From Deltaproteobacteria bacterium (GTDB lineage Bacteria; Myxococcota_A; JAADFL01): a stretch of 64,000 bases of DNA. Position 1 is the stretch's first letter. Every line of letters starts with the position of its first letter. Positions 1-64,000 of the stretch are shown here, in pieces. The stretch spans positions 27,548 to 91,547 of the forward strand of contig JAADFL010000212.1 in the NCBI GenBank assembly GCA_013152945.1, read 5' to 3'. Position numbers and translations under genes: made by a program. The notes below the pieces were generated by a model that had not been told where the DNA came from, ran no database searches, and saw only the letters and a program-made list of their open reading frames with translations.

Positions 1-10
1 GGGGCTATCA

Positions 11-1708
11 ATGCGAATAAGATGGCTTTTTTCTGCTTGTATAGCCATGTCGGTATCGGCATTCATACCGGCAGGCAATACCCGGGAATTAAAGTTGACA
101 CATCAGACCGTCCAGGCAGAAAAGAACGGCGAAGACAAGGATAAGAACGGCGGACAGGACAAGGACAAGAATAAGACCGGGGATAAAACCGGGAAGAAGA
201 CAGAGAAGAAGACAGAGAAGAAGACAGAAAAGAAGACAGAAAAGAAGACAGAAAAAGAGAAAAAAGCAGAAGAGGGATTGAGTGAAGAGGAGTTGAAAGA
301 ACTCGAGGGCAAGGTGGCAAAAGAGGAAAAGAAAGTAGGCCCGGAGGTTTTCGACCAGGGAGTAAAGCTCTACTATGAGAAGAACTATGTCATGTCATGT
401 AAGAAATTATGGGATTACATGGCCGGTAACGAGCCGGGTGCGGAAAAATACGGCTATGCTGAGTTCTTTATCGCTAAATCATTGGAAGGTCTTGGCTTTA
501 CCCATGCGGCTATGGAGTATTACTACAATGTCGCCAAGAACAGGACCAAGCCCGAATTGCTGCCTGATGCGCTTCATGCAATAGAAAAAATAACCAGGAA
601 TCACCCATTTGACCAGGGACTTATCCTGTTGGATCTAATCTATGATACTACGTTTGGATATATCCCAAAGGATCTTTTGAATTTCATTCAGTACTACCAA
701 GGTCTCATGGACTACCGTAATGGTTTCATACGATGGGGAAAGAATCATTTTGCCAAGATCGAGAAAGATTCGTACTACGAGTACAAGGCTAGATATGTTA
801 AGGCCGTGTACGAATTGGTAAAGTATAACCTTGAGGATGCAATAAAAATATTCAAGAGTATCTTGGCCTCAAACATCAAGCAGGCCGATGTGATCAATAA
901 TACGAGGCAAAGCATCGCACGAATACTCTTCGAGCAGAAAAAATACAAAGAAGCCTATGACATGTACGAAAAAATAAATTCGCCGATAGAAAAACAGGCG
1001 AGTGTTTTCATGGAAGAAGCATGGACCCAGTATTATCTTAAAAATTATCAACGGGCCATGGGCCTGCTCTATTCTTTGCAAGCTCCATCCTTCAGGCATT
1101 ATTTGAACCCGGAGCGTTTTATAGTCAAGGCTTTGATTTACAAGAATCTATGCCATTACAATGCAGCCAAGGATGCTGTGGCGGAATTCCGGGAGAAATA
1201 CAATGATGCCCTTGAATCCATATACAACCGAGTGGGTTTGGAACAGGATCCTACTATCATGGATGGGGCTTTACAGGAACCGGAACTCGTGGAACTCAGC
1301 AAATTCAGGAATCTCTTGGATAACGAAGTATATTTGCTTGGTAATTATATCCTGGATTGGTCCGACAACGGCCTTTTGGATCACTTGGCAAAGATCTATG
1401 ATCTCAAAATTCGTGAAGTTGACCGTAAGATCAAACAAAAACTTGACAAGGCAATCAAGGCGTTTGCGGAAAAGCTGCTGGAATACCAGGAACAGATGAA
1501 TCTCATGGATTACGAAATCGGCCTGGCCATATACAAGCGCATCAAGGGCACGCCTACTGAAAACAAGGAGCAAAAGGGAGAGAACGAAATCCCGTTTTAT
1601 GGGGTCAACGTGTACTATCCGTTTGATGGCGAATTCTGGAACGACGAGATGCATGATTTCCGCTTCTTCATTGAGGATCGGTGCTATGGCGAGGAGCGGT
1701 GGGAGTAA
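11..1708 (+). CDS. exported TPR-type protein with Lys/Glu-rich linker
   Basis: This is a 565-residue protein with an N-terminal hydrophobic signal segment (about residues 1-22). A very charged low-complexity linker follows (about 35-95), containing five exact KKTE units. The rest is helical and TPR-like (about 110-530), with repeated Tyr/Ala-rich helix pairs, so it probably acts in the periplasm or at the outer membrane as a protein-protein scaffold. It starts the plus-strand operon running to 9779; the next gene starts 20 nt after its stop. Upstream genes may lie outside the window. I do not recognise a specific family. Its size and its position before a TPR protein of about 1100 residues recall the TPR pair of Myxococcus gliding clusters (AglT/PglI), but that is inference. 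Confidence 0.75.
   Translation: MRIRWLFSACIAMSVSAFIPAGNTRELKLTHQTVQAEKNGEDKDKNGGQDKDKNKTGDKTGKKTEKKTEKKTEKKTEKKTEKEKKAEEGLSEEELKELEGKVAKEEKKVGPEVFDQGVKLYYEKNYVMSCKKLWDYMAGNEPGAEKYGYAEFFIAKSLEGLGFTHAAMEYYYNVAKNRTKPELLPDALHAIEKITRNHPFDQGLILLDLIYDTTFGYIPKDLLNFIQYYQGLMDYRNGFIRWGKNHFAKIEKDSYYEYKARYVKAVYELVKYNLEDAIKIFKSILASNIKQADVINNTRQSIARILFEQKKYKEAYDMYEKINSPIEKQASVFMEEAWTQYYLKNYQRAMGLLYSLQAPSFRHYLNPERFIVKALIYKNLCHYNAAKDAVAEFREKYNDALESIYNRVGLEQDPTIMDGALQEPELVELSKFRNLLDNEVYLLGNYILDWSDNGLLDHLAKIYDLKIREVDRKIKQKLDKAIKAFAEKLLEYQEQMNLMDYEIGLAIYKRIKGTPTENKEQKGENEIPFYGVNVYYPFDGEFWNDEMHDFRFFIEDRCYGEERWE
194..253 (+). repeat. 12-bp coding tandem repeat, five units
   Basis: Five head-to-tail copies of a 12-bp unit (aagaagacagag or aagaagacagaa) encode five Lys-Lys-Thr-Glu units inside the charged linker of the first gene. 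Changes in unit number would keep the frame and only alter linker length. Confidence 0.9.
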
Positions 1709-1727
1709 TATCGTGGTGGTGAGGAAT

Positions 1728-4700
1728 ATGAGAAGGAGCCTACCTGTCCTATATTTGATTCTGATGATGTTTTCAACGCCGTTCTTGTGCGGTTTTTCAT
1801 TAACCAAGGATGCCGAGGAGAAGTCTGAATTCATCGAAAGCCTGATGCAGGACATTGTCAAAGTGGATCACTCGATAGGAGTAACCAAGGAGCTGATCAG
1901 GAGATCCAAAAATGCCTCCTTCCTGCCTGATATCATTTTCAGGTTGGCAGAGCTTTACGTGGAAAAATCCAGATTGGTCTATTACCTGGAAGTAGAAACA
2001 AAAGGAGCTGATCAAGCTGTTTCGTCACCAGAGGCCAAGTTGCTGAAAAATGAGGCTATTACAATTTACCGGGATGTCATGCACAGGTTTCCGGAGTACA
2101 GGTACAACGACAAGGTTCTTTTCTTTATGGCACATGAATTTCACGAATTGGGCATGCATGACGATATGCTGGACGCATATAAAAAGTTGGTGGACGATTA
2201 TCCGAAGAGCCCGCTGGTTCTCGAGTCGTTATATATAATCGGAGACTACTATTTCAATCGTGACCAACTGGACGATGCAGAAAAATATTACAAGAAAATT
2301 CTCGAGTACAGGGAATCTCCGATTCATGACATGGCCAGGTACAAATTGGGTTGGATCTCAATAAACAAAGCACGCACAGACAAGAAGTATTGGCGAATAG
2401 CCATCAAGCTTTTCGAAAGCGTTGTCTTGTCAAAGAACACGACGGACAAGGGTATTAAGGTCGATACCAACAAGATGGTCAATATCAAGCTCGAAGCGCT
2501 CAACGGGGTGGTATTTTGTTATACCGAGGTCTACAAACCGAAAAGGGCATTGGAATATTTCGAAAAGCTGGCCAGTTCGAAGCAACTTTATATGCATGCA
2601 TTGAGCAAACTTGCGAATAGGTATTTCATCAAGGAACAGTTCGACAATGCTGCATTGATCTATAGGCGGATAATAGCTCTTTCCAATGATGTGGAAAAGA
2701 ATCTTGATTATGCACAACGAATTTATGACGCATCCAGTTTCTCGAAAAGAAAAGACAAGGTTGACGAAGACGTGAAGGCCATTGTAAAGGCGGCTGAAAA
2801 TTATACCTATTCCTGGCGTATTCCGGAAGAAGAGAAAAAACAACTTGCCAAGGAATTCGAGGTGTACGCAAGGGATATCGTAACCAAGCTCCACATGTTG
2901 GCCAAAAAGCGTAATGAGAAGAGAGCCTTCAGAATAGCGGCGCGGGCTTATAAGGAATACCTGGATTTTTTTGATTATTCCCCCAAGTTCATTGAAATGA
3001 AATTTAACTATGCTGAAGCATTGTTTGATTCAAAGCAATATTTAAAGGCAGGTGAAGCGTACGAGGATGTGGCGCGACTGAAAAAGGAGAGCAAGGAAAG
3101 AAAGGACGCGCTTTATTCCGCCATCCAATCCTACCAGTACGCCCTGGGTGATTTGAAATACTTGACAAGGTTCGAGGTGGTGCAGGCCCGGCAGGGTTTA
3201 AAACAACTTGGTGCATATTTCGTAAAAAAATACCCCAAGGACCCAAAGACCCCGACAATAAAATTCAACGTAGCAAGAATGTATTACGACCAGGGCAAGT
3301 ATAAACAGGCAATCGAGTCCTTCCTGGAATTCATTAAGCAATATCCAACAGCAAAAGAAGTGACGATTGCAGGCAACCTCGTGTTGGATTGTTATAAGCA
3401 ACTGGAGGATTACAAGGGTTTGGCCAAACAGGCCAAAGCCTTTGCCGCGAATCAAAATATAAAGGATGAAAAGTTCAAACATGATGTATTGGCAATAGCG
3501 GACCAGGCAGAGGAAAGGCAACTCGACAAGGCAAGTCTCCAGGTGGCGGCCGAGGGTGGCAATGCCTTGGAGAAGCTTATTGAAATAGCAGACTCCGGGG
3601 ACAGCGCGCTTAGTGAAAAGGCCCTTTATCGTTCCTTTGTTATGGCCAAGGAGAAACGAAACATCCAGATGGCTTTTAAGGCCGGTGCCCAGCTTGCGGC
3701 AAAATTCAAAAAGTCGAAGCACCTGCCTGATGTATACGCGACCTTGGGCAATTTTTCCGCCCAGACCGCGGATTTCGAGAGGTCCGCGTCCTTGTATGAG
3801 GATTTTTTCAGCCATTTTCCAAACATGCCCGAGGCAAGGGAAGCCATGTTCGCAGCGGCAACCTTTCATACTTATCTGGGACAGTATAGAGAAGCAATCA
3901 AGGACTATCGAAAGCTGTTGGAAAAGGAGACCGGGCAGAGAAAGGGTGAAATACTGATTTCCATCACAGAGGCCTATGCGAACATGGAAGACTGGCGAAT
4001 GGTCATTACCATGGCAAAAAAGGCCTTGGCAGAGATTTCCGACAGCGTCAAGGCACACCTGCTATTGGCAAAGGCTTTGGAGAAAAGGGGTAAAATAGCA
4101 AAGGCCAAGGAAGCATACATGATGGCAGCAAGCGTGGGCGGAGGGTCTCCGCAAGAGACGCATCTCGCAGCAGAAGCTCAATTCAGGCTCGGTGACATCA
4201 TGTTCAGCGAGTACAAGGATATCAAGTTCGGTGCCGGAGAAGCTGACGATGTAATCTTTCAGAAAAAGATGCAGAAGTTGGGACAGGTAGAACAATTCTA
4301 TGCCGGTGTGGTCCAGATGAAGGATCCTGAATGGGCAATAGCATCCCTTTACCGGCTGTCCAAGCTCTATGAGGATTTTGCTTCTTTTCTGAAAAAAGCT
4401 CCGATTCCCAAGGATCTGAAAGGAGCGCAAAAAAAACAATACAAGCAGATGCTGGCTAATCAAGTGAAAGAGCAAAGCATGACGGCAAAAACATACTTGA
4501 GTACTTGTGTTAAGACCGTGCGTCAGAAAAAGGTTTTCGGTCCGTTTGCACTGGCTTGTATCAGGAATGAACCTCCGGTAGAGCAGGTGGTGAGACGAAG
4601 ATCTGCAGGCCGGGCCAATGTTTCTCGTGTTACGGACTTCAAAAACAAGCTGCTTAAAAATCCGGCTGACTTGGAGGCCATGGATAAGTTGGCCATGGCT

Positions 4701-5042
4701 TCAATCGAGAGCGGGGACTACTACATGGCCAAGCTTGTGCTTAGCCGGGCACTGGAGACAAGGGAAAGTCATGCCCCCAGCTTAAACCTCATGGGTGTCG
4801 TGTCGCTCTATATGGGGGATGACCAGGACGGTTATAATTATTTCAAGAAGGCCCTGGAATCAGACGTTCAGTTGTTGCCTGCAAGAATGAATTTAGCGGC
4901 CCTGTTCGTGAAATATCAAGACCTGACAAGGGCCAGGGCTACTGTCAAGATGATTAGAGCGAGACTGAAGACGGCAGATCTGTCGACACCGGACTTTCAT
5001 CCAATTGTTAGAGATGCGGTTGAGACACTGAAGTTGAGGTGA
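1728..5042 (+). CDS. large exported TPR protein
   Basis: This is a 1104-residue protein. I chose the ATG at 1728 because it opens a clean signal peptide (Lys/Arg, then a long hydrophobic run ending near Cys-Gly at about residue 21) and follows a GGTGAGG-like ribosome site. The in-frame ATG at 1599 lies inside the previous gene. The chain is made of degenerate tetratricopeptide repeats from about residue 60 to the end, including YxxGDYYF, KYPKDPKTP and QYPTAKE units of the type found in YbgF/BamD-like TPRs. It probably serves as a periplasmic or outer-membrane-attached scaffold. It lies 20 nt after the preceding TPR gene and overlaps nothing downstream. Confidence 0.75.
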   Translation: MRRSLPVLYLILMMFSTPFLCGFSLTKDAEEKSEFIESLMQDIVKVDHSIGVTKELIRRSKNASFLPDIIFRLAELYVEKSRLVYYLEVETKGADQAVSSPEAKLLKNEAITIYRDVMHRFPEYRYNDKVLFFMAHEFHELGMHDDMLDAYKKLVDDYPKSPLVLESLYIIGDYYFNRDQLDDAEKYYKKILEYRESPIHDMARYKLGWISINKARTDKKYWRIAIKLFESVVLSKNTTDKGIKVDTNKMVNIKLEALNGVVFCYTEVYKPKRALEYFEKLASSKQLYMHALSKLANRYFIKEQFDNAALIYRRIIALSNDVEKNLDYAQRIYDASSFSKRKDKVDEDVKAIVKAAENYTYSWRIPEEEKKQLAKEFEVYARDIVTKLHMLAKKRNEKRAFRIAARAYKEYLDFFDYSPKFIEMKFNYAEALFDSKQYLKAGEAYEDVARLKKESKERKDALYSAIQSYQYALGDLKYLTRFEVVQARQGLKQLGAYFVKKYPKDPKTPTIKFNVARMYYDQGKYKQAIESFLEFIKQYPTAKEVTIAGNLVLDCYKQLEDYKGLAKQAKAFAANQNIKDEKFKHDVLAIADQAEERQLDKASLQVAAEGGNALEKLIEIADSGDSALSEKALYRSFVMAKEKRNIQMAFKAGAQLAAKFKKSKHLPDVYATLGNFSAQTADFERSASLYEDFFSHFPNMPEAREAMFAAATFHTYLGQYREAIKDYRKLLEKETGQRKGEILISITEAYANMEDWRMVITMAKKALAEISDSVKAHLLLAKALEKRGKIAKAKEAYMMAASVGGGSPQETHLAAEAQFRLGDIMFSEYKDIKFGAGEADDVIFQKKMQKLGQVEQFYAGVVQMKDPEWAIASLYRLSKLYEDFASFLKKAPIPKDLKGAQKKQYKQMLANQVKEQSMTAKTYLSTCVKTVRQKKVFGPFALACIRNEPPVEQVVRRRSAGRANVSRVTDFKNKLLKNPADLEAMDKLAMASIESGDYYMAKLVLSRALETRESHAPSLNLMGVVSLYMGDDQDGYNYFKKALESDVQLLPARMNLAALFVKYQDLTRARATVKMIRARLKTADLSTPDFHPIVRDAVETLKLR

Positions 5043-5068
5043 ACCCGGTTTCAGGGGCTGGAGGCGAT

Positions 5069-6418
5069 ATGATGGCTGACAGGGCTTATTTCGGGAAAAT
5101 GAAGATGCTCTTACATTGTAAGCCATATATTATACCCTTCAGGGCTTATATTGTTGTTGCCCTGGTTTTTCTTGTCTTCGGCCCGGGCTGCGGGCTTAGA
5201 TATACTGTACCCAAGGACTTGATTAGGAGGCTTCCAAAGAGCAGCAGGAAGTCGGTCTTTCAGGCCAGAACGGTTGTAACCATTGCAATTGACAAAAAAT
5301 CAAGTGTCAGGAGGAAGATAGCAAGTACCCGACGTGAAATAGAGCGTACAAAAGAGAGAATTGAGGATTTACAGGCAAAAAGGTCCAGGACCCCGGCCAG
5401 GAAAAGGGCCAGTTTGGATTTGGAAATCGCGATGCTGAAAGCCAAGTTGGATTTCCTGGATGAAAAGATTGATTTTTTAGAATTCAAGCTGAAAAAAGCG
5501 GCAAAGGAACTCTTGCTGGCCAAAGCCAGGTTCGAACTTTCCAAGGCCAAGCTGATTAAAAAGCATGCCATCAAATTTTCCGGAGACATTGGAGATTTTG
5601 AGGATCAGGTCAAGGATCTTGAGGAGGATGCCAGGGATTACAAGAAGGAATTGGACGAAAGACAGAAAGAGCTGAAGGCTGAAGAAAAACAGTGGCTGGC
5701 TGTAAAAGAGAAATATTATGCATCCGTAGGAGAGACTTCAAGGGGTTGGTGGACCGAACAGGAACAGGAAGGGCCTGCTTCAGAGGGTGAAAAGGTAATA
5801 GAAAACAAGGGAAATCCTCCTAAACAGCCGGGAGGCGTATCAGAGACCGAAAAGCCGGTGGATCGAATTTTGAAAAAGAGGAAGGCAATTATCAGGGATG
5901 ATTTCAGATTGGCATTTCGATTCGGTGACAAGGCTTCTTTCTTACTGGATGAAAAAAATCCGAAGATGAGTCTCATGCTCTGGACATTGGATTTGGAGGC
6001 GGATTATTTTATTCATCCAAACTTTCCTATTTTCATATCCTTTAATCCAGGTATAGGCCAAAGCCTGCGTAAGGGAGAAAAAGACGAGAAAATAACTTTT
6101 CTGCCAATCATGATAGGTATGCGATATCAGGATGCAGAGGGAATAGCTCTTCCCTATGTCGGAGTATGTTTTGGAAGCCAAGTCGTGTTTGGAGACAGGG
6201 AAACGAAAACAGGTATTGGCTTCAGGACCAAGCTGAATTTCGGCATCGATGTCCGGGTCACTCGAACTTGGTCTATAAACCTGGAAGCCGGAGTATCTTA
6301 TAGCCAGGTGCAACTTGAATATCACAAGGAGACCGACTATAGCGAGCCGAAGAGAACCAGAAAAACTTTCAACATGCTGGATGGATACATAACTGCAGGG
6401 GCTGCAGTCCGGTTCTAG
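5069..6418 (+). CDS. putative lipoprotein: coiled coil plus C-terminal beta-barrel-like domain
   Basis: The ATG at 5069 or the adjacent one at 5072 is preceded by GGAGG at 5060-5064; a GTG at 5039 overlapping the previous stop is less likely. The product is about 449 residues. It has a hydrophobic signal ending in FGPGC, an approximate lipobox. A long Lys/Glu/Leu/Ala-rich coiled coil follows (about 70-210), then a charged linker. The C-terminal part (about 270-449) shows alternating aromatic/hydrophobic strands with Gly/Tyr and ends in an aromatic-Arg-Phe, the usual end of an outer-membrane barrel. It probably links the outer membrane to the periplasmic TPR partners encoded beside it. No family is recognised. 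Confidence 0.65.
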   Translation: MMADRAYFGKMKMLLHCKPYIIPFRAYIVVALVFLVFGPGCGLRYTVPKDLIRRLPKSSRKSVFQARTVVTIAIDKKSSVRRKIASTRREIERTKERIEDLQAKRSRTPARKRASLDLEIAMLKAKLDFLDEKIDFLEFKLKKAAKELLLAKARFELSKAKLIKKHAIKFSGDIGDFEDQVKDLEEDARDYKKELDERQKELKAEEKQWLAVKEKYYASVGETSRGWWTEQEQEGPASEGEKVIENKGNPPKQPGGVSETEKPVDRILKKRKAIIRDDFRLAFRFGDKASFLLDEKNPKMSLMLWTLDLEADYFIHPNFPIFISFNPGIGQSLRKGEKDEKITFLPIMIGMRYQDAEGIALPYVGVCFGSQVVFGDRETKTGIGFRTKLNFGIDVRVTRTWSINLEAGVSYSQVQLEYHKETDYSEPKRTRKTFNMLDGYITAGAAVRF

Positions 6419-6437
6419 TGATAATGGAGTCTTGAAT

Positions 6438-8585
6438 ATGTGGCGGCGCCTATTAGTAACAAGTTGTCTGTTTTGGGCTATTGTCCTGTCGGCTTATATT
6501 GTTCCGCGTGTTGCTGGGGCAGAGGAAAAGCAGGGCGCCAAGACCGACTTCAAAACAGAGAAAAAAACCAAAAAGGCGGACGTGATAATAAAAGGCAAGG
6601 CCAGGATCGGTGACACGCCAATGATGGAGGTGATTAAAGATTATTCGAACCAACTCAAGGAAGATCCAAACGACTCGGATGCTTGTTTCAATCTTGGCCT
6701 GGCGTATCATAGTTTAGGCAAGCTGAAAGAAGCTCGTAAATATTATGAAAAGGCGATTTCCCTGAATCCCCGGGACCAGGATGCCAGGATGAATCTTGCT
6801 GCTGTTCTTACAAGGACCGGTAGGTTGCCGGATGCGGTTAAATTATATGAAGAAGTGATTGCAAGAGTCCCGGATATGGCGGAGGCCTATTTCAATCTTG
6901 GCGTGGTGTACACAAAGATGGGCAGGTTGGGCTTGGCCATCGGAGCTTATCAAACCGCAGTGGCAGTCAATCCCAAGATGGCTCTTGCCTTCTTTCAACT
7001 GGGGGAACTCTATCACAGCAAGCTCGATTTCCAGAGCGCCGAAGAAGCATATTTGGATGCGTTGAAGGTGGAACCCGGATTGGCGGATGCTAGAAACAAT
7101 CTTGGGAATATTTATTATGAGCAGGGAGATCCCAAGGATGCCATTGAGCAGTACAAGAAGGCTATAGAAATTACGCCTAACGACCCTGAATTCCATTATA
7201 ATATGGGGTTGGCCTTAGTTAAATTAGGTAAAATTGATGAGGCGATCAAAGAATACAAACAGGCTATCAAGCTTGCCCCTGATTATGCCGAGGCTTATAA
7301 CAATCTTGGTGTAGCCCTGGGCCAAGCCGGTAAATTGAAAGAGATGATCAATGCATACAAGCAAGCGGCAAAATTGGCGCCCAAATATGCTGAAGCACAT
7401 TTTAATCTTGGCTTGGCCTATTTCGCCCAGGGAAAATATGACAAGGCAATAGCCAAGTTCAATGATACCTTACTTGTAAATAAGAATTATGCCGATGCCC
7501 ATGCTTATCTCGGAGAAGCATACTACCGAAAGGGTGATATCGGCAGGGCCCTGAGACATTTCAAGGAGGCCATTGCCATTAATCCGACCAAGGCCGAGTT
7601 TAGAAGCAAAATGGGTATTGTTTACATAGAGGAGGGAAACCTGGACCAGGCGGAGTTGGCTTTGAAACAAGCATTGGCCATGAGCCCGAACGATCCGTCC
7701 ATTAGGGTCTTTTTGGCCAGGGCATATATGGAAAAAGGTAAAAAGAATGAAGCATTAAGGGAATATGAAAAGGCAGTGAGCCTCGATCCGAACAAAGCTG
7801 ATGCTCACGAGGCCTTGGCGGATATCTATGCAGAAAGAAAAAATTTTGCCAAAGCGATAGCACATGCCAAGGCGGTTGTAAGAGTCAAGCCCAAGGATCC
7901 GGCCTCCCATGTCTTACTTGCAAAAATGTACATTGCACAGGATTTGCTCGACCTGGCTGCAGCCGAACTAAAGCGTGCACTTGAATTAGATCCCAAGTTT
8001 GCACTTGCATATTTTCAAATGGCTGAATTGTTCTATCGCAAGGGTGATGTGAAGGAACAAATCAGGTACTATAAAGAGGCATTGAAGCTCAATCCAAAGT
8101 TGTCCAGCGCCCGGCGTTCGCTTGGGGTTGCATATTATCATCAGAACCAATTGGACAAGGCAATAGCAGAGTTGATACGATCTTTGAAGAACGATCCGCG
8201 ATCAGCCAAGGCCCATTATTATCTCGGTGTGTTGTACTTTGATAATGCCTTCAAAAAAAACGGGCAGAAACAGAAATATTTAAAGAAATCAATAGATGCA
8301 TTCAAGAAAGCACTTGAATGTAACCCAAAGATGGCTATTGCAAGGCATCGCTTGGGAAAGGTTTACGAGGAACTGGGAAACAAATCTCTTGCATTGAAGC
8401 AATATAACGCGGCTCTTCAGATGGACCCTAAACTAATGGATGCGAAACTTGATGCAGAAAGGCTGGAGTCAGAGCTTGGGGGCAGTAAAACCAAAACAGG
8501 TAAAGATCTTCAGCCAAAAGCGAAAATCCAGGATGCATCATCAGGCAAAGGAACCAATGAAAGCAAAGATGCAAAAAAGAAGTAA
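6438..8585 (+). CDS. exported tetratricopeptide-repeat protein (about 17 TPRs)
   Basis: The start is the ATG at 6438, with GGAG upstream; a TTG at 6432 is also in frame. The 715-residue product has a signal peptide (about residues 1-28, ending Val-Ala-Gly-Ala). Nearly perfect 34-residue TPRs then run from about 70 to 690 with the canonical pattern W/L-G-Y-A-F-A-P (for example AEAYNNLG, ADAHAYLGEAYY and LDPKFALAYFQM). The C-terminal tail is Lys/Gly/Ser-rich. It is a periplasmic interaction scaffold. It is the fourth gene of the envelope operon, separated from its neighbours by 19 and 54 nt. Confidence 0.85.
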   Translation: MWRRLLVTSCLFWAIVLSAYIVPRVAGAEEKQGAKTDFKTEKKTKKADVIIKGKARIGDTPMMEVIKDYSNQLKEDPNDSDACFNLGLAYHSLGKLKEARKYYEKAISLNPRDQDARMNLAAVLTRTGRLPDAVKLYEEVIARVPDMAEAYFNLGVVYTKMGRLGLAIGAYQTAVAVNPKMALAFFQLGELYHSKLDFQSAEEAYLDALKVEPGLADARNNLGNIYYEQGDPKDAIEQYKKAIEITPNDPEFHYNMGLALVKLGKIDEAIKEYKQAIKLAPDYAEAYNNLGVALGQAGKLKEMINAYKQAAKLAPKYAEAHFNLGLAYFAQGKYDKAIAKFNDTLLVNKNYADAHAYLGEAYYRKGDIGRALRHFKEAIAINPTKAEFRSKMGIVYIEEGNLDQAELALKQALAMSPNDPSIRVFLARAYMEKGKKNEALREYEKAVSLDPNKADAHEALADIYAERKNFAKAIAHAKAVVRVKPKDPASHVLLAKMYIAQDLLDLAAAELKRALELDPKFALAYFQMAELFYRKGDVKEQIRYYKEALKLNPKLSSARRSLGVAYYHQNQLDKAIAELIRSLKNDPRSAKAHYYLGVLYFDNAFKKNGQKQKYLKKSIDAFKKALECNPKMAIARHRLGKVYEELGNKSLALKQYNAALQMDPKLMDAKLDAERLESELGGSKTKTGKDLQPKAKIQDASSGKGTNESKDAKKK

Positions 8586-8639
8586 ATGACCGGAGTTGTT
8601 TATTAGTGCTTGTTTTTTTTTAACAGGAGGAAAGGGAAC

Positions 8640-9779
8640 ATGGATAGGCGGGTAATGCTCGTGGGAGGGTCCTTGGCCCTGTTTTTTTCGTTCCTGGCAG
8701 GTTGTGAGGGGGGTAAATACGAACGCCTTCCAAAGGCAACGGAAAAAGAAAAAGATGCACTTACCGAGAGATACAGGGCATTGATAGAGGAGGCCAAGGG
8801 GCTCAAGCCCGGCGAAGAGATCAAGCTCACACATCACTTCAGCGAACCCATTTTAAGCGATACGTCGCTGGAAGACTTTAAAAAGAAGATGGGATCATTT
8901 GTGAGTGAAGCTGCGGCCGGCAAGTGGGACAATGTCAAAATCATGGGAGCCAGGGCTCCGGGCAAGGTAAGGCTGCTTCTCATCGAGCTTGGTAAAAAAT
9001 CAGGGGCAATTCCTTTTGTTCAAAGTGCTGACGGGTGGAAGCTGGATGACATTGATGCGGCTTCTGGAAATTTCGATAAAGATATCAATCTCAAGGGCAA
9101 TGTGCCGAAGAGTCCTGCTTCCATCTTGCTTTCGGTTGCAATTCTACAAGATCCACAAGCCGGTTCAACGGAAAAGGTAACAAGTGCACTTCAGCTTGCG
9201 AAAATAAAAGATGAAGCCTTGGCTCGCCGTTTCCTGGCTCATGAGATCAGCCCCTGGCCAAAGGCTGCTTTGCTATATGCTGCATGGAAGGGCGGGGCGG
9301 CTTGCGAACCGTTTGCAAAATCATTTCCCTTACCGGCAGATGAACAGAAAGACCTGTATGAGGATGACACGGATAGTTTCAGGACCCTATTGAAAGGCCT
9401 GATTAATTGTGCTGTTTCATCAAAGTCCCTGGAACCCACAAATGTGGTTTACAAGGGCTGTCATGATGCTTCAGGTGGTCCCAGGAGCGAGTATGTAGAT
9501 CCAGTGGTGGAATTGGCAAACAAGAAACCGGAATATATTCTAAAGGCAGCTATCAAGGCAGGCTATCCTTATAACGAGGATCCGGTGGCCAACATAGTTG
9601 TAGGAGCATTGCACGGCGAACAAAAGAGCCCATTTTGGCAATACCTGAATACCCGGGCCGTAAGGGCAAGGGGTGAACTTGGCAAGTTGGCCAGGTTCTG
9701 GGTCGAAAAAATGGTTGAACGTGACAAGCTGGAACCACCTGGCTCGGAGAAACAACAACAAGGGCAACCGAAAAAATAG
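8640..9779 (+). CDS. putative lipoprotein, last gene of TPR operon
   Basis: This 379-residue protein starts at the ATG at 8640 behind a strong AGGAGG (about 8625-8630). The signal peptide ends in FLAGC, a good lipobox, so the mature protein is probably acylated at Cys22. The body is Ala/Leu/Lys-rich and mostly helical, and the C-terminal tail is Gln/Lys/Pro-rich. No known domain is recognised. It is probably an outer-membrane-anchored partner of the TPR scaffolds encoded upstream. The following 192 bp (9780-9971) hold no gene I can support. Confidence 0.7.
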   Translation: MDRRVMLVGGSLALFFSFLAGCEGGKYERLPKATEKEKDALTERYRALIEEAKGLKPGEEIKLTHHFSEPILSDTSLEDFKKKMGSFVSEAAAGKWDNVKIMGARAPGKVRLLLIELGKKSGAIPFVQSADGWKLDDIDAASGNFDKDINLKGNVPKSPASILLSVAILQDPQAGSTEKVTSALQLAKIKDEALARRFLAHEISPWPKAALLYAAWKGGAACEPFAKSFPLPADEQKDLYEDDTDSFRTLLKGLINCAVSSKSLEPTNVVYKGCHDASGGPRSEYVDPVVELANKKPEYILKAAIKAGYPYNEDPVANIVVGALHGEQKSPFWQYLNTRAVRARGELGKLARFWVEKMVERDKLEPPGSEKQQQGQPKK

Positions 9780-9971
9780 AGAAGCAAGAAAAAAGATCAC
9801 AAATAGTGGTTCCGGTTACTTGGTTCGTTCTTGACTCGCTTTTATCGGCGATGACTGTTTGTTGTTCCAGTTTCTGTTTTTCCGGCTCCTAGCTTTCTTC
9901 TTGGCATGAGCCTCCATTCATCCTAGATTAAAAAGAGCAACACGAGGGCCGCAAGGCAAGGGTATTTGCAT

Positions 9972-11099
9972 ATGGAGAGCCAGGTAACGGGCACTCATGA
10001 AAAAAGCCATGCTTTAAGGCTTGCAAAACCTGTGGTAGGGCCAAGGGCCAGGCAGTGGATTGAACAGATCATTTCTTCAGGCCGGCTTATCCAGGGACCG
10101 TTCTGTGAAAGGTTCGAAGAAGCCCTTGGAAACATTGTTTCAAGTGCTCATGCAATTGCAATGAACTCCGGCACTTCTGCCTTGTATGCTTGTCTCAAGG
10201 CATGCGATATAGGTCCCGGCATGAGGGTCGGCATTTCCGATCTCGGGTTTGCAGCCACGATAAATGCGGTCGAGCTTGCGGGCGCAAGGCCGGTCTTCCT
10301 TGATGTGGAAGAGGAAACTTTGGATATTTCCTTGAAGTGCATCGAGGATACCGGGCCTGGCCTGGATGCACTTATTGTCGTACACCAGCTTGGACTTCCG
10401 GCCGGCCGAGGTATTTTTCACAAGGCCCACGACGACAAGGTCATGATTGTCGAAGATGCTGCCTGTGGGCTCGGCTCTAAACTCGGTTCCAGATCGTGCG
10501 GCACACTGGGCATTGCAGGGACCTTCAGCTTCCACCCAAGAAAGATCGTGACGACCGGCGAGGGGGGGGCTATCGTGACCGACAATGAGCATATTGCACG
10601 CCGGGCCATGGCATTTCGAAACCACGGATTTTCAGGAAATGAAAAGAACGATATCATTGAACCTGGAATGAATTTGCGGCTGTCAGAGATTTCCTGTGCC
10701 ATAGGCCTCGAACAGCTCGAAAATCTGGAAAGTACGCTGGAAAAGAGAAGGAGCCTGCTTGCAGTCTACAAGGCAATGCTGGATCGTGTGCCTGGGATCA
10801 GGATACTGTCCAACAATGAAAATGATACCTGGAATGTGCAGACCCTGGCCATCATGTTTGAAGACAGCAGGGACAGGGACAGGGCCATGACCATTCTGAA
10901 CGCCGATCAAATAGAAGCTAACCCGCCCGTGGCATCTTTGAGCGCCATTCCGTACTATGCTAAAAAATACAAGATTCCTTTAAGGCAAGTGGAGACATCC
11001 AGGAAATGCACATCCTTGATACTGGCGATTCCCTGCTACGAAGGAATGGATGAATCCGATATCGAAAGGGTGTGCATGGTATTGAAAAGTTGTTTTTAA
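9972..11099 (+). CDS. DegT/DnrJ/EryC1-family PLP-dependent sugar aminotransferase
   Basis: This 375-residue protein matches the DegT/DnrJ/EryC1 family, whose members transaminate nucleotide-linked keto-sugars. The PLP-binding Asp lies in VEDAACGLGSK (about 162). The Schiff-base lysine is in SFHPRKIVTTGEGG (Lys191). The N-terminal QGPFCERFE and NSGTSALY motifs are also present. The length is normal for the family. I chose the ATG at 9972; a TTG at 9966 is also in frame. Its place before membrane glycosyltransferase-like genes suggests a role in making an amino-sugar for a surface glycan. The exact sugar cannot be told. Confidence 0.9.
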   Translation: MESQVTGTHEKSHALRLAKPVVGPRARQWIEQIISSGRLIQGPFCERFEEALGNIVSSAHAIAMNSGTSALYACLKACDIGPGMRVGISDLGFAATINAVELAGARPVFLDVEEETLDISLKCIEDTGPGLDALIVVHQLGLPAGRGIFHKAHDDKVMIVEDAACGLGSKLGSRSCGTLGIAGTFSFHPRKIVTTGEGGAIVTDNEHIARRAMAFRNHGFSGNEKNDIIEPGMNLRLSEISCAIGLEQLENLESTLEKRRSLLAVYKAMLDRVPGIRILSNNENDTWNVQTLAIMFEDSRDRDRAMTILNADQIEANPPVASLSAIPYYAKKYKIPLRQVETSRKCTSLILAIPCYEGMDESDIERVCMVLKSCF

Positions 11100-11111
11100 C
11101 TAAAAAGAGGT

Positions 11112-12386
11112 ATGAAACTGGGGACACGGCAAGATAAGAAAAAGCCTGTAAACAAAGGCTCGGACAAAAGGACACCGGTACAGGCGGGGAAAAAGAACGC
11201 GAAACGTTCTTCGAGCAGGATTAGCTTCAAACTGCGGGCACGTAATGTCGAGCGGCAATTGGCGGACCTGGCAAGGGATGGTTACCTCCAGATGTTCGGA
11301 AGCGACACCGCCAGATTGGGCAGGTTCACACTGAATATTGAACTTGGCCTGGAGCCGGGCCGAGCCGGTTGGAAAATTTTCGGGCAGCCCCTGGATACCC
11401 AGTTACGAACGGTCCTCAAACAGGTAGAGGCAAAGACAGGCGCGTTCAGGCATGGTAGGGTATATTGCTACAAGTGCATGTCCGGAGATTGCGATCACTC
11501 GATTCCCGGGGACCCGACAAAGGTCTTTGCCGGTTATTCCTCAACCGGCAAACCCAACTGGATTTCCTTCGGCCAGATGTTGCTGGACCGCGGGGATCAC
11601 AGGGTAGACGAATTGTATGCGGAAAATCCATCCCTGCTTACCTGCCTGTTGTCGAAAGACCAACTCCACAGGGAACAACTGAATGCATTCGGCCGGCAGA
11701 GCCTGGATTATATAGTGCTGTCCCAGGTGGCTGCGGGCTATTTTCTGTTGCCGGGAAAAGGCGGCAGCCGGGAAAAAGCGGCGCTGACGTTCCAGGCCGT
11801 ACAAACCATGGGTCCAAAGAAAACTTTGATGGTCGACCTGAATGTCATAGGCCAGACCAATGAACACATACCAATAACAGACCTGCTCGACCAGAGGTTT
11901 TCCCGTTTACAGCAACGACTGGTGAAGACTAGAGATAGATTGAGAAACCTGAAACCATCATGGACCGGACGGGGAAATTACCGGCGCACCGGCCCGGCAA
12001 GTGAGACAAGGGGGCGGGTCGAGTTTGCAGAAATGGTATTATCAGAGTTGGCACGAGGTATAGAGCAGCTTTCAAGGCAGGCCGCCAGGAGGACAATGCA
12101 TGCCGAAAGACGAGCCGTGAAAAGGCCGGTTTCAAAGGCCCTCCAGGAGGCAAGGGCTGCAGGAGATGAAAAACTTTTGTGGGATAAAAAACAAGAGACA
12201 ATAGTGGTTCTCGGCGCAAAGCAAAGGATCCATGTATTCTCGCCCGAGGCCAGGCTTGTGACTACCCTGGTAATGGAATCCGATGGTGTCGAGAGGCGCA
12301 GGAAAAAGGGAAGGTGGATTACGCCGGAAGCGGAACGAATTGAAACCTTCAGGAACAGCCTTGGGAAAAAAAACAAAAGCCAGTGA
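11112..12386 (+). CDS. unknown protein with SWIM-like Cys/His cluster
   Basis: This 424-residue basic protein starts at the ATG at 11112 behind AGAGG, 12 nt after the aminotransferase. The first 40 residues are Lys/Arg/Ser-rich. Residues 119-129 form C-x2-C-x4-C-x-H inside VYCYKCMSGDCDHS, which resembles the CxC...CxH zinc knuckle of SWIM domains, although the first spacing is x2 rather than x1. The middle part has helical Leu/Arg-rich stretches. The C-terminus is again basic (RRKKGRW). No catalytic motif is visible. A nucleic-acid-binding role is possible but unproven. It overlaps the start region of the next gene. Confidence 0.6.
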   Translation: MKLGTRQDKKKPVNKGSDKRTPVQAGKKNAKRSSSRISFKLRARNVERQLADLARDGYLQMFGSDTARLGRFTLNIELGLEPGRAGWKIFGQPLDTQLRTVLKQVEAKTGAFRHGRVYCYKCMSGDCDHSIPGDPTKVFAGYSSTGKPNWISFGQMLLDRGDHRVDELYAENPSLLTCLLSKDQLHREQLNAFGRQSLDYIVLSQVAAGYFLLPGKGGSREKAALTFQAVQTMGPKKTLMVDLNVIGQTNEHIPITDLLDQRFSRLQQRLVKTRDRLRNLKPSWTGRGNYRRTGPASETRGRVEFAEMVLSELARGIEQLSRQAARRTMHAERRAVKRPVSKALQEARAAGDEKLLWDKKQETIVVLGAKQRIHVFSPEARLVTTLVMESDGVERRRKKGRWITPEAERIETFRNSLGKKNKSQ

Positions 12387-14514
12387 CCATGGTCCAAAAT
12401 CAGGACTCTTGGTTATCCTTATTTTCCTGGCTGCGGGGGTATATGCCATGTGGCCCTTACCCCTGCATTTCAGAACCGATCTTGCAGGCACCTATGGAGA
12501 TAGTTTTCAAAACCTGTTCAACTTCTGGTGGATTGCAAAGGCGTTTCTAACGGGCCAAAATCCGTATTTCACTCCTTACATGTTCCACCCCTTTGGCGTG
12601 TCCCTTTTATTGCATACTTTGAGCCCTTATAACTCGTTCCCCGGAGCATTACTCTCATTCATTATTGGTTTGCCGGGCGCGTACAATATGATGATACTTG
12701 TACATTATGTGCTGGCCGGGTACTTCTGCCACCTGCTGGTATTGGAACTTATACCGGAAGATGTACCGAAGACCTGGACCAGGATTACAGCGGTGTGGGC
12801 CGGGCTTGTCTTTACACTGTCACCTTTTCATTTCTTTCAGGCAAGGGAACACTTGCAGCTCACTGCTGTAGAGGGTGTGCCCCTTACGCTTTTGTTCCTG
12901 GTAAAAATACTTAAGACACCAAACCGGAAGAACGCCGTGCTGCTCGGCCTCTCTACGGCCCTGGTAACTTTCAGCGACATGTACCTGCTTGTGTACACGT
13001 TCATTACTTTCCTGTTTTTCCTCGCCGGTTCATCGCTGAGGAGGCCTGGGAAGGATTTGCTCAAGGCCCGGGCAAAGGGCCTGTTAATGGCGGGACTAGT
13101 CTACAGCCTTGTATGCGGTCCCTTGCTGATTGCCATGGCCTGGAAATATTCCACGACCGGTTACGTATCCGGACATGACCCGGCAAAGTTCTCATCCGAC
13201 CTGCAAAGCCTGTTCGTTCCAGGGCCCGGGTCGGCTTGGGCCGGATGGTTCCATGGGCTTTACGGAAAGTGGAAGGGAAATCCGACCGAGCAGACAGGAT
13301 ACCTTGGATACATTCTGTTGTTCCTTGCACTTCTCGGACTCTTGAAGAAAAGAAATATGCCCTTTTCAAAAACCATTGCATCGCTTGGACTCACAGCGGT
13401 TGTTTTATCCCTTGGACCTGTGTTGCATTGGGGTGGAGAGTCCAGTGACATGATCCTGCCCTACAAGTGGTTTGCAAGTGCGTTTCCCTTGATCTTCTCG
13501 TTTACCGGAACACCTGCGAGGTTTTCTTTCCTGGTCAATCTCTCTCTGGTCCTTCTTGCCGCATCCGGGTTTGCATGGCTCGCACAGGAAGTATCAGCAA
13601 GGCACGGGTTGGGCTTCTTACTGCTTGTACCGGTCTTGCCGGCTGTCGCCCTGGTGGAGATGGCGCCCGGGCCGCAAGAGATTGTACATATCGATCCCCC
13701 GAAGATCTTTGAACAATGGGCACATGACAAACAGAATTACGCGGTCTTGGACACCAGGAGATGGGCACAAATGTACTTGGGTCTGGTGACACACGAAAAG
13801 CCGCTTGTGAACGGACACGTATCAAGGGATCCCCTGGACAGGCTTAAGCACCTCAAGGATGTGCCCGTGCTTGACACCCTGGTGTTCGGTTACAAGTGTT
13901 TCGCCCCTGACTTCGAGCCGCGGGTTTCTTCGACAATAGGCAGGCTCGAACTGTCTCCAGGTGACGGCCCGCTTATGCCCGGAGTTCCTGCGGAATTCTT
14001 TGGCGCAACGATAGAAGGCCGGATACTTATAAAAGATCGTGGGCCAACGAGGTTTTTGTTCGAAACCAGTGACAGGATTAAATTCGATTTCGACAAAGTT
14101 AACCGGCTTGATTCCGGTGGTAAGCGCGGCCCTTCCAGGTTCGAGACAGGTCCATTGCCCATAGAGCCGGGCTGGCACGATTTCAGGATCGAAACGTACG
14201 CAGGGACAGGCAAGTTTTTTTTCAAGATGCATATTGCACAAGGCAATGACAATTTCATGATTCCGGGCTTGGACCGGCTGAAGACCCTTGATGGAAAGCC
14301 GGGGGCAAAATTGACATCCGGCCCCAGGGTCCCGCTGATATCGGGACAAGACCAGATAAGACAAGCTTTCGATGATCTCGAAAAACACGATATCAAGTAT
14401 ATAATCAGGTGGCCCTGGCAAAACCGGCTCCTGGAAGAACATGTCCTGAAACTCGAAAAAGTTTATGAAGACGATATCACCGTGGTGTACAAGGTACCCG
14501 GGAGCCTGCGTTGA
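12283..14514 (+). CDS. multi-spanning membrane protein, GT-C glycosyltransferase-like
   Basis: This is a 743-residue protein from the first ATG. That start overlaps the preceding gene by 104 bp, so a TTG at 12361 or the ATG at 12448 may be the true start. About 11 hydrophobic segments cover residues 40-450. The first extracytoplasmic loop carries HFRTDLAGTYGDSFQN, an acidic residue in the place where GT-C polyprenyl-phosphate-sugar transferases have their catalytic Asp. The last 280 residues form a soluble periplasmic domain. The family is not certain. The neighbours (sugar aminotransferase, YbhN-like and PMT-like proteins) support a role in surface glycan assembly. Confidence 0.65.
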   Translation: MVSRGAGKREGGLRRKRNELKPSGTALGKKTKASDHGPKSGLLVILIFLAAGVYAMWPLPLHFRTDLAGTYGDSFQNLFNFWWIAKAFLTGQNPYFTPYMFHPFGVSLLLHTLSPYNSFPGALLSFIIGLPGAYNMMILVHYVLAGYFCHLLVLELIPEDVPKTWTRITAVWAGLVFTLSPFHFFQAREHLQLTAVEGVPLTLLFLVKILKTPNRKNAVLLGLSTALVTFSDMYLLVYTFITFLFFLAGSSLRRPGKDLLKARAKGLLMAGLVYSLVCGPLLIAMAWKYSTTGYVSGHDPAKFSSDLQSLFVPGPGSAWAGWFHGLYGKWKGNPTEQTGYLGYILLFLALLGLLKKRNMPFSKTIASLGLTAVVLSLGPVLHWGGESSDMILPYKWFASAFPLIFSFTGTPARFSFLVNLSLVLLAASGFAWLAQEVSARHGLGFLLLVPVLPAVALVEMAPGPQEIVHIDPPKIFEQWAHDKQNYAVLDTRRWAQMYLGLVTHEKPLVNGHVSRDPLDRLKHLKDVPVLDTLVFGYKCFAPDFEPRVSSTIGRLELSPGDGPLMPGVPAEFFGATIEGRILIKDRGPTRFLFETSDRIKFDFDKVNRLDSGGKRGPSRFETGPLPIEPGWHDFRIETYAGTGKFFFKMHIAQGNDNFMIPGLDRLKTLDGKPGAKLTSGPRVPLISGQDQIRQAFDDLEKHDIKYIIRWPWQNRLLEEHVLKLEKVYEDDITVVYKVPGSLR

Positions 14515-15692
14515 AGCAATCATCCAGCCGAAGAGCCGGGACCTTTATCAAGGCAGGCCTGGTCAGCGCGGTGCTCCTGGCCCTGCTCATTTTCAAGTTT
14601 ACGGATATTCAAACCGTGGAGTCCGTATTTAGGACATTGAACTGGCGGGAGATCATGTTCGCGGCCTTTATGTACACCCTGGCACCTGTTGGAAGGACCC
14701 TGCGATTCGCCGTCCTGTTGCAAGTGAAGCCACATGCCTTGGGCCGCCTGTTCTGGGCGGTTTGCCTGCACCAGGCAGGTTTGAGACTGCTACCCGTTAG
14801 GACGGGAGAGGCAATCTTTCCCTACTTGTATTACAAGGCACTGGGTGAGCAGGCAGGACAGGGCGTGGTAGGGCTCATTTACTCGAGGCTTCTCGATTTT
14901 GCAGGTTTGGCCTGCATCTTTCTCGCTTTCCTGGCAGTCACGGGCATGTCGGGCAGGGTGCCGTGGACCTGGCCTGCATGGGCAGTGCTCTTGTTCCTGG
15001 TAATGTCTATCATAGCAATCAGACTGCCATGGCTTCTCGGCGTGATATCGAAAATCCTGGGTCGCATGGGATCGAACAGGAAAAGCAGGACAAGATTCGT
15101 TTCCAAAATAATGTCCCTTTTGGACGAAAGCAGATCCGCTTCTCTGAAGATCAGGTCATGGCCGAGGCTTATGGGCGCATCGCTTGCTACCTTGCTCGTT
15201 TGGGCCGGTATCTTCGGCTGTTTCTGGTTCCTCATGAGGCCTTATCATGTCTCTGTTCAGAACGTGGTGTTCGGCGGCACGGCTGCATCCATTGCCGGTT
15301 CTGTGCCTGCGGGTGGAATCGGCAATTTCGGAACCCAGGAAGCAGGATGGACACTGGGTTTTTCCCTGGCCGGTATCTTGCCGGGCCTGGCCTTGGCCAC
15401 TGGCTTGATGGTCAACCTCTTTACTCTGGCCGTAACTCTCGTACTGGCCGTTTTATGTCTTGCAGTAGTCCGTTCATCGTGGAGACAGTGGAAAGAATCA
15501 CCTCTTGGAAGCGAGAATCAAGATCCAGGGGATCACGAGCCTGATATCTTGGGGCTCGAAGAACGTCTTGAGAATACCGAGGATCCGGCCGGGGGTGAAA
15601 TGCTGCACGTGACCGGGGGTGTTTCCAAGGTCGAAGACGTACCTGCCCCTAAGGACATTGCCGATTCTCCAGATAGGCTCGAACGGGACTGA
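14511..15692 (+). CDS. YbhN/LPG-synthase transmembrane family protein (UPF0104-like)
   Basis: This is a 393-residue protein starting at a TTG that overlaps the previous stop (TTGA). It has seven or eight hydrophobic segments and the family hallmark GSVPAGGIGNFGTQEAGW (about residues 265-282), as in the integral-membrane flippase half of MprF and in AglD/YbhN proteins. The family is linked to lipid or lipid-sugar handling. After the last membrane segment, about 60 charged residues follow. These are encoded antisense to the end of the convergent methyltransferase gene, and the two frames overlap by 195 bp. This tail has no membrane or motif signal and may be a read-on extension after loss of an earlier stop. 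Confidence 0.8.
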   Translation: MKQSSSRRAGTFIKAGLVSAVLLALLIFKFTDIQTVESVFRTLNWREIMFAAFMYTLAPVGRTLRFAVLLQVKPHALGRLFWAVCLHQAGLRLLPVRTGEAIFPYLYYKALGEQAGQGVVGLIYSRLLDFAGLACIFLAFLAVTGMSGRVPWTWPAWAVLLFLVMSIIAIRLPWLLGVISKILGRMGSNRKSRTRFVSKIMSLLDESRSASLKIRSWPRLMGASLATLLVWAGIFGCFWFLMRPYHVSVQNVVFGGTAASIAGSVPAGGIGNFGTQEAGWTLGFSLAGILPGLALATGLMVNLFTLAVTLVLAVLCLAVVRSSWRQWKESPLGSENQDPGDHEPDILGLEERLENTEDPAGGEMLHVTGGVSKVEDVPAPKDIADSPDRLERD

Positions 15693-16094
15693 AATCAGCA
15701 GGTGACCCCTGCTTATCCTAAAAGCCTCCTTTAGGGCCAGGCTCGGCTTTTCAAGGTGTTCCAAGACTTCGCAGGCCAGGACCAAATCGAAAGACTGATC
15801 TTTCAGCGCCAGCCTGGTCGCATCCATTGCAGCCCATTGAATTCCAGGCATGGCCCTTCCCGGTTTTAAGTCGGTGGCCAGGAACAATCCCGTGCGATCA
15901 GGCAGGAACTCAACCATCCGCGCGGCAAGATATCCCTCTCCTGCGCCCAACTCCACTATGGACTCGGGCTTAAAACCTGTGCACATTTCTTTCAAGGCGC
16001 CAAGGTATCTCTTGACCATGAACCGTTCAAGGGGAGAGCCTGCATTGTACTTGTCGTAGATATTCCCGAAAGGGATCGAATTTGGAGCTTTCAA
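15498..16094 (-). CDS. class I SAM-dependent methyltransferase
   Basis: This protein has about 198 residues from a TTG at 16094 behind GGGGG; a TTG at 16136 would add 14 residues. It contains the SAM-binding motif I VELGAGEGYLAARM and the acidic loop FDLVLACEVLEHL, typical of Methyltransf_11/25 enzymes. The C-terminal conserved block includes SVPFEP and LGNTPGHVQHF. The substrate is unknown; related genes often sit in polysaccharide or lipid-glycan loci, as here. Its 3' end lies inside the 3' end of the convergent membrane-protein gene, and both reading frames stay open over the shared 195 bp. Confidence 0.85.
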   Translation of the reverse strand: MKAPNSIPFGNIYDKYNAGSPLERFMVKRYLGALKEMCTGFKPESIVELGAGEGYLAARMVEFLPDRTGLFLATDLKPGRAMPGIQWAAMDATRLALKDQSFDLVLACEVLEHLEKPSLALKEAFRISRGHLLISVPFEPIWRIGNVLRGRYVFDLGNTPGHVQHFTPGRILGILKTFFEPQDIRLVIPWILILASKR

Positions 16095-16242
16095 ATCATA
16101 ATCCCCCTGAAGCAAGCATGGTGAAGAACAATGCAATTATAATATCATGCTAATCGGCCGGCCTGATTTACTCAAGTATTTTTATGGACTGCGGGGATTG
16201 AAAAATCCGGCATAGCAGAATAATAACATGTAACCCGTTGTC

Positions 16243-17244
16243 ATGAACGCCTCTACTGGTTTACTCTGCAAAGGGAAAGGAGCGTCCATATTGCCCGGCC
16301 GTAAAATCACGTATGGAAAAGATATCGGACTTTCAGCCGCCAAGTGGCTGGTCCCGGTGTTTTTCCTGGTGTGGCTGTATTGCACAATCTCGTACCCGGC
16401 CAGGCTGAACGGCCTACCTGAAGCTGTTGACTATAAAGAACTCGAGCAAGTCTTGAGAAAAGAATTCAAGCCCGGAGACTGCGTATCACTGGCGCCTTTT
16501 TGGGCCGAGAGGGCAAGGCTTTACATTGGTGACATGAACATTCTCGGCCTTAGAAATACCACAAGACAAGACTTGCTTGCTTGCAAGCGGATTTTCCTGG
16601 TCGGAGTTTTCAAGGATGATGCATCAAGGGAACGAAAAAAGATCGAATCCATGTCTTTTGCAAAAAGAAAATGGAGCCGGCCCGTGGGCAGGTTATCGCT
16701 TGACCTTTTCGACCTTTCTTCAAGGAGCACCCAGACGGTTTTTGACTTCAGGAAACACATTAAAGATGCCGGTGTGTGGATAGAAAAGGGATCCGGCAAA
16801 ACAGCATGTGACAGGTACGAAAACAGGCAGTGGAAATGCCCCGGTCCGGAGTGGAACTATGTCGGCGATCTGACAACAGACATGGATAGAAATCCAAGGC
16901 GCTGCATATGGGCTCATCCTGTCCAGGGAGGAACACTCAAGATAAGGTTCGACAACGTGCCCATGGGGGAGTCCATCCAGGGAAGGCACGGCATTGCTCT
17001 TTCAGGACTCGGGCAAAATCCCTCGGATGTTATCTTAAGAATCTCGATAGACGGAGAAAGGCAGGCCGAGTTCGCAGCTCATGACGTGCTTGGGTACTTT
17101 TCATTCAAGCTGGATACGGGGCGATTCAAAGGGAGCCTGCACCAGGTTGAATTCTCTGTGTCAACCAAGAACAATGGTGCAAGGCATTACTGTTTCGAGG
17201 CCTACACAATCGAGAAGAAAATCAGTCCGGGAGCCGGGTCATGA
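16243..17244 (+). CDS. hypothetical protein with one N-terminal membrane segment
   Basis: This is a 333-residue protein. One strong hydrophobic segment (about residues 34-52) is followed by a soluble domain that would be periplasmic. The soluble part has a C-terminal region rich in beta-strand-like segments. No catalytic motif is recognised. A TTG at 16291 preceded by AAAGGAG is an alternative start that still keeps the membrane segment. The stop overlaps the ATG of the downstream PMT-family gene (ATGA), so the two are probably translated together. The layout, a lone anchor plus a sugar-binding-like beta domain beside a glycosyltransferase, suggests an accessory role. That is inference only. 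Confidence 0.6.
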   Translation: MNASTGLLCKGKGASILPGRKITYGKDIGLSAAKWLVPVFFLVWLYCTISYPARLNGLPEAVDYKELEQVLRKEFKPGDCVSLAPFWAERARLYIGDMNILGLRNTTRQDLLACKRIFLVGVFKDDASRERKKIESMSFAKRKWSRPVGRLSLDLFDLSSRSTQTVFDFRKHIKDAGVWIEKGSGKTACDRYENRQWKCPGPEWNYVGDLTTDMDRNPRRCIWAHPVQGGTLKIRFDNVPMGESIQGRHGIALSGLGQNPSDVILRISIDGERQAEFAAHDVLGYFSFKLDTGRFKGSLHQVEFSVSTKNNGARHYCFEAYTIEKKISPGAGS

Positions 17245-18947
17245 ATCCAAATGGAAAAAGTTTTCATCATATTTTTTTCAAAAAACAGGTGATTGCCGGT
17301 TCTGTTCTATCGATTGTTTTGCTCTTTGCCCTGGTCCTCACAAGCCGCGACATAGGCTTTGTCCGCGACGAAGGGTATTATTTCAAGGCGTCCGGGGATT
17401 ACCTTGCATGGTTTTCGAGCATAGCCGATCTCATGGGCACCAAGAGATGGAAGCAACCCTTTTCAGACCAGGAGATAACAAGGCAATGGAGTTACAACTC
17501 CGAGCATCCTGCCCTGGTCAAGGAGATGCAGGCATTAACGTTCTGGCTGTTCAAGCGCAAGCTGAACCTGTTCAACAACAGCACATCTTTCAGGCTTGGA
17601 AGTATGTTGTTCTCCATCGTATTGTGCCTCGCCCTGTTCGGACTCGGCAGCCGCATATACAACACCAGGGTGGGTATAATGGCTGTCATCCTGCTCTTTA
17701 CAATGCCCAGGGTCTTTTTTCATGCCCATCTTGCCTGTTTCGATGTGCCGATTACTGCAATGACCGTGCTCGTGGCATATGCGTATTACAGGGCAAGGAA
17801 GGAACCGAGGTGGGTACTGTACACAGGCATCTTCTTCGGCCTGGCAGTGGCAACCAAACATAATGGGTGGTTCCTGTTACCCACGTTGGCCCTTTGGTGG
17901 CTTATCGAGGGGGGGATAATACAAAGAAAAGGAACCGGCCGTTTCAGCCTGCCGCCTGTGCCGCTTGCGCTCATCTCGATGGCGCTGCTCGGTCCAATCA
18001 TCTTCCTGGCCCATTGGCCCTGGCTCTGGCATCATACGTGGGAAAGGATAGTTGGATATTTTTCTTTTCACCTCCACCATGTAAGCTACCCCGTGGAGTA
18101 CTTCGGCAAGATATTATCCAAACCGCCTTTTCCGTTTTCGTTTCCTTTTGTAATGAGCGCCCTTACGGTTCCGGCCCTTACGTTGTTCCTGGCCTTGCTT
18201 GGAGTGTTGTTCGTGTGCATTCGCTTTTTCGAGCATTTCAGTCCAAGACCGCATGCCACGTATTTAATGCGGGAGCAGGAAAGCAAAGAACTCGCCGGCG
18301 GTTTTTTTATTATACTAAACTGTATAGTGCCTTTCCTGATAATCGCTGTTCCGTCCATTCCAATCTTCGGCGGAGTCAAGCACTGGCTGCCTGCAATGCC
18401 ATTCCTCGCCCTGCTTGCGGCAAAAGGTATGGACATGTTGTTTCGCGCGGCCATGGCAATGCTCTCAAGGCCCGGAAAAAAAATGATGGCATCCGCATAT
18501 ATCCTGATGGGGGGGCTGGCCGCCATGCCTGCTGTGATCGGCACATGGTTGTACCTGGACAACGGCACAGCCTTCTACAATGAAATCGCAGGTGGCGCCA
18601 AGGGAGGGGCCGAGCTTGGAATGATGAGGCAATTCTGGGGTTATGCATCCATGCAGGCCATGCCGTGGCTCAACAGGAATGCAACCAAGGGTGCGAGGGT
18701 GCACTTTCACAATACGAACTGGGACAGCGTGAGAATGTATAAAAGAGACAACCTGCTGCGAAAGGACATCAAACAAGCGGACAAGCTGGAAAACGCGGAC
18801 TACTTCCTGTTTCACAACCAAGCGCCTATGTTGGCGGATGAGTACCACTGCTGGTCGAGTTTCAGGACGGAAAAACCGGTCTTTGGCGTATACAAAGAAG
18901 AAGCGCCTATACTTGTGGTATACAAGAGGACCGAAAAACCAAACTAG
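17241..18947 (+). CDS. PMT/ArnT-like (GT-C, GT39/83-type) membrane glycosyltransferase
   Basis: This 568-residue protein has about 10-11 membrane segments. It carries hallmarks of the PMT_2 family: an acidic pair in the first extracytoplasmic loop (FVRDEGYYF, Asp43-Glu44), a conserved SEHPALVKE segment, and FFHAHLACFDVPITAMTVL (the usual R-x-A-x-x-D-x-P-L region). Such enzymes move a sugar from a polyprenyl-phosphate donor to lipid A or protein on the outer face of the inner membrane. The C-terminal periplasmic part (about 430-568) is family-typical. The gene overlaps the preceding one by 4 nt and ends tail to tail, with a 4-nt overlap, against the exporter permease gene. Confidence 0.85.
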   Translation: MNPNGKSFHHIFFKKQVIAGSVLSIVLLFALVLTSRDIGFVRDEGYYFKASGDYLAWFSSIADLMGTKRWKQPFSDQEITRQWSYNSEHPALVKEMQALTFWLFKRKLNLFNNSTSFRLGSMLFSIVLCLALFGLGSRIYNTRVGIMAVILLFTMPRVFFHAHLACFDVPITAMTVLVAYAYYRARKEPRWVLYTGIFFGLAVATKHNGWFLLPTLALWWLIEGGIIQRKGTGRFSLPPVPLALISMALLGPIIFLAHWPWLWHHTWERIVGYFSFHLHHVSYPVEYFGKILSKPPFPFSFPFVMSALTVPALTLFLALLGVLFVCIRFFEHFSPRPHATYLMREQESKELAGGFFIILNCIVPFLIIAVPSIPIFGGVKHWLPAMPFLALLAAKGMDMLFRAAMAMLSRPGKKMMASAYILMGGLAAMPAVIGTWLYLDNGTAFYNEIAGGAKGGAELGMMRQFWGYASMQAMPWLNRNATKGARVHFHNTNWDSVRMYKRDNLLRKDIKQADKLENADYFLFHNQAPMLADEYHCWSSFRTEKPVFGVYKEEAPILVVYKRTEKPN

Positions 18948-19681
18948 TTTCGGGCTTTATTTACAGATATAACGGCAAAAACAATAAAAAGCGGAGCTAA
19001 TCCAGCCAGTATCAGGTAGTTGCCGGCCTCCGGCATTACGCCGAAGGCTGATGCCCGGATAGCGTCGGATGCATGGGTGAGTGGTAGAAACCAGAGAATT
19101 TTTTGAGCCCATTCTGGAAGGTGCTCAACAGGGAAAAAGGTTCCGCCCAAAAATGCCATGGGTGTAATGACGAAACTGGTCATCATTGCTTGGTCTGCAT
19201 GGGACTTTATGAGCATCGCAAGACCTACTGCCAGGGCTGCGAAAACCAGGCTGTTTAGCAGGAAGGCCAGCCAAAAAAGAGGGTTGTACGAGAGAACCAC
19301 GCCGAACAGTGCGCCCAGTACGAGAATTACGCAGCCAGCAAGAAGGGCACGGGTCATTCCGGCCAGCACCTCTCCAAAAACATAGGCTGTATTGCTGATG
19401 GGTGCAGCCTGAAACTCTTCGAAGATATGCCAGTAGAACCGGGCGATGTTGATCTCACTGCCGATGGCAAAGGACTGGGTCATGCTGGTCATGGCTACAA
19501 GCCCGGGAATAAGAAACTCTAAATAGGTATGCCCTTGAACGACAACCCCCTTTCCCATCGCATAGCCGAATGCAATGAGATAAAGCAGTGGTGAAACAGA
19601 CCAAGCGCTTATCAGCTTGAAAAAGCGCCGCCGCAATATCAGCATTTCCCGGAAATAAATTGCAGACCAACCACGTATCAT
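18944..19681 (-). CDS. ABC-2 type exporter permease
   Basis: This 245-residue protein has six hydrophobic segments and the ABC-2 layout seen in NodJ/DrrB-type permeases, including the conserved PMAFLGGTFFPVEHLPEWAQ segment and the LPLTHASDAIR motif near the C-terminus. It would form the membrane part of an exporter with the ATPase encoded just upstream, with which it shares a 4-nt overlap. It is the last gene of the minus-strand run that begins with the TonB receptor, so it may export a product or by-product of that locus. The substrate is unknown. Confidence 0.85.
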   Translation of the reverse strand: MIRGWSAIYFREMLILRRRFFKLISAWSVSPLLYLIAFGYAMGKGVVVQGHTYLEFLIPGLVAMTSMTQSFAIGSEINIARFYWHIFEEFQAAPISNTAYVFGEVLAGMTRALLAGCVILVLGALFGVVLSYNPLFWLAFLLNSLVFAALAVGLAMLIKSHADQAMMTSFVITPMAFLGGTFFPVEHLPEWAQKILWFLPLTHASDAIRASAFGVMPEAGNYLILAGLAPLFIVFAVISVNKARN

Positions 19682-20523
19682 CCGACTTTTTTCCCTGTTT
19701 TGGCAAGAAATGCATCCTCCAGGTTCACCCTGCGCAATGTAAACTCACCCTCATGGACAGAGGCCCATTTCTCGGCCTCCAGCCGTGTTTGAAAATAGAA
19801 AGACCGTATATGCTTTGATTGAAGGGTGTCTATGGCCCATTCACCGATTTGGGACATTAGATGGGCCGGCTTATCCTCGGTCACAATACTTCCTGCATCC
19901 AGGAAGGCTACCCGATCCGCCAAGAATTCAGCCTCCTCGATGTAATGGGTAGTAAGGAAGACCGTGGCTCCTTCACCCTTGACCTTCTTAATAACGCCCC
20001 AAAGGCTCCTCCGAATGGCAGGGTCGAGTCCCACACTCGGTTCGTCCAGGAAAAGGACCTTTGGCCGGTGTAAAAGCGCTCTTGCGATAAGGAGCCTCCG
20101 TTTCTGCCCGCCCGAGAGTCTTTTCACTAAAGTCTTGCGCCGGTCGATCAGCCCTATGTAGTCGAGCAATTCATCGATCCGGAGCTTAATCTCTTGCCTT
20201 GCCATGCCATACAGCCATCCGTGGATAACAAGGTTTTCTTGCACGGAAAGATCTGCATCCAGATTCGTGTGTTGTGGCACAAGGCCGAATTGGGCCTTGT
20301 ATTCCAAGGGATTGTCATTAATAGAATAACCGTTCAGCCGTGCGATTCCATCATCGCTCCGGGTGAGACCGGTTAGTATTCGTATGGTGGTGGTCTTGCC
20401 GGCGCCGTTTGGGCCAAGATAACTGTAAATTTCGCCCGGTTCGACCCTAAAGGAGACACCAGCCAAGGCGGTATGACTGTTGAATTTCTTTTGCAGGTTG
20501 GCTACCTCAATCATGTATGTCAT
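19678..20523 (-). CDS. ABC-2 type exporter ATP-binding protein
   Basis: This 281-residue ATPase has Walker A GPNGAGKTT (residues 37-45), a Q-loop in VPQHTN, the ABC signature LSGGQKRR, Walker B VLFLDEPSVGLDP and the switch His in TTHYIEEAE. The sequence type is the DrrA/NodI/CcmA-like exporter branch, with the C-terminal extension typical of that group. It pairs with the overlapping permease gene. The gene starts 14 nt after the stop of the ChlI-like gene and appears to be in the same transcription unit. Confidence 0.9.
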   Translation of the reverse strand: MTYMIEVANLQKKFNSHTALAGVSFRVEPGEIYSYLGPNGAGKTTTIRILTGLTRSDDGIARLNGYSINDNPLEYKAQFGLVPQHTNLDADLSVQENLVIHGWLYGMARQEIKLRIDELLDYIGLIDRRKTLVKRLSGGQKRRLLIARALLHRPKVLFLDEPSVGLDPAIRRSLWGVIKKVKGEGATVFLTTHYIEEAEFLADRVAFLDAGSIVTEDKPAHLMSQIGEWAIDTLQSKHIRSFYFQTRLEAEKWASVHEGEFTLRRVNLEDAFLAKTGKKVG

Positions 20524-20537
20524 CTCTTAAGTCCGGT

Positions 20538-21587
20538 TCATTCTGCTTCCCGCCTGAATTCCTTGATCTTTTTAGCATTGTCACCGATCTCCATCAGAGG
20601 CCTGCGACGCATTCTGTGGGGCAGGGCCATTTCGGCCGCGGTTTCTATGTCGCTCTTTTCCACCTTTTCGCGTTGAGAGAAAGCGGCCAGGGCCTTGGCC
20701 GCCTTCATCATGATAATGTCTCCACGGTGGCCGTCCACGCCGACCTCGAGGCAAAAGTCAGCAATATTAAAAAGCTGGTCCCGTTCGATCACCACCTTTG
20801 GATAGAGTCTGCGGGCAATCTCGATCCTGTCCGATAGTTCCCTGGATTTTTTGGCCCATCGGGCTGCGAAACCAGTCGAATCCTCATCAAAGGCCACGCG
20901 CCTCTCCATGACCTCAACCCTGTCATTTCGATCCATGATGCCCTCAACATGAACGGAAAGGCCGAACCGATCAAGAAGCTGGGGCCTAAGCTCTCCCTCC
21001 TCCGGGTTCATGGTGCCTACCAGTACGAAGCGTGCCGGGTGCGAGAATGAAACGCCTTCCCGTTCTATGGTATTGAATCCCATGGCAGCGGCATCGAGAA
21101 GGATATCTACGACATGGTCGTCAAGAAGATTCACCTCATCCACGTACAGGATTCCCCTATGGGCTGCGGCCAAAAGCCCCGGTTCGATTTGTTTTTCTCC
21201 TTTCTTTATTGCATGCTCCAGGTTTAATGTGCCTACTACACGGTCTTCAGTAGCGCCGACAGGCAGTTCCACCACCCGAATATGACGACGAAATATACCC
21301 TCTGTTTTGTCGCCGCCAAGCCGTTTTTCCCGGCAATCAAGCCGGAAGCATTCCCGGCAGAGGCCGACACCGTCATCCGGGGCCAACTGGAAGGGGCAGC
21401 CCTCGATCACTTCGATCTCAGGCAGTATATCGGCAAGGGCCCGTACAGCAGTGGATTTCGCTGTCCCTTTTTCCCCTCGAATCAGTACTCCTGAAATGGT
21501 GGGATTAATCAGGTTGAGATATAAAGCCAGTTTCATTTTCTCTTGACCCACGATGGCTGCAAACGGATAAATGCTTTGATGGCTCAT
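20538..21587 (-). CDS. ChlI/BchI-like AAA+ chelatase subunit
   Basis: This 349-residue AAA+ ATPase is of the magnesium/cobalt chelatase I-subunit family. It has Walker A GEKGTAKS (38-45), Walker [15 protein letters not shown], sensor motif [19 protein letters not shown] and the C-terminal helical lid. A four-Cys set (64, 77, 80, 85) sits between Walker A and B; the larger fusion protein encoded next to it has the same arrangement. Such subunits form hexameric rings with a D-type (VWA) partner and drive metal insertion by the large CobN/ChlH-type subunit. The context (fusion protein and CobN upstream) fits this well. Why a second I-type subunit exists here is not clear. Confidence 0.9.
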
Positions 21588-21605
21588 GTTAATCTCCTTG
21601 AAAGA

Positions 21606-23627
21606 TTACTCTTGTTTGACCAGCCCCACCAGGGTATCCGCCTTCAGCCCTTCTGTCTGAAAGTAACGGGCGCCCAGTGCCTCGGCTATCTTTCCGGCCA
21701 TGCCGAAACGGACGAGTCCCTGTTCCTCGGTGTCCACAACAATGAAACGGACCCGCTTATCCGGGCCCAGGTGATGTGCAATTTCTATACACTCGTCCAT
21801 AGGTTTGCCTCTGTTGAGGGAAACATTGCTCCGGCCGTCGGTAATGAGTACCACGATGGGCCTTGATGTTGGATCACGGACGAACTGGGAACGCAAAAGG
21901 TCGCCGGTCTTGACCAGAGCGGAATTGAGCGGGGTCCGGCCGCCAACCGGCAGTTCGGTGAGCATGCGGGCAGCTATGTCGATGGACGAGGTTGGCGGAA
22001 GAGCAAGTTTGGCCTCTGCCTTGTTAAAAGAGATCATAGCCACCTTGTCCCTTTTCTGGTACGCGTCAAGAAGAAGAGACATGATCGCCCCTTTGGTGGC
22101 TACCATTCTCCCGCGTGCTCCCATGGAGCCGCTGGCATCCACTACAAAAAGCAGAAAATTACCCAACCGCCTCTCACGGATCTTTATCCGGATATCCTGG
22201 GGCTCGATGGCAATGGCACAGGCGCTTCGGCGCCCACGCTGATGAGGAGCCGCAGCCCTAAGGGTGGCGTCCAGGGCCACATCTGTTGAACCCCGGGGCA
22301 AGGTGCTCATGACATAGCGTCCATTAAGGCCGTTTACACGGCTGCGGGAACGACGGCCCGAACCGCGGCGGAAAACCCGGTCCTTGGTCATCGAAAAGGG
22401 TTTAACCCTGAAGGTGGCTCCTACCTCGAAAATCTTTTGCAGTGTCTCGGGATTGACCGGAGTTTCAGACTCTTTGTTTTTTTCCGGATTTTCAACCGGC
22501 TTTTCACAGGTGTTGTTGCCCTCATTTTCTCGGGATTTGGGGGCAGGAGCTGGTCCTGACTTTTGCTCCGGCTTTTTATTTTTTTCTTGGTCAGTTTCTT
22601 CCGGCCGGTTCCGATCATGGGGCCGGCCGTGATTCTCCTCTTCTTCTTTGTCCTGCGCTTGAGGGGGCGAAGCTTCCCGTTGCCTGTGGAGCAGGACCAT
22701 ATGCGCCACCCGTAGAATATCCTCCTTTGTCACCTCGGTCCGTTCCGAAAAGGCTGTAAGTGCCCGGGCCGCCTGCTCCATGACAAGATCGGCCCGGTGG
22801 CCGGCCACCCGGGCTTCAGCGCATACCTCGCCTATCAAAACCCGCAGGTGGCCCGAGATTAGCACCTTGGACAAAAGTAGGCGGGCGCGCAATATGCGTT
22901 CTCTCAAAGTACGTACCTCACTATCGAACCGATTGACATAATCTGAAGGATTTTCATCAAAGGCATCACGCCGTTCCATGGTAATAACCCGCGCTCTGCG
23001 ATCTTTTTCCGCCTTTACCTCAACACAGAGTCCGAACCGGTCCAGGAACTGCGGACGAATTTCTCCTTCCTCGGGATTCATGGTGCCGATGAGAATAAAA
23101 TGTGCAGGATGGGAAAAGGATACCCCCTCGCGCTCGATAGTGTTGACACCGGATGCAGCCGCCGAAAGTATAATATCCACTATGTGATCGTCCAAAAGGT
23201 TGACCTCATCCACGTAAAGTATGCCATGGTTGCAACGGGCAAGGAGTCCGGGAAGGATTTTTCGTTGGCCCGTGCGAATGGTCTTTTCAAAATCGATCCC
23301 TCCAACCACGCGATCCTCGGTGGCGTTCAGGGGCAAGGTCACTACCTGCACAGGCCGTCGAACCGCAGGTCTTCTTCCTTCACAAAGCCTGCAGCCCTTG
23401 CAGAATCCATCCGTTTCTTCAGTCCCCAGGGAGAAGAAACATCCTTCAAGGACTTCGATCTCCGGTAACAAGGCGGCCAGGGCCCGCACTGCAGTGGACT
23501 TGGCCGTGCCCTTTTCCCCACGAATCAACACTCCCTCCACCCGAGGATTAACGGCATTCAAGAGCAGCGCAAGTTTCAGTTCTTCCTGGCCGACGATTGC
23601 AGGGAAGGGGAATGTATCAATGCTCAT
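21606..23627 (-). CDS. ChlI-ChlD fusion: AAA+ ATPase with VWA domain (chelatase D-type subunit)
   Basis: This is a 673-residue fusion. Residues 1-330 are a complete AAA+ I-type domain with Walker A GEKGTAKS (37-44), [24 protein letters not shown] and a four-Cys set (63, 76, 79, 82). Residues 335-415 are a very polar Glu/Lys/Pro/Asn linker. The C-terminal domain is a von Willebrand A fold with a complete MIDAS: Asp497-x-Ser499-x-Ser501, Thr565 and Asp597. It matches the bacterial Mg-chelatase/cobaltochelatase D subunits that bind the I ring and the large subunit. Its start overlaps the end of cobN-like by 11 nt, which indicates coupled expression. Confidence 0.9.
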   Translation of the reverse strand: MSIDTFPFPAIVGQEELKLALLLNAVNPRVEGVLIRGEKGTAKSTAVRALAALLPEIEVLEGCFFSLGTEETDGFCKGCRLCEGRRPAVRRPVQVVTLPLNATEDRVVGGIDFEKTIRTGQRKILPGLLARCNHGILYVDEVNLLDDHIVDIILSAAASGVNTIEREGVSFSHPAHFILIGTMNPEEGEIRPQFLDRFGLCVEVKAEKDRRARVITMERRDAFDENPSDYVNRFDSEVRTLRERILRARLLLSKVLISGHLRVLIGEVCAEARVAGHRADLVMEQAARALTAFSERTEVTKEDILRVAHMVLLHRQREASPPQAQDKEEEENHGRPHDRNRPEETDQEKNKKPEQKSGPAPAPKSRENEGNNTCEKPVENPEKNKESETPVNPETLQKIFEVGATFRVKPFSMTKDRVFRRGSGRRSRSRVNGLNGRYVMSTLPRGSTDVALDATLRAAAPHQRGRRSACAIAIEPQDIRIKIRERRLGNFLLFVVDASGSMGARGRMVATKGAIMSLLLDAYQKRDKVAMISFNKAEAKLALPPTSSIDIAARMLTELPVGGRTPLNSALVKTGDLLRSQFVRDPTSRPIVVLITDGRSNVSLNRGKPMDECIEIAHHLGPDKRVRFIVVDTEEQGLVRFGMAGKIAEALGARYFQTEGLKADTLVGLVKQE

Positions 23628-26600
23628 GTTTCAACCCCAACCCGCCCAGTACCTTTCCTATCTCTACCTTCCAGTCCTCAATGTCATCTGCGGTCATGAC
23701 ATCCACGCTGCCGCCCTGGAACTCACCGGTGACCTCACCCATGGTGTCTTCTATGGAACCTTCCACCTCCAGGTAGGCTTCTTTCAATTGTTCCAGGCGT
23801 TCCTCGTCCGGTTGCCAGATGCCCCGGCTTGCGGCCTCCAGAAGTCTCCGGCCAATCTCCTCCAGTGCCCAGGGATTGACCTTCTTGAACCACCTTCTCA
23901 TCTCTTCGTTCAATACAAAGGTTTCCGTGATCTCATCGAGTATCCAATTGTCCACTTCTCCCGTGGTTGCAGCAAAGCCGTATACCCGGCCGATTCGCTT
24001 GGAAAGATCGCCGGCACCTTTATACCCGTGCTCTTTCATCCCCTTGATGTATTTGGGGTTGAGCAGTTTTGCCCGGACAACCCGCCGCATCTCATCAGCA
24101 AAGTCAGTGACACCGACCCGGGCAGGGTCACGGGTGTCACCATAATAATTGCGGGGTCTTTTGCCGGAAAGGGTCTTGGCCGCTACGCTCATCCCGCCGT
24201 AATTACTGAAGTAACCGCAACAACTAAGAAAATCTCCTTCGTCGGATATATGCTTGTCGAAAATCGCCTCCACGCGCCGCAGATTCGCCACCAATTCCTT
24301 GTGGGCTTGAACGCCGTAAGCTGCATCTCCTGCACCCCCACCGTATGCATACCCGTTCCAGAAAAAGTATACATCGGAGATGTCGGCCTCTGTCTTCCAT
24401 GCAGATGCATAGACCGCAAGATCTACGCCGGCCCTGTAGACACCTGGTTGTGCGCAGAAGATCCTGAAGGAAAGCCTCCTGAATGTTTCGGGATCGGATA
24501 ATTTCGCGTTTTCCTCGCGGGCCTGTTCCAGTATATGCTTCCGGATGAAATTTTCCTCTGGTTTCTCCTCCAGCACGGCTACAGCTTGGATAGCCTGATC
24601 AACGTATTTCACAGAGCCGGGAAAGCAATCGCGGGTTATGCCTGATACCCGGATATTCACGTCGATTCGGGGTCTGCCAAGATCGACAGGCGGGATTATC
24701 TCTATACCGTCCACCTGGCCGTTACCCTTCCATCGCGGACGCACACCGAGAAGATGGAGAATCTGGCCGATCTGCTCTCCATCGGCCCGCATGATGTCGG
24801 ATGCCAGCCAGACCATGCCGACGCTCTCGGGATATTGTTCCTCATCCTTTAGAAAGCGTTCCAGCAGGGCTTCAGCCAATCGAACGCCTACCCGGTAGGC
24901 GGCCCTGGTGGGAATGCGGGTGGGATCCACATTGTAGAAGTTTCGGCCGGTAGGCAGGATATCGTACCGGCCACGGGAGAGATACCCGGAAGGACCGGCC
25001 GGCACGTAGCCGCCGTCCATTGCACTCAAAAGAGAATCTATCTCCCGGGATTCGGTAAGCCGCTGATCAATCTCCGTGACAAGGCCGGCAAAGCGCTCAA
25101 AACGTTCCCTTGTGCAAGCCGGTTCCAGGTGGCCCCGGGCCAGCCCCCTGAAGAGATTGTCATGTGAAAATCCTCGTATCAGGCTGTGGATGAGATCCAC
25201 GGCCTGCCGGTCGGCTAAAAAGAGCAGATCACTGTACGTCTTTCCGTTTTTGCCCCGGTCGGCTGGATAATCCAGGGCCTTGTCCATGTCCTCTCCCCAG
25301 AGGTCGAACACAAGGCGCCTGGTATTGAGTTCATTGTTGCTGTCGAATCGAAGGATGGTGTTGATGGTCTCGGCGCGGTTCATGTCCTCCGGCACCTCGC
25401 CGAAGACATGCATACCAATCCGGGTTTGGCTGTTCTTGATCCCTGAAATAATTTGGTGGCATTGCTTGACCACATCGCTGAAATTCGCCGGATTATTGGC
25501 TTCCACCTCCCCGGTGAGATGTGTTTTTTCCATGACCTCGCGAATCAGGTGCTCCAACTGATGGGCCCTTGCAGGGTCTGTATTCGATGCCCGGTTGTAC
25601 TCCTCCAGGAGTTCTTCAAGCTCTTCAAAACCGCCATAGGTGTCGGCGGTATTCATCACGGCCTGAAGGTGGTCCACCAGGACTGCGTAACTGCGCCGCT
25701 TCGCTATCACTCCCTCGGCAGGATTATCTGCATTATAGATATAGAGGTGAGGCACGGCGCCGATGGCGATATCGGGCCAGCAGTCGGATGAAAGCCCTGC
25801 TCCTTTACCCGGGAGCCACTCCAGGTTACCGTGGGTGCCAACGTGAATAATGACGTCAGCGCCGAAAACCTTGTCCATGTACATGTACGTAGCGATGTAC
25901 TGATGCGGCGGGGGGATGTCCGGATCATGCAGAATTTTGCACACACGGCCGTCGCAGCGGGCCCCGGCGCAGCCGCGCTTGGGTTGCATAATAATATTAA
26001 TGTTGCCGAAATTCAGGCCTGTGATGACAAGCTTCCCATCATAGACCATGCTCGGCGGCACACCATTCATCTTCCTGCCCGGAGGCTCTCCCCAGGCATG
26101 AACGATCTGTCTCTTGGCTTTTTGGGGCAAGGAATCAAACCACTCCCGGTAAATAGCGTTGTCCAGCAATGCAAGGTGACCCCCCTTGCTGACAATCTCG
26201 TCCACAGTGGTCCAGCGGAACTCGGCTATGGCCTTTCTCGAAAGAATGGTCTGCATCAGAGACTCCCCGGACACTGGGAGTCTCTCGACCCGGTAACCGG
26301 CTTCCTTCATGCTCCTCATGATTTGCACTATCGACTCGCCGGAATCAAGGCCTGCCGCCCCTCCGACCCCGGCCTCGAGGCCTGCGCACTCGTTTTTATG
26401 TAATACAAAGACTGCCTTGCGGTCGCAAATCGGCTTTTCCGCCAAGCGGACGAAGCGCGCAATGCGTTCAGCAATGTGTTCCACCCGATCCTTGATCACT
26501 TCCCGCAACTCAAAGATTGATCCGGTCTTTTCGTCCGTGAGTTTCCTGCTGCAGGCCATGAGGATCGGTTCGATGTTGCCCTCGAACTCGGGCATGGCGA

Positions 26601-27537
26601 TGCCGAATGTCACGTCCATGGTAAGACCCTGCGGATCCTCCTCCCACTCGTCCACGGTCTTGGAATAGGAAACGACGGGTTTGAACACCGGCACGTTGAG
26701 TTCCCTGAAAAAGTTCACTGACTGGGCTGCTACTCCCGTCTCTGAGATGTCGGACCGGGCCTCTCGCCCGAGAAAGAAAAATTGGAGATTGACCAATGCA
26801 TCGATTCCAACAGTTCCATCCGGACGGATGAAGAACCTGCGACAACTCTCGATTGGCCCAAGAGACCCTGCCTCCTGATCGGGCGTCCCGTGGGAAAATA
26901 CGGGAAGCACGTCGAAACCCCTGGCCTCAAGCGCCTCAATGAGGGAGCGTTCCAAAGAAGCGTCGGTATTGGTAAAACTATGGCGCGAAAATAGAAGCCC
27001 TACCGTGTGGGCCCGCCCGGACGGATGCGCCTTGCGGTATTCTTCCACAGATGCGTACACCTTCTGATCCGGCGGGTGCAATATCCCCTGCCACGGCATG
27101 GGCAGGGGGTCCTGCACCGGGATTTCCGGATCCACTTGGTGGGCTAGGAATTCAAGCAGCCTCCGGTAGTTCTCTTTTCCGCCCTCTGCAAGATACGTGT
27201 AAGCCCTGGCGCAGATGGAAATATCTACAGTGGAATTTCGTCCCCAGTCGCTCGGGTCAAAAGACGTGGTGACGATAACCTTGTCCGGTGCGATCTCATC
27301 CAGGCGGGCACTGACCTCGGGCCAGAAACCATCCGAGGTCCGGTAAAGTAAAATGATATGGGCCTTTTCCGCAGCAACCAGGAAGTCGTCCACCAGATCC
27401 ATATCGTTTTCCAGCTCTTTTTGGGAGAAAATATCAAGTTTGATATCAAAGCTTTCCCGGGTCGCCTCCAAAAAAACCGGTACATATGAGCCCCACATGA
27501 TAGATGCTATTCGGATTGGACGATTAACTTTGATCAA
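23617..27537 (-). CDS. CobN/BchH/HmuS-family large chelatase subunit
   Basis: This is a 1306-residue protein of the CobN/magnesium-chelatase H superfamily. Family motifs are visible: HVGTHGNLEWLPGKGAGLS in the centre, the PPxRxY-like PTRAAYRVG segment after TGRNFYNVDP, and NGYAYGGG and SNYGGMSVA further on. Length is normal for CobN (about 1250-1400). These proteins bind a tetrapyrrole and insert cobalt, magnesium or nickel; a related branch, HmuS of Bacteroidetes, acts in anaerobic haem use. The gene starts at a TTG inside a TTGA overlap with the importer ATPase gene and is followed by the ChlI/D-type partner genes. The link to a TonB/BtuFCD-like importer suggests handling of an imported metal or tetrapyrrole. 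The substrate cannot be read from sequence. Confidence 0.9.
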   Translation of the reverse strand: MIKVNRPIRIASIMWGSYVPVFLEATRESFDIKLDIFSQKELENDMDLVDDFLVAAEKAHIILLYRTSDGFWPEVSARLDEIAPDKVIVTTSFDPSDWGRNSTVDISICARAYTYLAEGGKENYRRLLEFLAHQVDPEIPVQDPLPMPWQGILHPPDQKVYASVEEYRKAHPSGRAHTVGLLFSRHSFTNTDASLERSLIEALEARGFDVLPVFSHGTPDQEAGSLGPIESCRRFFIRPDGTVGIDALVNLQFFFLGREARSDISETGVAAQSVNFFRELNVPVFKPVVSYSKTVDEWEEDPQGLTMDVTFGIAMPEFEGNIEPILMACSRKLTDEKTGSIFELREVIKDRVEHIAERIARFVRLAEKPICDRKAVFVLHKNECAGLEAGVGGAAGLDSGESIVQIMRSMKEAGYRVERLPVSGESLMQTILSRKAIAEFRWTTVDEIVSKGGHLALLDNAIYREWFDSLPQKAKRQIVHAWGEPPGRKMNGVPPSMVYDGKLVITGLNFGNINIIMQPKRGCAGARCDGRVCKILHDPDIPPPHQYIATYMYMDKVFGADVIIHVGTHGNLEWLPGKGAGLSSDCWPDIAIGAVPHLYIYNADNPAEGVIAKRRSYAVLVDHLQAVMNTADTYGGFEELEELLEEYNRASNTDPARAHQLEHLIREVMEKTHLTGEVEANNPANFSDVVKQCHQIISGIKNSQTRIGMHVFGEVPEDMNRAETINTILRFDSNNELNTRRLVFDLWGEDMDKALDYPADRGKNGKTYSDLLFLADRQAVDLIHSLIRGFSHDNLFRGLARGHLEPACTRERFERFAGLVTEIDQRLTESREIDSLLSAMDGGYVPAGPSGYLSRGRYDILPTGRNFYNVDPTRIPTRAAYRVGVRLAEALLERFLKDEEQYPESVGMVWLASDIMRADGEQIGQILHLLGVRPRWKGNGQVDGIEIIPPVDLGRPRIDVNIRVSGITRDCFPGSVKYVDQAIQAVAVLEEKPEENFIRKHILEQAREENAKLSDPETFRRLSFRIFCAQPGVYRAGVDLAVYASAWKTEADISDVYFFWNGYAYGGGAGDAAYGVQAHKELVANLRRVEAIFDKHISDEGDFLSCCGYFSNYGGMSVAAKTLSGKRPRNYYGDTRDPARVGVTDFADEMRRVVRAKLLNPKYIKGMKEHGYKGAGDLSKRIGRVYGFAATTGEVDNWILDEITETFVLNEEMRRWFKKVNPWALEEIGRRLLEAASRGIWQPDEERLEQLKEAYLEVEGSIEDTMGEVTGEFQGGSVDVMTADDIEDWKVEIGKVLGGLGLKHEH

Positions 27538-28364
27538 TTTTTCCTCCCGGACGCGCTTAAACGGTTCGGCAGCCGGCCTGGTTTATCCAGTTCTTGTTCC
27601 CCGGAACAACACAGGACTTGAACGTTGAGATATCCGTTGTCCCGGGTGACAATGGATTCCACGCCGTACACGTCACGAATCTTCGCCGGGGTTACAATCT
27701 CGGCCGGCACACCTGCGCTGAAAATTTTTCCGTGGTGAAGTAAAATAATTCTGTCCGAAAACCTTGCGGCCAGATTCAGGTCATGCATAGCCATCATCAC
27801 GCCTATCCCCTTGCCTTTCGCCAGTGCGGCTACAGTTTCCAGGAGTTCCATTTGATGGCGTAAATCAAGGCCGGAATTAGGCTCATCGAGCAAGAGATAA
27901 CGTGTATCCTGGATCATGGTTCTGGCAAGCAGAACCTTCTGCACCTGACCGGAGCTCAACTGATCCATATCCCTCATGGACAACTCGGACAGTTCCATCT
28001 CTTCGATTATTGTTTCCACCTTTTCCAGATCCTTCAGGGACGGTCTCCAGGCAAAATAAGGTCTTCGCCCGGAAAGGATTGTATCAAACACAGTGCCCGG
28101 AAAGCGGAAAAACATGGATTGCGGCATATAGGCCAATTGCTTTGCGATTTCTCTCCGCGGCATGCCAAGAGCGTCTCTGCCGTCCAAGTGTACAGTTCCA
28201 AGTGTAGGCTTGAGTATACCGGAGATACATTTCAGCAATGTGGTCTTTCCGGCCCCATTGGGCCCGACTATACTTACAACTCCGCCCTTTTCCACGCTTG
28301 CCCTGACAGCGGCCAGCACCTTGTTGCCGTTATATTCGAAAAAGATTCCCCTTGCCTCAAGCAT
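27534..28364 (-). CDS. FecE/BtuD-family importer ATPase
   Basis: This 276-residue ABC ATPase has Walker A GPNGAGKT (34-41), Q-loop MPQSMF, signature LSSGQVQKVLLAR, Walker B YLLLDEPNSGLD and switch His in MHDLNLAA. It belongs to the iron-siderophore/haem/cobalamin importer class (BtuD, FhuC, HmuV). I chose the ATG at 28364, which overlaps the permease stop (ATGA); an upstream extension of the frame is antisense-like and has no domain. The C-terminus has a Cys-Cys pair and a basic tail. It energises the BtuC-like permease encoded just upstream. Confidence 0.9.
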   Translation of the reverse strand: MLEARGIFFEYNGNKVLAAVRASVEKGGVVSIVGPNGAGKTTLLKCISGILKPTLGTVHLDGRDALGMPRREIAKQLAYMPQSMFFRFPGTVFDTILSGRRPYFAWRPSLKDLEKVETIIEEMELSELSMRDMDQLSSGQVQKVLLARTMIQDTRYLLLDEPNSGLDLRHQMELLETVAALAKGKGIGVMMAMHDLNLAARFSDRIILLHHGKIFSAGVPAEIVTPAKIRDVYGVESIVTRDNGYLNVQVLCCSGEQELDKPGRLPNRLSASGRKN

Positions 28365-29398
28365 CACCAATACTCCCTGGTTCGTTTCATTAAAAGGAAA
28401 ACAAAGAACGGCACGCCGATAAAAGAAGTCACGATTCCGATGGGTATCACCAGGGGCGTCCAGAGGGTCCTGCCTGCCGTGTCCGCAGCCACAAGAATAA
28501 TCCCTCCCACCAGCCCGGAACCTGCCAGCAGGAACCTGTGGTCGTTTCCAATGATCATGCGCGTAATGTGTGGGGCTACAAGCCCAATGAACCCGATGAC
28601 CCCGGTGAAGCTGATACAGCCGGCGGTTATCAGAGACGCCGCCGCCACACTCCATATCCTCAATCGATCAGGGTTGACCCCCAATGCCATGGCAGACTCG
28701 TCGCCGTAGGCCAGGAGATTAAAATCCCACGCACTACGTAGAAGCAGCGGAAATGGAGCAAGAATCATGACGGCAGCCAATCCGATTTCAGGCCATCCTA
28801 CCCTGGAAAGACTGCCGAAAAACCAAAATACGATTTCATAAACCTGTTGCATGGTTCCTGTGTATTGGAAAAGGGAAGTAAGTGATGAAAACAGAAACAT
28901 CAATGCTATACCCGACAGGATCATGGTCTCGGATGAGGCCTTTTTCAACTTGGCTATTAGAATCATGACAGCCGCTGATAACAGGGAAAAAAGAAATGCA
29001 CCGCCGGCCACTCCATAGAGGAGACTTCCAGTGCCCAAAAAAATAATGGCAGTTACGGCTCCGAACCCTGCGGCCGATCCCACGCCAAGCGTAAAAGGTG
29101 AAGCGAGCGGGTTGCAAAGAACGACTTGAAATATCGTACCGGCCACCCCAAGCCCGAAGCCCACAAGTACGGCCATTAGAATACGGGGAAATCTCAGCAT
29201 CCAGATGATACCAAAGCTGCGGCCCGTATCTTTGAATAAAGATGCAAGCACTGTCCCAAGCCCAATGCCGGACGCACCCACACATAGACCGATTGCCATG
29301 ACAGTAAGAAGCACGAGGCACAGGGAGACCAGAAAAAAAATTTTTCTTTTGATGTCGGCTTCATAGCTTATAAAGACGGCTTCAACACCAGTACTCAT
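28364..29398 (-). CDS. FecCD/BtuC-family importer permease
   Basis: This 344-residue membrane protein has about ten hydrophobic segments and the FecCD signature features LRFPRILMAVLVGFGLGVAG, NPLASPFTLGVGSAAGFGA and FIGLVAPHITRMIIGNDHR. The family imports ferric siderophores, haem or corrinoids. I chose the ATG at 29398 because it overlaps the stop of the binding-protein gene (ATGA) and gives the usual family length; the frame stays open further upstream but without homology-like sequence. Confidence 0.92.
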   Translation of the reverse strand: MSTGVEAVFISYEADIKRKIFFLVSLCLVLLTVMAIGLCVGASGIGLGTVLASLFKDTGRSFGIIWMLRFPRILMAVLVGFGLGVAGTIFQVVLCNPLASPFTLGVGSAAGFGAVTAIIFLGTGSLLYGVAGGAFLFSLLSAAVMILIAKLKKASSETMILSGIALMFLFSSLTSLFQYTGTMQQVYEIVFWFFGSLSRVGWPEIGLAAVMILAPFPLLLRSAWDFNLLAYGDESAMALGVNPDRLRIWSVAAASLITAGCISFTGVIGFIGLVAPHITRMIIGNDHRFLLAGSGLVGGIILVAADTAGRTLWTPLVIPIGIVTSFIGVPFFVFLLMKRTREYW

Positions 29399-30459
29399 TT
29401 GCCGGTCTCCTGAAAACCGCTTGATACATAAACACCGCGGTAGGATATACCCTGAAAAATCTCGATGTATTCCCTGTGCCATGCCTTTGGATCCAGGTCG
29501 GGAAAAAGTTTTGGATAAAACCACCGTGCCAGGTAAGCCATGCCGATGATAGCACGTGGCCCGGTCCAAATGGCGCTGTCCATTACATGGACCCTTCCGT
29601 AAGCTACGGCCGCTATGTGTTGCCAGGCCGGGCGCTTCATGATTTCCTCTTTTTGCCTGTTGAAAACCGCAGGGGTCTTGAGGGAGTACCCGCCACCCCA
29701 GGCTGCCGCTTTTACTATTACGTCCGGGTTTTGGGAAACCACCCACTCAGGTGTTACCCGGGGGTACGGGATAGAAAATCCGGAGGCGATATTTCTCCCA
29801 CCAGCGAGCGTGCACATATCGTGGCCCCCGGATCCCGGCGCTACTGTGTGGTAGTCCGTATAGTTTTCGATATAGACTGAAGTCCTTTTTTTCACCAGCC
29901 CAAGCCTTTTTATTAGTTTGTCCAAGTGAAGTTTGTGCCAATCACAAAAACGCCTGGCCTCCTTTTCCCGCCCCAGAAGACGCCCCATGGTCATGACCTC
30001 GCGTTCCAGCGTGTCCTCCTTGTAGAAATCGAGGCGAAGGACCTTGACACCGAACGGGGCCATCTTTTTCTCCAGTTCCGGTCCGGGGTTGCGGCTGTAT
30101 GCAACGACTATGTCGGGATGCAGGGCGACAATGGCCTCGATGTTTGCCTCACGCCAACTGCCTACCCTGGATTTTTGGGCCAGGTCGCCCCAGAAATCCC
30201 GGTTCCGCACGATCTCGGAAAAGACCCCGACAACCAGATCCTGGGCCTTCAGGGTTCGAAGAACCTCCAGAACATCCGAGTTCAGAGCCACTATCCGCTT
30301 GATGGGTAGAGAGACCTCGATTTTTCTACCCATGGAGTCCAAAACTGTTATGGAAGTACCAAGTGCGGTTTTTCCCTGCAACAGGATAGACATTGCAACC
30401 AGCATCCGACAAAAGTGTAAAAGTCTTTTCTGGGAAACAATAGTGTGCATGTCAATCAT
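29395..30459 (-). CDS. periplasmic metal-chelate/tetrapyrrole-binding protein (BtuF/FecB-like)
   Basis: This 354-residue protein has a signal peptide (hydrophobic region about 13-33) and the two-lobed class III binding-protein pattern: TVLDSMGRKIEVSLPIKRIVALNSD at the start of lobe one, LHPDIVVAY, then TLAGGRNIA and VVSQNPDVIVKAAAW in lobe two. The family delivers siderophores, haem or cobalamin to FecCD-type permeases. Its stop overlaps the permease start, and it follows the TonB receptor gene after 14 nt. No ligand-specific residue can be named with confidence. Confidence 0.88.
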   Translation of the reverse strand: MIDMHTIVSQKRLLHFCRMLVAMSILLQGKTALGTSITVLDSMGRKIEVSLPIKRIVALNSDVLEVLRTLKAQDLVVGVFSEIVRNRDFWGDLAQKSRVGSWREANIEAIVALHPDIVVAYSRNPGPELEKKMAPFGVKVLRLDFYKEDTLEREVMTMGRLLGREKEARRFCDWHKLHLDKLIKRLGLVKKRTSVYIENYTDYHTVAPGSGGHDMCTLAGGRNIASGFSIPYPRVTPEWVVSQNPDVIVKAAAWGGGYSLKTPAVFNRQKEEIMKRPAWQHIAAVAYGRVHVMDSAIWTGPRAIIGMAYLARWFYPKLFPDLDPKAWHREYIEIFQGISYRGVYVSSGFQETGK

Positions 30460-30473
30460 GTTGCATGGGCTTC

Positions 30474-32747
30474 CTAGTACCTCGCCATGGCGTTTAGATA
30501 CACTGCACGACCCGGCGAGCGATAGTACGAGTAGTAATGTTTGTCGAGAATATTATTTGCCAGCACGCCGACCCTGAAATGTTTGCCTATTTGGTAATGC
30601 AATGCGGCGTCCAGCAGGAAATGCTCGTCGAAACTTCCGTACACCCCGCTGTAAGTATCCCTGTTCTCGTCGTCGCGGTATGCCTTACCTATCCAACTTC
30701 CCCGCAGCCTAAAAGTCAGGCCTTCAAATTTCATTCCCAACCAGCCGAAATATATATTTTTGGGCATATAAGTGGTGATTTTTCCTTCTGTTTGCGGCCT
30801 TGCGGAATTCGATGTAATTCGAGGATACTGATAGGTAAGCCCGGCTCCAAGTTCAAGCCATTTTGTAACTCGTTCGCTCAATTTCAGTTCCAGGCCTTCC
30901 ACCCTTGCCTCTGCGGCATTTAATTTCTGTTTTGTCTTTTCGTCGATGCTGGCGGTGTAAATCATGTTGTCAACAAAGCTCATGAACCAAACGATATTTG
31001 ACTTGAAGCCGATTTGTCTGATCCTGGATACCAGGCCTGCTTCCCAGCTCCATGTCCTCTCCGGTTTGAGTTTTGGGTTCGGCTTGTACGTGGTGCCGTA
31101 AAATGACCAGGTTTTGTAAAGTTCGTAAACGGTCGGCGGTCTGAAAGCTCTGCCTGCAGCAAAATTAAAACCGAGGAATTTCCATGGGTGGTAACTAACT
31201 CCGATCCTGGGATTGATGGCTGTTTCATTGTTTGCAGGATAGGTATCCTTAAGCCCGGCCTGGACATCTTCGCTTTTGCCATCATAGTTCCTCCATATGT
31301 CCAACCTGGCTCCTGCCGAGACAATGATCTTGTCATGCAGGATGCTCCATTGATCGAGCAGGAACAGGCCCCCATTGAATGCCTTGCCCTGGGTGGATGT
31401 GAGCATACCGTTCCTGGTACCTGTATCCCGCCAGTTTCCAAGTGATTCAGACACACTCGCGGCTGCTGGGAAAAAAAGGGAAAGCCCTCCTGCCAGATTG
31501 TTTCCGGCAAACAGGGCGGCATTAAGCTGCAACTCGGAATATACATTGAGGGACTGCGTGAAGTTGTACTTGCCCGGACCTCCGAAATTATCAGCTCCGC
31601 TTTTCGGCATTGAGTACCATCCCTCACGGTGCACGGCTCCCAACTTTGCAGACAGTGAAAGCCAGTTTGTGATTGTTGCTTTTGTTCGAATCCTTGCAAT
31701 TCTGCATATGTTTTCTGAAAAGTTCTCCATCATGTTATAAGGACTAAGACTGAAATAATGCGTATCATCGGCCGTAATTTTTCCCGAGTATATGGGTTCT
31801 CCGGAATCTGTAAAAAGGTATGTATGGGCATCGGAATAACCATAGTTGAAACGGCCCTCCGTGTATCCTATATTCAGGTCCAGGAATTTCCATGGATGAA
31901 AGTACAGGTCTATGTTCGCCCCCCAGACATTGTCGTGATTATTTCCCTTATCTCCCACCAGATAGGCGGGATCCCCTTTGCTGGTAGTAGTCTTGTTCCA
32001 TCCCGAGGCTGCAATTTCACCTGAACCTGTTTTCTCGGTTCTTACAACTTCTGCAGTCGGGTAACCACCGATGTACGTCCAATGGGCGGAAACCTTGAGG
32101 GAGAACCAATCCGTGAGCTTTTCACCATAGCTTCCGGCTAATCGCCCGGTAGAAAAGCTCCCGGCCGTTGTATCAAGTTCGATCTTCCTCTTTACAGGCT
32201 CGAACGAGCGAATATTTATCACCCCGCCCATGGCATATCCGCCGTAAGCCGGGGATGCGGGCCCGCTTAACAATTCAATCCTGTCCGCCATATCAGGTGA
32301 AATAGCCCACCATGGTACGCCTCCGCTGTAGCCGCCGTTCATGGGTATGCCATTTATCATGACCAGATTCTGTTTATTCGAGCCAAAGCCCCTGATGAAT
32401 ACACCTGCCAGTGAATCCATGGGCTTTGCGTGCCTTACCCATACTCCTGTCAAATTCGAGAAGGCCTCGTCCAGAGTCTGCACATTCCAGTCTTGCCAAT
32501 CCCGTTTATTAAGGACCTGAACCTCGAAAGGTATCTTTTCAGGGTCGCTGTTGATCCGTGTCGCCATAACCCTGGTTTCATAAATCAAAGCCTTAGGTTT
32601 TTTTTTCTTTTTATCAGTTCTCGCTTTTTCATTATTGGTTTTCCCTCGATTTTCCGATGTATCCTTCTCATGAGCCCACACCGGTTGCGACAGCGAAATC
32701 AACGCTATGGAACACAGCAGTAAGACCAACTTGATTGAACCAGGCAT
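30474..32747 (-). CDS. TonB-dependent outer-membrane receptor
   Basis: This 757-residue receptor has a signal peptide cleaved near Trp-Ala25 and then a Lys-rich stretch. A TonB-box-like ALIYETRVMATR segment leads into the plug domain (IRGFGSNKQNLVMINGIPM, GPASPAYGGYAMGGVINI). A 22-strand-type barrel follows, ending in Ala-Arg-Tyr. The barrel has an FRPPTVYELY...NPKLKPE pair resembling the FRAP/NPNL boxes of haem receptors, but similar boxes occur in BtuB-type receptors. It is the first gene of the importer-chelatase run. It starts at an ATG behind AAAGGAGG and has a promoter candidate about 55-85 nt upstream. Confidence 0.9.
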   Translation of the reverse strand: MPGSIKLVLLLCSIALISLSQPVWAHEKDTSENRGKTNNEKARTDKKKKKPKALIYETRVMATRINSDPEKIPFEVQVLNKRDWQDWNVQTLDEAFSNLTGVWVRHAKPMDSLAGVFIRGFGSNKQNLVMINGIPMNGGYSGGVPWWAISPDMADRIELLSGPASPAYGGYAMGGVINIRSFEPVKRKIELDTTAGSFSTGRLAGSYGEKLTDWFSLKVSAHWTYIGGYPTAEVVRTEKTGSGEIAASGWNKTTTSKGDPAYLVGDKGNNHDNVWGANIDLYFHPWKFLDLNIGYTEGRFNYGYSDAHTYLFTDSGEPIYSGKITADDTHYFSLSPYNMMENFSENICRIARIRTKATITNWLSLSAKLGAVHREGWYSMPKSGADNFGGPGKYNFTQSLNVYSELQLNAALFAGNNLAGGLSLFFPAAASVSESLGNWRDTGTRNGMLTSTQGKAFNGGLFLLDQWSILHDKIIVSAGARLDIWRNYDGKSEDVQAGLKDTYPANNETAINPRIGVSYHPWKFLGFNFAAGRAFRPPTVYELYKTWSFYGTTYKPNPKLKPERTWSWEAGLVSRIRQIGFKSNIVWFMSFVDNMIYTASIDEKTKQKLNAAEARVEGLELKLSERVTKWLELGAGLTYQYPRITSNSARPQTEGKITTYMPKNIYFGWLGMKFEGLTFRLRGSWIGKAYRDDENRDTYSGVYGSFDEHFLLDAALHYQIGKHFRVGVLANNILDKHYYSYYRSPGRAVYLNAMARY

Positions 32748-32803
32748 CGTTTACCTCCTTTGGACTGGACACTAGGTAGCACTAATATCCAAAAAGTAAT
32801 CGC

Positions 32804-32833
32804 ACAGTAGCATATTTTTAAATATCGTGGCAA
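32804..32833 (-). promoter_or_regulatory. promoter candidate of TonB-receptor operon with inverted repeat in spacer
   Basis: On the minus strand TTGCCA (32833-32828) and TACTGT (32809-32804), the latter preceded by an extended TGC, are spaced by 18 bp. The spacer holds the inverted repeat ATATTT-N2-AAATAT (32812-32825), a possible operator for a metal- or haem-responsive repressor. The ATG lies about 57 nt downstream. No B12-box of a cobalamin riboswitch was seen in the leader. Confidence 0.45.
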
Positions 32834-32844
32834 CAATATTTTTG

Positions 32845-32869
32845 GCCGGGCCAAGGCCGGCTTTTTTTT
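32845..32869 (+). terminator. plus-oriented hairpin followed by eight T
   Basis: GCCGG (32845-32849) and CCGGC (32857-32861) can pair across a 7-nt loop and are followed by a run of T on the plus strand. Both flanking genes are on the minus strand, so in the expected direction the hairpin lacks a U tract. It could stop antisense transcripts, or it may be chance. Confidence 0.3.
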
Positions 32870-33011
32870 AAGGCCTTTGCCGAGAGGCATTTTGAACCCG
32901 CATGCTTTGGTAAAGCTTGCACGGGGATGAAGGCAGGGGCAATCTTTCAAACAAAAAATATTATGGGTAAGGACTCTAGAGAGCCGGGAACCTTATCCGT
33001 TCCAGGTAATC

Positions 33012-33662
33012 TTACTTTTTCTCATTCCCTTGTTCCATGCCTTGATCCAATAAATCCACCTGTGGATCCGGTGGCTCGGGAAGAAACGTCAAGCCCTTGA
33101 CCAGGACATAGGCTGCCTGGAGATAGGAGGTGGGGCAAAGAGGAAAACATTCCTTGCAGCTCTCACACTCCCTGGCTGCAATCTCCGGTATGAAGCTGAT
33201 TTCTTTCCTTATTCCCCTGTCTATGAATCCGATGGCGTTCTTTTTTTTCACTTCTGCACAATACCGCACGCACAGACCGCAATGAACGCAAAAAGACGCC
33301 TGTTGCTGAAACCTGTCCTTTTCAGCTCCGTATTCCCTTGCCATGTCCTGAATTATCGGTGCATCCGGAGCACGGGCGAGTAATAATTCCAGGAGAGTCT
33401 TGCGAATTTTATCTATCTTCTTGGATCTGGTCCTTACCTTGAGGTTTTTTTCAGCCTGATACACGCATGATACCACGAGCTTGGTCCGGCCGTTCTTTTC
33501 CGCCTCGACAAGGCAGAGCCTGCATGCGCCGTATGGTTTGAGCTTCTCATGGTAACAAAGTGTAGGTATGGATATGTCGGCCCTTTTCGCCGCCTCCAAG
33601 AGAGTATCACCTTTCTTTGCAATGACTTCCTTTCCATCGATCTGCATGTGGATGTCACTCAT
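33012..33662 (-). CDS. bamI: BamI-like NuoG-type iron-sulfur protein
   Basis: This 216-residue protein corresponds to the N-terminal part of NuoG/HydA-type subunits. It has a [2Fe-2S] ferredoxin domain with Cys36, 47, 50 and 66, then two [4Fe-4S] sites (Cys125, 128, 131, 135 and Cys166, 169, 172, 176). There is no molybdopterin domain, as expected for an electron-transfer subunit. It overlaps the end of the NuoF-like gene by 8 nt and closes the bam-type operon. In the class II benzoyl-CoA reductase complex this subunit would pass electrons between the NADH-linked module and the Hdr module. The order and content match bamI, but assignment rests on context. Confidence 0.8.
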   Translation of the reverse strand: MSDIHMQIDGKEVIAKKGDTLLEAAKRADISIPTLCYHEKLKPYGACRLCLVEAEKNGRTKLVVSCVYQAEKNLKVRTRSKKIDKIRKTLLELLLARAPDAPIIQDMAREYGAEKDRFQQQASFCVHCGLCVRYCAEVKKKNAIGFIDRGIRKEISFIPEIAARECESCKECFPLCPTSYLQAAYVLVKGLTFLPEPPDPQVDLLDQGMEQGNEKK

Positions 33663-35583
33663 CGACCGTCACCTTTTTTATGCTTCTTTGTTCCTCTGGC
33701 AAAGGCGGTGGAACAGGCTCGCCTGAAATCTTTTTCACAGCGCTGAAACGGGCCGGACAGACCTCGGAGCATACCCCGCAGGCCGTGCACTTGTCCTGGT
33801 TGATGACGTGTATCACTTGTTTGCCGCCCTCTATCGCCTGGGAAGGACAATTCCTAAGGCAGATCATGCATCCCTTGCACTTTTCCGGATCAATGTAATA
33901 CGAGACCAGTGATCTGCATGACATCGCCGGGCACCGCTTCTCCTTGATATGCGCCTCGTATTCGTCCCTGAAGTAACGCAGGGTGCTCAAGAATGGGTTG
34001 CCTGCGCTTTTTCCAAGTGCGCAAAGTGAAGCTTCTTTCAGGGCCTCGGACAAGTCCTCCAGGGTTTCAATGTCGCCCTCTTTTCCCCTTCCCTCACATA
34101 TGTCGGTCAGGATCCTTTCCATGTGTCTCAAACCTTCACGGCAGGGCAGACACTTGCCGCAGGATTCGTCGGCCAGAAAAGAAGTGAAGTACCTTGCCAC
34201 ATCAACCATGCAGGTATCTTCGTCCATTACTATCATGCCGCCCGACCCCATCATGGATCCGGCTTTAGTGAGCTCGTCGAAACCTACCGGCAGGTCCAAT
34301 TTTTCTTCAGGAAGGCATCCGCCCGATGGTCCGCCTGTCTGCACGGCCTTGAACTTCTTACCCCCGGGTATGCCTCCGCCGATCTTGTAGATGATGTCCC
34401 GGAGCGTCATGCCCATCGGAACCTCGACAAGACCGGTGTTGGTTATCTTGCCAACGAGGGAAAAGATCTTTGTGCCCTTGCTTCCTTGTGTGCCTATCTT
34501 CGTGAACCAATCCGCGCCATGGTTTATAATGAGCGGCACATTGGCCCATGTCTCTACATTGTTCAATACGCTCGGCTTGTCCCACAGGCCCCGGACATTC
34601 GAGCGGATGTACTTGGGCCTTGGCTCACCAACGCGGCCTTCCAGGGCTGCCATTAGGGCCGTGGATTCGCCGCATACGAAAGCGCCTGCGCCCCTATGAA
34701 CCTCGACAGAGAAGTCGAAACCCGACCCAAGGATGTTCTTGCCCAGCAATCCGTATTCCTTTGCCTTTTCGATGGCGATGGTGATGTTCTCCACGGCAAG
34801 GGGATACTCCTGCCTTACGTATACGTAACCCTGGTGGGCTCCGATTGCATATCCCCCAATAATGAGTCCTTCCAGTACAGAGTGTGGATTGCCTTCCAGC
34901 AAGGCACGGTCCATGAAGGCTCCGGGATCGCCTTCGTCAGCGTTCACGATTACATACTTGGTTTCGTCAGGTGCATTGCGGGAGCCTTCCCATTTCCTGC
35001 CTGTGGGGAAACCTGCGCCTCCCCTTCCGCGCAGGTTGGATTTCTTTACCTCTTCGATGACCTGTTCCGGGCCCATATCCGTAAGGACCCTTAAGAGAGC
35101 CGAATAACCGCCGATCGCCAGGTAGTCTTCGATTTTCTTGGGATCGATCTTTATATTGTGGTCTATCAAACGTCGTTCCTGATTTGCATAAAAAGGAATA
35201 TCTGATTCATGAACCGATCTTTCACCGGTCACAGTGTCGAGATATGCCAGGCGCTCAATCACCTCCTTGTCCCTGACGGTGCGTGACAAGATCTCGGGAA
35301 CGTCCTCTGGTTTGACCTGGAGATAACACGTTCCTTCCGGGTATATCACCACCACGGGGCCCCTTTCACAGAAACCCGGGCAACCAGTCCCCTTGGTTTC
35401 CACAGATGCACTAAGCCCCTGCTTTTCGATCTCTGTCTCAAAGGCGTTTATGACATCACGCGCTCCAAGGGCCAGGCAACCCGAACCTGCACATACGGAA
35501 ATACGCGGCGTGGAATTATCCCGGTCTTCCATGACTTGTTGTCTGAATTTCTCCAGCTCTTTCGATGAAGTAAAACGCGCCAT
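33655..35583 (-). CDS. bamH: BamH-like NADH-binding NuoF-type subunit
   Basis: This 642-residue flavoprotein has an N-terminal thioredoxin-like [2Fe-2S] domain (Cys31, 36, 68, 72). The NuoF core follows, with the NADH/FMN loop GRGGAGFPTGRKW (186-198). Next come a SLBB region and the N3 [4Fe-4S] motif ESCGKCLPC (Cys475, 478, 481 with Cys521). A C-terminal 2x[4Fe-4S] ferredoxin completes it (Cys569, 572, 575, 579 and 599, 602, 605, 609). This is the HydB/NuoF-like layout used in electron-bifurcating complexes and in BamH. It would take up or give electrons to NAD(H). It is separated from the NuoE-like gene by 9 nt and overlaps the next gene. Confidence 0.88.
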   Translation of the reverse strand: MARFTSSKELEKFRQQVMEDRDNSTPRISVCAGSGCLALGARDVINAFETEIEKQGLSASVETKGTGCPGFCERGPVVVIYPEGTCYLQVKPEDVPEILSRTVRDKEVIERLAYLDTVTGERSVHESDIPFYANQERRLIDHNIKIDPKKIEDYLAIGGYSALLRVLTDMGPEQVIEEVKKSNLRGRGGAGFPTGRKWEGSRNAPDETKYVIVNADEGDPGAFMDRALLEGNPHSVLEGLIIGGYAIGAHQGYVYVRQEYPLAVENITIAIEKAKEYGLLGKNILGSGFDFSVEVHRGAGAFVCGESTALMAALEGRVGEPRPKYIRSNVRGLWDKPSVLNNVETWANVPLIINHGADWFTKIGTQGSKGTKIFSLVGKITNTGLVEVPMGMTLRDIIYKIGGGIPGGKKFKAVQTGGPSGGCLPEEKLDLPVGFDELTKAGSMMGSGGMIVMDEDTCMVDVARYFTSFLADESCGKCLPCREGLRHMERILTDICEGRGKEGDIETLEDLSEALKEASLCALGKSAGNPFLSTLRYFRDEYEAHIKEKRCPAMSCRSLVSYYIDPEKCKGCMICLRNCPSQAIEGGKQVIHVINQDKCTACGVCSEVCPARFSAVKKISGEPVPPPLPEEQRSIKKVTVDE

Positions 35584-35592
35584 GATCTCCCT

Positions 35593-36045
35593 CTACTCGT
35601 AGCTTTTCAGCAAGTTTGGAACATCGGCGGACGACAACTTGCCATGGGCCTTTCCATCGATTTCAACCACTGGGCCGAGTGCACAGCATCCAAGGCAATT
35701 TACTGTCTCGAGGCTGAACTTGAGATCAGAGTCGGTCTCTCCGGCCTTTATTCCGGTTTCTTCCTGTATCGTTTCAAGGATACGCGGCGCACCACGCACA
35801 TGGCAGGCCGTTCCCATGCACACGTTTATTTCATGGCGGCCCTTCGGAACCAGGCTGAAGGCCTTGTAAAAAGTAGAAATATTACGGATGCGCGTCATGG
35901 GAACATTCAGCTTTTCAGCAACCCTCTCCAGGGCCTTGCCCGGAAGCCAATGGTTCTTTGATTGAATTTCCAGCATAACCTGTATCAGGGCGCTTGCCTC
36001 GCCATGGTGTCTGTCAATGATTTGATTGATTTCTTCGATATCCAT
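35593..36045 (-). CDS. bamG: BamG-like NuoE-type [2Fe-2S] subunit
   Basis: This 150-residue protein has the NuoE/HydC layout: an N-terminal helical bundle and a thioredoxin-like domain with the [2Fe-2S] ligands Cys76, Cys81 (CMGTACH), Cys117 and Cys121 (CLGCC). NuoE subunits pair with NuoF to oxidise or reduce NAD(H). The gene lies between the MvhD-like and NuoF-like genes, which is the bamF-G-H order. The gap to bamF (55 bp) is the largest inside the operon but shows no terminator. Confidence 0.88.
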   Translation of the reverse strand: MDIEEINQIIDRHHGEASALIQVMLEIQSKNHWLPGKALERVAEKLNVPMTRIRNISTFYKAFSLVPKGRHEINVCMGTACHVRGAPRILETIQEETGIKAGETDSDLKFSLETVNCLGCCALGPVVEIDGKAHGKLSSADVPNLLKSYE

Positions 36046-36100
36046 TTCCAGTTTACCGGTCCCATCCTTTCTTCAAACACACATCGCCGGGCCGGACAAT

Positions 36101-36862
36101 TCAAGCAAGGGCATAGTTTCCAAGCTCTTGATCATACCTGACAAGGCCCAGCCTCGATGAGTCGTTCATGTACTTTGCCACAGAAGACGGGCTTATTCCC
36201 AACTTCTCGGATATTTCCTTTTGTGAAAGGCGCACGTTCTTCAAGAGCAGCATGATTTGGCTCATAACAATCTTTACTGCAATCGAATCTTGAAAGAACC
36301 TTTCGAATTCATCACTGTCGAAGAATTCGTAGTACGCCTTTTCCGTTCTTTCCAGGGTGTTCAACCTGTGTGTCAACACCAGCTTAACGTAGGGCGCTAT
36401 ACTTTTTACCGCAGTGAGCCTGAACCGCAGTGTATCATCATCCAGACCTTCTGTTTTTCCGAGAGGTCCTGTTTCCTCAATCTCTCTGCCGAACTCGTTC
36501 ATGAACTTGGAAAATTCGATTCCCTCGCCGGCAGATACCCATTCAAGTCTCAATCTTTTGGGATTGAGACCGATGTAATCTAAAATTTTCCTAGCAACAT
36601 GAAATAGACCATATGCATTGAAATTTCCGCTGCTCACATAATGGCAGTCGCCAAGGTGACAGCCGCCGATGAACATCCCGTCATGTCCATCCGAAAAGGC
36701 CCGCAGGATGTGTAACAGGTCCACCCTGCCGGAGCACATGACTCTCATGAGCCTTATGTACGGCGGATATTGAAACCTGGAGACTCCGCACAGATCCGCC
36801 CCTGCATAGCAACACCAATTACATACGATCCCGATTATCTTGGGCTGAAATTCACTACTCAT
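36101..36862 (-). CDS. bamF: BamF-like MvhD subunit with C-terminal winged-helix-like domain
   Basis: This is a 253-residue protein from the ATG at 36862, which overlaps the end of the HdrA-like gene by 8 nt. The N-terminal part is an MvhD/FlpD delta subunit with Cys14, Cys17, Cys18, Cys25, Cys43, Cys68 and Cys73 (GGCHLGDCHY), which binds a [2Fe-2S] cluster and passes electrons to HdrA-type flavoproteins. The Geobacter BamF is reported to contain selenocysteine; here all positions are Cys and no in-frame TGA is seen. Residues about 200-253 (LSQKEISEKLGISPSSVAKYM, then a wing) look like a helix-turn-helix. Whether it binds DNA is unknown. Confidence 0.85.
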   Translation of the reverse strand: MSSEFQPKIIGIVCNWCCYAGADLCGVSRFQYPPYIRLMRVMCSGRVDLLHILRAFSDGHDGMFIGGCHLGDCHYVSSGNFNAYGLFHVARKILDYIGLNPKRLRLEWVSAGEGIEFSKFMNEFGREIEETGPLGKTEGLDDDTLRFRLTAVKSIAPYVKLVLTHRLNTLERTEKAYYEFFDSDEFERFFQDSIAVKIVMSQIMLLLKNVRLSQKEISEKLGISPSSVAKYMNDSSRLGLVRYDQELGNYALA

Positions 36863-39800
36863 GGGCGCCTCTTTCCTCGCTTGCCGCATCGATCTGGGCG
36901 AAAATTTCCTCGTCGGTATAATGCTTCAAGGAAATAGCCGAAGTCGGACACACCGAGTTACATACGCCGCAGCCTTTGCACAAGATGGAATTGACCGTGG
37001 CTTTCCTGCCTGACTCTGTCTCGTGAAAACTTATTGCACCGTATGCACAAACGGAAATACATGCTCCGCATGACACGCAGGCATCTTCGTTTACATCGCA
37101 CACGGCACCTGTGGCGGTCACGGTATCATGTGATAACAGGGTGACCGCCCTGCCGGCTGCGCCGTATGCCTGGCTTATTGCTTCGGAAATGTGTTTTGGA
37201 TAGTGAGCGGTTCCACACAGGAATATGCCTTCAGCCGCGAAATCGACAGGTCTTAATTTTACGTGAGCCTCCTGGAAGAAACCGTCCGGGTTCAAGGTCA
37301 ACTTGAATTGGCGTGAAATCTTAAGCGTGTCTGCTGTGGGTACTACACCGGTCGACAAAATCACATGATCTGCATCCAGCGCAAGGCGCTGCCCAAGTAT
37401 GGGATCCGGCACTGTAACTCTAAGAACAGGCTTGCCTTCCTCGTCCTCGGCCGGCTCCACTTCCGGCTTGCCACTTGGTTCAAAGCGAACGAATCTAACA
37501 CCCTGTTCACTGGCCTTGCGATAATAATCCTCCTTGAATCCGTAAGTACGCATATCCCGGAACAGGATGTATACATCCATTTCGGGCCGTTTCTTCTTCA
37601 GGTCCAGTGCATTCTTTATGGCTTGGCTGCAACACACGCGGGAGCAATAGTTTCTATCCTCCTGCCTGGAGCCCACACATTGTATCATTACCACGGCCCT
37701 GGATCCCAGGAGCTCATCATCTTCCCGCTCTATTCGCTCCTCTACTTCGAGTTGTGTCAATACCCGGCTGTCTTGGCCGTACAGGTATTCGACCGGCTTG
37801 TATTCCTCTGCGCCTGTGGCAATTATGACAGCGCCGTGGTGGATGGTCTTGGTCCTGCCTTCGGACTCCACGGTAGTCACGAAGTTGCCCACAAAGCCGG
37901 TGGCGTCTCTTATTATCGCCCCGTGTGATACCTGGACCAGGGGATGCCGGTATACCTTGTCAATCAACTCGTCAAGGTATTCCTGTACATCCATTCCTTC
38001 CAAAGTGGTCTTGATCCTCCGGGCCATGCCGCCCAGCTCCGGGTTCTTTTCCACCAGGTGGACCTCGTAACCCTGGTCGGCCAGGCTCAATGCAGCGACC
38101 ATCCCGGCAATGCCTCCTCCTATCACCAGGGTCTTCTTGTTCACCGTTAAATCGAATTCCTCCAGGGGCTCCAGGAGCCTTGCCCTGGCAACCGACATCC
38201 TCACGAGGTCCTTGGCCTTGTTTGTGGCTTCCTCCTTTTGCTTGGAATGAACCCAGGAGCAGTGCTCTCGGATGTTGGCCATGTCGTAGAAGTACTGGTT
38301 GATGCCTCCCTCGCGTAGGGTGTCGCGAAAGAGCGGTTCATGGGTCCTTGGCGTACATGCGGCGACCACCACGCGATTCAAGCCCTTGTCCCGTATCGTG
38401 TTTGCTATCTCTTGAGCCGCGTCGGTGGAACATATGAACAGGCCCTCTTCGGCGTGAACCACGTTGGGCAATGACTTTGCATAATCCACCACGGAAGGCA
38501 CGTTCACTATGCGGCCGATATTTGCTCCACAGTGACACACAAACACGCCTACCTTTGCTTCTTCGCCAGATGCATCCCGCTCCGGAGGATATATACGCTC
38601 CTTGGAAAGCTTGCCCCTCCTGTTCTTGAGGAGCGCGCCTATTTGGGCGTTTGTGCCGCTGGCGCTTACGACCGACTCGGGGATGTCCATCGGTCCCTGG
38701 AATGCACCGCTTACGAATATACCGGGACGGGTCGTCTCCATCGGGTTTTGCGGATTGGTCTTGCAGAATCCATGAGCATTGAGTTCGATACCGAACCTGT
38801 TTGCAAGGTCACCGGCCTTGTTTGGCGGAGCCAGGCCCACTCCCAGTACCACGAGATCAAATTCTTCTTCCTTTACACCTTCGTTGTCTGTTGCATACCG
38901 GATGGTTACGTTCTTTGTATCCGGGTCCTCTACTCCGACAGATACATAACTCCTGATGAAATGCACTCCCGGCAGGTCCGCGGCCCTCTTGTAGAACCTT
39001 TCGAAATCCTTGCCATAGGACCGGATATCGTTGTGGAATATGAATGCCTCCGCATCGGGGTCGTGATCCTTGGCCAGTATCACCTGTTTTTGTATATACG
39101 AGCAGCAGACCGCCGAGCAAAAGTTGTTTCCTCCCGCAAGCACTTGCCTGGAACCCACACAGTGAATCCAAGCAATCTTGTGCGGATGCCTCTTGTCAGA
39201 GGGGCGCAGGATCTCGCCTTCATGCGGCCCGGTCGAGCAGAGGAGACGCTCGAAATCCAGGCTTGTCACAACGTTTTCATAGGCCCCGTAACCATAATCG
39301 CCCCTTGGACCGGGATCGAATGCTCCGTATCCCGGAGACATGACGATTGCGCCTACCTTAATGACCACCTTTTCAGGTTTTTGATTTAAGTCTACTGCAT
39401 TGTTCGGACAGACACTGGCGCAAATGGAACATTTCTTATCTTTGATGAACAAGCAGTTGTCATCGATGTATGGCACGAGCGGAACTGCTTGAGAAAAATA
39501 TATATGAATGGCCTTGTTGCTCGACAACTTCTGGTTGAACGGATCCGGAACCTGTACCGGGCAATACTCTGTGCACGTAGTACAGCCGGTGCATAGTTCT
39601 TCTTTAATGTACCTTGGTTTCTTGATAAGGGTAATTTCGAAGTCCCCTTTTTGCCCCTCCACGCTCTCGACCTCGGTATAGGTCAGGATTTCGATATTGG
39701 GATGCCTGTCACACTCAATGAACTTGGGGGATTCGATGCACATGGAGCAGTCATTGGTTGGGAAAGTCTTATCCAGTTGGGCCATGTGCCCACCCACGGT

Positions 39801-39923
39801 CGGCGACTTTTCGACCAGGTAGACCTTGTAACCAGAGTTTGCAAGATCCAGGGCCGCTTGAATGCCGCTGATCCCTGCGCCTACAACCAGGACATCTCCG
39901 AAGTTGCTTTTATCTCCCATCAT
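36855..39923 (-). CDS. bamE: BamE-like fused double HdrA flavoprotein
   Basis: This 1022-residue protein consists of two HdrA-like modules in tandem. The first has a FAD-binding VLVVGAGISGIQAALDLA and the Cys-rich HdrA insert including CTGCTTCTEYCP and CSICASVCP. The second begins near residue 612 (TLVIGGGIAGMVAAL). The C-terminal ferredoxin has Cys949, 952, 955, 959 and 982, 985, 988, 992. HdrA proteins are the site of flavin-based electron bifurcation, so this subunit probably links the MvhD/NuoEF side with the BamBC side. It overlaps the HdrD-like gene (ATGA) and the MvhD-like gene. The size and fused layout agree with BamE of the class II benzoyl-CoA reductase complex. Confidence 0.88.
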   Translation of the reverse strand: MMGDKSNFGDVLVVGAGISGIQAALDLANSGYKVYLVEKSPTVGGHMAQLDKTFPTNDCSMCIESPKFIECDRHPNIEILTYTEVESVEGQKGDFEITLIKKPRYIKEELCTGCTTCTEYCPVQVPDPFNQKLSSNKAIHIYFSQAVPLVPYIDDNCLFIKDKKCSICASVCPNNAVDLNQKPEKVVIKVGAIVMSPGYGAFDPGPRGDYGYGAYENVVTSLDFERLLCSTGPHEGEILRPSDKRHPHKIAWIHCVGSRQVLAGGNNFCSAVCCSYIQKQVILAKDHDPDAEAFIFHNDIRSYGKDFERFYKRAADLPGVHFIRSYVSVGVEDPDTKNVTIRYATDNEGVKEEEFDLVVLGVGLAPPNKAGDLANRFGIELNAHGFCKTNPQNPMETTRPGIFVSGAFQGPMDIPESVVSASGTNAQIGALLKNRRGKLSKERIYPPERDASGEEAKVGVFVCHCGANIGRIVNVPSVVDYAKSLPNVVHAEEGLFICSTDAAQEIANTIRDKGLNRVVVAACTPRTHEPLFRDTLREGGINQYFYDMANIREHCSWVHSKQKEEATNKAKDLVRMSVARARLLEPLEEFDLTVNKKTLVIGGGIAGMVAALSLADQGYEVHLVEKNPELGGMARRIKTTLEGMDVQEYLDELIDKVYRHPLVQVSHGAIIRDATGFVGNFVTTVESEGRTKTIHHGAVIIATGAEEYKPVEYLYGQDSRVLTQLEVEERIEREDDELLGSRAVVMIQCVGSRQEDRNYCSRVCCSQAIKNALDLKKKRPEMDVYILFRDMRTYGFKEDYYRKASEQGVRFVRFEPSGKPEVEPAEDEEGKPVLRVTVPDPILGQRLALDADHVILSTGVVPTADTLKISRQFKLTLNPDGFFQEAHVKLRPVDFAAEGIFLCGTAHYPKHISEAISQAYGAAGRAVTLLSHDTVTATGAVCDVNEDACVSCGACISVCAYGAISFHETESGRKATVNSILCKGCGVCNSVCPTSAISLKHYTDEEIFAQIDAASEERGAHE

Positions 39924-41101
39924 GGTGTCTCTTCGCTTTCCTTCAACGATGCCCAGACGATTTCAGTAATATCCTTGATTTCCAATGTCTCTTCGTCTCC
40001 CAGGGCGAGCCTGCTCTCCTCGAAATTGCTGATGCAATAGGGGCAAGCTGTAACCAACATTTCTGCGCCTGCTTCCTTGGCCTGGGCCAATCGAAGGTCT
40101 GCGAACCTCTGGCCCTTGGGCGTATCCATCCATATCCTGCCGCCGCCTCCACCGCAGCACAGGCTGTTTTGTCTGTTGTTCCGCATTTCCACGAGTTCCA
40201 AACCGGGTATATTTTTTAGTACATCCCTTGGCTGGTCGAAGATCCCGTTGTGCCGCCCAAGGTAGCATGGATCATGATAGGTTATTTTCTTTTTGACTTC
40301 CCCGGTAAGCTCGATTCTTCCCTGTTCGATCAACTCCAACAGGAATTGCGAGATGTGAACAACGTCGAAGTGCACCATGAATTCGGAATATTCATTCTTG
40401 AAGGTATGATAACAGTGCGGGGAAGACACAAGGATTCTTTTAACTCCGTTATCGATGAAAGTCTTGATATTGTCCTTGGCCAGGGCTTTGAATACATCCT
40501 CGTTTCCTGTTTTTCGAATACTCTCGCCGCAACAGCTTTCCTTGTTTCCCAGAATTCCGAATTTCACCCCCGCCTTTTTCAGTATGCCGACAGTGGCGGC
40601 CGCGGCCTTTCTCATTCTTGGGTCGTAGCTGTAGTAGCAGCCTACAAAATATAGAATCTCCATCCCCTCGGCAAAGGGCTTGATCGAAAGATCTTTTGTC
40701 CAGGCATCTCTCTTGTTCCTGTCCTCTCCGAGTGGATTGCCGTCTGTTGTGAGGCTCCCCCTGACTGTCCTGATTGCCCGGACAGAGCCCGGGAACACAC
40801 CATAGTTCGATGCAATCCTGCGTATGGCAACTCCAACTTCGATTTGTTCGACACCTCTTGGACACTGGGACGGACACAGACCGCACGTGGTGCAGCGCCA
40901 GAGGTCTTCGATCTCTATTTCAGGCAAACCAAGCGTGGCCTGCCTGACTATTTTCCTGATACTGAAATCGGTAACCAGATTCCAGGGGCAAACAGTGTCA
41001 CACTTGCCGCATTGGTAGCAGTACTTGAAGGCCTCGCCTCCACTTTTCTTGATCTCATCAATAATTTCAGTAATCGGGGAGACTGTCTCCACTGCGCTCA
41101 T
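39920..41101 (-). CDS. bamD: BamD-like HdrD/HdrB-type CCG-domain iron-sulfur protein
   Basis: This 393-residue protein has two N-terminal [4Fe-4S] motifs (Cys28, 31, 34, 38 and Cys70, 73, 76, 80). They are followed by two CCG domains: ESCCGES with Cys190-191 and upstream Cys155, and SLCCGGGGGRIWMD with Cys315-316 and upstream Cys279. CCG domains bind the noncubane clusters of heterodisulfide reductase; the family includes HdrD, GlpC and GlcF. In the Bam complex this subunit connects the ferredoxin-like BamC with the HdrA-like BamE. It starts 19 nt after the ferredoxin gene and overlaps the following gene by 4 nt. Confidence 0.88.
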   Translation of the reverse strand: MSAVETVSPITEIIDEIKKSGGEAFKYCYQCGKCDTVCPWNLVTDFSIRKIVRQATLGLPEIEIEDLWRCTTCGLCPSQCPRGVEQIEVGVAIRRIASNYGVFPGSVRAIRTVRGSLTTDGNPLGEDRNKRDAWTKDLSIKPFAEGMEILYFVGCYYSYDPRMRKAAAATVGILKKAGVKFGILGNKESCCGESIRKTGNEDVFKALAKDNIKTFIDNGVKRILVSSPHCYHTFKNEYSEFMVHFDVVHISQFLLELIEQGRIELTGEVKKKITYHDPCYLGRHNGIFDQPRDVLKNIPGLELVEMRNNRQNSLCCGGGGGRIWMDTPKGQRFADLRLAQAKEAGAEMLVTACPYCISNFEESRLALGDEETLEIKDITEIVWASLKESEETP

Positions 41102-41120
41102 CCTTCCTAAAAAACAGGCT

Positions 41121-41660
41121 TTAAACCTTCTTGGACATTTTGTTTACAGCGTCGATCACCTTTTGCAGGCCATGCTTATCCACCAGTGCCTCGATCCCTT
41201 CATCCAGCTCGTCAATAACCGGCTCTTCTTCCACTTCCTCTTCCCTTTCCTCATAGGTCAGGGCATCCGCCAGGCACCATTGCACGCACAAGGGCTCTTT
41301 GATCGAGGGATCGGATTCGCACATGTCGCACTTTAAGGGAAGCCCGGAGTCAGGTTCCTTGAAAATATCCCTTGAAGGACAAGAGGCCCGGCAAAATGCG
41401 CATTCATCGTATTCCTTGCCGTTGATCGTGTACTTGTCCCTGCCAGCACACTCCGCCGCCGTGTACTCGCCGGCGAAAACCGGAATGTATATATCTGACA
41501 ACGGATCGCGAATCACGCGAACACGGGACCTCGCCGGGTTGCTGCTGCTGTATTGCGGTATGGCATGAAAGGCCGAACAAATAGCCTCACACGCACGACA
41601 GCCGTTGCACTTGTCTACATCGATATTGATTGTCTTTATTACCTTCTTTTTCGTGCCCAT
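41121..41660 (-). CDS. bamC: BamC-like polyferredoxin subunit
   Basis: This is a 179-residue iron-sulfur protein from the ATG at 41660, which shares TGATG with the bamB stop. It has one clear [4Fe-4S] motif, Cys18-x2-Cys21-x2-Cys24-x3-Cys28, and more Cys groups (around CAGR, CAFCRASCPS, CDMCES and CVQWC), giving the HybA/DMSO-reductase-B-like layout of three or four clusters. In class II benzoyl-CoA reductases BamC is the small electron-transfer partner of the tungsten subunit BamB. Close coupling to bamB supports that role. The C-terminus is acidic. Confidence 0.88.
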   Translation of the reverse strand: MGTKKKVIKTINIDVDKCNGCRACEAICSAFHAIPQYSSSNPARSRVRVIRDPLSDIYIPVFAGEYTAAECAGRDKYTINGKEYDECAFCRASCPSRDIFKEPDSGLPLKCDMCESDPSIKEPLCVQWCLADALTYEEREEEVEEEPVIDELDEGIEALVDKHGLQKVIDAVNKMSKKV

Positions 41661-43672
41661 CACGATTCTATTCCTTTACTCGGGGCTTCCCGGGGCTGGC
41701 TATCTCCCTCCTCGCTCAAGATTCCCCGCCTGACAAAATCTTCAGCCACATAGTCCAGGCCCAATTCATGCAATGTCTCGATAGTGGGGACACCATCAAG
41801 GTTCCATCCCTTGAACTTGTAGTATTCATCCATGAGGTTCTTCTCGAACTCTGGAAACCTCTTCTTCCAATGGTCTTCCGGCGGCTTCTCATCCTTTCTC
41901 CTCATGCCCCTGCGTATGTTGTTGGCCCTGACCAGGTTCCGGTTTCTCCTGGTAAGGCGAACCAGTCCGGGCTCATCCAGGTCCAGTCCCACGCCGGAAG
42001 AGATGAGTTCAGGCAAATTGTGTATGTGAAAAGGCGGCTTGTACGGGAAAGATGAAAGTCCTGCGCACATACCGGTGCAGTCGTCGATGTAATGTTGCTG
42101 TTCCTGCCAATTCACGATTTCACAAACCGCATCCACTGGCGGATAGTTTGGGATCGAGTGCTCTCCGCGAAGTTCCCAGTCCACGAACCATTGCTTGAAT
42201 CTCTCATCCGGAACATGCACCCAATCCTTGACAAACTCTTCGCGTTCTTCCCTTGTCGGAAACGGCATTTGAGGAAAGTTGCCTTCAATTTGCGTGATAT
42301 TTACCTTTTCGCCGGTAATGTACATTATAAAGTAGATAGGGTTCAGCATCCCGAGCTTGAGCGGCAGTTGCTCGGTTTTCTTTATCGTGTTGTGAGCATA
42401 CTCTTCCGCGCCCTTGCCGATTTCTCTGGACGCCCAATACGTGCCGTTTGCAAGGACATCACCAATTCCCTCACGCCGGACGATCTTGTCGAGCAGGTAA
42501 TAGAACCTTCCCTCGTTGTCGGATGGAAATTCCGGCATGTCCTTGTCCGTAAGGATGCCTGCCTCGTATAGTTCAACGGCAAAGGCCATGGTCTGAGGTG
42601 CAGAGAATGCATCGACCCCGTGTTCAGTTGCTTTTTGTGCGATTTTCAGGCCGAATTCCAGGTCTGAAAATGCTCCCATGGTGTACGTGAGCTTGGAGTA
42701 GCATTTCATCATGTACGAGCACATCCTTGTGTCGACGGAAATGGCTGCGCCGCACTTCATGGGGCAATTGTAACAACTCAGCAACCTGGTCCGCCTGCTC
42801 TCCAGGGTTTCTTTCCACTGCTTCGCGACATCCTCTGTCCAAAACCCTTTTCTGCGAACACGCGCATTGCCCCAGGCAAAGTTCTCTGTATGCCACTGCT
42901 CGTCATGAATGGCCATCTCCTGCGGCGAGCCGATACCGCTCAAAATCGGAGGAACTCCCTTTATGGGATGTTCGTTTCGTACCTTGATGTATTCCAGGGA
43001 TTGATTGCATAGCTTCATGAAATCCGCCGGCTTGGCGACATTGATGTCCTTGCTCGTTCCTCGGACTGCCACGGCTTTTAGGTTTTTATCTCCCATGACA
43101 GCACCCAGCCCGAGACGGCTCGCACTTGACCTGCCCTGCTCTATGGATGCAAAGTACACCCTGTTTTCACCAGCCAGGCCGATCGAGGCTACTGCGGCAT
43201 TCGGTTCGTTCAACTCCTGGCGAATGATTTCCGCTGTCTCAAGCGACCCCAGTCCTTTTAGATGTGATGCATCGCGAATCTCAACCTTGTCGTTTTTGAT
43301 CCACAAATAGACGAGCTTTGGGGACTTGCCGTTGATTATCACCTTGTCGTAACCGGCAAACTTCAATTCCGGGGCAAAGAAACCTCCCATCATTGCGTAC
43401 CCGAACAGCCGAGTCTGAGGAGAGATTGCAGAAACAATAGTACGGTTGCAGCCCGGAGCAGGCGTGCCAACAAGAACTCCGGCACCGAATATTAGCAAGT
43501 TTTCCGGAGAAAACGGCTCGACCTCGGGCGGGACCCGGTCCCAGAAGATCTTGGCATTCGTGCCCAGACCGCCCAGGTGAAGCTCGGTCAGTCGCGGATC
43601 GGTCGGTACCCTCTCGATGTTCCCTCTGGTTAAATCGATTTCCAGATTATAGCCTGTCTCTGCATATCTCAT
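41660..43672 (-). CDS. bamB: BamB-like tungsten active-site subunit of class II benzoyl-CoA reductase
   Basis: This is a 670-residue protein of the aldehyde:ferredoxin oxidoreductase (W-bis-pterin) family. It resembles Geobacter metallireducens BamB, as I remember that sequence, along its whole length. The residues matching the BamB active site are in place: Glu252, His256 and His261 in the segment from SPQEM to WHTENF (Geobacter Glu251 and His260), and the tungsten-ligand Cys324 in YMMKC (Geobacter Cys322). The [4Fe-4S] ligands are Cys300, Cys303 and Cys307 plus a distal Cys in the TGMCAGL segment. The reaction is ATP-independent reductive dearomatisation of benzoyl-CoA to a cyclic dienoyl-CoA. 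The gene is first after tetR and starts behind AGGGG. A related aromatic or alicyclic acyl-CoA is possible as substrate. Confidence 0.92.
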   Translation of the reverse strand: MRYAETGYNLEIDLTRGNIERVPTDPRLTELHLGGLGTNAKIFWDRVPPEVEPFSPENLLIFGAGVLVGTPAPGCNRTIVSAISPQTRLFGYAMMGGFFAPELKFAGYDKVIINGKSPKLVYLWIKNDKVEIRDASHLKGLGSLETAEIIRQELNEPNAAVASIGLAGENRVYFASIEQGRSSASRLGLGAVMGDKNLKAVAVRGTSKDINVAKPADFMKLCNQSLEYIKVRNEHPIKGVPPILSGIGSPQEMAIHDEQWHTENFAWGNARVRRKGFWTEDVAKQWKETLESRRTRLLSCYNCPMKCGAAISVDTRMCSYMMKCYSKLTYTMGAFSDLEFGLKIAQKATEHGVDAFSAPQTMAFAVELYEAGILTDKDMPEFPSDNEGRFYYLLDKIVRREGIGDVLANGTYWASREIGKGAEEYAHNTIKKTEQLPLKLGMLNPIYFIMYITGEKVNITQIEGNFPQMPFPTREEREEFVKDWVHVPDERFKQWFVDWELRGEHSIPNYPPVDAVCEIVNWQEQQHYIDDCTGMCAGLSSFPYKPPFHIHNLPELISSGVGLDLDEPGLVRLTRRNRNLVRANNIRRGMRRKDEKPPEDHWKKRFPEFEKNLMDEYYKFKGWNLDGVPTIETLHELGLDYVAEDFVRRGILSEEGDSQPREAPSKGIES

Positions 43673-44307
43673 TAGTTTCCCCTATCATCACCAATAGAAT
43701 TACAGGAAGTGTACCCGTCCAGAAACAGGGAGGCTTGCTGGGCCGCCAGATCATCCAGACTTACCCTGCTCCGCTCGGGATCGTACCACTGGTAGAACCA
43801 ATTCAGCATGCCGAATAGATTCGCAGTGGCAAGCCATGAGCCAAGGTGAGTTCCACGCTGTGGCTGAAGCTCTTTGACAAGGTTGTGGACGGCTTCGAAA
43901 TATGATCGTCGAAGTCGGCGAACATCTTCGTATGCATCTCCTTCAAGGGTCTCGAGTTCACGGGCGCATACTTTCAACTCCTGCATGTTATCGCCGAAAT
44001 GACGGATGTGATTACCCACGGCCGCGCCAAGTCGCTGCCTGGGATCTTCGATGCCTTCAAGGCTTTTCTCAAGCCCCCGAAGCAGCGATTCGAACGTATG
44101 AAACTGAATCCAATAGAGCAACTCTTCTTTGCCCGCTACGTAATGGTAGATCCCGGCAAGGCTGACTTGGGCCTCGCCGGCTATTTGCCTCATCGATGCC
44201 TTGTCGTACCCCTCTTCGGAGAAGACCCGGGCCGCTGCTGCCAGGAGATGGATCCTCTTGCTGTCGAATGCAGGGGTTCGCTTGCGTGCAGTATCTATTG
44301 ATCCCAT
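43672..44307 (-). CDS. TetR-family transcriptional regulator of bam-type operon
   Basis: This 211-residue protein has an N-terminal TetR helix-turn-helix (RIHLLAAAARVFSEEGYDKASMRQIAGEAQVSLAGIYHYV region, about 19-57) and a helical ligand-binding C-terminal domain of the acyl-CoA-responsive type common in deltaproteobacteria. Its stop overlaps the bamB ATG by one base, so it is transcribed with the reductase genes and probably autoregulates. A palindromic site and a near-consensus sigma-70 promoter lie directly upstream. An aromatic acyl-CoA effector is a reasonable guess but not shown. Confidence 0.88.
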   Translation of the reverse strand: MGSIDTARKRTPAFDSKRIHLLAAAARVFSEEGYDKASMRQIAGEAQVSLAGIYHYVAGKEELLYWIQFHTFESLLRGLEKSLEGIEDPRQRLGAAVGNHIRHFGDNMQELKVCARELETLEGDAYEDVRRLRRSYFEAVHNLVKELQPQRGTHLGSWLATANLFGMLNWFYQWYDPERSRVSLDDLAAQQASLFLDGYTSCNSIGDDRGN

Positions 44308-44326
44308 TGATCCCCGTGCCTCCGAT

Positions 44327-44380
44327 CGAACGTTCGTTCGAATTTGTTTGGATATTATGATTCGAAAGAATATATGTCAA
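44327..44380 (-). promoter_or_regulatory. sigma-70 promoter with TetR operator-like palindromes before tetR-bam
   Basis: On the minus strand TTGACA (44380-44375) and TAATAT (44357-44352) are separated by exactly 17 bp. A TTCGAA palindrome (44361-44366) sits in the spacer, and CGAACGTTCG (44327-44336) followed by another TTCGAA (44337-44342) lies at the expected start of transcription, about 20-35 nt before the tetR ATG. The arrangement is as expected for an autoregulated TetR repressor. Confidence 0.75.
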
Positions 44381-44467
44381 CCGCTCTTTTAAAAATTATG
44401 ATAACCGAATTGAAATGTCAGTGATTCCGTCCCTTTTTCTTCCCGTCCTTTCTCCCGTCCTTTCCGT

Positions 44468-44749
44468 GGTTGATTTTCCCGGGGCTGAATATAGCTATGA
44501 TATCAATAGGATACAAGGAGTGAAAAAACCGGGACCATGCACGGGATGGTTGCCGGGAGTACCGGGTGGGTCTAAAGGGGCAATTTCAGGTGAAAAACTT
44601 GGCTTTTATACGCGAATCCAATATCAGGATTTTTGTATTGCATATGTCGGGTATGGTGCGAATGACCGGTGTTTGCATGCCGGGGGATTTTTCGCTGGTA
44701 CGAAACTTCTTGAAATGACAGCGAGTTTTTCATGCCTTGAAAATCAACC
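44468..44749 (+). repeat. 282-bp repeat element, copy 1, with 10-bp terminal inverted repeats
   Basis: The element begins with GGTTGATTTT and ends with AAAATCAACC, a perfect 10-bp terminal inverted repeat. A diverged second copy lies at 60592-60864 in the opposite orientation and aligns along the whole length at roughly 70 percent by eye, with the ends identical. It falls inside an open frame (44415-44828, 137 codons). The same frame in copy 2 has a stop near its start, so I treat the open frame as secondary. The rest of the gap between tetR and the outer-membrane gene (44381-44467 and 44750-44847) shows no gene. Confidence 0.7.
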
Positions 44750-44847
44750 TGGGAAAAAGACATTTTTACTCAAAAAAGATCCGGGAAAAACAGTAACGAA
44801 AAGAAAGCGAAGAACCGAAAATGTTTGAACCCGAAGTCTTTCAAATC

Positions 44848-46329
44848 CTAGAACGTATACGATATGCCCACTCCAAATGACCAGTCATCGACCTTGCTGT
44901 ATTCGCCCTGCTCCTGGTCGTATTCCCACATGGCCCGGTAAGTCGCCTGCAGATAGAGTATAGAATACAATGGCACTCTCAGCGAAGCGAGCAGCATGGA
45001 CTTGTCGTCCAGTGTAAATATCTCGGTGGCTCCTTCGAAGTTCCTCTTGTAATAGAGTGCATAGAACTGGACGACCTTCAAGGCCGGGACCTCGATAGTC
45101 AGGGTCAGGTTGGAATTGTACTTGCCCTGGTAGTCCTCCCAGATCCCGCCTACCTTGAACAGGTTTCCAATATTGAAAGCCAGTTCACCATAGTACCCGT
45201 GCCTGGCATCTCCTACAACTCCGTCTTCCAGTGCTTTAAGCTTTGGCTCGGCTGATTGCCCGTTGTTTGTCTCGTACGGGAACAAGTACCTGTATCCTTC
45301 GTACGCAGCGTCAAAGTAAGTCGGCAGGTACCTCTTGCCCAGGTACCTGTATTCCACCTTTGCGGTCAATCCTATATCAAACGGCAGCCTGAACTGGTTA
45401 AGGACTCCGAGATGAACTCCATAGTCGTATCCAATGATCTTTACGATATCAAAATACGGCGTAATGGAAAGAATTGGAAGATTCAACACCTTGAATTCAA
45501 GGTCGAATCCAAAGATGGTTATTCGCTGATGCTTTTGCACGACCAGGTTGCCCTCGTCGTCCTGGTCCCAAAGTCCATCACCTTCCATGTTAGGAGTCAA
45601 ATCCCCTGCTTTGTTACAGCCAATATCAGTGTTTATCTTGTTGCACTTTACATCTTTCAACTGGTAGGGAGCCTTGAAATCGCCGATATAGCTGAAGCCG
45701 ATTGCGAAGTTGTTCAGGTACGAATCCTTGTCCCAGAAAGAAAAAGGCTTGATATGGATCCTGCCGCCTGCGACTCCTGGAGCCTCGGAATCCGAAAGCC
45801 TGGAGAATATGGTCTCAATTCCGCCGTAGTCGGTATTGACGTCAAGTTGCAGGCCGAGCCTGAAGTGGTCGATGTACGGGTTGTTGTAGTAATGACCGAC
45901 TATAGTGCCATGTCCGATGTAAGCATCTCGCAGGTCTCCTGCCAAAAGGTATACCAGGCCGCCCTTGTGACCGAAGCGGAAGTAACGAAGAATCTTGAGA
46001 TAATCAGATGCTTCGTCCCAGTCCCTTTTTCGCAGGACGCCTCCCACCAGGTCTTCCTTGGGATCCCGGTCATACACAATAAGATTCAAGGGAGCCTGGA
46101 TACCGATGCCGAACTTCCAAAAGGTAAACTCTGTCATGAGATTGACTCGAAGGGTCAAATCTTCTCCAATCATTCCGAAACCGAGTTCACCACCCAGGGC
46201 GCCGCCCAGTTCCATCCGGTCGGCCGGAATTTGTGGGACGGATTCTGCACTTGTGTTATCTTCGGCCATAGCCAATGGTGAAATCATCAGAAAAGTCATT
46301 AAAAATATACATGGCCACTTCATCGTCAT
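44848..46329 (-). CDS. predicted outer-membrane beta-barrel protein
   Basis: This is a 493-residue protein from the ATG at 46329, which is preceded by AAGGAGG at 8-nt spacing; a longer frame upstream lacks a signal peptide. The signal peptide ends Ala-Met-Ala near residue 24. The mature chain is rich in Tyr, Phe, Gly and alternating polar/non-polar strands and ends Ser-Tyr-Thr-Phe, a typical outer-membrane barrel C-terminus. No family is recognised. It follows the ECF sigma, anti-sigma and secreted-protein genes after 216 bp and may belong to the same envelope-stress regulon. Confidence 0.7.
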   Translation of the reverse strand: MTMKWPCIFLMTFLMISPLAMAEDNTSAESVPQIPADRMELGGALGGELGFGMIGEDLTLRVNLMTEFTFWKFGIGIQAPLNLIVYDRDPKEDLVGGVLRKRDWDEASDYLKILRYFRFGHKGGLVYLLAGDLRDAYIGHGTIVGHYYNNPYIDHFRLGLQLDVNTDYGGIETIFSRLSDSEAPGVAGGRIHIKPFSFWDKDSYLNNFAIGFSYIGDFKAPYQLKDVKCNKINTDIGCNKAGDLTPNMEGDGLWDQDDEGNLVVQKHQRITIFGFDLEFKVLNLPILSITPYFDIVKIIGYDYGVHLGVLNQFRLPFDIGLTAKVEYRYLGKRYLPTYFDAAYEGYRYLFPYETNNGQSAEPKLKALEDGVVGDARHGYYGELAFNIGNLFKVGGIWEDYQGKYNSNLTLTIEVPALKVVQFYALYYKRNFEGATEIFTLDDKSMLLASLRVPLYSILYLQATYRAMWEYDQEQGEYSKVDDWSFGVGISYTF

Positions 46330-46545
46330 TTGTAGAACCTCCTTAAGAGCCGTTGCCGATAATATTCTCCGCATCCTACCGGTTTTCAAAGTCCCTGGAT
46401 GCGTTGCTCCTCCCTGAAATACCTCCAGGTATACTCTTTGTCGCGCCTTGCCAATCATTCCGAGAACCGGCTTTGACGATTCCAAAATGCCGGTCTTGAA
46501 AAGTCGTTCATGCTTGGATAGCACTTGGAGTGACCAGCCGGCCTG

Positions 46546-47004
46546 TCAGGTACCAGGATTCAAGACCTTGACAGCAATCACGAGCACACCCCGGTCGAGC
46601 TTCGGACCTCCAATAAGGACCAGGGAGCCGGGCCTGAGTTCAATTTCCGTGTAGAATTTGGGCTTCTCGATAGTAAGACCAAGAGTCAAAGTCCTGTTCT
46701 TCTTTGACCTGGCCTTGAATTTAACCTTGACTTTCTTTTGAGGGCCGATCTTCAAACCTCCGGTACCGCCGACATCCAGTTTCAACATCTTGTTCTTGAT
46801 TAGTTCGTACGATTTGAATTTCTTGAATCTCTTCTTTAGTTGCCCTGCCATACCCTTGAGACCGGCATCGATCTTGTCGCCCTTTTCAGCAGCCCTTATG
46901 GCCTTGACTTCTATCCATGCCAAGCCCTTTGCATGGGAAACATCCGCCTTGAAAAAAAGAAAAGTAATCGAAGCCAAAGACAGCACAATCAACTTTCTTG
47001 TCAT
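46546..47004 (-). CDS. small exported protein of unknown function
   Basis: This 152-residue protein has a signal peptide (about 1-25, ending Ser-His-Ala). The mature chain is very basic (many Lys/Arg) and has beta-strand-like segments in the second half (LTLGLTIEKPKFYTEIEL). Its ATG overlaps the stop of the anti-sigma gene (ATGA), so it is co-translated with the sigma/anti-sigma pair and may be a sensor or target of that system. No known domain is recognised. Confidence 0.65.
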   Translation of the reverse strand: MTRKLIVLSLASITFLFFKADVSHAKGLAWIEVKAIRAAEKGDKIDAGLKGMAGQLKKRFKKFKSYELIKNKMLKLDVGGTGGLKIGPQKKVKVKFKARSKKNRTLTLGLTIEKPKFYTEIELRPGSLVLIGGPKLDRGVLVIAVKVLNPGT

Positions 47005-47543
47005 AGAGATGGCTCCCTCCCGGAATCATTGTGACCTTCTTGCCCGGACGGTTCAATCCATATTACAGTAACATTATCACCCTTGGATGGATATACCACT
47101 GCATCGTATCCCTTTGGAGGATCGACCAGTTTGACAACTACATCATTCCTGGAAAGGGTGGAGGAATTGAAAAGCCTTGGTCCCAATAGAAGACCAATTA
47201 CTATCAATATTGCTGCCGCAATTGCCAGAATGGGCCGGTAATGTTTGGAAAGCCAGGAAGCTCCCTTACTCTTTTTGAATGCACGGGAGCCAATCACCAA
47301 AGGCCCTGTTTTCCGGTTCACAGCCGCCAATACCCTGTCGCTGAAGCCATTGAAATCAGCTTTTGCAGCCTTTTCAGAAAAAAGTTCGTTCAAAGCCCGG
47401 CCCATGTCTTCATAGGTCTTGAGCCTGGCCCGGCATTCAGCACACGAAGCCAGATGTTGTTTCACACGAGCTTTGTCCTCGCCGTCCAGTTCATTGTCGT
47501 GGTAGGCTGACAGCAAGTCCTGTATTTCATTGCAATCGTTCAA
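47001..47543 (-). CDS. zinc-finger anti-sigma factor
   Basis: This 180-residue protein has an N-terminal zinc-binding anti-sigma domain (His in YHDNELDG, then HLASCAEC, the H-x3-C-x2-C pattern). A single membrane segment is near residues 95-115 (ILAIAAAILIVIGLLLG), and the C-terminal part is periplasmic. It would hold the ECF sigma factor encoded just upstream at the inner membrane. Its ATG overlaps the stop of the sigma gene by 4 nt. Confidence 0.9.
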   Translation of the reverse strand: MNDCNEIQDLLSAYHDNELDGEDKARVKQHLASCAECRARLKTYEDMGRALNELFSEKAAKADFNGFSDRVLAAVNRKTGPLVIGSRAFKKSKGASWLSKHYRPILAIAAAILIVIGLLLGPRLFNSSTLSRNDVVVKLVDPPKGYDAVVYPSKGDNVTVIWIEPSGQEGHNDSGREPSL

Positions 47544-48253
47544 GTCATGTCCTCCGCTGCATTTGTCAATTCCTCATTGCCGTTACCTGTCAATACAACT
47601 TGTCCTGTTTTGTCACCGCGGCCGAATCTCATTTGCTCGGCCAGTAAGGCCTTGAGCTTATCCCTTGCATGGTGGAGTCTGCTCATCACGGTTCCCTTTG
47701 AAATGTCCAGCACCTTTGCAATATCCGAATAAGAGAGGCCTTCCAGCTCTCGCAGTACCAAGACCTGCCGGTGAATATCCGGGAGTTTCGAGAGACATTC
47801 ATCCAGCTTGATCTTTAGCTCCTGTTCGGAAACAACATCTACAGGATTGAACGAAACCTTGCTTACCGTGCGGTTCTCTTCACTCATAGTCTCCAGTACA
47901 TGCAAATTGTCCGATGATGCCTCAAAGCTCTCCTCCTGCCGCCTTTTCCTGCTTCTAATATGGTCTATGGAGAGATTCATGGTAACCCTGTACAGCCAGG
48001 TGCCGAAAGACGATGTCCCTTCGAATTTATCCAAACTACGGAACACCCGGATGAAGACCTCCTGGGAAACGTCCATTGCCTCCTCTGGATCATGCAAGAC
48101 ACCAACGGCCAAACTGAAAACCCTCCTTTGGTACCGCTCGACAAGCGCGGAAAAAGCCCTCTTATCGCCTTTGCGGGCACGCACGACAAGCTCTTGCTCG
48201 CCAAGCGCCATTTCATCCAAGTATTTTGACGAATTATTATTATTTGTATTCAA
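47540..48253 (-). CDS. ECF RNA polymerase sigma factor (RpoE-like)
   Basis: This 237-residue sigma factor has region 2 (ALVERYQRRVFSLAVGVLHDPEEAMDVSQEVFIRVF and FGTWLYRVTMNLSIDHIR) and region 4 with a helix-turn-helix (LSYSDIAKVLDISKGTVMSRLHHARDKLK). A short Glu/Asp/Ser-rich linker lies between them. It belongs to the RpoE-like ECF groups controlled by a membrane anti-sigma factor, which is encoded next. The TTG at 48253 behind GGTGGGG is the likely start; an ATG at 48211 is possible. A 30-40 residue polar C-terminal tail extends beyond region 4. Confidence 0.92.
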   Translation of the reverse strand: MNTNNNNSSKYLDEMALGEQELVVRARKGDKRAFSALVERYQRRVFSLAVGVLHDPEEAMDVSQEVFIRVFRSLDKFEGTSSFGTWLYRVTMNLSIDHIRSRKRRQEESFEASSDNLHVLETMSEENRTVSKVSFNPVDVVSEQELKIKLDECLSKLPDIHRQVLVLRELEGLSYSDIAKVLDISKGTVMSRLHHARDKLKALLAEQMRFGRGDKTGQVVLTGNGNEELTNAAEDMT

Positions 48254-48289
48254 AATACCCCACCCAACCTCGTTCCATCAATACGGAAT

Positions 48290-48323
48290 TTCTTGTAACA
48301 CAATAGGACAAGGTATACAAGAA
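48290..48323. promoter_or_regulatory. inverted repeat upstream of ECF sigma gene
   Basis: TTCTTGTA (48290-48297) and TACAAGAA (48316-48323) form a perfect 8-bp inverted repeat with an 18-bp spacer, 37 nt before the sigma-factor start. It may be an operator, or it may form a leader hairpin. No clear T tract follows. Confidence 0.4.
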
Positions 48324-48365
48324 CCGCCACGCAGTTTCGCACTATCCCGGTCATTTCAGACTCCG

Positions 48366-48884
48366 TCACTTGGCATCAGTGTCTATCTCTACAGTACAAC
48401 CCGGATAAATACCGTATTTCTTTGAAAAACCGGCCCTTACCTCCAGGACATAGGCAGCCGGCTCCGGTACGCTCAACCTTTCGGTGCTCAAGGGCTCTGC
48501 ATTGTGTATGATACCAACAATCTTGTTGTTTCCATTGATGAATATCATGTCCAGGGAAATGAGCGTATTTTTCATCCAGAAGGTTCTTACCTTCTCGCCG
48601 GGAAAGATGAACAGCATGCCGTTGTCAAAGTCAAGGTTCTTCCTGAACATCAATCCCTGCTTCCTCTTGAAAGGAGTGTCGGCTATCTCCACGCCGACTT
48701 TTACTTTATTGCCTTTACATTCGAGTATAACAGCCGGGCTGTCTTGCTTTTCAGCATGACATCCCTGGTTGAAGGCACAACCGAACATGACCATAACCAG
48801 AGCCATTACTGTTGCCGGCAGTATTCTGAAATAATCACCCGGGAAACGGTATTTGTACGTTATCATGTCGCGGGTCTTCAGCAT
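48366..48884 (-). CDS. DUF192 family exported protein
   Basis: This 172-residue protein has a DUF192 domain: VKVGVEIADTPFKRKQGLMFRK, MLFIFPGEKVRTFWMKNTLISLDMIFI and the C-terminal VLEVRAGFSKKYGI. An N-terminal hydrophobic segment ends in Phe-Gly-Cys (about residue 36), which suggests a lipoprotein. The function of the family is not settled. It follows the cNMP-binding gene by 11 nt and starts behind AGGAA. Confidence 0.85.
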   Translation of the reverse strand: MLKTRDMITYKYRFPGDYFRILPATVMALVMVMFGCAFNQGCHAEKQDSPAVILECKGNKVKVGVEIADTPFKRKQGLMFRKNLDFDNGMLFIFPGEKVRTFWMKNTLISLDMIFINGNNKIVGIIHNAEPLSTERLSVPEPAAYVLEVRAGFSKKYGIYPGCTVEIDTDAK

Positions 48885-48895
48885 TATGTGCGTTC

Positions 48896-49342
48896 CTATT
48901 GACTGCTGTGGTCGCCGATTTCCGCAAGCGCGTTCTCCAGCATACGCGTGGTTCCCAGATCTTCAAGCCTGGCTTTCACCAAGGGAAAGTCATCAAGTAT
49001 TATTTCAAGGGGCTTCTGGGGAATCCTGCCGACTTCCACTTTTTGCAAGGCTACTACCGTTGCCATTCTCCTGTGCGCCCTCAAGGGTGCTATCTCTCCG
49101 AAAATACCGCCTGACTCGAGCACTGCCAATTTTTTGCTCCGTCCGGCCAGCTTGGCGGACACTCCCACCCTTCCGGAGAGCACGAGGTACAGGTCATCCC
49201 CGACTTCACCTTCGAATACGATAATTTCCGCTTCATCGTATTCTTCGATCTCGGCCAATGCGGATATTTCATCCAATTCCTGGTCTGTCAGTCCCGAGAA
49301 TATTTCACTCTTCTTCAAAATGGAGAGTATACGTTTACTCAT
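48896..49342 (-). CDS. cyclic-nucleotide-binding domain protein
   Basis: This is a 148-residue single-domain protein with the CRP/PKA-type nucleotide-binding fold: IIVFEGEVGDDLYLVLSGRVGVSAK, then the phosphate-binding-cassette-like GGIFGEIAPLRAHRRMATVVA. The conserved Gly-Glu and Arg (GE...R) that hold the cyclic nucleotide are present. There is no DNA-binding domain. It overlaps the preceding gene and is followed by the DUF192 gene. It probably senses cAMP, cGMP or another cyclic nucleotide for an unknown partner. Confidence 0.85.
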   Translation of the reverse strand: MSKRILSILKKSEIFSGLTDQELDEISALAEIEEYDEAEIIVFEGEVGDDLYLVLSGRVGVSAKLAGRSKKLAVLESGGIFGEIAPLRAHRRMATVVALQKVEVGRIPQKPLEIILDDFPLVKARLEDLGTTRMLENALAEIGDHSSQ

Positions 49343-50163
49343 TATTCGCTCCCACTGCCGCGATTCTCTTCATCCAGGGATGACAAGAATTCTTTTTCCA
49401 TCTGCTTTGCATGTTTCCTTTGCCTCAAAGCCTTCTTGTTGGACTCTTTCACGTGATATGCGGCAAAGCCGAGATCCACGGCCCAAGAAAAAGCCACCAG
49501 TAAAAAAGAAAAATAAGACCCGGTGAACTGGAAGAACAGTAAGCCCAGGATTGAAGAAAAGATTAGATAAAAGAAAAGCTGGTGCTTTCCCGCGTACAGG
49601 TGTCCTAATCCCAAGCCGGGCAGGCTTGCCAGGGCCCAGGCAGGCCAAACAGGTTTGATTCGAATCTCGTTCGCCATGGGAGGAAGATTGTCCCGGTCGA
49701 ACAATGACTTTTCCTTGCCGAACAGGATACCGTTTGTATTGAATACACTTTCCCGCTCGAATAGAACTACATTATTGTTTTCATTATTGTATTCCCCATT
49801 GTATTCCCCATTATTTTCTTCATTGTTTTCCACTGTTCTGACTGCTGTAGTATTTTGGTCTTTTTCTCTTTCTGAATCGTAAACTGGCGATTCAGCAGGG
49901 CCTTGAATATCTTCCGGTTTTTTTTCTGTTTTTTCTCCGGTTTCCCGTTCTTCGGGGCCAGCCGATCCCGGCTCTTCACCCAGTACCCGGTTCACCACCT
50001 TCCTGGCTGTTTCCTCCATGCCCCTTGGCACTGAAATAACCTGCCTCCACTCTGTTCTATGCGGCATGGCCGCTGCCAGCAAGGCGGCCGAGCATTTGGC
50101 CGCCTTTTCATTGTCCATAAGCTGAACCACGTCTATAAAATCTTTTCCCCTTCCCGAAACCAT
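49342..50163 (-). CDS. membrane protein with Asn/Glu-rich low-complexity linker
   Basis: This is a 273-residue protein. Residues 1-65 are soluble (with LMDNEKAAKCSAALLAAAMPH). Residues 65-150 are a polar linker containing an NNEENNGEYNGEYNNENNN run, encoded by tandem 12-bp-like units around 49785-49830. Two or three hydrophobic segments follow (about 185-250, ALASLPGLGLGHLYAGKHQLFFYLI), recalling small TM2/DUF5683-type membrane domains, and then a basic tail. No function is known. It is the first gene of a three-gene run with the cNMP-binding and DUF192 genes. Confidence 0.65.
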   Translation of the reverse strand: MVSGRGKDFIDVVQLMDNEKAAKCSAALLAAAMPHRTEWRQVISVPRGMEETARKVVNRVLGEEPGSAGPEERETGEKTEKKPEDIQGPAESPVYDSEREKDQNTTAVRTVENNEENNGEYNGEYNNENNNVVLFERESVFNTNGILFGKEKSLFDRDNLPPMANEIRIKPVWPAWALASLPGLGLGHLYAGKHQLFFYLIFSSILGLLFFQFTGSYFSFLLVAFSWAVDLGFAAYHVKESNKKALRQRKHAKQMEKEFLSSLDEENRGSGSE

Positions 50164-50253
50164 GTATAACCTTCCCTTGCCTAAAGGAAAACCCTGCTAA
50201 ATCCGGCCTGCCCTATCCGCTCCGTCTTGATTGATCACGATGTATTCTGTATC

Positions 50254-51576
50254 TCAAAGATCCCGTTCATTCTCGTCCAGCAGATTGTATATGGCTCCAT
50301 TCACGCCCACAACGAACACGTTGACCGGGTCACAGGTCACATTGCCTGCATCATCGCTTCTTTGAGCCTCTGATCTTGGGGCTATCCCCCATATTCCCTC
50401 CAGCCTGGTGCCTGGAAAATCGGGTAGTTCGCATACATGGCCGTTGTGGGCAAGCAGTAATGCGCCGTCCCATCCTACGAACACCACCCATGACGTGTCC
50501 TGGGGAATACTCCCGGCATCAGGAACTTCCTTGGGAACGCCGCACTTGGACTGGTAGAAAGCCCAGACAGAGCGAAGGTACACAGGTGGGGGCTTTGGGT
50601 TCAGGTTCAATGTCCGCCAGTTGCCCCCGATACTGCCTCTCACGACAGTTCCGTCCAGGCCAACGGCAAAGACCTCTCCACCGGACCTGCCCCACACACC
50701 GTTCAAGTGTTTTACAAAGCCGGTTATCGTGAACTTGGTCCAGGTAGTACCGTTGTATTGCAGTATCGTCCCGTTGTTGCCGACCGCCACGAAGCGATTG
50801 GGATTGACCCCGAATACACCGCCCAGTCGTTCGGAAGTAAACCTGTTATACGCTATGCGGGTCTTTTCGACTTGTTCCACGTCGTCGAAGTATTTTTCTT
50901 CATCACGCCTACGCATCTCCTTGAACAAGTCTTCTTCCGCTTCATATCTTACTATTACGCCTTCCGCTCCCACAGCGATTACAGTAGGATGTTGCCTTTG
51001 GGGATCCATGCCTGCCGGCTTGATTCCCCATACGTCGTGCAGGTTGTCCACTACCACGACCGGCCTGGGTTTGTCCGGGTCGGGATCGCTGATAACCTTC
51101 ATCAGGGCCCACGCCTTGCCGTCATATCTCAGTATGGTTCCCTTTGTCCCTACTGCGAATACCTCGGTTCTCGTCTGATTGTTTTCCTGGTCTTCGAGCT
51201 TGTATCCCCAGACGCCCATGAGATCTTCTGTTGTGCCGGACTCCATTTTCTTCCACGAAGTTCCGTCGAAGTGAAGTATGGTGCCGCTGAATCCAACTGC
51301 GTACAAGTCGTCTGCAGATTTTCCCCAGACATCCATAAGGTCATTGGCAGGCGTTCTGTCTTCGAGGCCGGACTTTTGTCTTGCCACCTTCCATATGCGG
51401 GTCCACTTGGCCAGTTCTTCCTCGCAAATGCTCAGCTTTTCGCCACCTGCATCGGCATCTGCAATATCTGCATCCGGGTTCTCTTCTGTCGCCGATTTAC
51501 AGGAAGGCAAAAAAGCAGACACTATGCCCATTATTGAAAAGAGCAACAAATCGGTTTTCAAGATATGCCCAACCAT
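50254..51576 (-). CDS. lipoprotein with GVWG/AVG repeat (Ycf48/BNR-like propeller)
   Basis: This is a 440-residue protein from the ATG at 51576, behind GGAGG at 7-nt spacing. The signal peptide ends Leu-Pro-Ser-Cys26, a lipobox. The body has at least five repeats of the type GVWG-x-S-x-D-x-YAVG-x-x-GTILHFDGTSW, found in large families of secreted proteins in Myxococcota and other deltaproteobacterial lineages and predicted to fold as a beta-propeller. It is probably a surface lipoprotein. It is divergent from the radical SAM genes, with 210 bp between the two starts. Confidence 0.75.
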   Translation of the reverse strand: MVGHILKTDLLLFSIMGIVSAFLPSCKSATEENPDADIADADAGGEKLSICEEELAKWTRIWKVARQKSGLEDRTPANDLMDVWGKSADDLYAVGFSGTILHFDGTSWKKMESGTTEDLMGVWGYKLEDQENNQTRTEVFAVGTKGTILRYDGKAWALMKVISDPDPDKPRPVVVVDNLHDVWGIKPAGMDPQRQHPTVIAVGAEGVIVRYEAEEDLFKEMRRRDEEKYFDDVEQVEKTRIAYNRFTSERLGGVFGVNPNRFVAVGNNGTILQYNGTTWTKFTITGFVKHLNGVWGRSGGEVFAVGLDGTVVRGSIGGNWRTLNLNPKPPPVYLRSVWAFYQSKCGVPKEVPDAGSIPQDTSWVVFVGWDGALLLAHNGHVCELPDFPGTRLEGIWGIAPRSEAQRSDDAGNVTCDPVNVFVVGVNGAIYNLLDENERDL

Positions 51577-51786
51577 TGTATGCCTCCCATATTGCCGGTC
51601 ATCCGTTGTCAATAGAATCCTATGAACTATAGCACCAAAAGGCAATGCAGTCGATACCACATACGAAAATCCGTAAAAAAACAAGACAGGAATGCCTTGA
51701 AAGCCGCCGTGTTTCCGACTTGCCCGGCGGGTGCCTTGAAAATATAATGCCATTTTCAGTCTCTTCGGCTATTCGAAGGGAGAGGT

Positions 51787-53241
51787 ATGAGAATACTGTT
51801 TCTGGCTGCACCCCACAGGTACGAAATCTTTGAGGAAAACCTCGAAGTCGTAACCGAGGAATTCGGGATACATCCTCCACTGGGTCTTGCCATAGCTGCA
51901 GCGGCGGCCAGGTCCGACGGTCACGAGGTGAAAATAATCGATGCTTATGCAGAACGTCTTGGAGCCGACCAGGTTGCTAAAAGAGCCGGGCTTTTCAACC
52001 CCGACCTGTTGGCGCTACGAATACACTCCACTTACAGGTTTTGGCAGGATATAGAATTTATTAGAAGCATCAAGTCGAGATTGGGAGTCCCGGTACTTGC
52101 CGGAGGTTATCATATTTCACGCTACCCCAAGGAGAGCATGCAAAGGCCTGAAATCGACTTTGCGTTTCAGGGCCACGTAGGCCCCGATTTTTCAGAGCTC
52201 CTGCTCCATCTGTCGAAAGACCCGTTGTCTCCTCCTCCTGAAAAAATCAAGGGCGTGGTTTTCAGGGACAAAAATGGAGATATCGTTTCAAGGCCCCCGA
52301 GGAGCGGTCCTAAAAACCTTGATGAGCTTCCCTTCCCGGCAAGGGACTTACTGAAAAATGAGAAATACTATCAATTCATTACCCAGAGGAAACCTTTTAC
52401 AGCAATGGTAACGAGCCAGGGATGTCCGTACAATTGCACGTTCTGTGTCATGGGAAGGGAGCAATACAGGGAACGTTCGGTTCAAAACGTAATGGCTGAA
52501 ATAGACGAGTGCGTACAAAAATACGGCATCAGAGAGATAGACTTCTTCGATCCCACTTTCACCGCAAACAAGAGGAGAACCCGGGAATTATGCGAGGCTC
52601 TTGTTGCAAGGAACTATGATTTGAAATGGGCATGCAGGACAAGAGTGGATTGCGTGGATCCCGAACTGCTTGGCTTGATGAACAGGGCCGGGTGCAGTCG
52701 AATATACCTTGGAATCGAAAACATCTCGTCGAACGTGCTTGAGAAAATAAACAAGGAAATTACCAGCGACCAGGCTGCAAAGGCAATCGAATGGAGCAGG
52801 GATGCCGGCATACAGCCGCTCGGCTTTTTCATGATAGGTAATCCCGGGGACACACCCCGGACAGTCAGGGACATGGTACTATGGGCCAAAAGAGCAAGGC
52901 TTGATTACGTGCAGTTTTCGAGGACCATTGCCAAGCCTTTTACTGATTTGTATTCAAAACTGGTAAAGGAGACCGGGCAGGATTATTGGAGGAATTTTGT
53001 GCTCGGCCTGGAAGATGCAAGAGCCTTGCCCAGGCCCTGGTGTGAAATGTCCGACCACGAGATTGAAAGGCTTACCAACTGGGCGTACAGATCTTTCTAT
53101 TTCAGGCCGTTCATAGTATGGCGGAGACTGAAAAACCTCAAGTCCTTGGAAGAGCTTGCCAGGTACGTGCGGGTTACCGCTGAAATGAGTACACGCATGG
53201 TTTTCAGGAAATACTTCGATATTGGAAATCACTCGAAATGA
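51787..53241 (+). CDS. B12-binding-domain radical SAM protein
   Basis: This is a 484-residue protein. Residues 1-140 form a Rossmann-type B12-binding-like domain (PPLGLAIAAAAARSDGHEVKIIDA) without the Asp-x-His-x-x-Gly cobalt-ligand motif. Residues 205-400 are a radical SAM core with Cys213-x3-Cys217-x2-Cys220 (CPYNCTFC). The C-terminal region has several Trp/Tyr/Arg residues. The closest layout is the large group of BchE/P-methylase-like enzymes of unknown substrate. It starts behind GGGAGAGG and overlaps the next radical SAM gene by 4 nt (ATGA). Confidence 0.88.
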   Translation: MRILFLAAPHRYEIFEENLEVVTEEFGIHPPLGLAIAAAAARSDGHEVKIIDAYAERLGADQVAKRAGLFNPDLLALRIHSTYRFWQDIEFIRSIKSRLGVPVLAGGYHISRYPKESMQRPEIDFAFQGHVGPDFSELLLHLSKDPLSPPPEKIKGVVFRDKNGDIVSRPPRSGPKNLDELPFPARDLLKNEKYYQFITQRKPFTAMVTSQGCPYNCTFCVMGREQYRERSVQNVMAEIDECVQKYGIREIDFFDPTFTANKRRTRELCEALVARNYDLKWACRTRVDCVDPELLGLMNRAGCSRIYLGIENISSNVLEKINKEITSDQAAKAIEWSRDAGIQPLGFFMIGNPGDTPRTVRDMVLWAKRARLDYVQFSRTIAKPFTDLYSKLVKETGQDYWRNFVLGLEDARALPRPWCEMSDHEIERLTNWAYRSFYFRPFIVWRRLKNLKSLEELARYVRVTAEMSTRMVFRKYFDIGNHSK

Positions 53242-54239
53242 AACACACCATAACAAGGCCGCGAATCATGTTGAAAAAGGCCAAGCTTCCCAACCTGGCC
53301 TTTACCTCGCTTCTTTGGAAGCATCCTACCATGGGACCGCGAATAGCAGGCAACATGATAAAGGCCCGGCTCGGCCGGCCGGTGCTGAGAACTCTGGAGG
53401 CTTCAATCACCGATGAATGTCCCGGTTCCTGTCCTCATTGCTTTGCAGCGGACAGGATAACCGGCAGGCCGCTTTTGAGCGCGCGCGAGTGGCAAGTCGT
53501 AATAGATGAAGCAGTGGAACTCGGGGCTTTTATCATACAATTTTCAGGCGGTGAGCCTCTGGTGAGAGAAGACCTTGCAGAGATGATATCCATGGTTCCG
53601 TCGAACCTTGCGATCGCAGTGCTCACTACCAGTGCATTCGGACTTGACAGAAAGAGGATGGTGGAGCTGGCCAGGGCCGGCCTGGATGTCTTGATAGTCA
53701 GTCTGGATTCTGATGTTGCAAGGGAACACGACGCCTTTCGTGGCCTGGATGGTTGTTTCTCACAAGCTGTTTCAGCCTTGAAGATCGGCCGGGAGCTAGG
53801 CATGGCCACGATGGTCAATTTCATGATCCTTGGGGAGAGATTGTCAAGCGGGACGGCTGGCAGAGTTTATGGGTTGGCCCGGTCGCTGGATGCCCAACTC
53901 AATATTTTCCTGCCTGCCGGCCTGGGTCGCTGGAGTGACAGACCTGCAGAGAACCTGAGCCGGGCCCAGAGGGATGAACTGACCCGTTTGCTTTCCTTAA
54001 GAGGCGTGAGGTGGTGCGGTCTATCCAACTACGTGGGAACCGGGTGCGGTGCTGGAACCGAAAAGCTTAGTGTCCTGGCCGACGGCGACGTTGTTGCGTG
54101 CTCGGTCCTGCCTGATCCGGTATTCGGAAACGTCAGGGACTTTACCCTGTTTGACATTTGGGTCAAAGCCGGGAAGCAGGCAAGTAAGGCCTCGTGTCCT
54201 GCTGCAGACCTTTCTTCCGTTGCAAGAGGCAAGGTTTGA
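53238..54239 (+). CDS. radical SAM protein
   Basis: This 333-residue enzyme has the cluster-binding motif Cys61-x3-Cys65-x2-Cys68 (CPGSCPHC), the SAM-binding FSGGEPLVREDL, and a C-terminal Cys group (around CGLSNYVGTGCGAG, DGDVVACS and SCPA) that resembles a partial SPASM/twitch domain holding an extra cluster. MoaA/PqqE-like enzymes share this layout. About 50 basic residues precede the core. It is the middle gene of three coupled radical SAM genes. The substrate is unknown. Confidence 0.88.
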   Translation: MKHTITRPRIMLKKAKLPNLAFTSLLWKHPTMGPRIAGNMIKARLGRPVLRTLEASITDECPGSCPHCFAADRITGRPLLSAREWQVVIDEAVELGAFIIQFSGGEPLVREDLAEMISMVPSNLAIAVLTTSAFGLDRKRMVELARAGLDVLIVSLDSDVAREHDAFRGLDGCFSQAVSALKIGRELGMATMVNFMILGERLSSGTAGRVYGLARSLDAQLNIFLPAGLGRWSDRPAENLSRAQRDELTRLLSLRGVRWCGLSNYVGTGCGAGTEKLSVLADGDVVACSVLPDPVFGNVRDFTLFDIWVKAGKQASKASCPAADLSSVARGKV

Positions 54240-55327
54240 ACACTGCCGGGTTGTATAAGGCCATATTCGACCTGCATGCACGGGCTGCAAGGACTGTATT
54301 CAAAGACGGACGGGCTTTTCCTCCGCTGCAAATATTTTTCGAACTGACTTCTTCATGCAATCTGTCGTGCAGATTCTGTTTCTACAAGGGTTCACTCAAT
54401 GAGAAAAGGCGGACTTTGAAAAAGAATCTCACAACAGATGAAATAATGGACATCATACATGCCATGCCCGGTTCCAGGCTGATATCATTTTCCGGCGGTG
54501 AACCTCTTTTAAGAAAAGATATTTTGGAATTACTCGCTAGGGCATCGAAAATCAGGACGCTTTCACTCGAAACGAACGGTGTGGCATTGGGAGCGAATTT
54601 AGCCCGGGAAATGGTTGATTTGGGTGCCCGGAATCTCCTGAGTCCGGGATTGCTTTCAATTGACATATCTGTACATGGAAACCGGCAGACACATGACAAC
54701 ATAACAGGCAAAAACGGGTCTTGGGACAAAACCCGTGCAGCGGTCCTGCGCCTGATTGCAGCAAGGAGGGCCCTTGGAAAACGATTTCCATTCGTGAACA
54801 TCAAGACTGTATTGTGCGAAGAAAACTCCGGCCAGATCCTGGATATTTATAAAACAGCGCACAAACTCGGCATTGACCATCTGGTATTCAAACTGCTGGA
54901 TCCCGGCAGGACAGGTTTCGAGAATTCCGGTGAAAAGGGGCCGTTCCTGGGTATTGACGAAATGCCCAAGTGGCGGGAAACATCATTGCAAAAACTGGAT
55001 AAACAAATGAAAGAAGCAATAAGGCGCGCCAGGACGGACAACATGGGAATTTTCTTCATACCGCTTTCCTCTACATTTGAACAAGTCAGCAGGTACTATA
55101 GAAGCGGATGGACCCCCCGGGATTTGACATGTTCTGGCATCTTCAGCAGGCTTTCAGTTATGCCCGGGGGCGATTATTACCTGTGCAAGATTTTTGGTTA
55201 TGGAAACGCACGTCAAATGAAACCGATGGCTGCTTGGAACAGCATACCTTTCAGGTCATTTCGAAAAAAAATCATCGATTATGGCCCAATGGATGAATGT
55301 ATGGGTTGTTGCTACCTGGAACCTTGA
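54236..55327 (+). CDS. radical SAM protein with SPASM-like C-terminus
   Basis: This is a 363-residue protein from the TTG at 54236, which shares TTGA with the previous stop and is preceded by AAGAGGCAAGG; a GTG at 54194 is possible. It has the radical SAM motif Cys41-x3-Cys45-x2-Cys48 (CNLSCRFC), FSGGEPLLRKDIL, and a C-terminal Cys set (CSGIFSRLSVMPGG, YYLCKIFGYGN, CMGCC) of the SPASM type for auxiliary clusters. It is the third enzyme of the trio. Its end overlaps the end of the convergent FGE-domain gene by 16 nt. Confidence 0.88.
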   Translation: MNTAGLYKAIFDLHARAARTVFKDGRAFPPLQIFFELTSSCNLSCRFCFYKGSLNEKRRTLKKNLTTDEIMDIIHAMPGSRLISFSGGEPLLRKDILELLARASKIRTLSLETNGVALGANLAREMVDLGARNLLSPGLLSIDISVHGNRQTHDNITGKNGSWDKTRAAVLRLIAARRALGKRFPFVNIKTVLCEENSGQILDIYKTAHKLGIDHLVFKLLDPGRTGFENSGEKGPFLGIDEMPKWRETSLQKLDKQMKEAIRRARTDNMGIFFIPLSSTFEQVSRYYRSGWTPRDLTCSGIFSRLSVMPGGDYYLCKIFGYGNARQMKPMAAWNSIPFRSFRKKIIDYGPMDECMGCCYLEP

Positions 55328-56883
55328 ACCCGGCTTTTTTTGGAATCCATGGCGCATCTGAAGCCTGCCGAACGATCCTTCCACAATGGTGAGGCAGCCT
55401 TTCTGATTGACGCTCGTACGTCCACCGGGCCGGAGCCCCAAGCTCCACCTTTCAGCACTTTTTCCTTGCCTTTTGAAGGTCCGTTCGGCATGTGAACTGA
55501 AGTAGGTCTAAACGAACCATACCAATCCCCGGTCCATTCCCACACATTGCCTGCCATATCACAAAGACCATACGGGCTGTTTCCCCGCTCCTTCCTGCAC
55601 ACGGCCCACGTCGTATCCCTGCCGCATCCCCTCCTGCCTTCGGTAATCACTGCAAGACTGCAATCACCCTTGTTATCGCCCCAAGGGAAGATCCGGGCCT
55701 TTTCGCCTCTCGCCGCTTTCTCCCACTCGGCCTCGGTGGGCAATCTTTTCTTGGCCCAATAACAATATGCCTGCGCATCCTGCCAGGTTACACAGTTGAT
55801 AGGATGACCGTCCCTATCCGGCATATTCCAGTTGCAACCCCTCACCTTGTTCCCGTCAGGCGGCTCCACGCATGATCCAGCCTGTACGCATGCCTTGTAC
55901 TCTTTTAAAGTCACTTCATGCTTGTCCATGTAATAATCAGGTAAATAGACCCAATGCCCCGGCTTTTCATTGTGGCGGCACTCCCTGGCGTATTGAGCTG
56001 ATTTCTTGAATTTCAATGCTCCACAGGCCCCGATAAACACGATTACGGTTCCAAGCGATATTGTAAAAAACAACGGTTTAAAACCCGTGAACATGGTTGC
56101 CGCCAACAAGGAGCAGCCGACCATGACAATAAGCAACAACAAGAATAAACGCGGCCCCGGTTTCCTGAATTTTATGGATAGTGACGTCGGCAACCAGCCT
56201 GAATCAGCCAATGAACCCGTACGTGGAAGCAACATCTGGGTCTTTTCTCCTAAACCAGGGGAAAGCCCGGTGCCGTTTATTTGCGCCCCGGCCGCGGCCG
56301 GAGCAGGCCTGGATGGTTTACCGCAACCCATCCAGAACCAACCGGCTGGGATAAGAGCCATTTCCTTCCCGGTCTTGATATTCCCTGACAATGGCTCTAC
56401 CACGACTTCGTTCACTAATTCCTTGATTGCCTTGATCAACAAGTCCTCGTGCTTGGATGTTGCCCGGCTCGCCCGTCCAATTACTGTTGCGCCTTTTACG
56501 TCAATTAATTTCATGTTCAGGACAAGCTTTTCTCCGAGCCTGCCGATTACCGCGGAAGCAACATATGATACGCCCAGCGCACCTCCCAGCTCTGCAATAC
56601 ACGCATCATCCGCGCAACCCGTCAGTTTTTGGCGCTGCTCCTCGAGAGACAACATGGCCTTGATATCCCGGTGGCCGATTACCGTCTTGAAAAGCCCTGT
56701 CCGTTGAATTTCAGTTAAAATGAGTTCTTCGAGCAGTGCCGCAGTACCAGGCTCGACGCCTTCTCCTGTTGTAAGTTTCAATACTGCAAGTCCCGGCAAA
56801 TCGCGTGCCCGTGCCGTCTTGACAAGTAGAAAGGCGGGTAGAGCCAGGAATAGGCATATGCAGGCGATTCGGACGTGGCACAT
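55312..56883 (-). CDS. FGE-sulfatase-domain protein with internal membrane insert
   Basis: From the ATG at 56883 the protein has 523 residues; ATGs at 56955 or 56943 would extend it upstream. Numbering here is from 56955. A signal segment (about 28-50) is followed by a domain (55-190) like those found with CsgG/TolB-type lipoproteins (YVASAVIGRLGEKLVLNMKLIDV). The formylglycine-generating/sulfatase-modifying fold starts with MALIPAGWFWMGCG (199-212). It is then interrupted by about 115 residues including two hydrophobic segments (270-290, 294-314), and resumes at ECRHNEKPGHWVYLPDYYMDKHEVT, running to GFRC (531-534). Family hallmarks RLPTEAEWEKAARG and GNVWEWTGDWYG are intact. It is the last gene of a four-gene run. 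Confidence 0.8.
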   Translation of the reverse strand: MCHVRIACICLFLALPAFLLVKTARARDLPGLAVLKLTTGEGVEPGTAALLEELILTEIQRTGLFKTVIGHRDIKAMLSLEEQRQKLTGCADDACIAELGGALGVSYVASAVIGRLGEKLVLNMKLIDVKGATVIGRASRATSKHEDLLIKAIKELVNEVVVEPLSGNIKTGKEMALIPAGWFWMGCGKPSRPAPAAAGAQINGTGLSPGLGEKTQMLLPRTGSLADSGWLPTSLSIKFRKPGPRLFLLLLIVMVGCSLLAATMFTGFKPLFFTISLGTVIVFIGACGALKFKKSAQYARECRHNEKPGHWVYLPDYYMDKHEVTLKEYKACVQAGSCVEPPDGNKVRGCNWNMPDRDGHPINCVTWQDAQAYCYWAKKRLPTEAEWEKAARGEKARIFPWGDNKGDCSLAVITEGRRGCGRDTTWAVCRKERGNSPYGLCDMAGNVWEWTGDWYGSFRPTSVHMPNGPSKGKEKVLKGGAWGSGPVDVRASIRKAASPLWKDRSAGFRCAMDSKKSRVQGSR

Positions 56884-56935
56884 TTTTCCTGTTTTGGGCA
56901 GGCCGCGAAAAAAGATGGTTCCTGGTTTCAATAAA

Positions 56936-57952
56936 TCATGCATATTGCGGCACATCTTCCTTTATTAGTCCCAACCTCAATAGCTCGGCCCTTATTCTGG
57001 CACGCTGCCTGGCATTCACCTCGGGCAGCGGTTTTCTCACCCTTGGCGTTATGGGTACGCCCCTCAATGCCAGGCCGTATTTTATGGCGCTCATTACCGG
57101 TTCATTTACCCTTGGAATCGGCATCCCGGCCCGGACAACGCTCAAGAGGTGTCTCGTAATCGTCTGGTTGAACCTTTTTCCGAACAAGGCCAACATGATG
57201 GGTGCAAGCTGTGTGGCCAGTTGGTGCGCCACAATGTTATCCCCCTCCCTGGCTGCATCATACATGGTTACGGCTTCTTCCGGGAACAAGGACAGGACGG
57301 GACATATAGTGCCTGCCGCGCCCAGCGCCATTGCATCCGGTAACAGAGTGTAGTTGCCGACGTAAAGCAAAATGCGATCACTTCTCTTTGCATGGACCTT
57401 GAGGTCCTGCAGAGGTCTTGAACGTGCTTCCCTTAGCCCTTTGAAGCCGGCCGAATCGAGCAGCCTTCCCACTTCGTCGTCAGAGGCATGAAGCCTGGCT
57501 AATGCCGACGAACGATCGAGGATCATGGGTAATCCGGTCTCCACGGCTATTGCCCTGAAATGCGCCATGAGCGTGGGAAGGGGTATCTTGTGTGCCGAGG
57601 CGGTCGACACCAGCAAGCCTGTTGCGCCAAGCTCACCGGCCTCGGTGCCTTGCATGATTGCCTGCCGGGTCGAAGCAGCATTGAGGCCTACAAGTACAGG
57701 AACCTTTCCACCGGCTGCTTTTACAACCGTTTCAATAATGGGGCCCCGCTCCTCACGAAGCAAGTACTGTACCTCTCCCATTGCGCAGAGCACGGCAAGG
57801 CCGTGTACGCCGGCCCTGATTTGGTGTTCGACCAAAGCGGTCAGGCCGTCCAGGTCAATACTGCAATCCTGATCAAAGGGAGTAGGTAGGCTGGGAATAA
57901 TGCCATGTGGGAGTGTGTCGTTACCGGGTATTTCCATGTTTCCTAGACCCAT
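56936..57952 (-). CDS. DapA/NAL-family (beta/alpha)8 protein lacking catalytic lysine
   Basis: This 338-residue protein is recognisable as a dihydrodipicolinate synthase/N-acetylneuraminate lyase family member (IPSLPTPFDQD..., PVLVGLNAASTRQAI, HFRAIAVETGLPMIL). The key residues are changed. The position of the Schiff-base Lys is Arg174 in GLREA (usually GIKEA), although Lys171 is close. The TTGE loop is CAMGE. The YYxxP motif is STASAHKIP. The usual aldol chemistry is therefore unlikely, and a binding or altered role is possible. It overlaps the cNMP gene by 10 nt and precedes the FGE-domain gene. Confidence 0.8.
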   Translation of the reverse strand: MGLGNMEIPGNDTLPHGIIPSLPTPFDQDCSIDLDGLTALVEHQIRAGVHGLAVLCAMGEVQYLLREERGPIIETVVKAAGGKVPVLVGLNAASTRQAIMQGTEAGELGATGLLVSTASAHKIPLPTLMAHFRAIAVETGLPMILDRSSALARLHASDDEVGRLLDSAGFKGLREARSRPLQDLKVHAKRSDRILLYVGNYTLLPDAMALGAAGTICPVLSLFPEEAVTMYDAAREGDNIVAHQLATQLAPIMLALFGKRFNQTITRHLLSVVRAGMPIPRVNEPVMSAIKYGLALRGVPITPRVRKPLPEVNARQRARIRAELLRLGLIKEDVPQYA

Positions 57953-58434
57953 TTTGCCATGGCTAAAAATCCCTTGACCTTTTCATTGGTCTCTCGAAGG
58001 CGCTTGGACAGGGTTCTGCAAAAGTTCCATAGTACCGCATATGCCAGATCCCTGTTGACAAACAAGAGTTCTTCCAAGTCATCCCTTGCAATGGTTATCA
58101 AGCTCACAGAAGTATGCGATATTGCGTCCGCGCTCCTCGGAGAATCATCTATGAGAGCCATTTCGCCGAAATATGAGCCTGGTTTAAGTACGGCAAGGGC
58201 TTCCTCTCCCATGCCCTGCAGCTTTTGACTGATTCTAACCTCGCCCTTTTCTATGATGAACAGCTTATCTCCTGCCGAGCCTTCTGCAAACAAGATTTCA
58301 CCTGCTGCGTGTTCCTCTGCCTTGCATATCTTGGAGATCGCATCAATGTGGTTTCTTCCCAAGCCTGAAAAGAGAGGAACCTTGGATATTACATCGGAAG
58401 AGATTCCTTTCTCCATTCCCCCGGTTTCCTTCAT
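57943..58434 (-). CDS. cyclic-nucleotide-binding domain protein
   Basis: This 163-residue protein has a CRP-type binding fold: ILFAEGSAGDKLFIIEKGEVRISQK and the phosphate-binding cassette GSYFGEMALIDDSPRSADAI, with the conserved Glu and Arg present. No DNA-binding domain follows, only a helical tail. It overlaps the thioredoxin-reductase-like gene upstream (4 nt) and the DapA-like gene downstream (10 nt). Fusions of a cNMP domain to a thioredoxin-reductase-like domain are known in other bacteria, so this pair looks like the split form. Confidence 0.88.
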   Translation of the reverse strand: MKETGGMEKGISSDVISKVPLFSGLGRNHIDAISKICKAEEHAAGEILFAEGSAGDKLFIIEKGEVRISQKLQGMGEEALAVLKPGSYFGEMALIDDSPRSADAISHTSVSLITIARDDLEELLFVNRDLAYAVLWNFCRTLSKRLRETNEKVKGFLAMAKWV

Positions 58435-59375
58435 TTATCCTCCGGTTGTTTCAAGCCTTCCAGGTATGATTGGACCATGAAGGCCGCTACTGCTCCGTCT
58501 GAAACAGCCGTTGTCGGCCTGCGTAACGCCTTGGTTCTGATATCTCCAGCAGCAAAGAGCCCGGGCAGCCCAGTAACAGTGGTCTCATCAGCCTTGATAT
58601 AACCTTCTTCGTCGATCTCCGCCAGATTTTTCACTATGCCGGAGTTCGGCTGCCATCCTACCAGAATAAATACTCCACGGACATCCAAATCCCATTCAAC
58701 CCCCCTTGCCTGGTCAAAACAATGCACTCTCTCCACCGAGTCTGTTCCATGTATCGAAAGAACGCGGTTCGCCATCTTCACCTGAACCTTGGGATTGGCC
58801 AACACCCGTTCCTGAAGCACCTTTTCGGCCTTCATGGATTCTCCCTGGTACAGCAGGGTGATGCTCGTGCCTATTCTCGAAAGGAACTCGACTGTTTCCA
58901 GGGCTATGTTGTTCGAACCGATAACAGCCACGGCCTTGTCCCGGAACAGGCTTCCTTCCTTGACTGCGCAGTATGCCACTCCCTTGCCTGCCAGGTCTTC
59001 CTCTCCAGGCACGTTGAGTTTTTTATAACTCTCACCTGTTGCTACGATTACCGCCCTTGCCCTATAATCTGTTCCCTCGCAATGGACCACCCAGGAATGT
59101 CCATCGAATTCGAGTGACAATGCCTTGGCGCTTGTGAGAACAGATCCGTATGCCTCGGCCTGCCGTCTCATGAGTTCGCCAAGTTCAAAGCCTGATATTC
59201 CGTCCGGAAAACCGGGATAGACCTCTACCAAATCCCGCATGGACATTTCACCGCCGGGTACGCAGGCTTCCAGTAATTCCGTGTCTATCCTGGCCCGGCC
59301 TGCATACAAGGCTGCCGTCAAACCGGCCGGACCGCCGCCGATGATTATCAAGTCTCGAAGTGTGTCTCTTGACAA
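58431..59375 (-). CDS. thioredoxin-reductase-like FAD/NAD(P) oxidoreductase without CxxC pair
   Basis: This is a 314-residue protein starting at a TTG behind GGAGG. FAD-binding IIIGGGPAGLTAALYAGRA, the NAD(P)-binding GSNNIALE loop and the C-terminal FAD-contact GLFAAGDIRTKALRRPTTAVSDGAVAA are intact and of thioredoxin-reductase type. In the redox centre the usual C-A-T-C is Cys136-Ala-Val-Lys139, so the second Cys is missing and a dithiol/disulfide cycle at this site is not possible. It could be a ferredoxin/NAD(P)H or unknown-acceptor reductase. It is the first gene of the run with cNMP, DapA-like and FGE-domain genes. Confidence 0.88.
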   Translation of the reverse strand: MSRDTLRDLIIIGGGPAGLTAALYAGRARIDTELLEACVPGGEMSMRDLVEVYPGFPDGISGFELGELMRRQAEAYGSVLTSAKALSLEFDGHSWVVHCEGTDYRARAVIVATGESYKKLNVPGEEDLAGKGVAYCAVKEGSLFRDKAVAVIGSNNIALETVEFLSRIGTSITLLYQGESMKAEKVLQERVLANPKVQVKMANRVLSIHGTDSVERVHCFDQARGVEWDLDVRGVFILVGWQPNSGIVKNLAEIDEEGYIKADETTVTGLPGLFAAGDIRTKALRRPTTAVSDGAVAAFMVQSYLEGLKQPEDK

Positions 59376-59469
59376 AAGACATTACCTCCATGCTTGCCTC
59401 AATAAACCATATTTTTGAATTACCATGTAGGACTTTCCGTGTAAAGGATACGCCTTTTTTTTACGAAGT

Positions 59470-60453
59470 TCATAATTTTCGTTCATAATCTTTACTCATC
59501 AATCTTTTGAACATGATCGGCATAAAAAGTATGCCGATTATTACTTGGGAAATCAACTCGAGGCTCAGGAAAAGCAATGACCCGGCCACCAGGCTTTCAC
59601 GTGCAGCCATATCGCCGAAGACAAGTATTACCATCCCTTCCCTTGTTCCGATACCGCCGATCGTCAAGGGAAGGTTTGCGACAAGTATCACCGCTGTCCC
59701 CAGGAACACTCCTTCTATCAATGGGATATCCACCCCCACGGATTTCATGACCAGCAACAATGCAAATGACAGGCAAATCTGTAATATGAATCCATATGAA
59801 ACCAAAAATAATTTTTCCCTCCAACTTGCATTGTCGAATCGATCCAGGAACAGCTCTGCCAGGTCTCTCCAGCGGGTTTTTAAAATACCGGTAATCCGGA
59901 ACAAGGATCTCATTACACCCGGAAGCAATAAGAGAACAGCTCCGGCCCATGCCGAAAAGACTATCCATAATGGAATTCTGTTCGATAAAAGAGCTCCTAT
60001 GGTCGAGGCTGCAACCAGGCCCATCAAGGTGGTGATTTTATCGAACATTATTGTTCCAAGGACAAGGCTCACGGGAATGCCGTATCTTTTACGAAGGTAC
60101 AAGGCAGGCACGAGGTTACTTGTTTTAAAGGGCATTAAAATACCCAGGGGGGATGATGAAACGAAAAGAAAAAGTATCTCAGGATACTTGATGTCCGGGG
60201 CTACGCGCCTCAAGATTATCCACCACTTGTGAGAAAGTCCCATGAGCGCCACAACGATTCCTATTGCGATTGCTTCAGCCACGTATACAGGATCCGCAGA
60301 GAGCAGGCCGGCCCGGACCCTTGAGAAGTCTACGAACATCGAGAGCAGGTAAATAGCCAGTGCCGTGAGTAAAAAACTCGCCGCCACTGCAAGCCAGTTG
60401 GAAACCGGCCTGTTTGATCCCCGGCCTTTTTTTTCTACTTTAATGTCTTTCAA
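59470..60453 (-). CDS. YbhN/LPG-synthase transmembrane family protein
   Basis: This 327-residue membrane protein has about eight hydrophobic segments and the family hallmark NLPLTIGGIGTREGMVILVF (about residues 258-277), corresponding to the Gly-rich Gly-x-Gly-x-x-Glu motif of YbhN/AglD/MprF-flippase proteins. It is a second family member in the window beside 14511-15692, but the two are not close copies. It lies upstream of the TrxR-like run with 94 bp between them. A lipid or lipid-linked-sugar transport role is likely for the family. No specific substrate can be given. Confidence 0.8.
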   Translation of the reverse strand: MKDIKVEKKGRGSNRPVSNWLAVAASFLLTALAIYLLSMFVDFSRVRAGLLSADPVYVAEAIAIGIVVALMGLSHKWWIILRRVAPDIKYPEILFLFVSSSPLGILMPFKTSNLVPALYLRKRYGIPVSLVLGTIMFDKITTLMGLVAASTIGALLSNRIPLWIVFSAWAGAVLLLLPGVMRSLFRITGILKTRWRDLAELFLDRFDNASWREKLFLVSYGFILQICLSFALLLVMKSVGVDIPLIEGVFLGTAVILVANLPLTIGGIGTREGMVILVFGDMAARESLVAGSLLFLSLELISQVIIGILFMPIMFKRLMSKDYERKL

Positions 60454-60495
60454 TTCTTGAAACCGGACGGTCGCAGCCGGCCGAATAAAGAAGCC

Positions 60496-60575
60496 ATGAA
60501 AAAAAGTTACATCTCATATGCCTACTATAATAGAAATGGTTTTCAAAAGGGAAGGATTCCAGAAGCTAAAAATAG
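60496..60575 (+). repeat. 80-bp direct repeat, left copy
   Basis: This copy is about 91 percent identical to 60879-60957 in the same orientation (six substitutions and one inserted A by eye). It carries a small ATG frame that is broken here by the extra A. It lies 16 bp before the 273-bp inverted-repeat element. Confidence 0.75.
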
Positions 60576-60591
60576 TGAGCCTCCCCACCCA

Positions 60592-60864
60592 GGTTGATTT
60601 TAAGGGCATCAAAAATTTGATGTCATTTCATGAAGTTTCACATCAGCAAAAAATCCATTGACGCGCAAACACTGGTTACTCGCACCATGCTCAAGCCAAA
60701 CAATTTGTATTTTGGTTTCCATGACCAAGTCAGCTTTCCACCTAAAGCGGCCCCTAAAAACCCAGATCGACATGCCGGGCACCCATATCATGCATGGTCC
60801 CGATTTTTTCACACCTTATATCTTCTTGATATCACGGCCATATCCGGCCTTGGGAAAATCAACC
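60592..60864 (-). repeat. 273-bp repeat element, copy 2, with 10-bp terminal inverted repeats
   Basis: This is the same element as 44468-44749, in the opposite orientation. Ends GGTTGATTTT and AAAATCAACC are exact inverted repeats, and the ends are better preserved than the interior. It is framed by the 79-80 bp direct repeats at 60496-60575 and 60879-60957. An open frame of 67 codons on the minus strand (60609-60812) matches the frame of copy 1 in several short motifs but is truncated upstream by an in-frame stop. It occupies most of the 568-bp gap between the YbhN-like gene and the chitobiase-repeat gene. Confidence 0.7.
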
Positions 60865-60878
60865 GCAAAAGGGGAGGG

Positions 60879-60957
60879 ATGAAAAAAGTTGCATCTCATA
60901 TGCCTACTATAATAGAAACGGTTTCTAAAAGGGAAGGATTCCGGAAGGTAAAAATAG
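60879..60957 (+). repeat. 79-bp direct repeat, right copy, with possible small open frame
   Basis: This is the partner of 60496-60575. Here an ATG at 60879, directly behind GGGGAGGG, opens a 37-codon frame to 60992 (start MKKVASHMPTIIETVSK). The ribosome site is too close to the ATG to be convincing, and the same frame is broken in the left copy, so coding is doubtful. It contains CTATAATAG, a -10-like string that could serve the gene starting at 61022. Confidence 0.6.
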
Positions 60958-61021
60958 AAGGAAAGAAACTCGGGGAATATTTTTCGTACTAAAAAAATCG
61001 ACCGGTCTGGGGGTACATGGC

Positions 61022-64000
61022 ATGACCTGCATATTTTCGAGAAAGTTTTGTTTAATGCAAATCAGTGTTTTATTTACGGCTGGTATAATTGTCTCTTCCT
61101 GTGGGAGTGATGCTACCAAAGCCAATCATGGGGACAATATTGAGCCCAAGGTCGTGCTTTCACCTCCCGGGGGGGTTTTTAACAAGGATTTCTCCGTTAC
61201 TGCCGTTTCACAGCCCGATGGCTTGGATATCTATTGTTCGGCCGACGGGACAAACCCAAAGCAAGATGCCGGACACAGATATTCGGGGCCGATCAGCATT
61301 TCCAATGAAGGAACCACAAAAATAAAGTGCATTTGTGTATCCGGACGGGGTGTTGCAAGTAAACCGGCTGAAGAGACATATTTACTGGACAAGACCGCTC
61401 CCAGCAGCTCCATCCTGCCCGAAGCCGAAGAACAGAACAAGGCATTCAAGATAGAGTTCAAGGCCAGAGACAACATAGACCCGAGTCCTGTTGTGCTTTA
61501 CACATTGGATGGAACAACTCCACAGCCCGGCATGTCCAGTGAATACTCCGGGCCTTTCGATGCGGGTGTCGAGCAAGGAAAAGAGGGTAAGTTGTCGGTG
61601 AGTTTCCGGGCCATGGACCAGGCCGGCAACCTGGAGCAAGTGAGGGAGAAAACATACTTGTATGATCTCAAGGCACCGTCGTGCTCTGTCTCTCCCGGTG
61701 GAGGCGCATATAATCAGGGTGTGACTTTGAACATCACTTGCGACGAGGAGAGTAAGATATACTACACCATAAATGGTTCTGAGCCGAGTACAGGTTCCAA
61801 CTTGTACAATGGCCCGATTCTCCTCGACAAGGAGGGTGAATACACCTTGAAGTTTTTTGCAAAGGACGTCTTCGGCAACCAGAGCGAAGTCAAGACGATT
61901 GCCTATTTTGTTGACTTCACCCCGCCGGAGTCTTCCGCAGACATTGATCCCGGCCATTACAACCATGCACTGTTGATCAAACTTGCGGCCAACGAGGAAG
62001 GAGCGGAAATTTTTTACACGCTTGACGGCAGCGAGCCGGTAAAAGGCAGCCGTACCACCGTGAAATACCAGGATCCGATTTCATTGGAAGAGGAGGGGCG
62101 TTACAAGATCAGGTTTTTTGCAATCGACAAGGCAGGCAACGAGGAGCAAACAAAACATGAAAATGTTTATTTTTTGGACTTTACTCCGCCGTCTTGCTCA
62201 ATAAATCCACGAGGCGATGCCGCTGCACCGGGCCGGATCTTCAACAAGGATATTGAAATCGAACTGTCGTGCACTGAAGAAAGCATTGAATATTATACTC
62301 TGGATAAAACAGAACCTTCCATCAACTCGGACAGGTTTGAAAATCAGCTTGTTCTGTCGCAAGAGGGCTCGATTCTTCTCAGGATAAGGCCGTTGGACAT
62401 TGCCGGGAACTGGGGGGAGACCAAAGACAACTGGTACCTGCTGGACAAGACCGGGCCAACATCTTCGGCGTCACCGGCTCAGGGTTCGTACAAACCTCCA
62501 TTGCAGGTGTACCTGGAAGCAACCGACAATCTTACTTCCGGAAATGTCTATTATACGGTGGACCATGACGGTGATATAGACGACAACAACCTTGGAGGCA
62601 TATTCAGACCCGGTGACATAGTCTTGAACCAGGAAGGCGAACATACGGTTAGGTTCAGGGCGAGGGACAACGCAAATAACTGGGAGGCACAAACCAATTC
62701 TGTGACCTATTTTGTGGATTCCACTCCACCTGTGACTGCCGTGATTCCTCCGGGAACAGATAAGAAACCCGGAATGGCCATCAAATCTACGGTAACGATT
62801 GCACTGAGCGCATCTGACAACGACCAGGTAGAAAGCACCTATTATACTATCGACGGCTCTGATCCCGGAGCTGATTCTCCGAAATGGAGTGGAACACCGA
62901 TAAGTTTCAGCCAGGAAGGAGAATACACGTTGCGGGTTTCCAGCATAGACCTGGCGGGAAATACAGAGGCGCCTACATCTCATTTCTATAGGGTTGACAA
63001 CACCGTTCCTGTGGTCAGTTGCTCTGTGGTGGACGGTGCGTACAGGCCTCCCCTGTCCATCCTTCCCACGTGCATTGACAATATGACCGGTTGCACCATT
63101 GATTTCGAACTTTACAAGGACGGAAAGCTGGAACAACAGGGAGAGATCAATGGCCCGTTGATCCTCAAGGATGACGGTAATTACCGGCTGGATCTGGTCG
63201 GTGTTGACGGGGCACTCAACAAAAGCGAGAAATCAAGTTTCAGTTACAGGGTTGACGGCACTCCTCCTGTGACCACTGTAAGTCCTGCCGGCGATACCAA
63301 CTTGCCCGGAGCCGCTATTAACTATCTTCCTCTGGTCATCGAGTTGAAAGCAGAGGACCCGGGGAATTCAGGAGGCCAGGTAGCTGAAATAAGGTACACG
63401 GTTGATGGAAGTGATCCTCAATCTGCAGGTGCGCAGATATACAGTCCTTCGAACAAGCCCACGTTCAATTTTGATAGCGATAGCAGTGTGTTGCGATTCT
63501 TTGCAATCGATGACCTGGGAAATGCCGAAAAGCAACGGATTGAGTACTACAGGATCGATACGGTCCCTCCCGGCGCTGTGCAGGACCTTGCGATGGGCGA
63601 TTTAAGGGGGCGGCTTTCCTGGACCAGTACAGGAGATGATTATGATACCGGAAATGCCGTAAGTTATGACATAAGGTGGTCAAATGAAGAGATAACAGAA
63701 GAAAATTGGGCCGATCCCACAAAGGTCTTTCCCTTGGATAACGAACCTGATCCGGCAAGCCCCGGCACTTTACAAAAAGCAATCTTCCCGGGTTTTGCAC
63801 CGGATATGTCCGAGTCGCCGAAAAATGAATACTTTTTTGCAATGAAGGTGATAGACGATGTTGGAAACATGTCAAGTCTTTCAAACGTGGCATCAGGCTG
63901 GTACAAGATGAAATCCGCCCAGCTTGACGGAACCGGGTACGGCCCGGACATAGCAGTTCTCGGTGATATCGGGAATGGCGGGTCCACCAATGATGATGGC
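61022..64000 (+). CDS. large lipoprotein with chitobiase/beta-hexosaminidase C-terminal-type repeats (partial at window end)
   Basis: The frame is open from the ATG at 61022 to the window edge (993 codons, no stop). An ATG at 61055 is the alternative start. The N-terminus has a signal ending Val-Ser-Ser-Cys27, a lipobox. From about residue 40 to 830 there are eight or nine repeats of about 95 residues with the CHB_HEX_C_1 pattern: YYTLDGSEP, then GPI-x-L-x-EG, then FFAxDxAGN, with TPP-S/V starting the next unit. A fibronectin-III-like segment follows (VQDLAMGDLRGRLSWTSTGDDYDTG). The last visible residues (GPDIAVLGDIGNGG) look like the start of an FG-GAP-type repeat. It is a surface-exposed adhesin or glycan-binding candidate. 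Confidence 0.85.
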   Translation, partial: MTCIFSRKFCLMQISVLFTAGIIVSSCGSDATKANHGDNIEPKVVLSPPGGVFNKDFSVTAVSQPDGLDIYCSADGTNPKQDAGHRYSGPISISNEGTTKIKCICVSGRGVASKPAEETYLLDKTAPSSSILPEAEEQNKAFKIEFKARDNIDPSPVVLYTLDGTTPQPGMSSEYSGPFDAGVEQGKEGKLSVSFRAMDQAGNLEQVREKTYLYDLKAPSCSVSPGGGAYNQGVTLNITCDEESKIYYTINGSEPSTGSNLYNGPILLDKEGEYTLKFFAKDVFGNQSEVKTIAYFVDFTPPESSADIDPGHYNHALLIKLAANEEGAEIFYTLDGSEPVKGSRTTVKYQDPISLEEEGRYKIRFFAIDKAGNEEQTKHENVYFLDFTPPSCSINPRGDAAAPGRIFNKDIEIELSCTEESIEYYTLDKTEPSINSDRFENQLVLSQEGSILLRIRPLDIAGNWGETKDNWYLLDKTGPTSSASPAQGSYKPPLQVYLEATDNLTSGNVYYTVDHDGDIDDNNLGGIFRPGDIVLNQEGEHTVRFRARDNANNWEAQTNSVTYFVDSTPPVTAVIPPGTDKKPGMAIKSTVTIALSASDNDQVESTYYTIDGSDPGADSPKWSGTPISFSQEGEYTLRVSSIDLAGNTEAPTSHFYRVDNTVPVVSCSVVDGAYRPPLSILPTCIDNMTGCTIDFELYKDGKLEQQGEINGPLILKDDGNYRLDLVGVDGALNKSEKSSFSYRVDGTPPVTTVSPAGDTNLPGAAINYLPLVIELKAEDPGNSGGQVAEIRYTVDGSDPQSAGAQIYSPSNKPTFNFDSDSSVLRFFAIDDLGNAEKQRIEYYRIDTVPPGAVQDLAMGDLRGRLSWTSTGDDYDTGNAVSYDIRWSNEEITEENWADPTKVFPLDNEPDPASPGTLQKAIFPGFAPDMSESPKNEYFFAMKVIDDVGNMSSLSNVASGWYKMKSAQLDGTGYGPDIAVLGDIGNGGSTNDDG

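Follow-up and report, generated by a model that had tools for sequence, protein, structure and literature searches.

A cysteine-rich CobN-like chelatase linked to import and export genes in anaerobes, a candidate metal salvage system

In the window, by which we mean the whole stretch of 64,000 nt analysed here, nine adjacent minus-strand genes occupy positions 18944–32747. We found all nine open reading frames at the coordinates of the first-pass annotation, with family matches far above chance, and its description of a tight run of uptake genes, a three-part chelatase and an efflux pair is borne out. The reading frames of the ABC ATPase and the FecCD permease as listed start too early, plausible starts being 28364 and 29398; with these inferred starts, every junction is an overlap or a gap of 18 nt or less. 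The features are:

32748–33011, minus strand: upstream intergenic stretch (riboswitch and regulator-box scans)
30474–32747, minus strand: TonB-dependent outer-membrane receptor, 757 aa (family match)
29395–30459, minus strand: periplasmic binding protein, FecB/BtuF-type, PF01497, 354 aa (family match and predicted fold)
28364–29398, minus strand: FecCD/BtuC-type inner-membrane permease, 344 aa (family match; start 29398 inferred)
27534–28364, minus strand: FecE/BtuD/HmuV-type ABC ATPase, 276 aa (family match; start 28364 inferred)
23617–27537, minus strand: CobN-like class I chelatase large subunit of the Cys-rich clade, 1306 aa (PF02514, tree)
25939–25971, minus strand: CobN loop I cysteines C523-x4-C528-x4-C533, residues 523–533 (alignment)
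24217–24222, minus strand: CobN CC pair, C1106 and C1107, at the position of HmuS LSLDHxxEFMGG (alignment)
21606–23627, minus strand: ChlD-type AAA+/VWA motor subunit, 673 aa (family match, motifs)
20538–21587, minus strand: ChlI-type AAA+ motor subunit, 349 aa (family match, motifs)
19678–20523, minus strand: ABC-2 exporter ATPase, DrrA/NodI-like, 281 aa (family match)
18944–19681, minus strand: ABC-2 exporter permease, DrrB/NodJ-like, 245 aa (family match)

The nine-gene locus contains no corrin or porphyrin genes, as the first-pass annotation had stated, and no ligand biosynthesis gene was found in or beside it. The upstream intergenic stretch was scanned for riboswitches, with none detected, and for Fur, DtxR, Zur and MntR boxes, without a convincing hit; searches for the same boxes upstream of 18 loci yielded nothing consistent. 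The G+C content of the locus is 0.53, compared to 0.48–0.50 in the flanks, a composition that does not mark it as foreign.

The window CobN matches PF02514 with 1198 bits and passes the NCBI equivalog model for the CobN large subunit (NF004646, 1535 bits at a cut-off of 1468). In a quick tree, with SH-aLRT supports and no bootstrap, it belongs to a clade of 31 sampled rows (SH-aLRT 99) that is sister to the biosynthetic CobN clade of Mtb and Brucella (SH-aLRT 99); ChlH forms a clade separate from it (SH-aLRT 99) and HmuS lies on another branch. The comparison gives good support for a clade distinct from biosynthetic cobaltochelatases, ChlH and HmuS, and the clustering with biosynthetic enzymes that the first-pass annotation had named as a refutation of its proposal was not found. 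The protein is predicted to adopt the class I chelatase fold with a six-domain match to characterised CobN (Z 48), and its alignment to Mtb CobN is collinear and shows no large insertion. Cavity motifs common to the whole tetrapyrrole chelatase superfamily, HxGTHG among them, are fully retained. We detected no hydrophobic 19-mer that would serve as a membrane anchor, either in the window CobN or in any of the 73 CobNs of the retrieved set.

Six near-invariant cysteines characterise the clade: C384, C523, C528, C533, C1106 and C1107 (window CobN numbering). They are conserved by 91–100% within the clade and by 0% in 12 other CobN/ChlH/HmuS-like sequences. The window CobN as lone query retrieved no relatives; these were obtained by a scan with an alignment of loop I chimeras that was written to favour the Cys loop, so that the conservation of C523, C528 and C533 derives partly from selection. 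C384, C1106 and C1107, by contrast, were absent from the retrieval patterns. C533 aligns with HmuS Phe-502, and C1106 and C1107 fall where HmuS carries its active-site His-1209 motif: the window CobN reads CCGYFSNYGGM in place of LSLDHxxEFMGG, and most other clade members read CCC, with the third cysteine at the position of His-1209. HmuS His-538 is retained as H569. By homology, the class-specific cysteines would be placed at or near the substrate cavity; the predicted model has a pLDDT under 50 at loop I.

Both motor subunits have intact Walker A and B motifs, and ChlD carries a MIDAS motif in its VWA domain and barely exceeds the cut-off of TIGR02442 (‘putative cobaltochelatase’). C64, C77 and C85 of ChlI are invariant in 27 relatives, but we do not count them as clade-specific, since a similar pattern is seen in Spirosoma, in a ChlI-ChlD fusion encoded within a corrin gene cluster. 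On the transport side, the best subfamily models for the TonB receptor are haem and siderophore models, none above its cut-off. The closest matches to the predicted fold of the binding protein are ferric-siderophore and Ni/iron binders, including YiuA and CeuE (Z about 28–34), compared to Z about 22–26 for haem binders and about 22 for BtuF. BtuF-type sequence motifs proved not to be diagnostic.

The nine genes recur in identical order in one Desulfobacteraceae MAG. Sulfate reducers more widely carry related gene sets, as do, though without the TonB receptor, Bacillota and methanogenic and ANME archaea. The linkage of importer, CobN and motor is conserved, often together with the ABC-2 pair, and this conservation shows that the arrangement did not arise by chance. 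The receptor is present at 16 of 19 Gram-negative, 0 of 8 archaeal and 0 of 4 Bacillota loci, and the ABC-2 permease, within the stretch examined per locus, at 10 of 19 Gram-negative and 2 of 8 archaeal loci. Binding proteins vary widely among loci whose CobNs are near-identical. Neighbour clustering identified no recurrent extra enzyme near related loci, the only recurrent extras being a PF07670 membrane protein and ExbB/ExbD. Public genomes contain at least 421 loci for the Cys-rich CobN type. Viral contigs were scanned with the Cys-loop pattern as well and gave one chance match, without CobN.

Taken at face value, the annotation assigns the locus to cobalt chelation during de novo cobalamin synthesis with cobalt supplied by the transporter, an idea that the first-pass annotation had carried as a rival. 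The NF004646 score and the ChlD match just over TIGR02442 favour it. However, CbiC, CbiD, CbiK and CobS are all missing from the 94% complete genome, in which controls were positive, and the CobN falls outside the biosynthetic clade. The window CobN is the sole CobN of the genome, but this genome is without full cobalamin synthesis. No Rfam match to a cobalamin riboswitch was obtained in the window or at seven close sulfate-reducer loci. Among relatives, 24 of 33 carry CbiC away from the chelatase locus, and the sulfate reducers tested that make corrins encode a CbiK of their own. The missing genes and the separate CbiK of corrin-making relatives make a role in cobalamin biosynthesis very unlikely despite the annotation, and we regard the face-value assignment as largely refuted.

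Our best explanation, to which we assign a probability of about 0.48, is a self-contained metal salvage system built around a soluble, cytoplasmic, ATP-driven de-chelatase, with import supplying its substrate and export removing its product. Family knowledge and conserved linkage suggest that a metal complex, probably a metallo-tetrapyrrole, would reach the cytoplasm through the TonB receptor and then the FecBCD-type importer. The Cys-rich CobN and its ChlI-ChlD AAA+ motor would then remove the metal, the reverse of the reaction of biosynthetic chelatases; the class-specific cysteines may hold the leaving metal or, alternatively, an Fe-S cluster by which the centre stays reduced, and the ABC-2 pair would expel the metal-free ring. 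Genes, motifs, clade, conserved linkage and the lack of corrin synthesis are observations; substrate, metal, direction and the roles of cysteines and exporter are our inference. The import of a metallo-tetrapyrrole, removal or exchange of its metal and ring export had been proposed by the first-pass annotation: the coupling of import, chelatase and exporter is supported by its recurrence in unrelated anaerobes, and the remainder stays conditional. We extend this explanation only tentatively to a new class of ATP-powered de-chelatases of strictly anaerobic bacteria and archaea, with a cavity lined by cysteines (metal-accepting thiolates or an Fe-S cluster). Such enzymes might strip metallo-tetrapyrroles taken up by the cell, or a tetrapyrrole metallophore in a recycling loop, of their Fe, Ni or Co, after which the free ring would be exported. 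Several observations count against the salvage reading. The characterised relatives closest in the tree insert metal. The predicted binding protein fold ranks siderophore and Ni binders ahead of those for haem or B12, and binding proteins differ even where the CobNs are near-identical. The exporter permease is missing from many loci within the stretch examined, and haem de-chelation by HmuS requires NADH and not ATP (PMC12583661).

Other explanations are less likely. The siderophore-like fold of the binding protein and the recurrence of exporter and importer with the chelatase in both bacteria and archaea are consistent with a recyclable metallophore: the ABC-2 pair would release a metal-free ligand, a tetrapyrrole or another compound, that captures metal outside the cell, the receptor and importer would retrieve the complex, and the chelatase would strip it for reuse. 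Lacking a ligand biosynthesis gene in or adjoining the locus, and with the exporter missing at some loci, this cycle is unlikely, if the least improbable of the alternatives. Next to it we place insertion or exchange, in which a metal-free or mis-metalated ring, or the metal, is imported and CobN-ChlID metalates the salvaged macrocycle. ATP-dependent metal insertion with the same type of motor is the reaction of the sister clade and of ChlH, and the host uses B12-type proteins (26 B12-binding domains) yet cannot make corrins. Even CobS is missing, however, so that incomplete corrinoids could not be finished in this host; moreover, a second BtuFCD-like importer is encoded elsewhere in the genome and the cavity of the clade is remodelled and Cys-rich, all of which renders insertion improbable. 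We see a slim chance that a repurposed chelatase extracts metal from a non-tetrapyrrole complex, e.g., a catecholate or peptide metallophore. YiuA and CeuE as nearest folds and the diversity of binding proteins across loci point in this direction, whereas the fully retained tetrapyrrole cavity motifs point away from it.

Judged by its sequence, the locus represents a new variant within the known chelatase superfamily, a distinct Cys-rich CobN clade tied to import and export genes. Annotation may well call the at least 421 loci of this type ‘cobaltochelatase’, which the present evidence contradicts for the window locus and its close relatives. If metal is indeed stripped from tetrapyrroles, the system would be an ATP-driven counterpart of HmuS, through which sulfate reducers, methanogens and ANME archaea could acquire metals in sulfidic surroundings that leave little free metal.

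The window system shares superfamily, fold and adjacent AAA+ and VWA genes with the late cobaltochelatases CobN-CobS-CobT and CobN-ChlID (Mtb 7c6o, Brucella 9uk9), but differs in its separate clade, six extra cysteines, linked import and export genes and lack of a corrin pathway. With the magnesium chelatase ChlH-ChlI-ChlD it has the three-part architecture and the ChlI/ChlD-type motor in common, its CobN lying outside the ChlH clade. The haem de-chelatase HmuS/BtuS of Bacteroidota (PMC12583661, PMC6460266) is likewise a superfamily member, CobN-like, located beside TonB-type uptake in an anaerobe and outside corrin synthesis. HmuS carries membrane anchors and is depicted as working ahead of the inner membrane (PMC12583661); the window CobN has neither membrane anchors nor LSLDHxxEFMGG nor the Met-rich insertion (the last judged from the alignment only). 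Its head domain has diverged too far to be aligned with confidence around the head/neck haem site of HmuS, Met-79/His-254. Instead of an hmuYRSTUV operon, the window contains importer, CobN, ChlD/I and ABC-2 pair, with an ATP motor and ABC importer and exporter in place of HmuTUV. Since active-site motif, anchors and operon are all absent, the window CobN is not HmuS. A cytoplasmic enzyme, as the absence of anchors suggests here, would need an importer and an exporter, which are lacking in the hmu operon. In Geobacter lovleyi, the pSZ77 cobN-exbB-exbD-tonB cluster shares CobN and TonB-type uptake, but neither a ChlI/ChlD motor nor an ABC importer has been reported there; it is without CobS/CobT, and its function was left open by the authors (PMC3403914). 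For the CobN-like ‘BtuS’ proteins of Methanosarcina barkeri, whose abundance shifts with the Fe/S source, haem iron salvage has been suggested (PMC10846266); we liken this pair by description, as CobN-like proteins of an anaerobe, which is not an assignment to the Cys-rich clade. The authors of the HmuS study considered the function of archaeal CobN-like clusters unclear (PMC12583661), and the cysteine set and conserved gene set defined here now make it testable.

The nine minus-strand genes between 18944 and 32747, encoding a TonB receptor, binding protein, FecCD permease, ABC ATPase, CobN, ChlD, ChlI and ABC-2 pair, were confirmed at the positions given in the first-pass annotation, each matching its family far above chance. 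With the starts of the ABC ATPase and the FecCD permease corrected to 28364 and 29398, all junctions are overlaps or gaps of ≤18 nt, and the genes form a single operon-like unit. This unit is flanked on one side by a convergent glycosyltransferase-type cluster and on the other by a NuoEF/HdrA-like operon. The latter (33012–39923, upstream) encodes ferredoxin-type proteins together with others resembling NuoE/NuoF and HdrA, which hints at an electron-bifurcating complex of the flavin-based kind. Rfam families, riboswitches included, gave no match anywhere across the 64 kb window, and the stretch upstream of the locus has no convincing metal-regulator box. Walker A and Walker B are intact in both motor subunits, ChlI and ChlD, and ChlD keeps its MIDAS motif. 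Both subunits (20538–23627) also carry a C-x12-C-x2-C-x2/4-C insertion after Walker A (C64, C77, C80 and C85 in ChlI); C64, C77 and C85 are invariant across 27 ChlI relatives, and a ChlI–ChlD fusion of Spirosoma has a similar Cys pattern.

In a quick tree of the C-terminal half of CobN (SH-aLRT supports, no bootstrap), the window CobN falls within a clade of 31 rows (SH-aLRT 99), beside a clade with the Mtb, Brucella and plasmid-borne biosynthetic CobNs (SH-aLRT 99). ChlH forms another separate clade, and HmuS, the haem de-chelatase of Bacteroidota, is a long branch outside, its placement unsure in such a tree. Six cysteines, C384, C523, C528, C533, C1106 and C1107, are 91–100% conserved within the Cys-rich clade, where those of loop I (C523-x4-C528-x4-C533) were partly selected for by the search and the other three were not; all six are absent from 12 CobN, ChlH and HmuS-like references. 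Aligned to HmuS, C533 corresponds to Phe-502, H537 to His-506 and H569 to His-538 (PMC12583661), and the C1106–C1107 pair sits at the Leu-Asp preceding His-1209, a position that itself holds a third Cys in most clade members outside the window's own subclade. The predicted CobN model is weak in this region. The substrate cavity of HmuS is described as surrounded by His-538, His-1209 and loop I (PMC12583661); by homology, the clade cysteines therefore probably line or flank that cavity.

Relatives were collected by scanning 84,980 species genomes with conserved stretches around loop I. Among the best 80 of 421 loci, which were kept, 20 sulfate-reducer-type loci are set apart by 74–85% identity around loop I, and identity falls to ≤70% for archaea, Bacillota, Thermodesulfobacteria and others. 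A Desulfobacteraceae MAG (L051) has the identical nine genes in identical order, and L058, L064, L067, L069 and L070 have the full set with small rearrangements.

Gene content of related loci in which CobN has 5 kb or more on each side (tblastn matches to window proteins, thus lower bounds; groups by record title and NCBI phylum)
Gram-negative-type bacterial loci (n = 19): TonB receptor 16, binding protein 15, BtuC or D 16, ChlI or D 17, ABC-2 permease 10
Archaeal loci (n = 8): TonB receptor 0, binding protein 7, Chl 4, ABC-2 permease 2
Bacillota loci (n = 4): TonB receptor 0, binding protein 4, Chl 3, ABC-2 permease 3

The TonB receptor is missing where hosts have no outer membrane, which fits a genuine uptake system. 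Binding proteins among loci L051–L130 are very different despite 65–76% identical CobN, as though a constant chelatase served changing ligands; Methanothrix loci have several binding-protein genes each. A membrane protein with a Gate domain (PF07670), possibly a metal or ring transporter, adjoins CobN in 17 loci, many of them archaeal (for example L072:5008-5937 and L115:12510-13454). Alkanophagales archaea (L071:16009-19773, L073:7739-11455) encode a second CobN paralogue within a few kb of the Cys-type one; it carries an HmuS-like LDHxxEFxGG motif and is adjoined by a BtuF-type gene. On Runella slithyformis pRUNSL01 (L048, ~5500-15100), an HmuS-like CobN with an N-terminal anchor lies inside a [NiFe]-hydrogenase maturation cluster, next to a TonB receptor, an ExbB-type protein and DUF2149, which suggests an hmu-related system linked to nickel.

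De novo cobalt chelation had been the rival to metal removal or exchange on an imported metallo-tetrapyrrole; the window CobN is very unlikely to be a biosynthetic cobaltochelatase. CbiC lies away from the CobN locus in 24 of 33 relatives, the module also occurs in genomes lacking CbiC or CbiD, and CbiK exceeds its cut-off in all CbiC-bearing sulfate-reducer genomes tested. In some Bacillota and archaea the CbiK-family matches are no more than weak and probably CbiX-type, and one genome gives none. Seven close loci yielded no cobalamin riboswitch; a strong one (107.9 bits, L083:18888-19071) lies far downstream of the Desulfosporosinus CobN locus and precedes different genes. The host genome (4.84 Mb, 94% complete) encodes one CobN and FeoB, and CbiC, CbiD, CbiK and CobS are all absent from it, control genomes giving the expected matches. 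As it also holds 26 B12-binding domains and, on another contig, a second BtuFCD-like importer with a TonB-receptor-like gene ~3 kb away, the host appears to be a corrinoid user unable to make corrins, with another candidate for B12 uptake besides the window locus. CobN-like matches occur in only 13 of 377 genomes of the phylum, the other 12 with a different arrangement. BchH/ChlH-type genes that fall with ChlH in the tree occur in several genomes of the phylum (L034–L039), a hint that it has genes for phototrophy.

Haem is a plausible substrate. The best subfamily models for the TonB receptor are haem and siderophore types, under cut-off. By predicted fold, the binding protein comes closest to YiuA (iron complexes, Z 33.7) and further iron/Ni binders; haem binders follow (best Z 25.9), and BtuF after them (Z 22.4). 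Having a fold in common does not settle which ligand is bound.

We found no description of the Cys-rich clade or the nine-gene set in the open-access literature. BtuS, a third CobN-type protein, was predicted to salvage metalloporphyrins (Rodionov et al. 2003, as cited by Rocha et al., PMC6460266), and in a proteome study of Methanosarcina barkeri two CobN-like 'BtuS' proteins vary with iron and sulfur source (PMC10846266). Geobacter lovleyi pSZ77 carries a CobN with TonB/ExbBD, to which its authors assign no role (PMC3403914), and the HmuS authors remark that archaeal clusters annotated CobN are unassigned (PMC12583661).

The import/export logic, together with the absence of a corrin pathway and the cysteine-rich cavity, leads us to prefer ATP-driven metal removal in the cytoplasm, to which we give a probability of slightly under one half. 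HmuS is anchored in the membrane, is drawn acting before the inner membrane and needs NADH and not ATP (PMC12583661), whereas the window-type CobN is soluble and has an ATP motor, with which it may act as a cytoplasmic de-chelatase. Such an enzyme would need two parts beyond the HmuS system, an inner-membrane importer and an exporter. The HmuS operon lacks an ABC importer and exporter (PMC12583661); the window-type CobN, in contrast, is accompanied by an inner-membrane ABC importer and an ABC-2 exporter.
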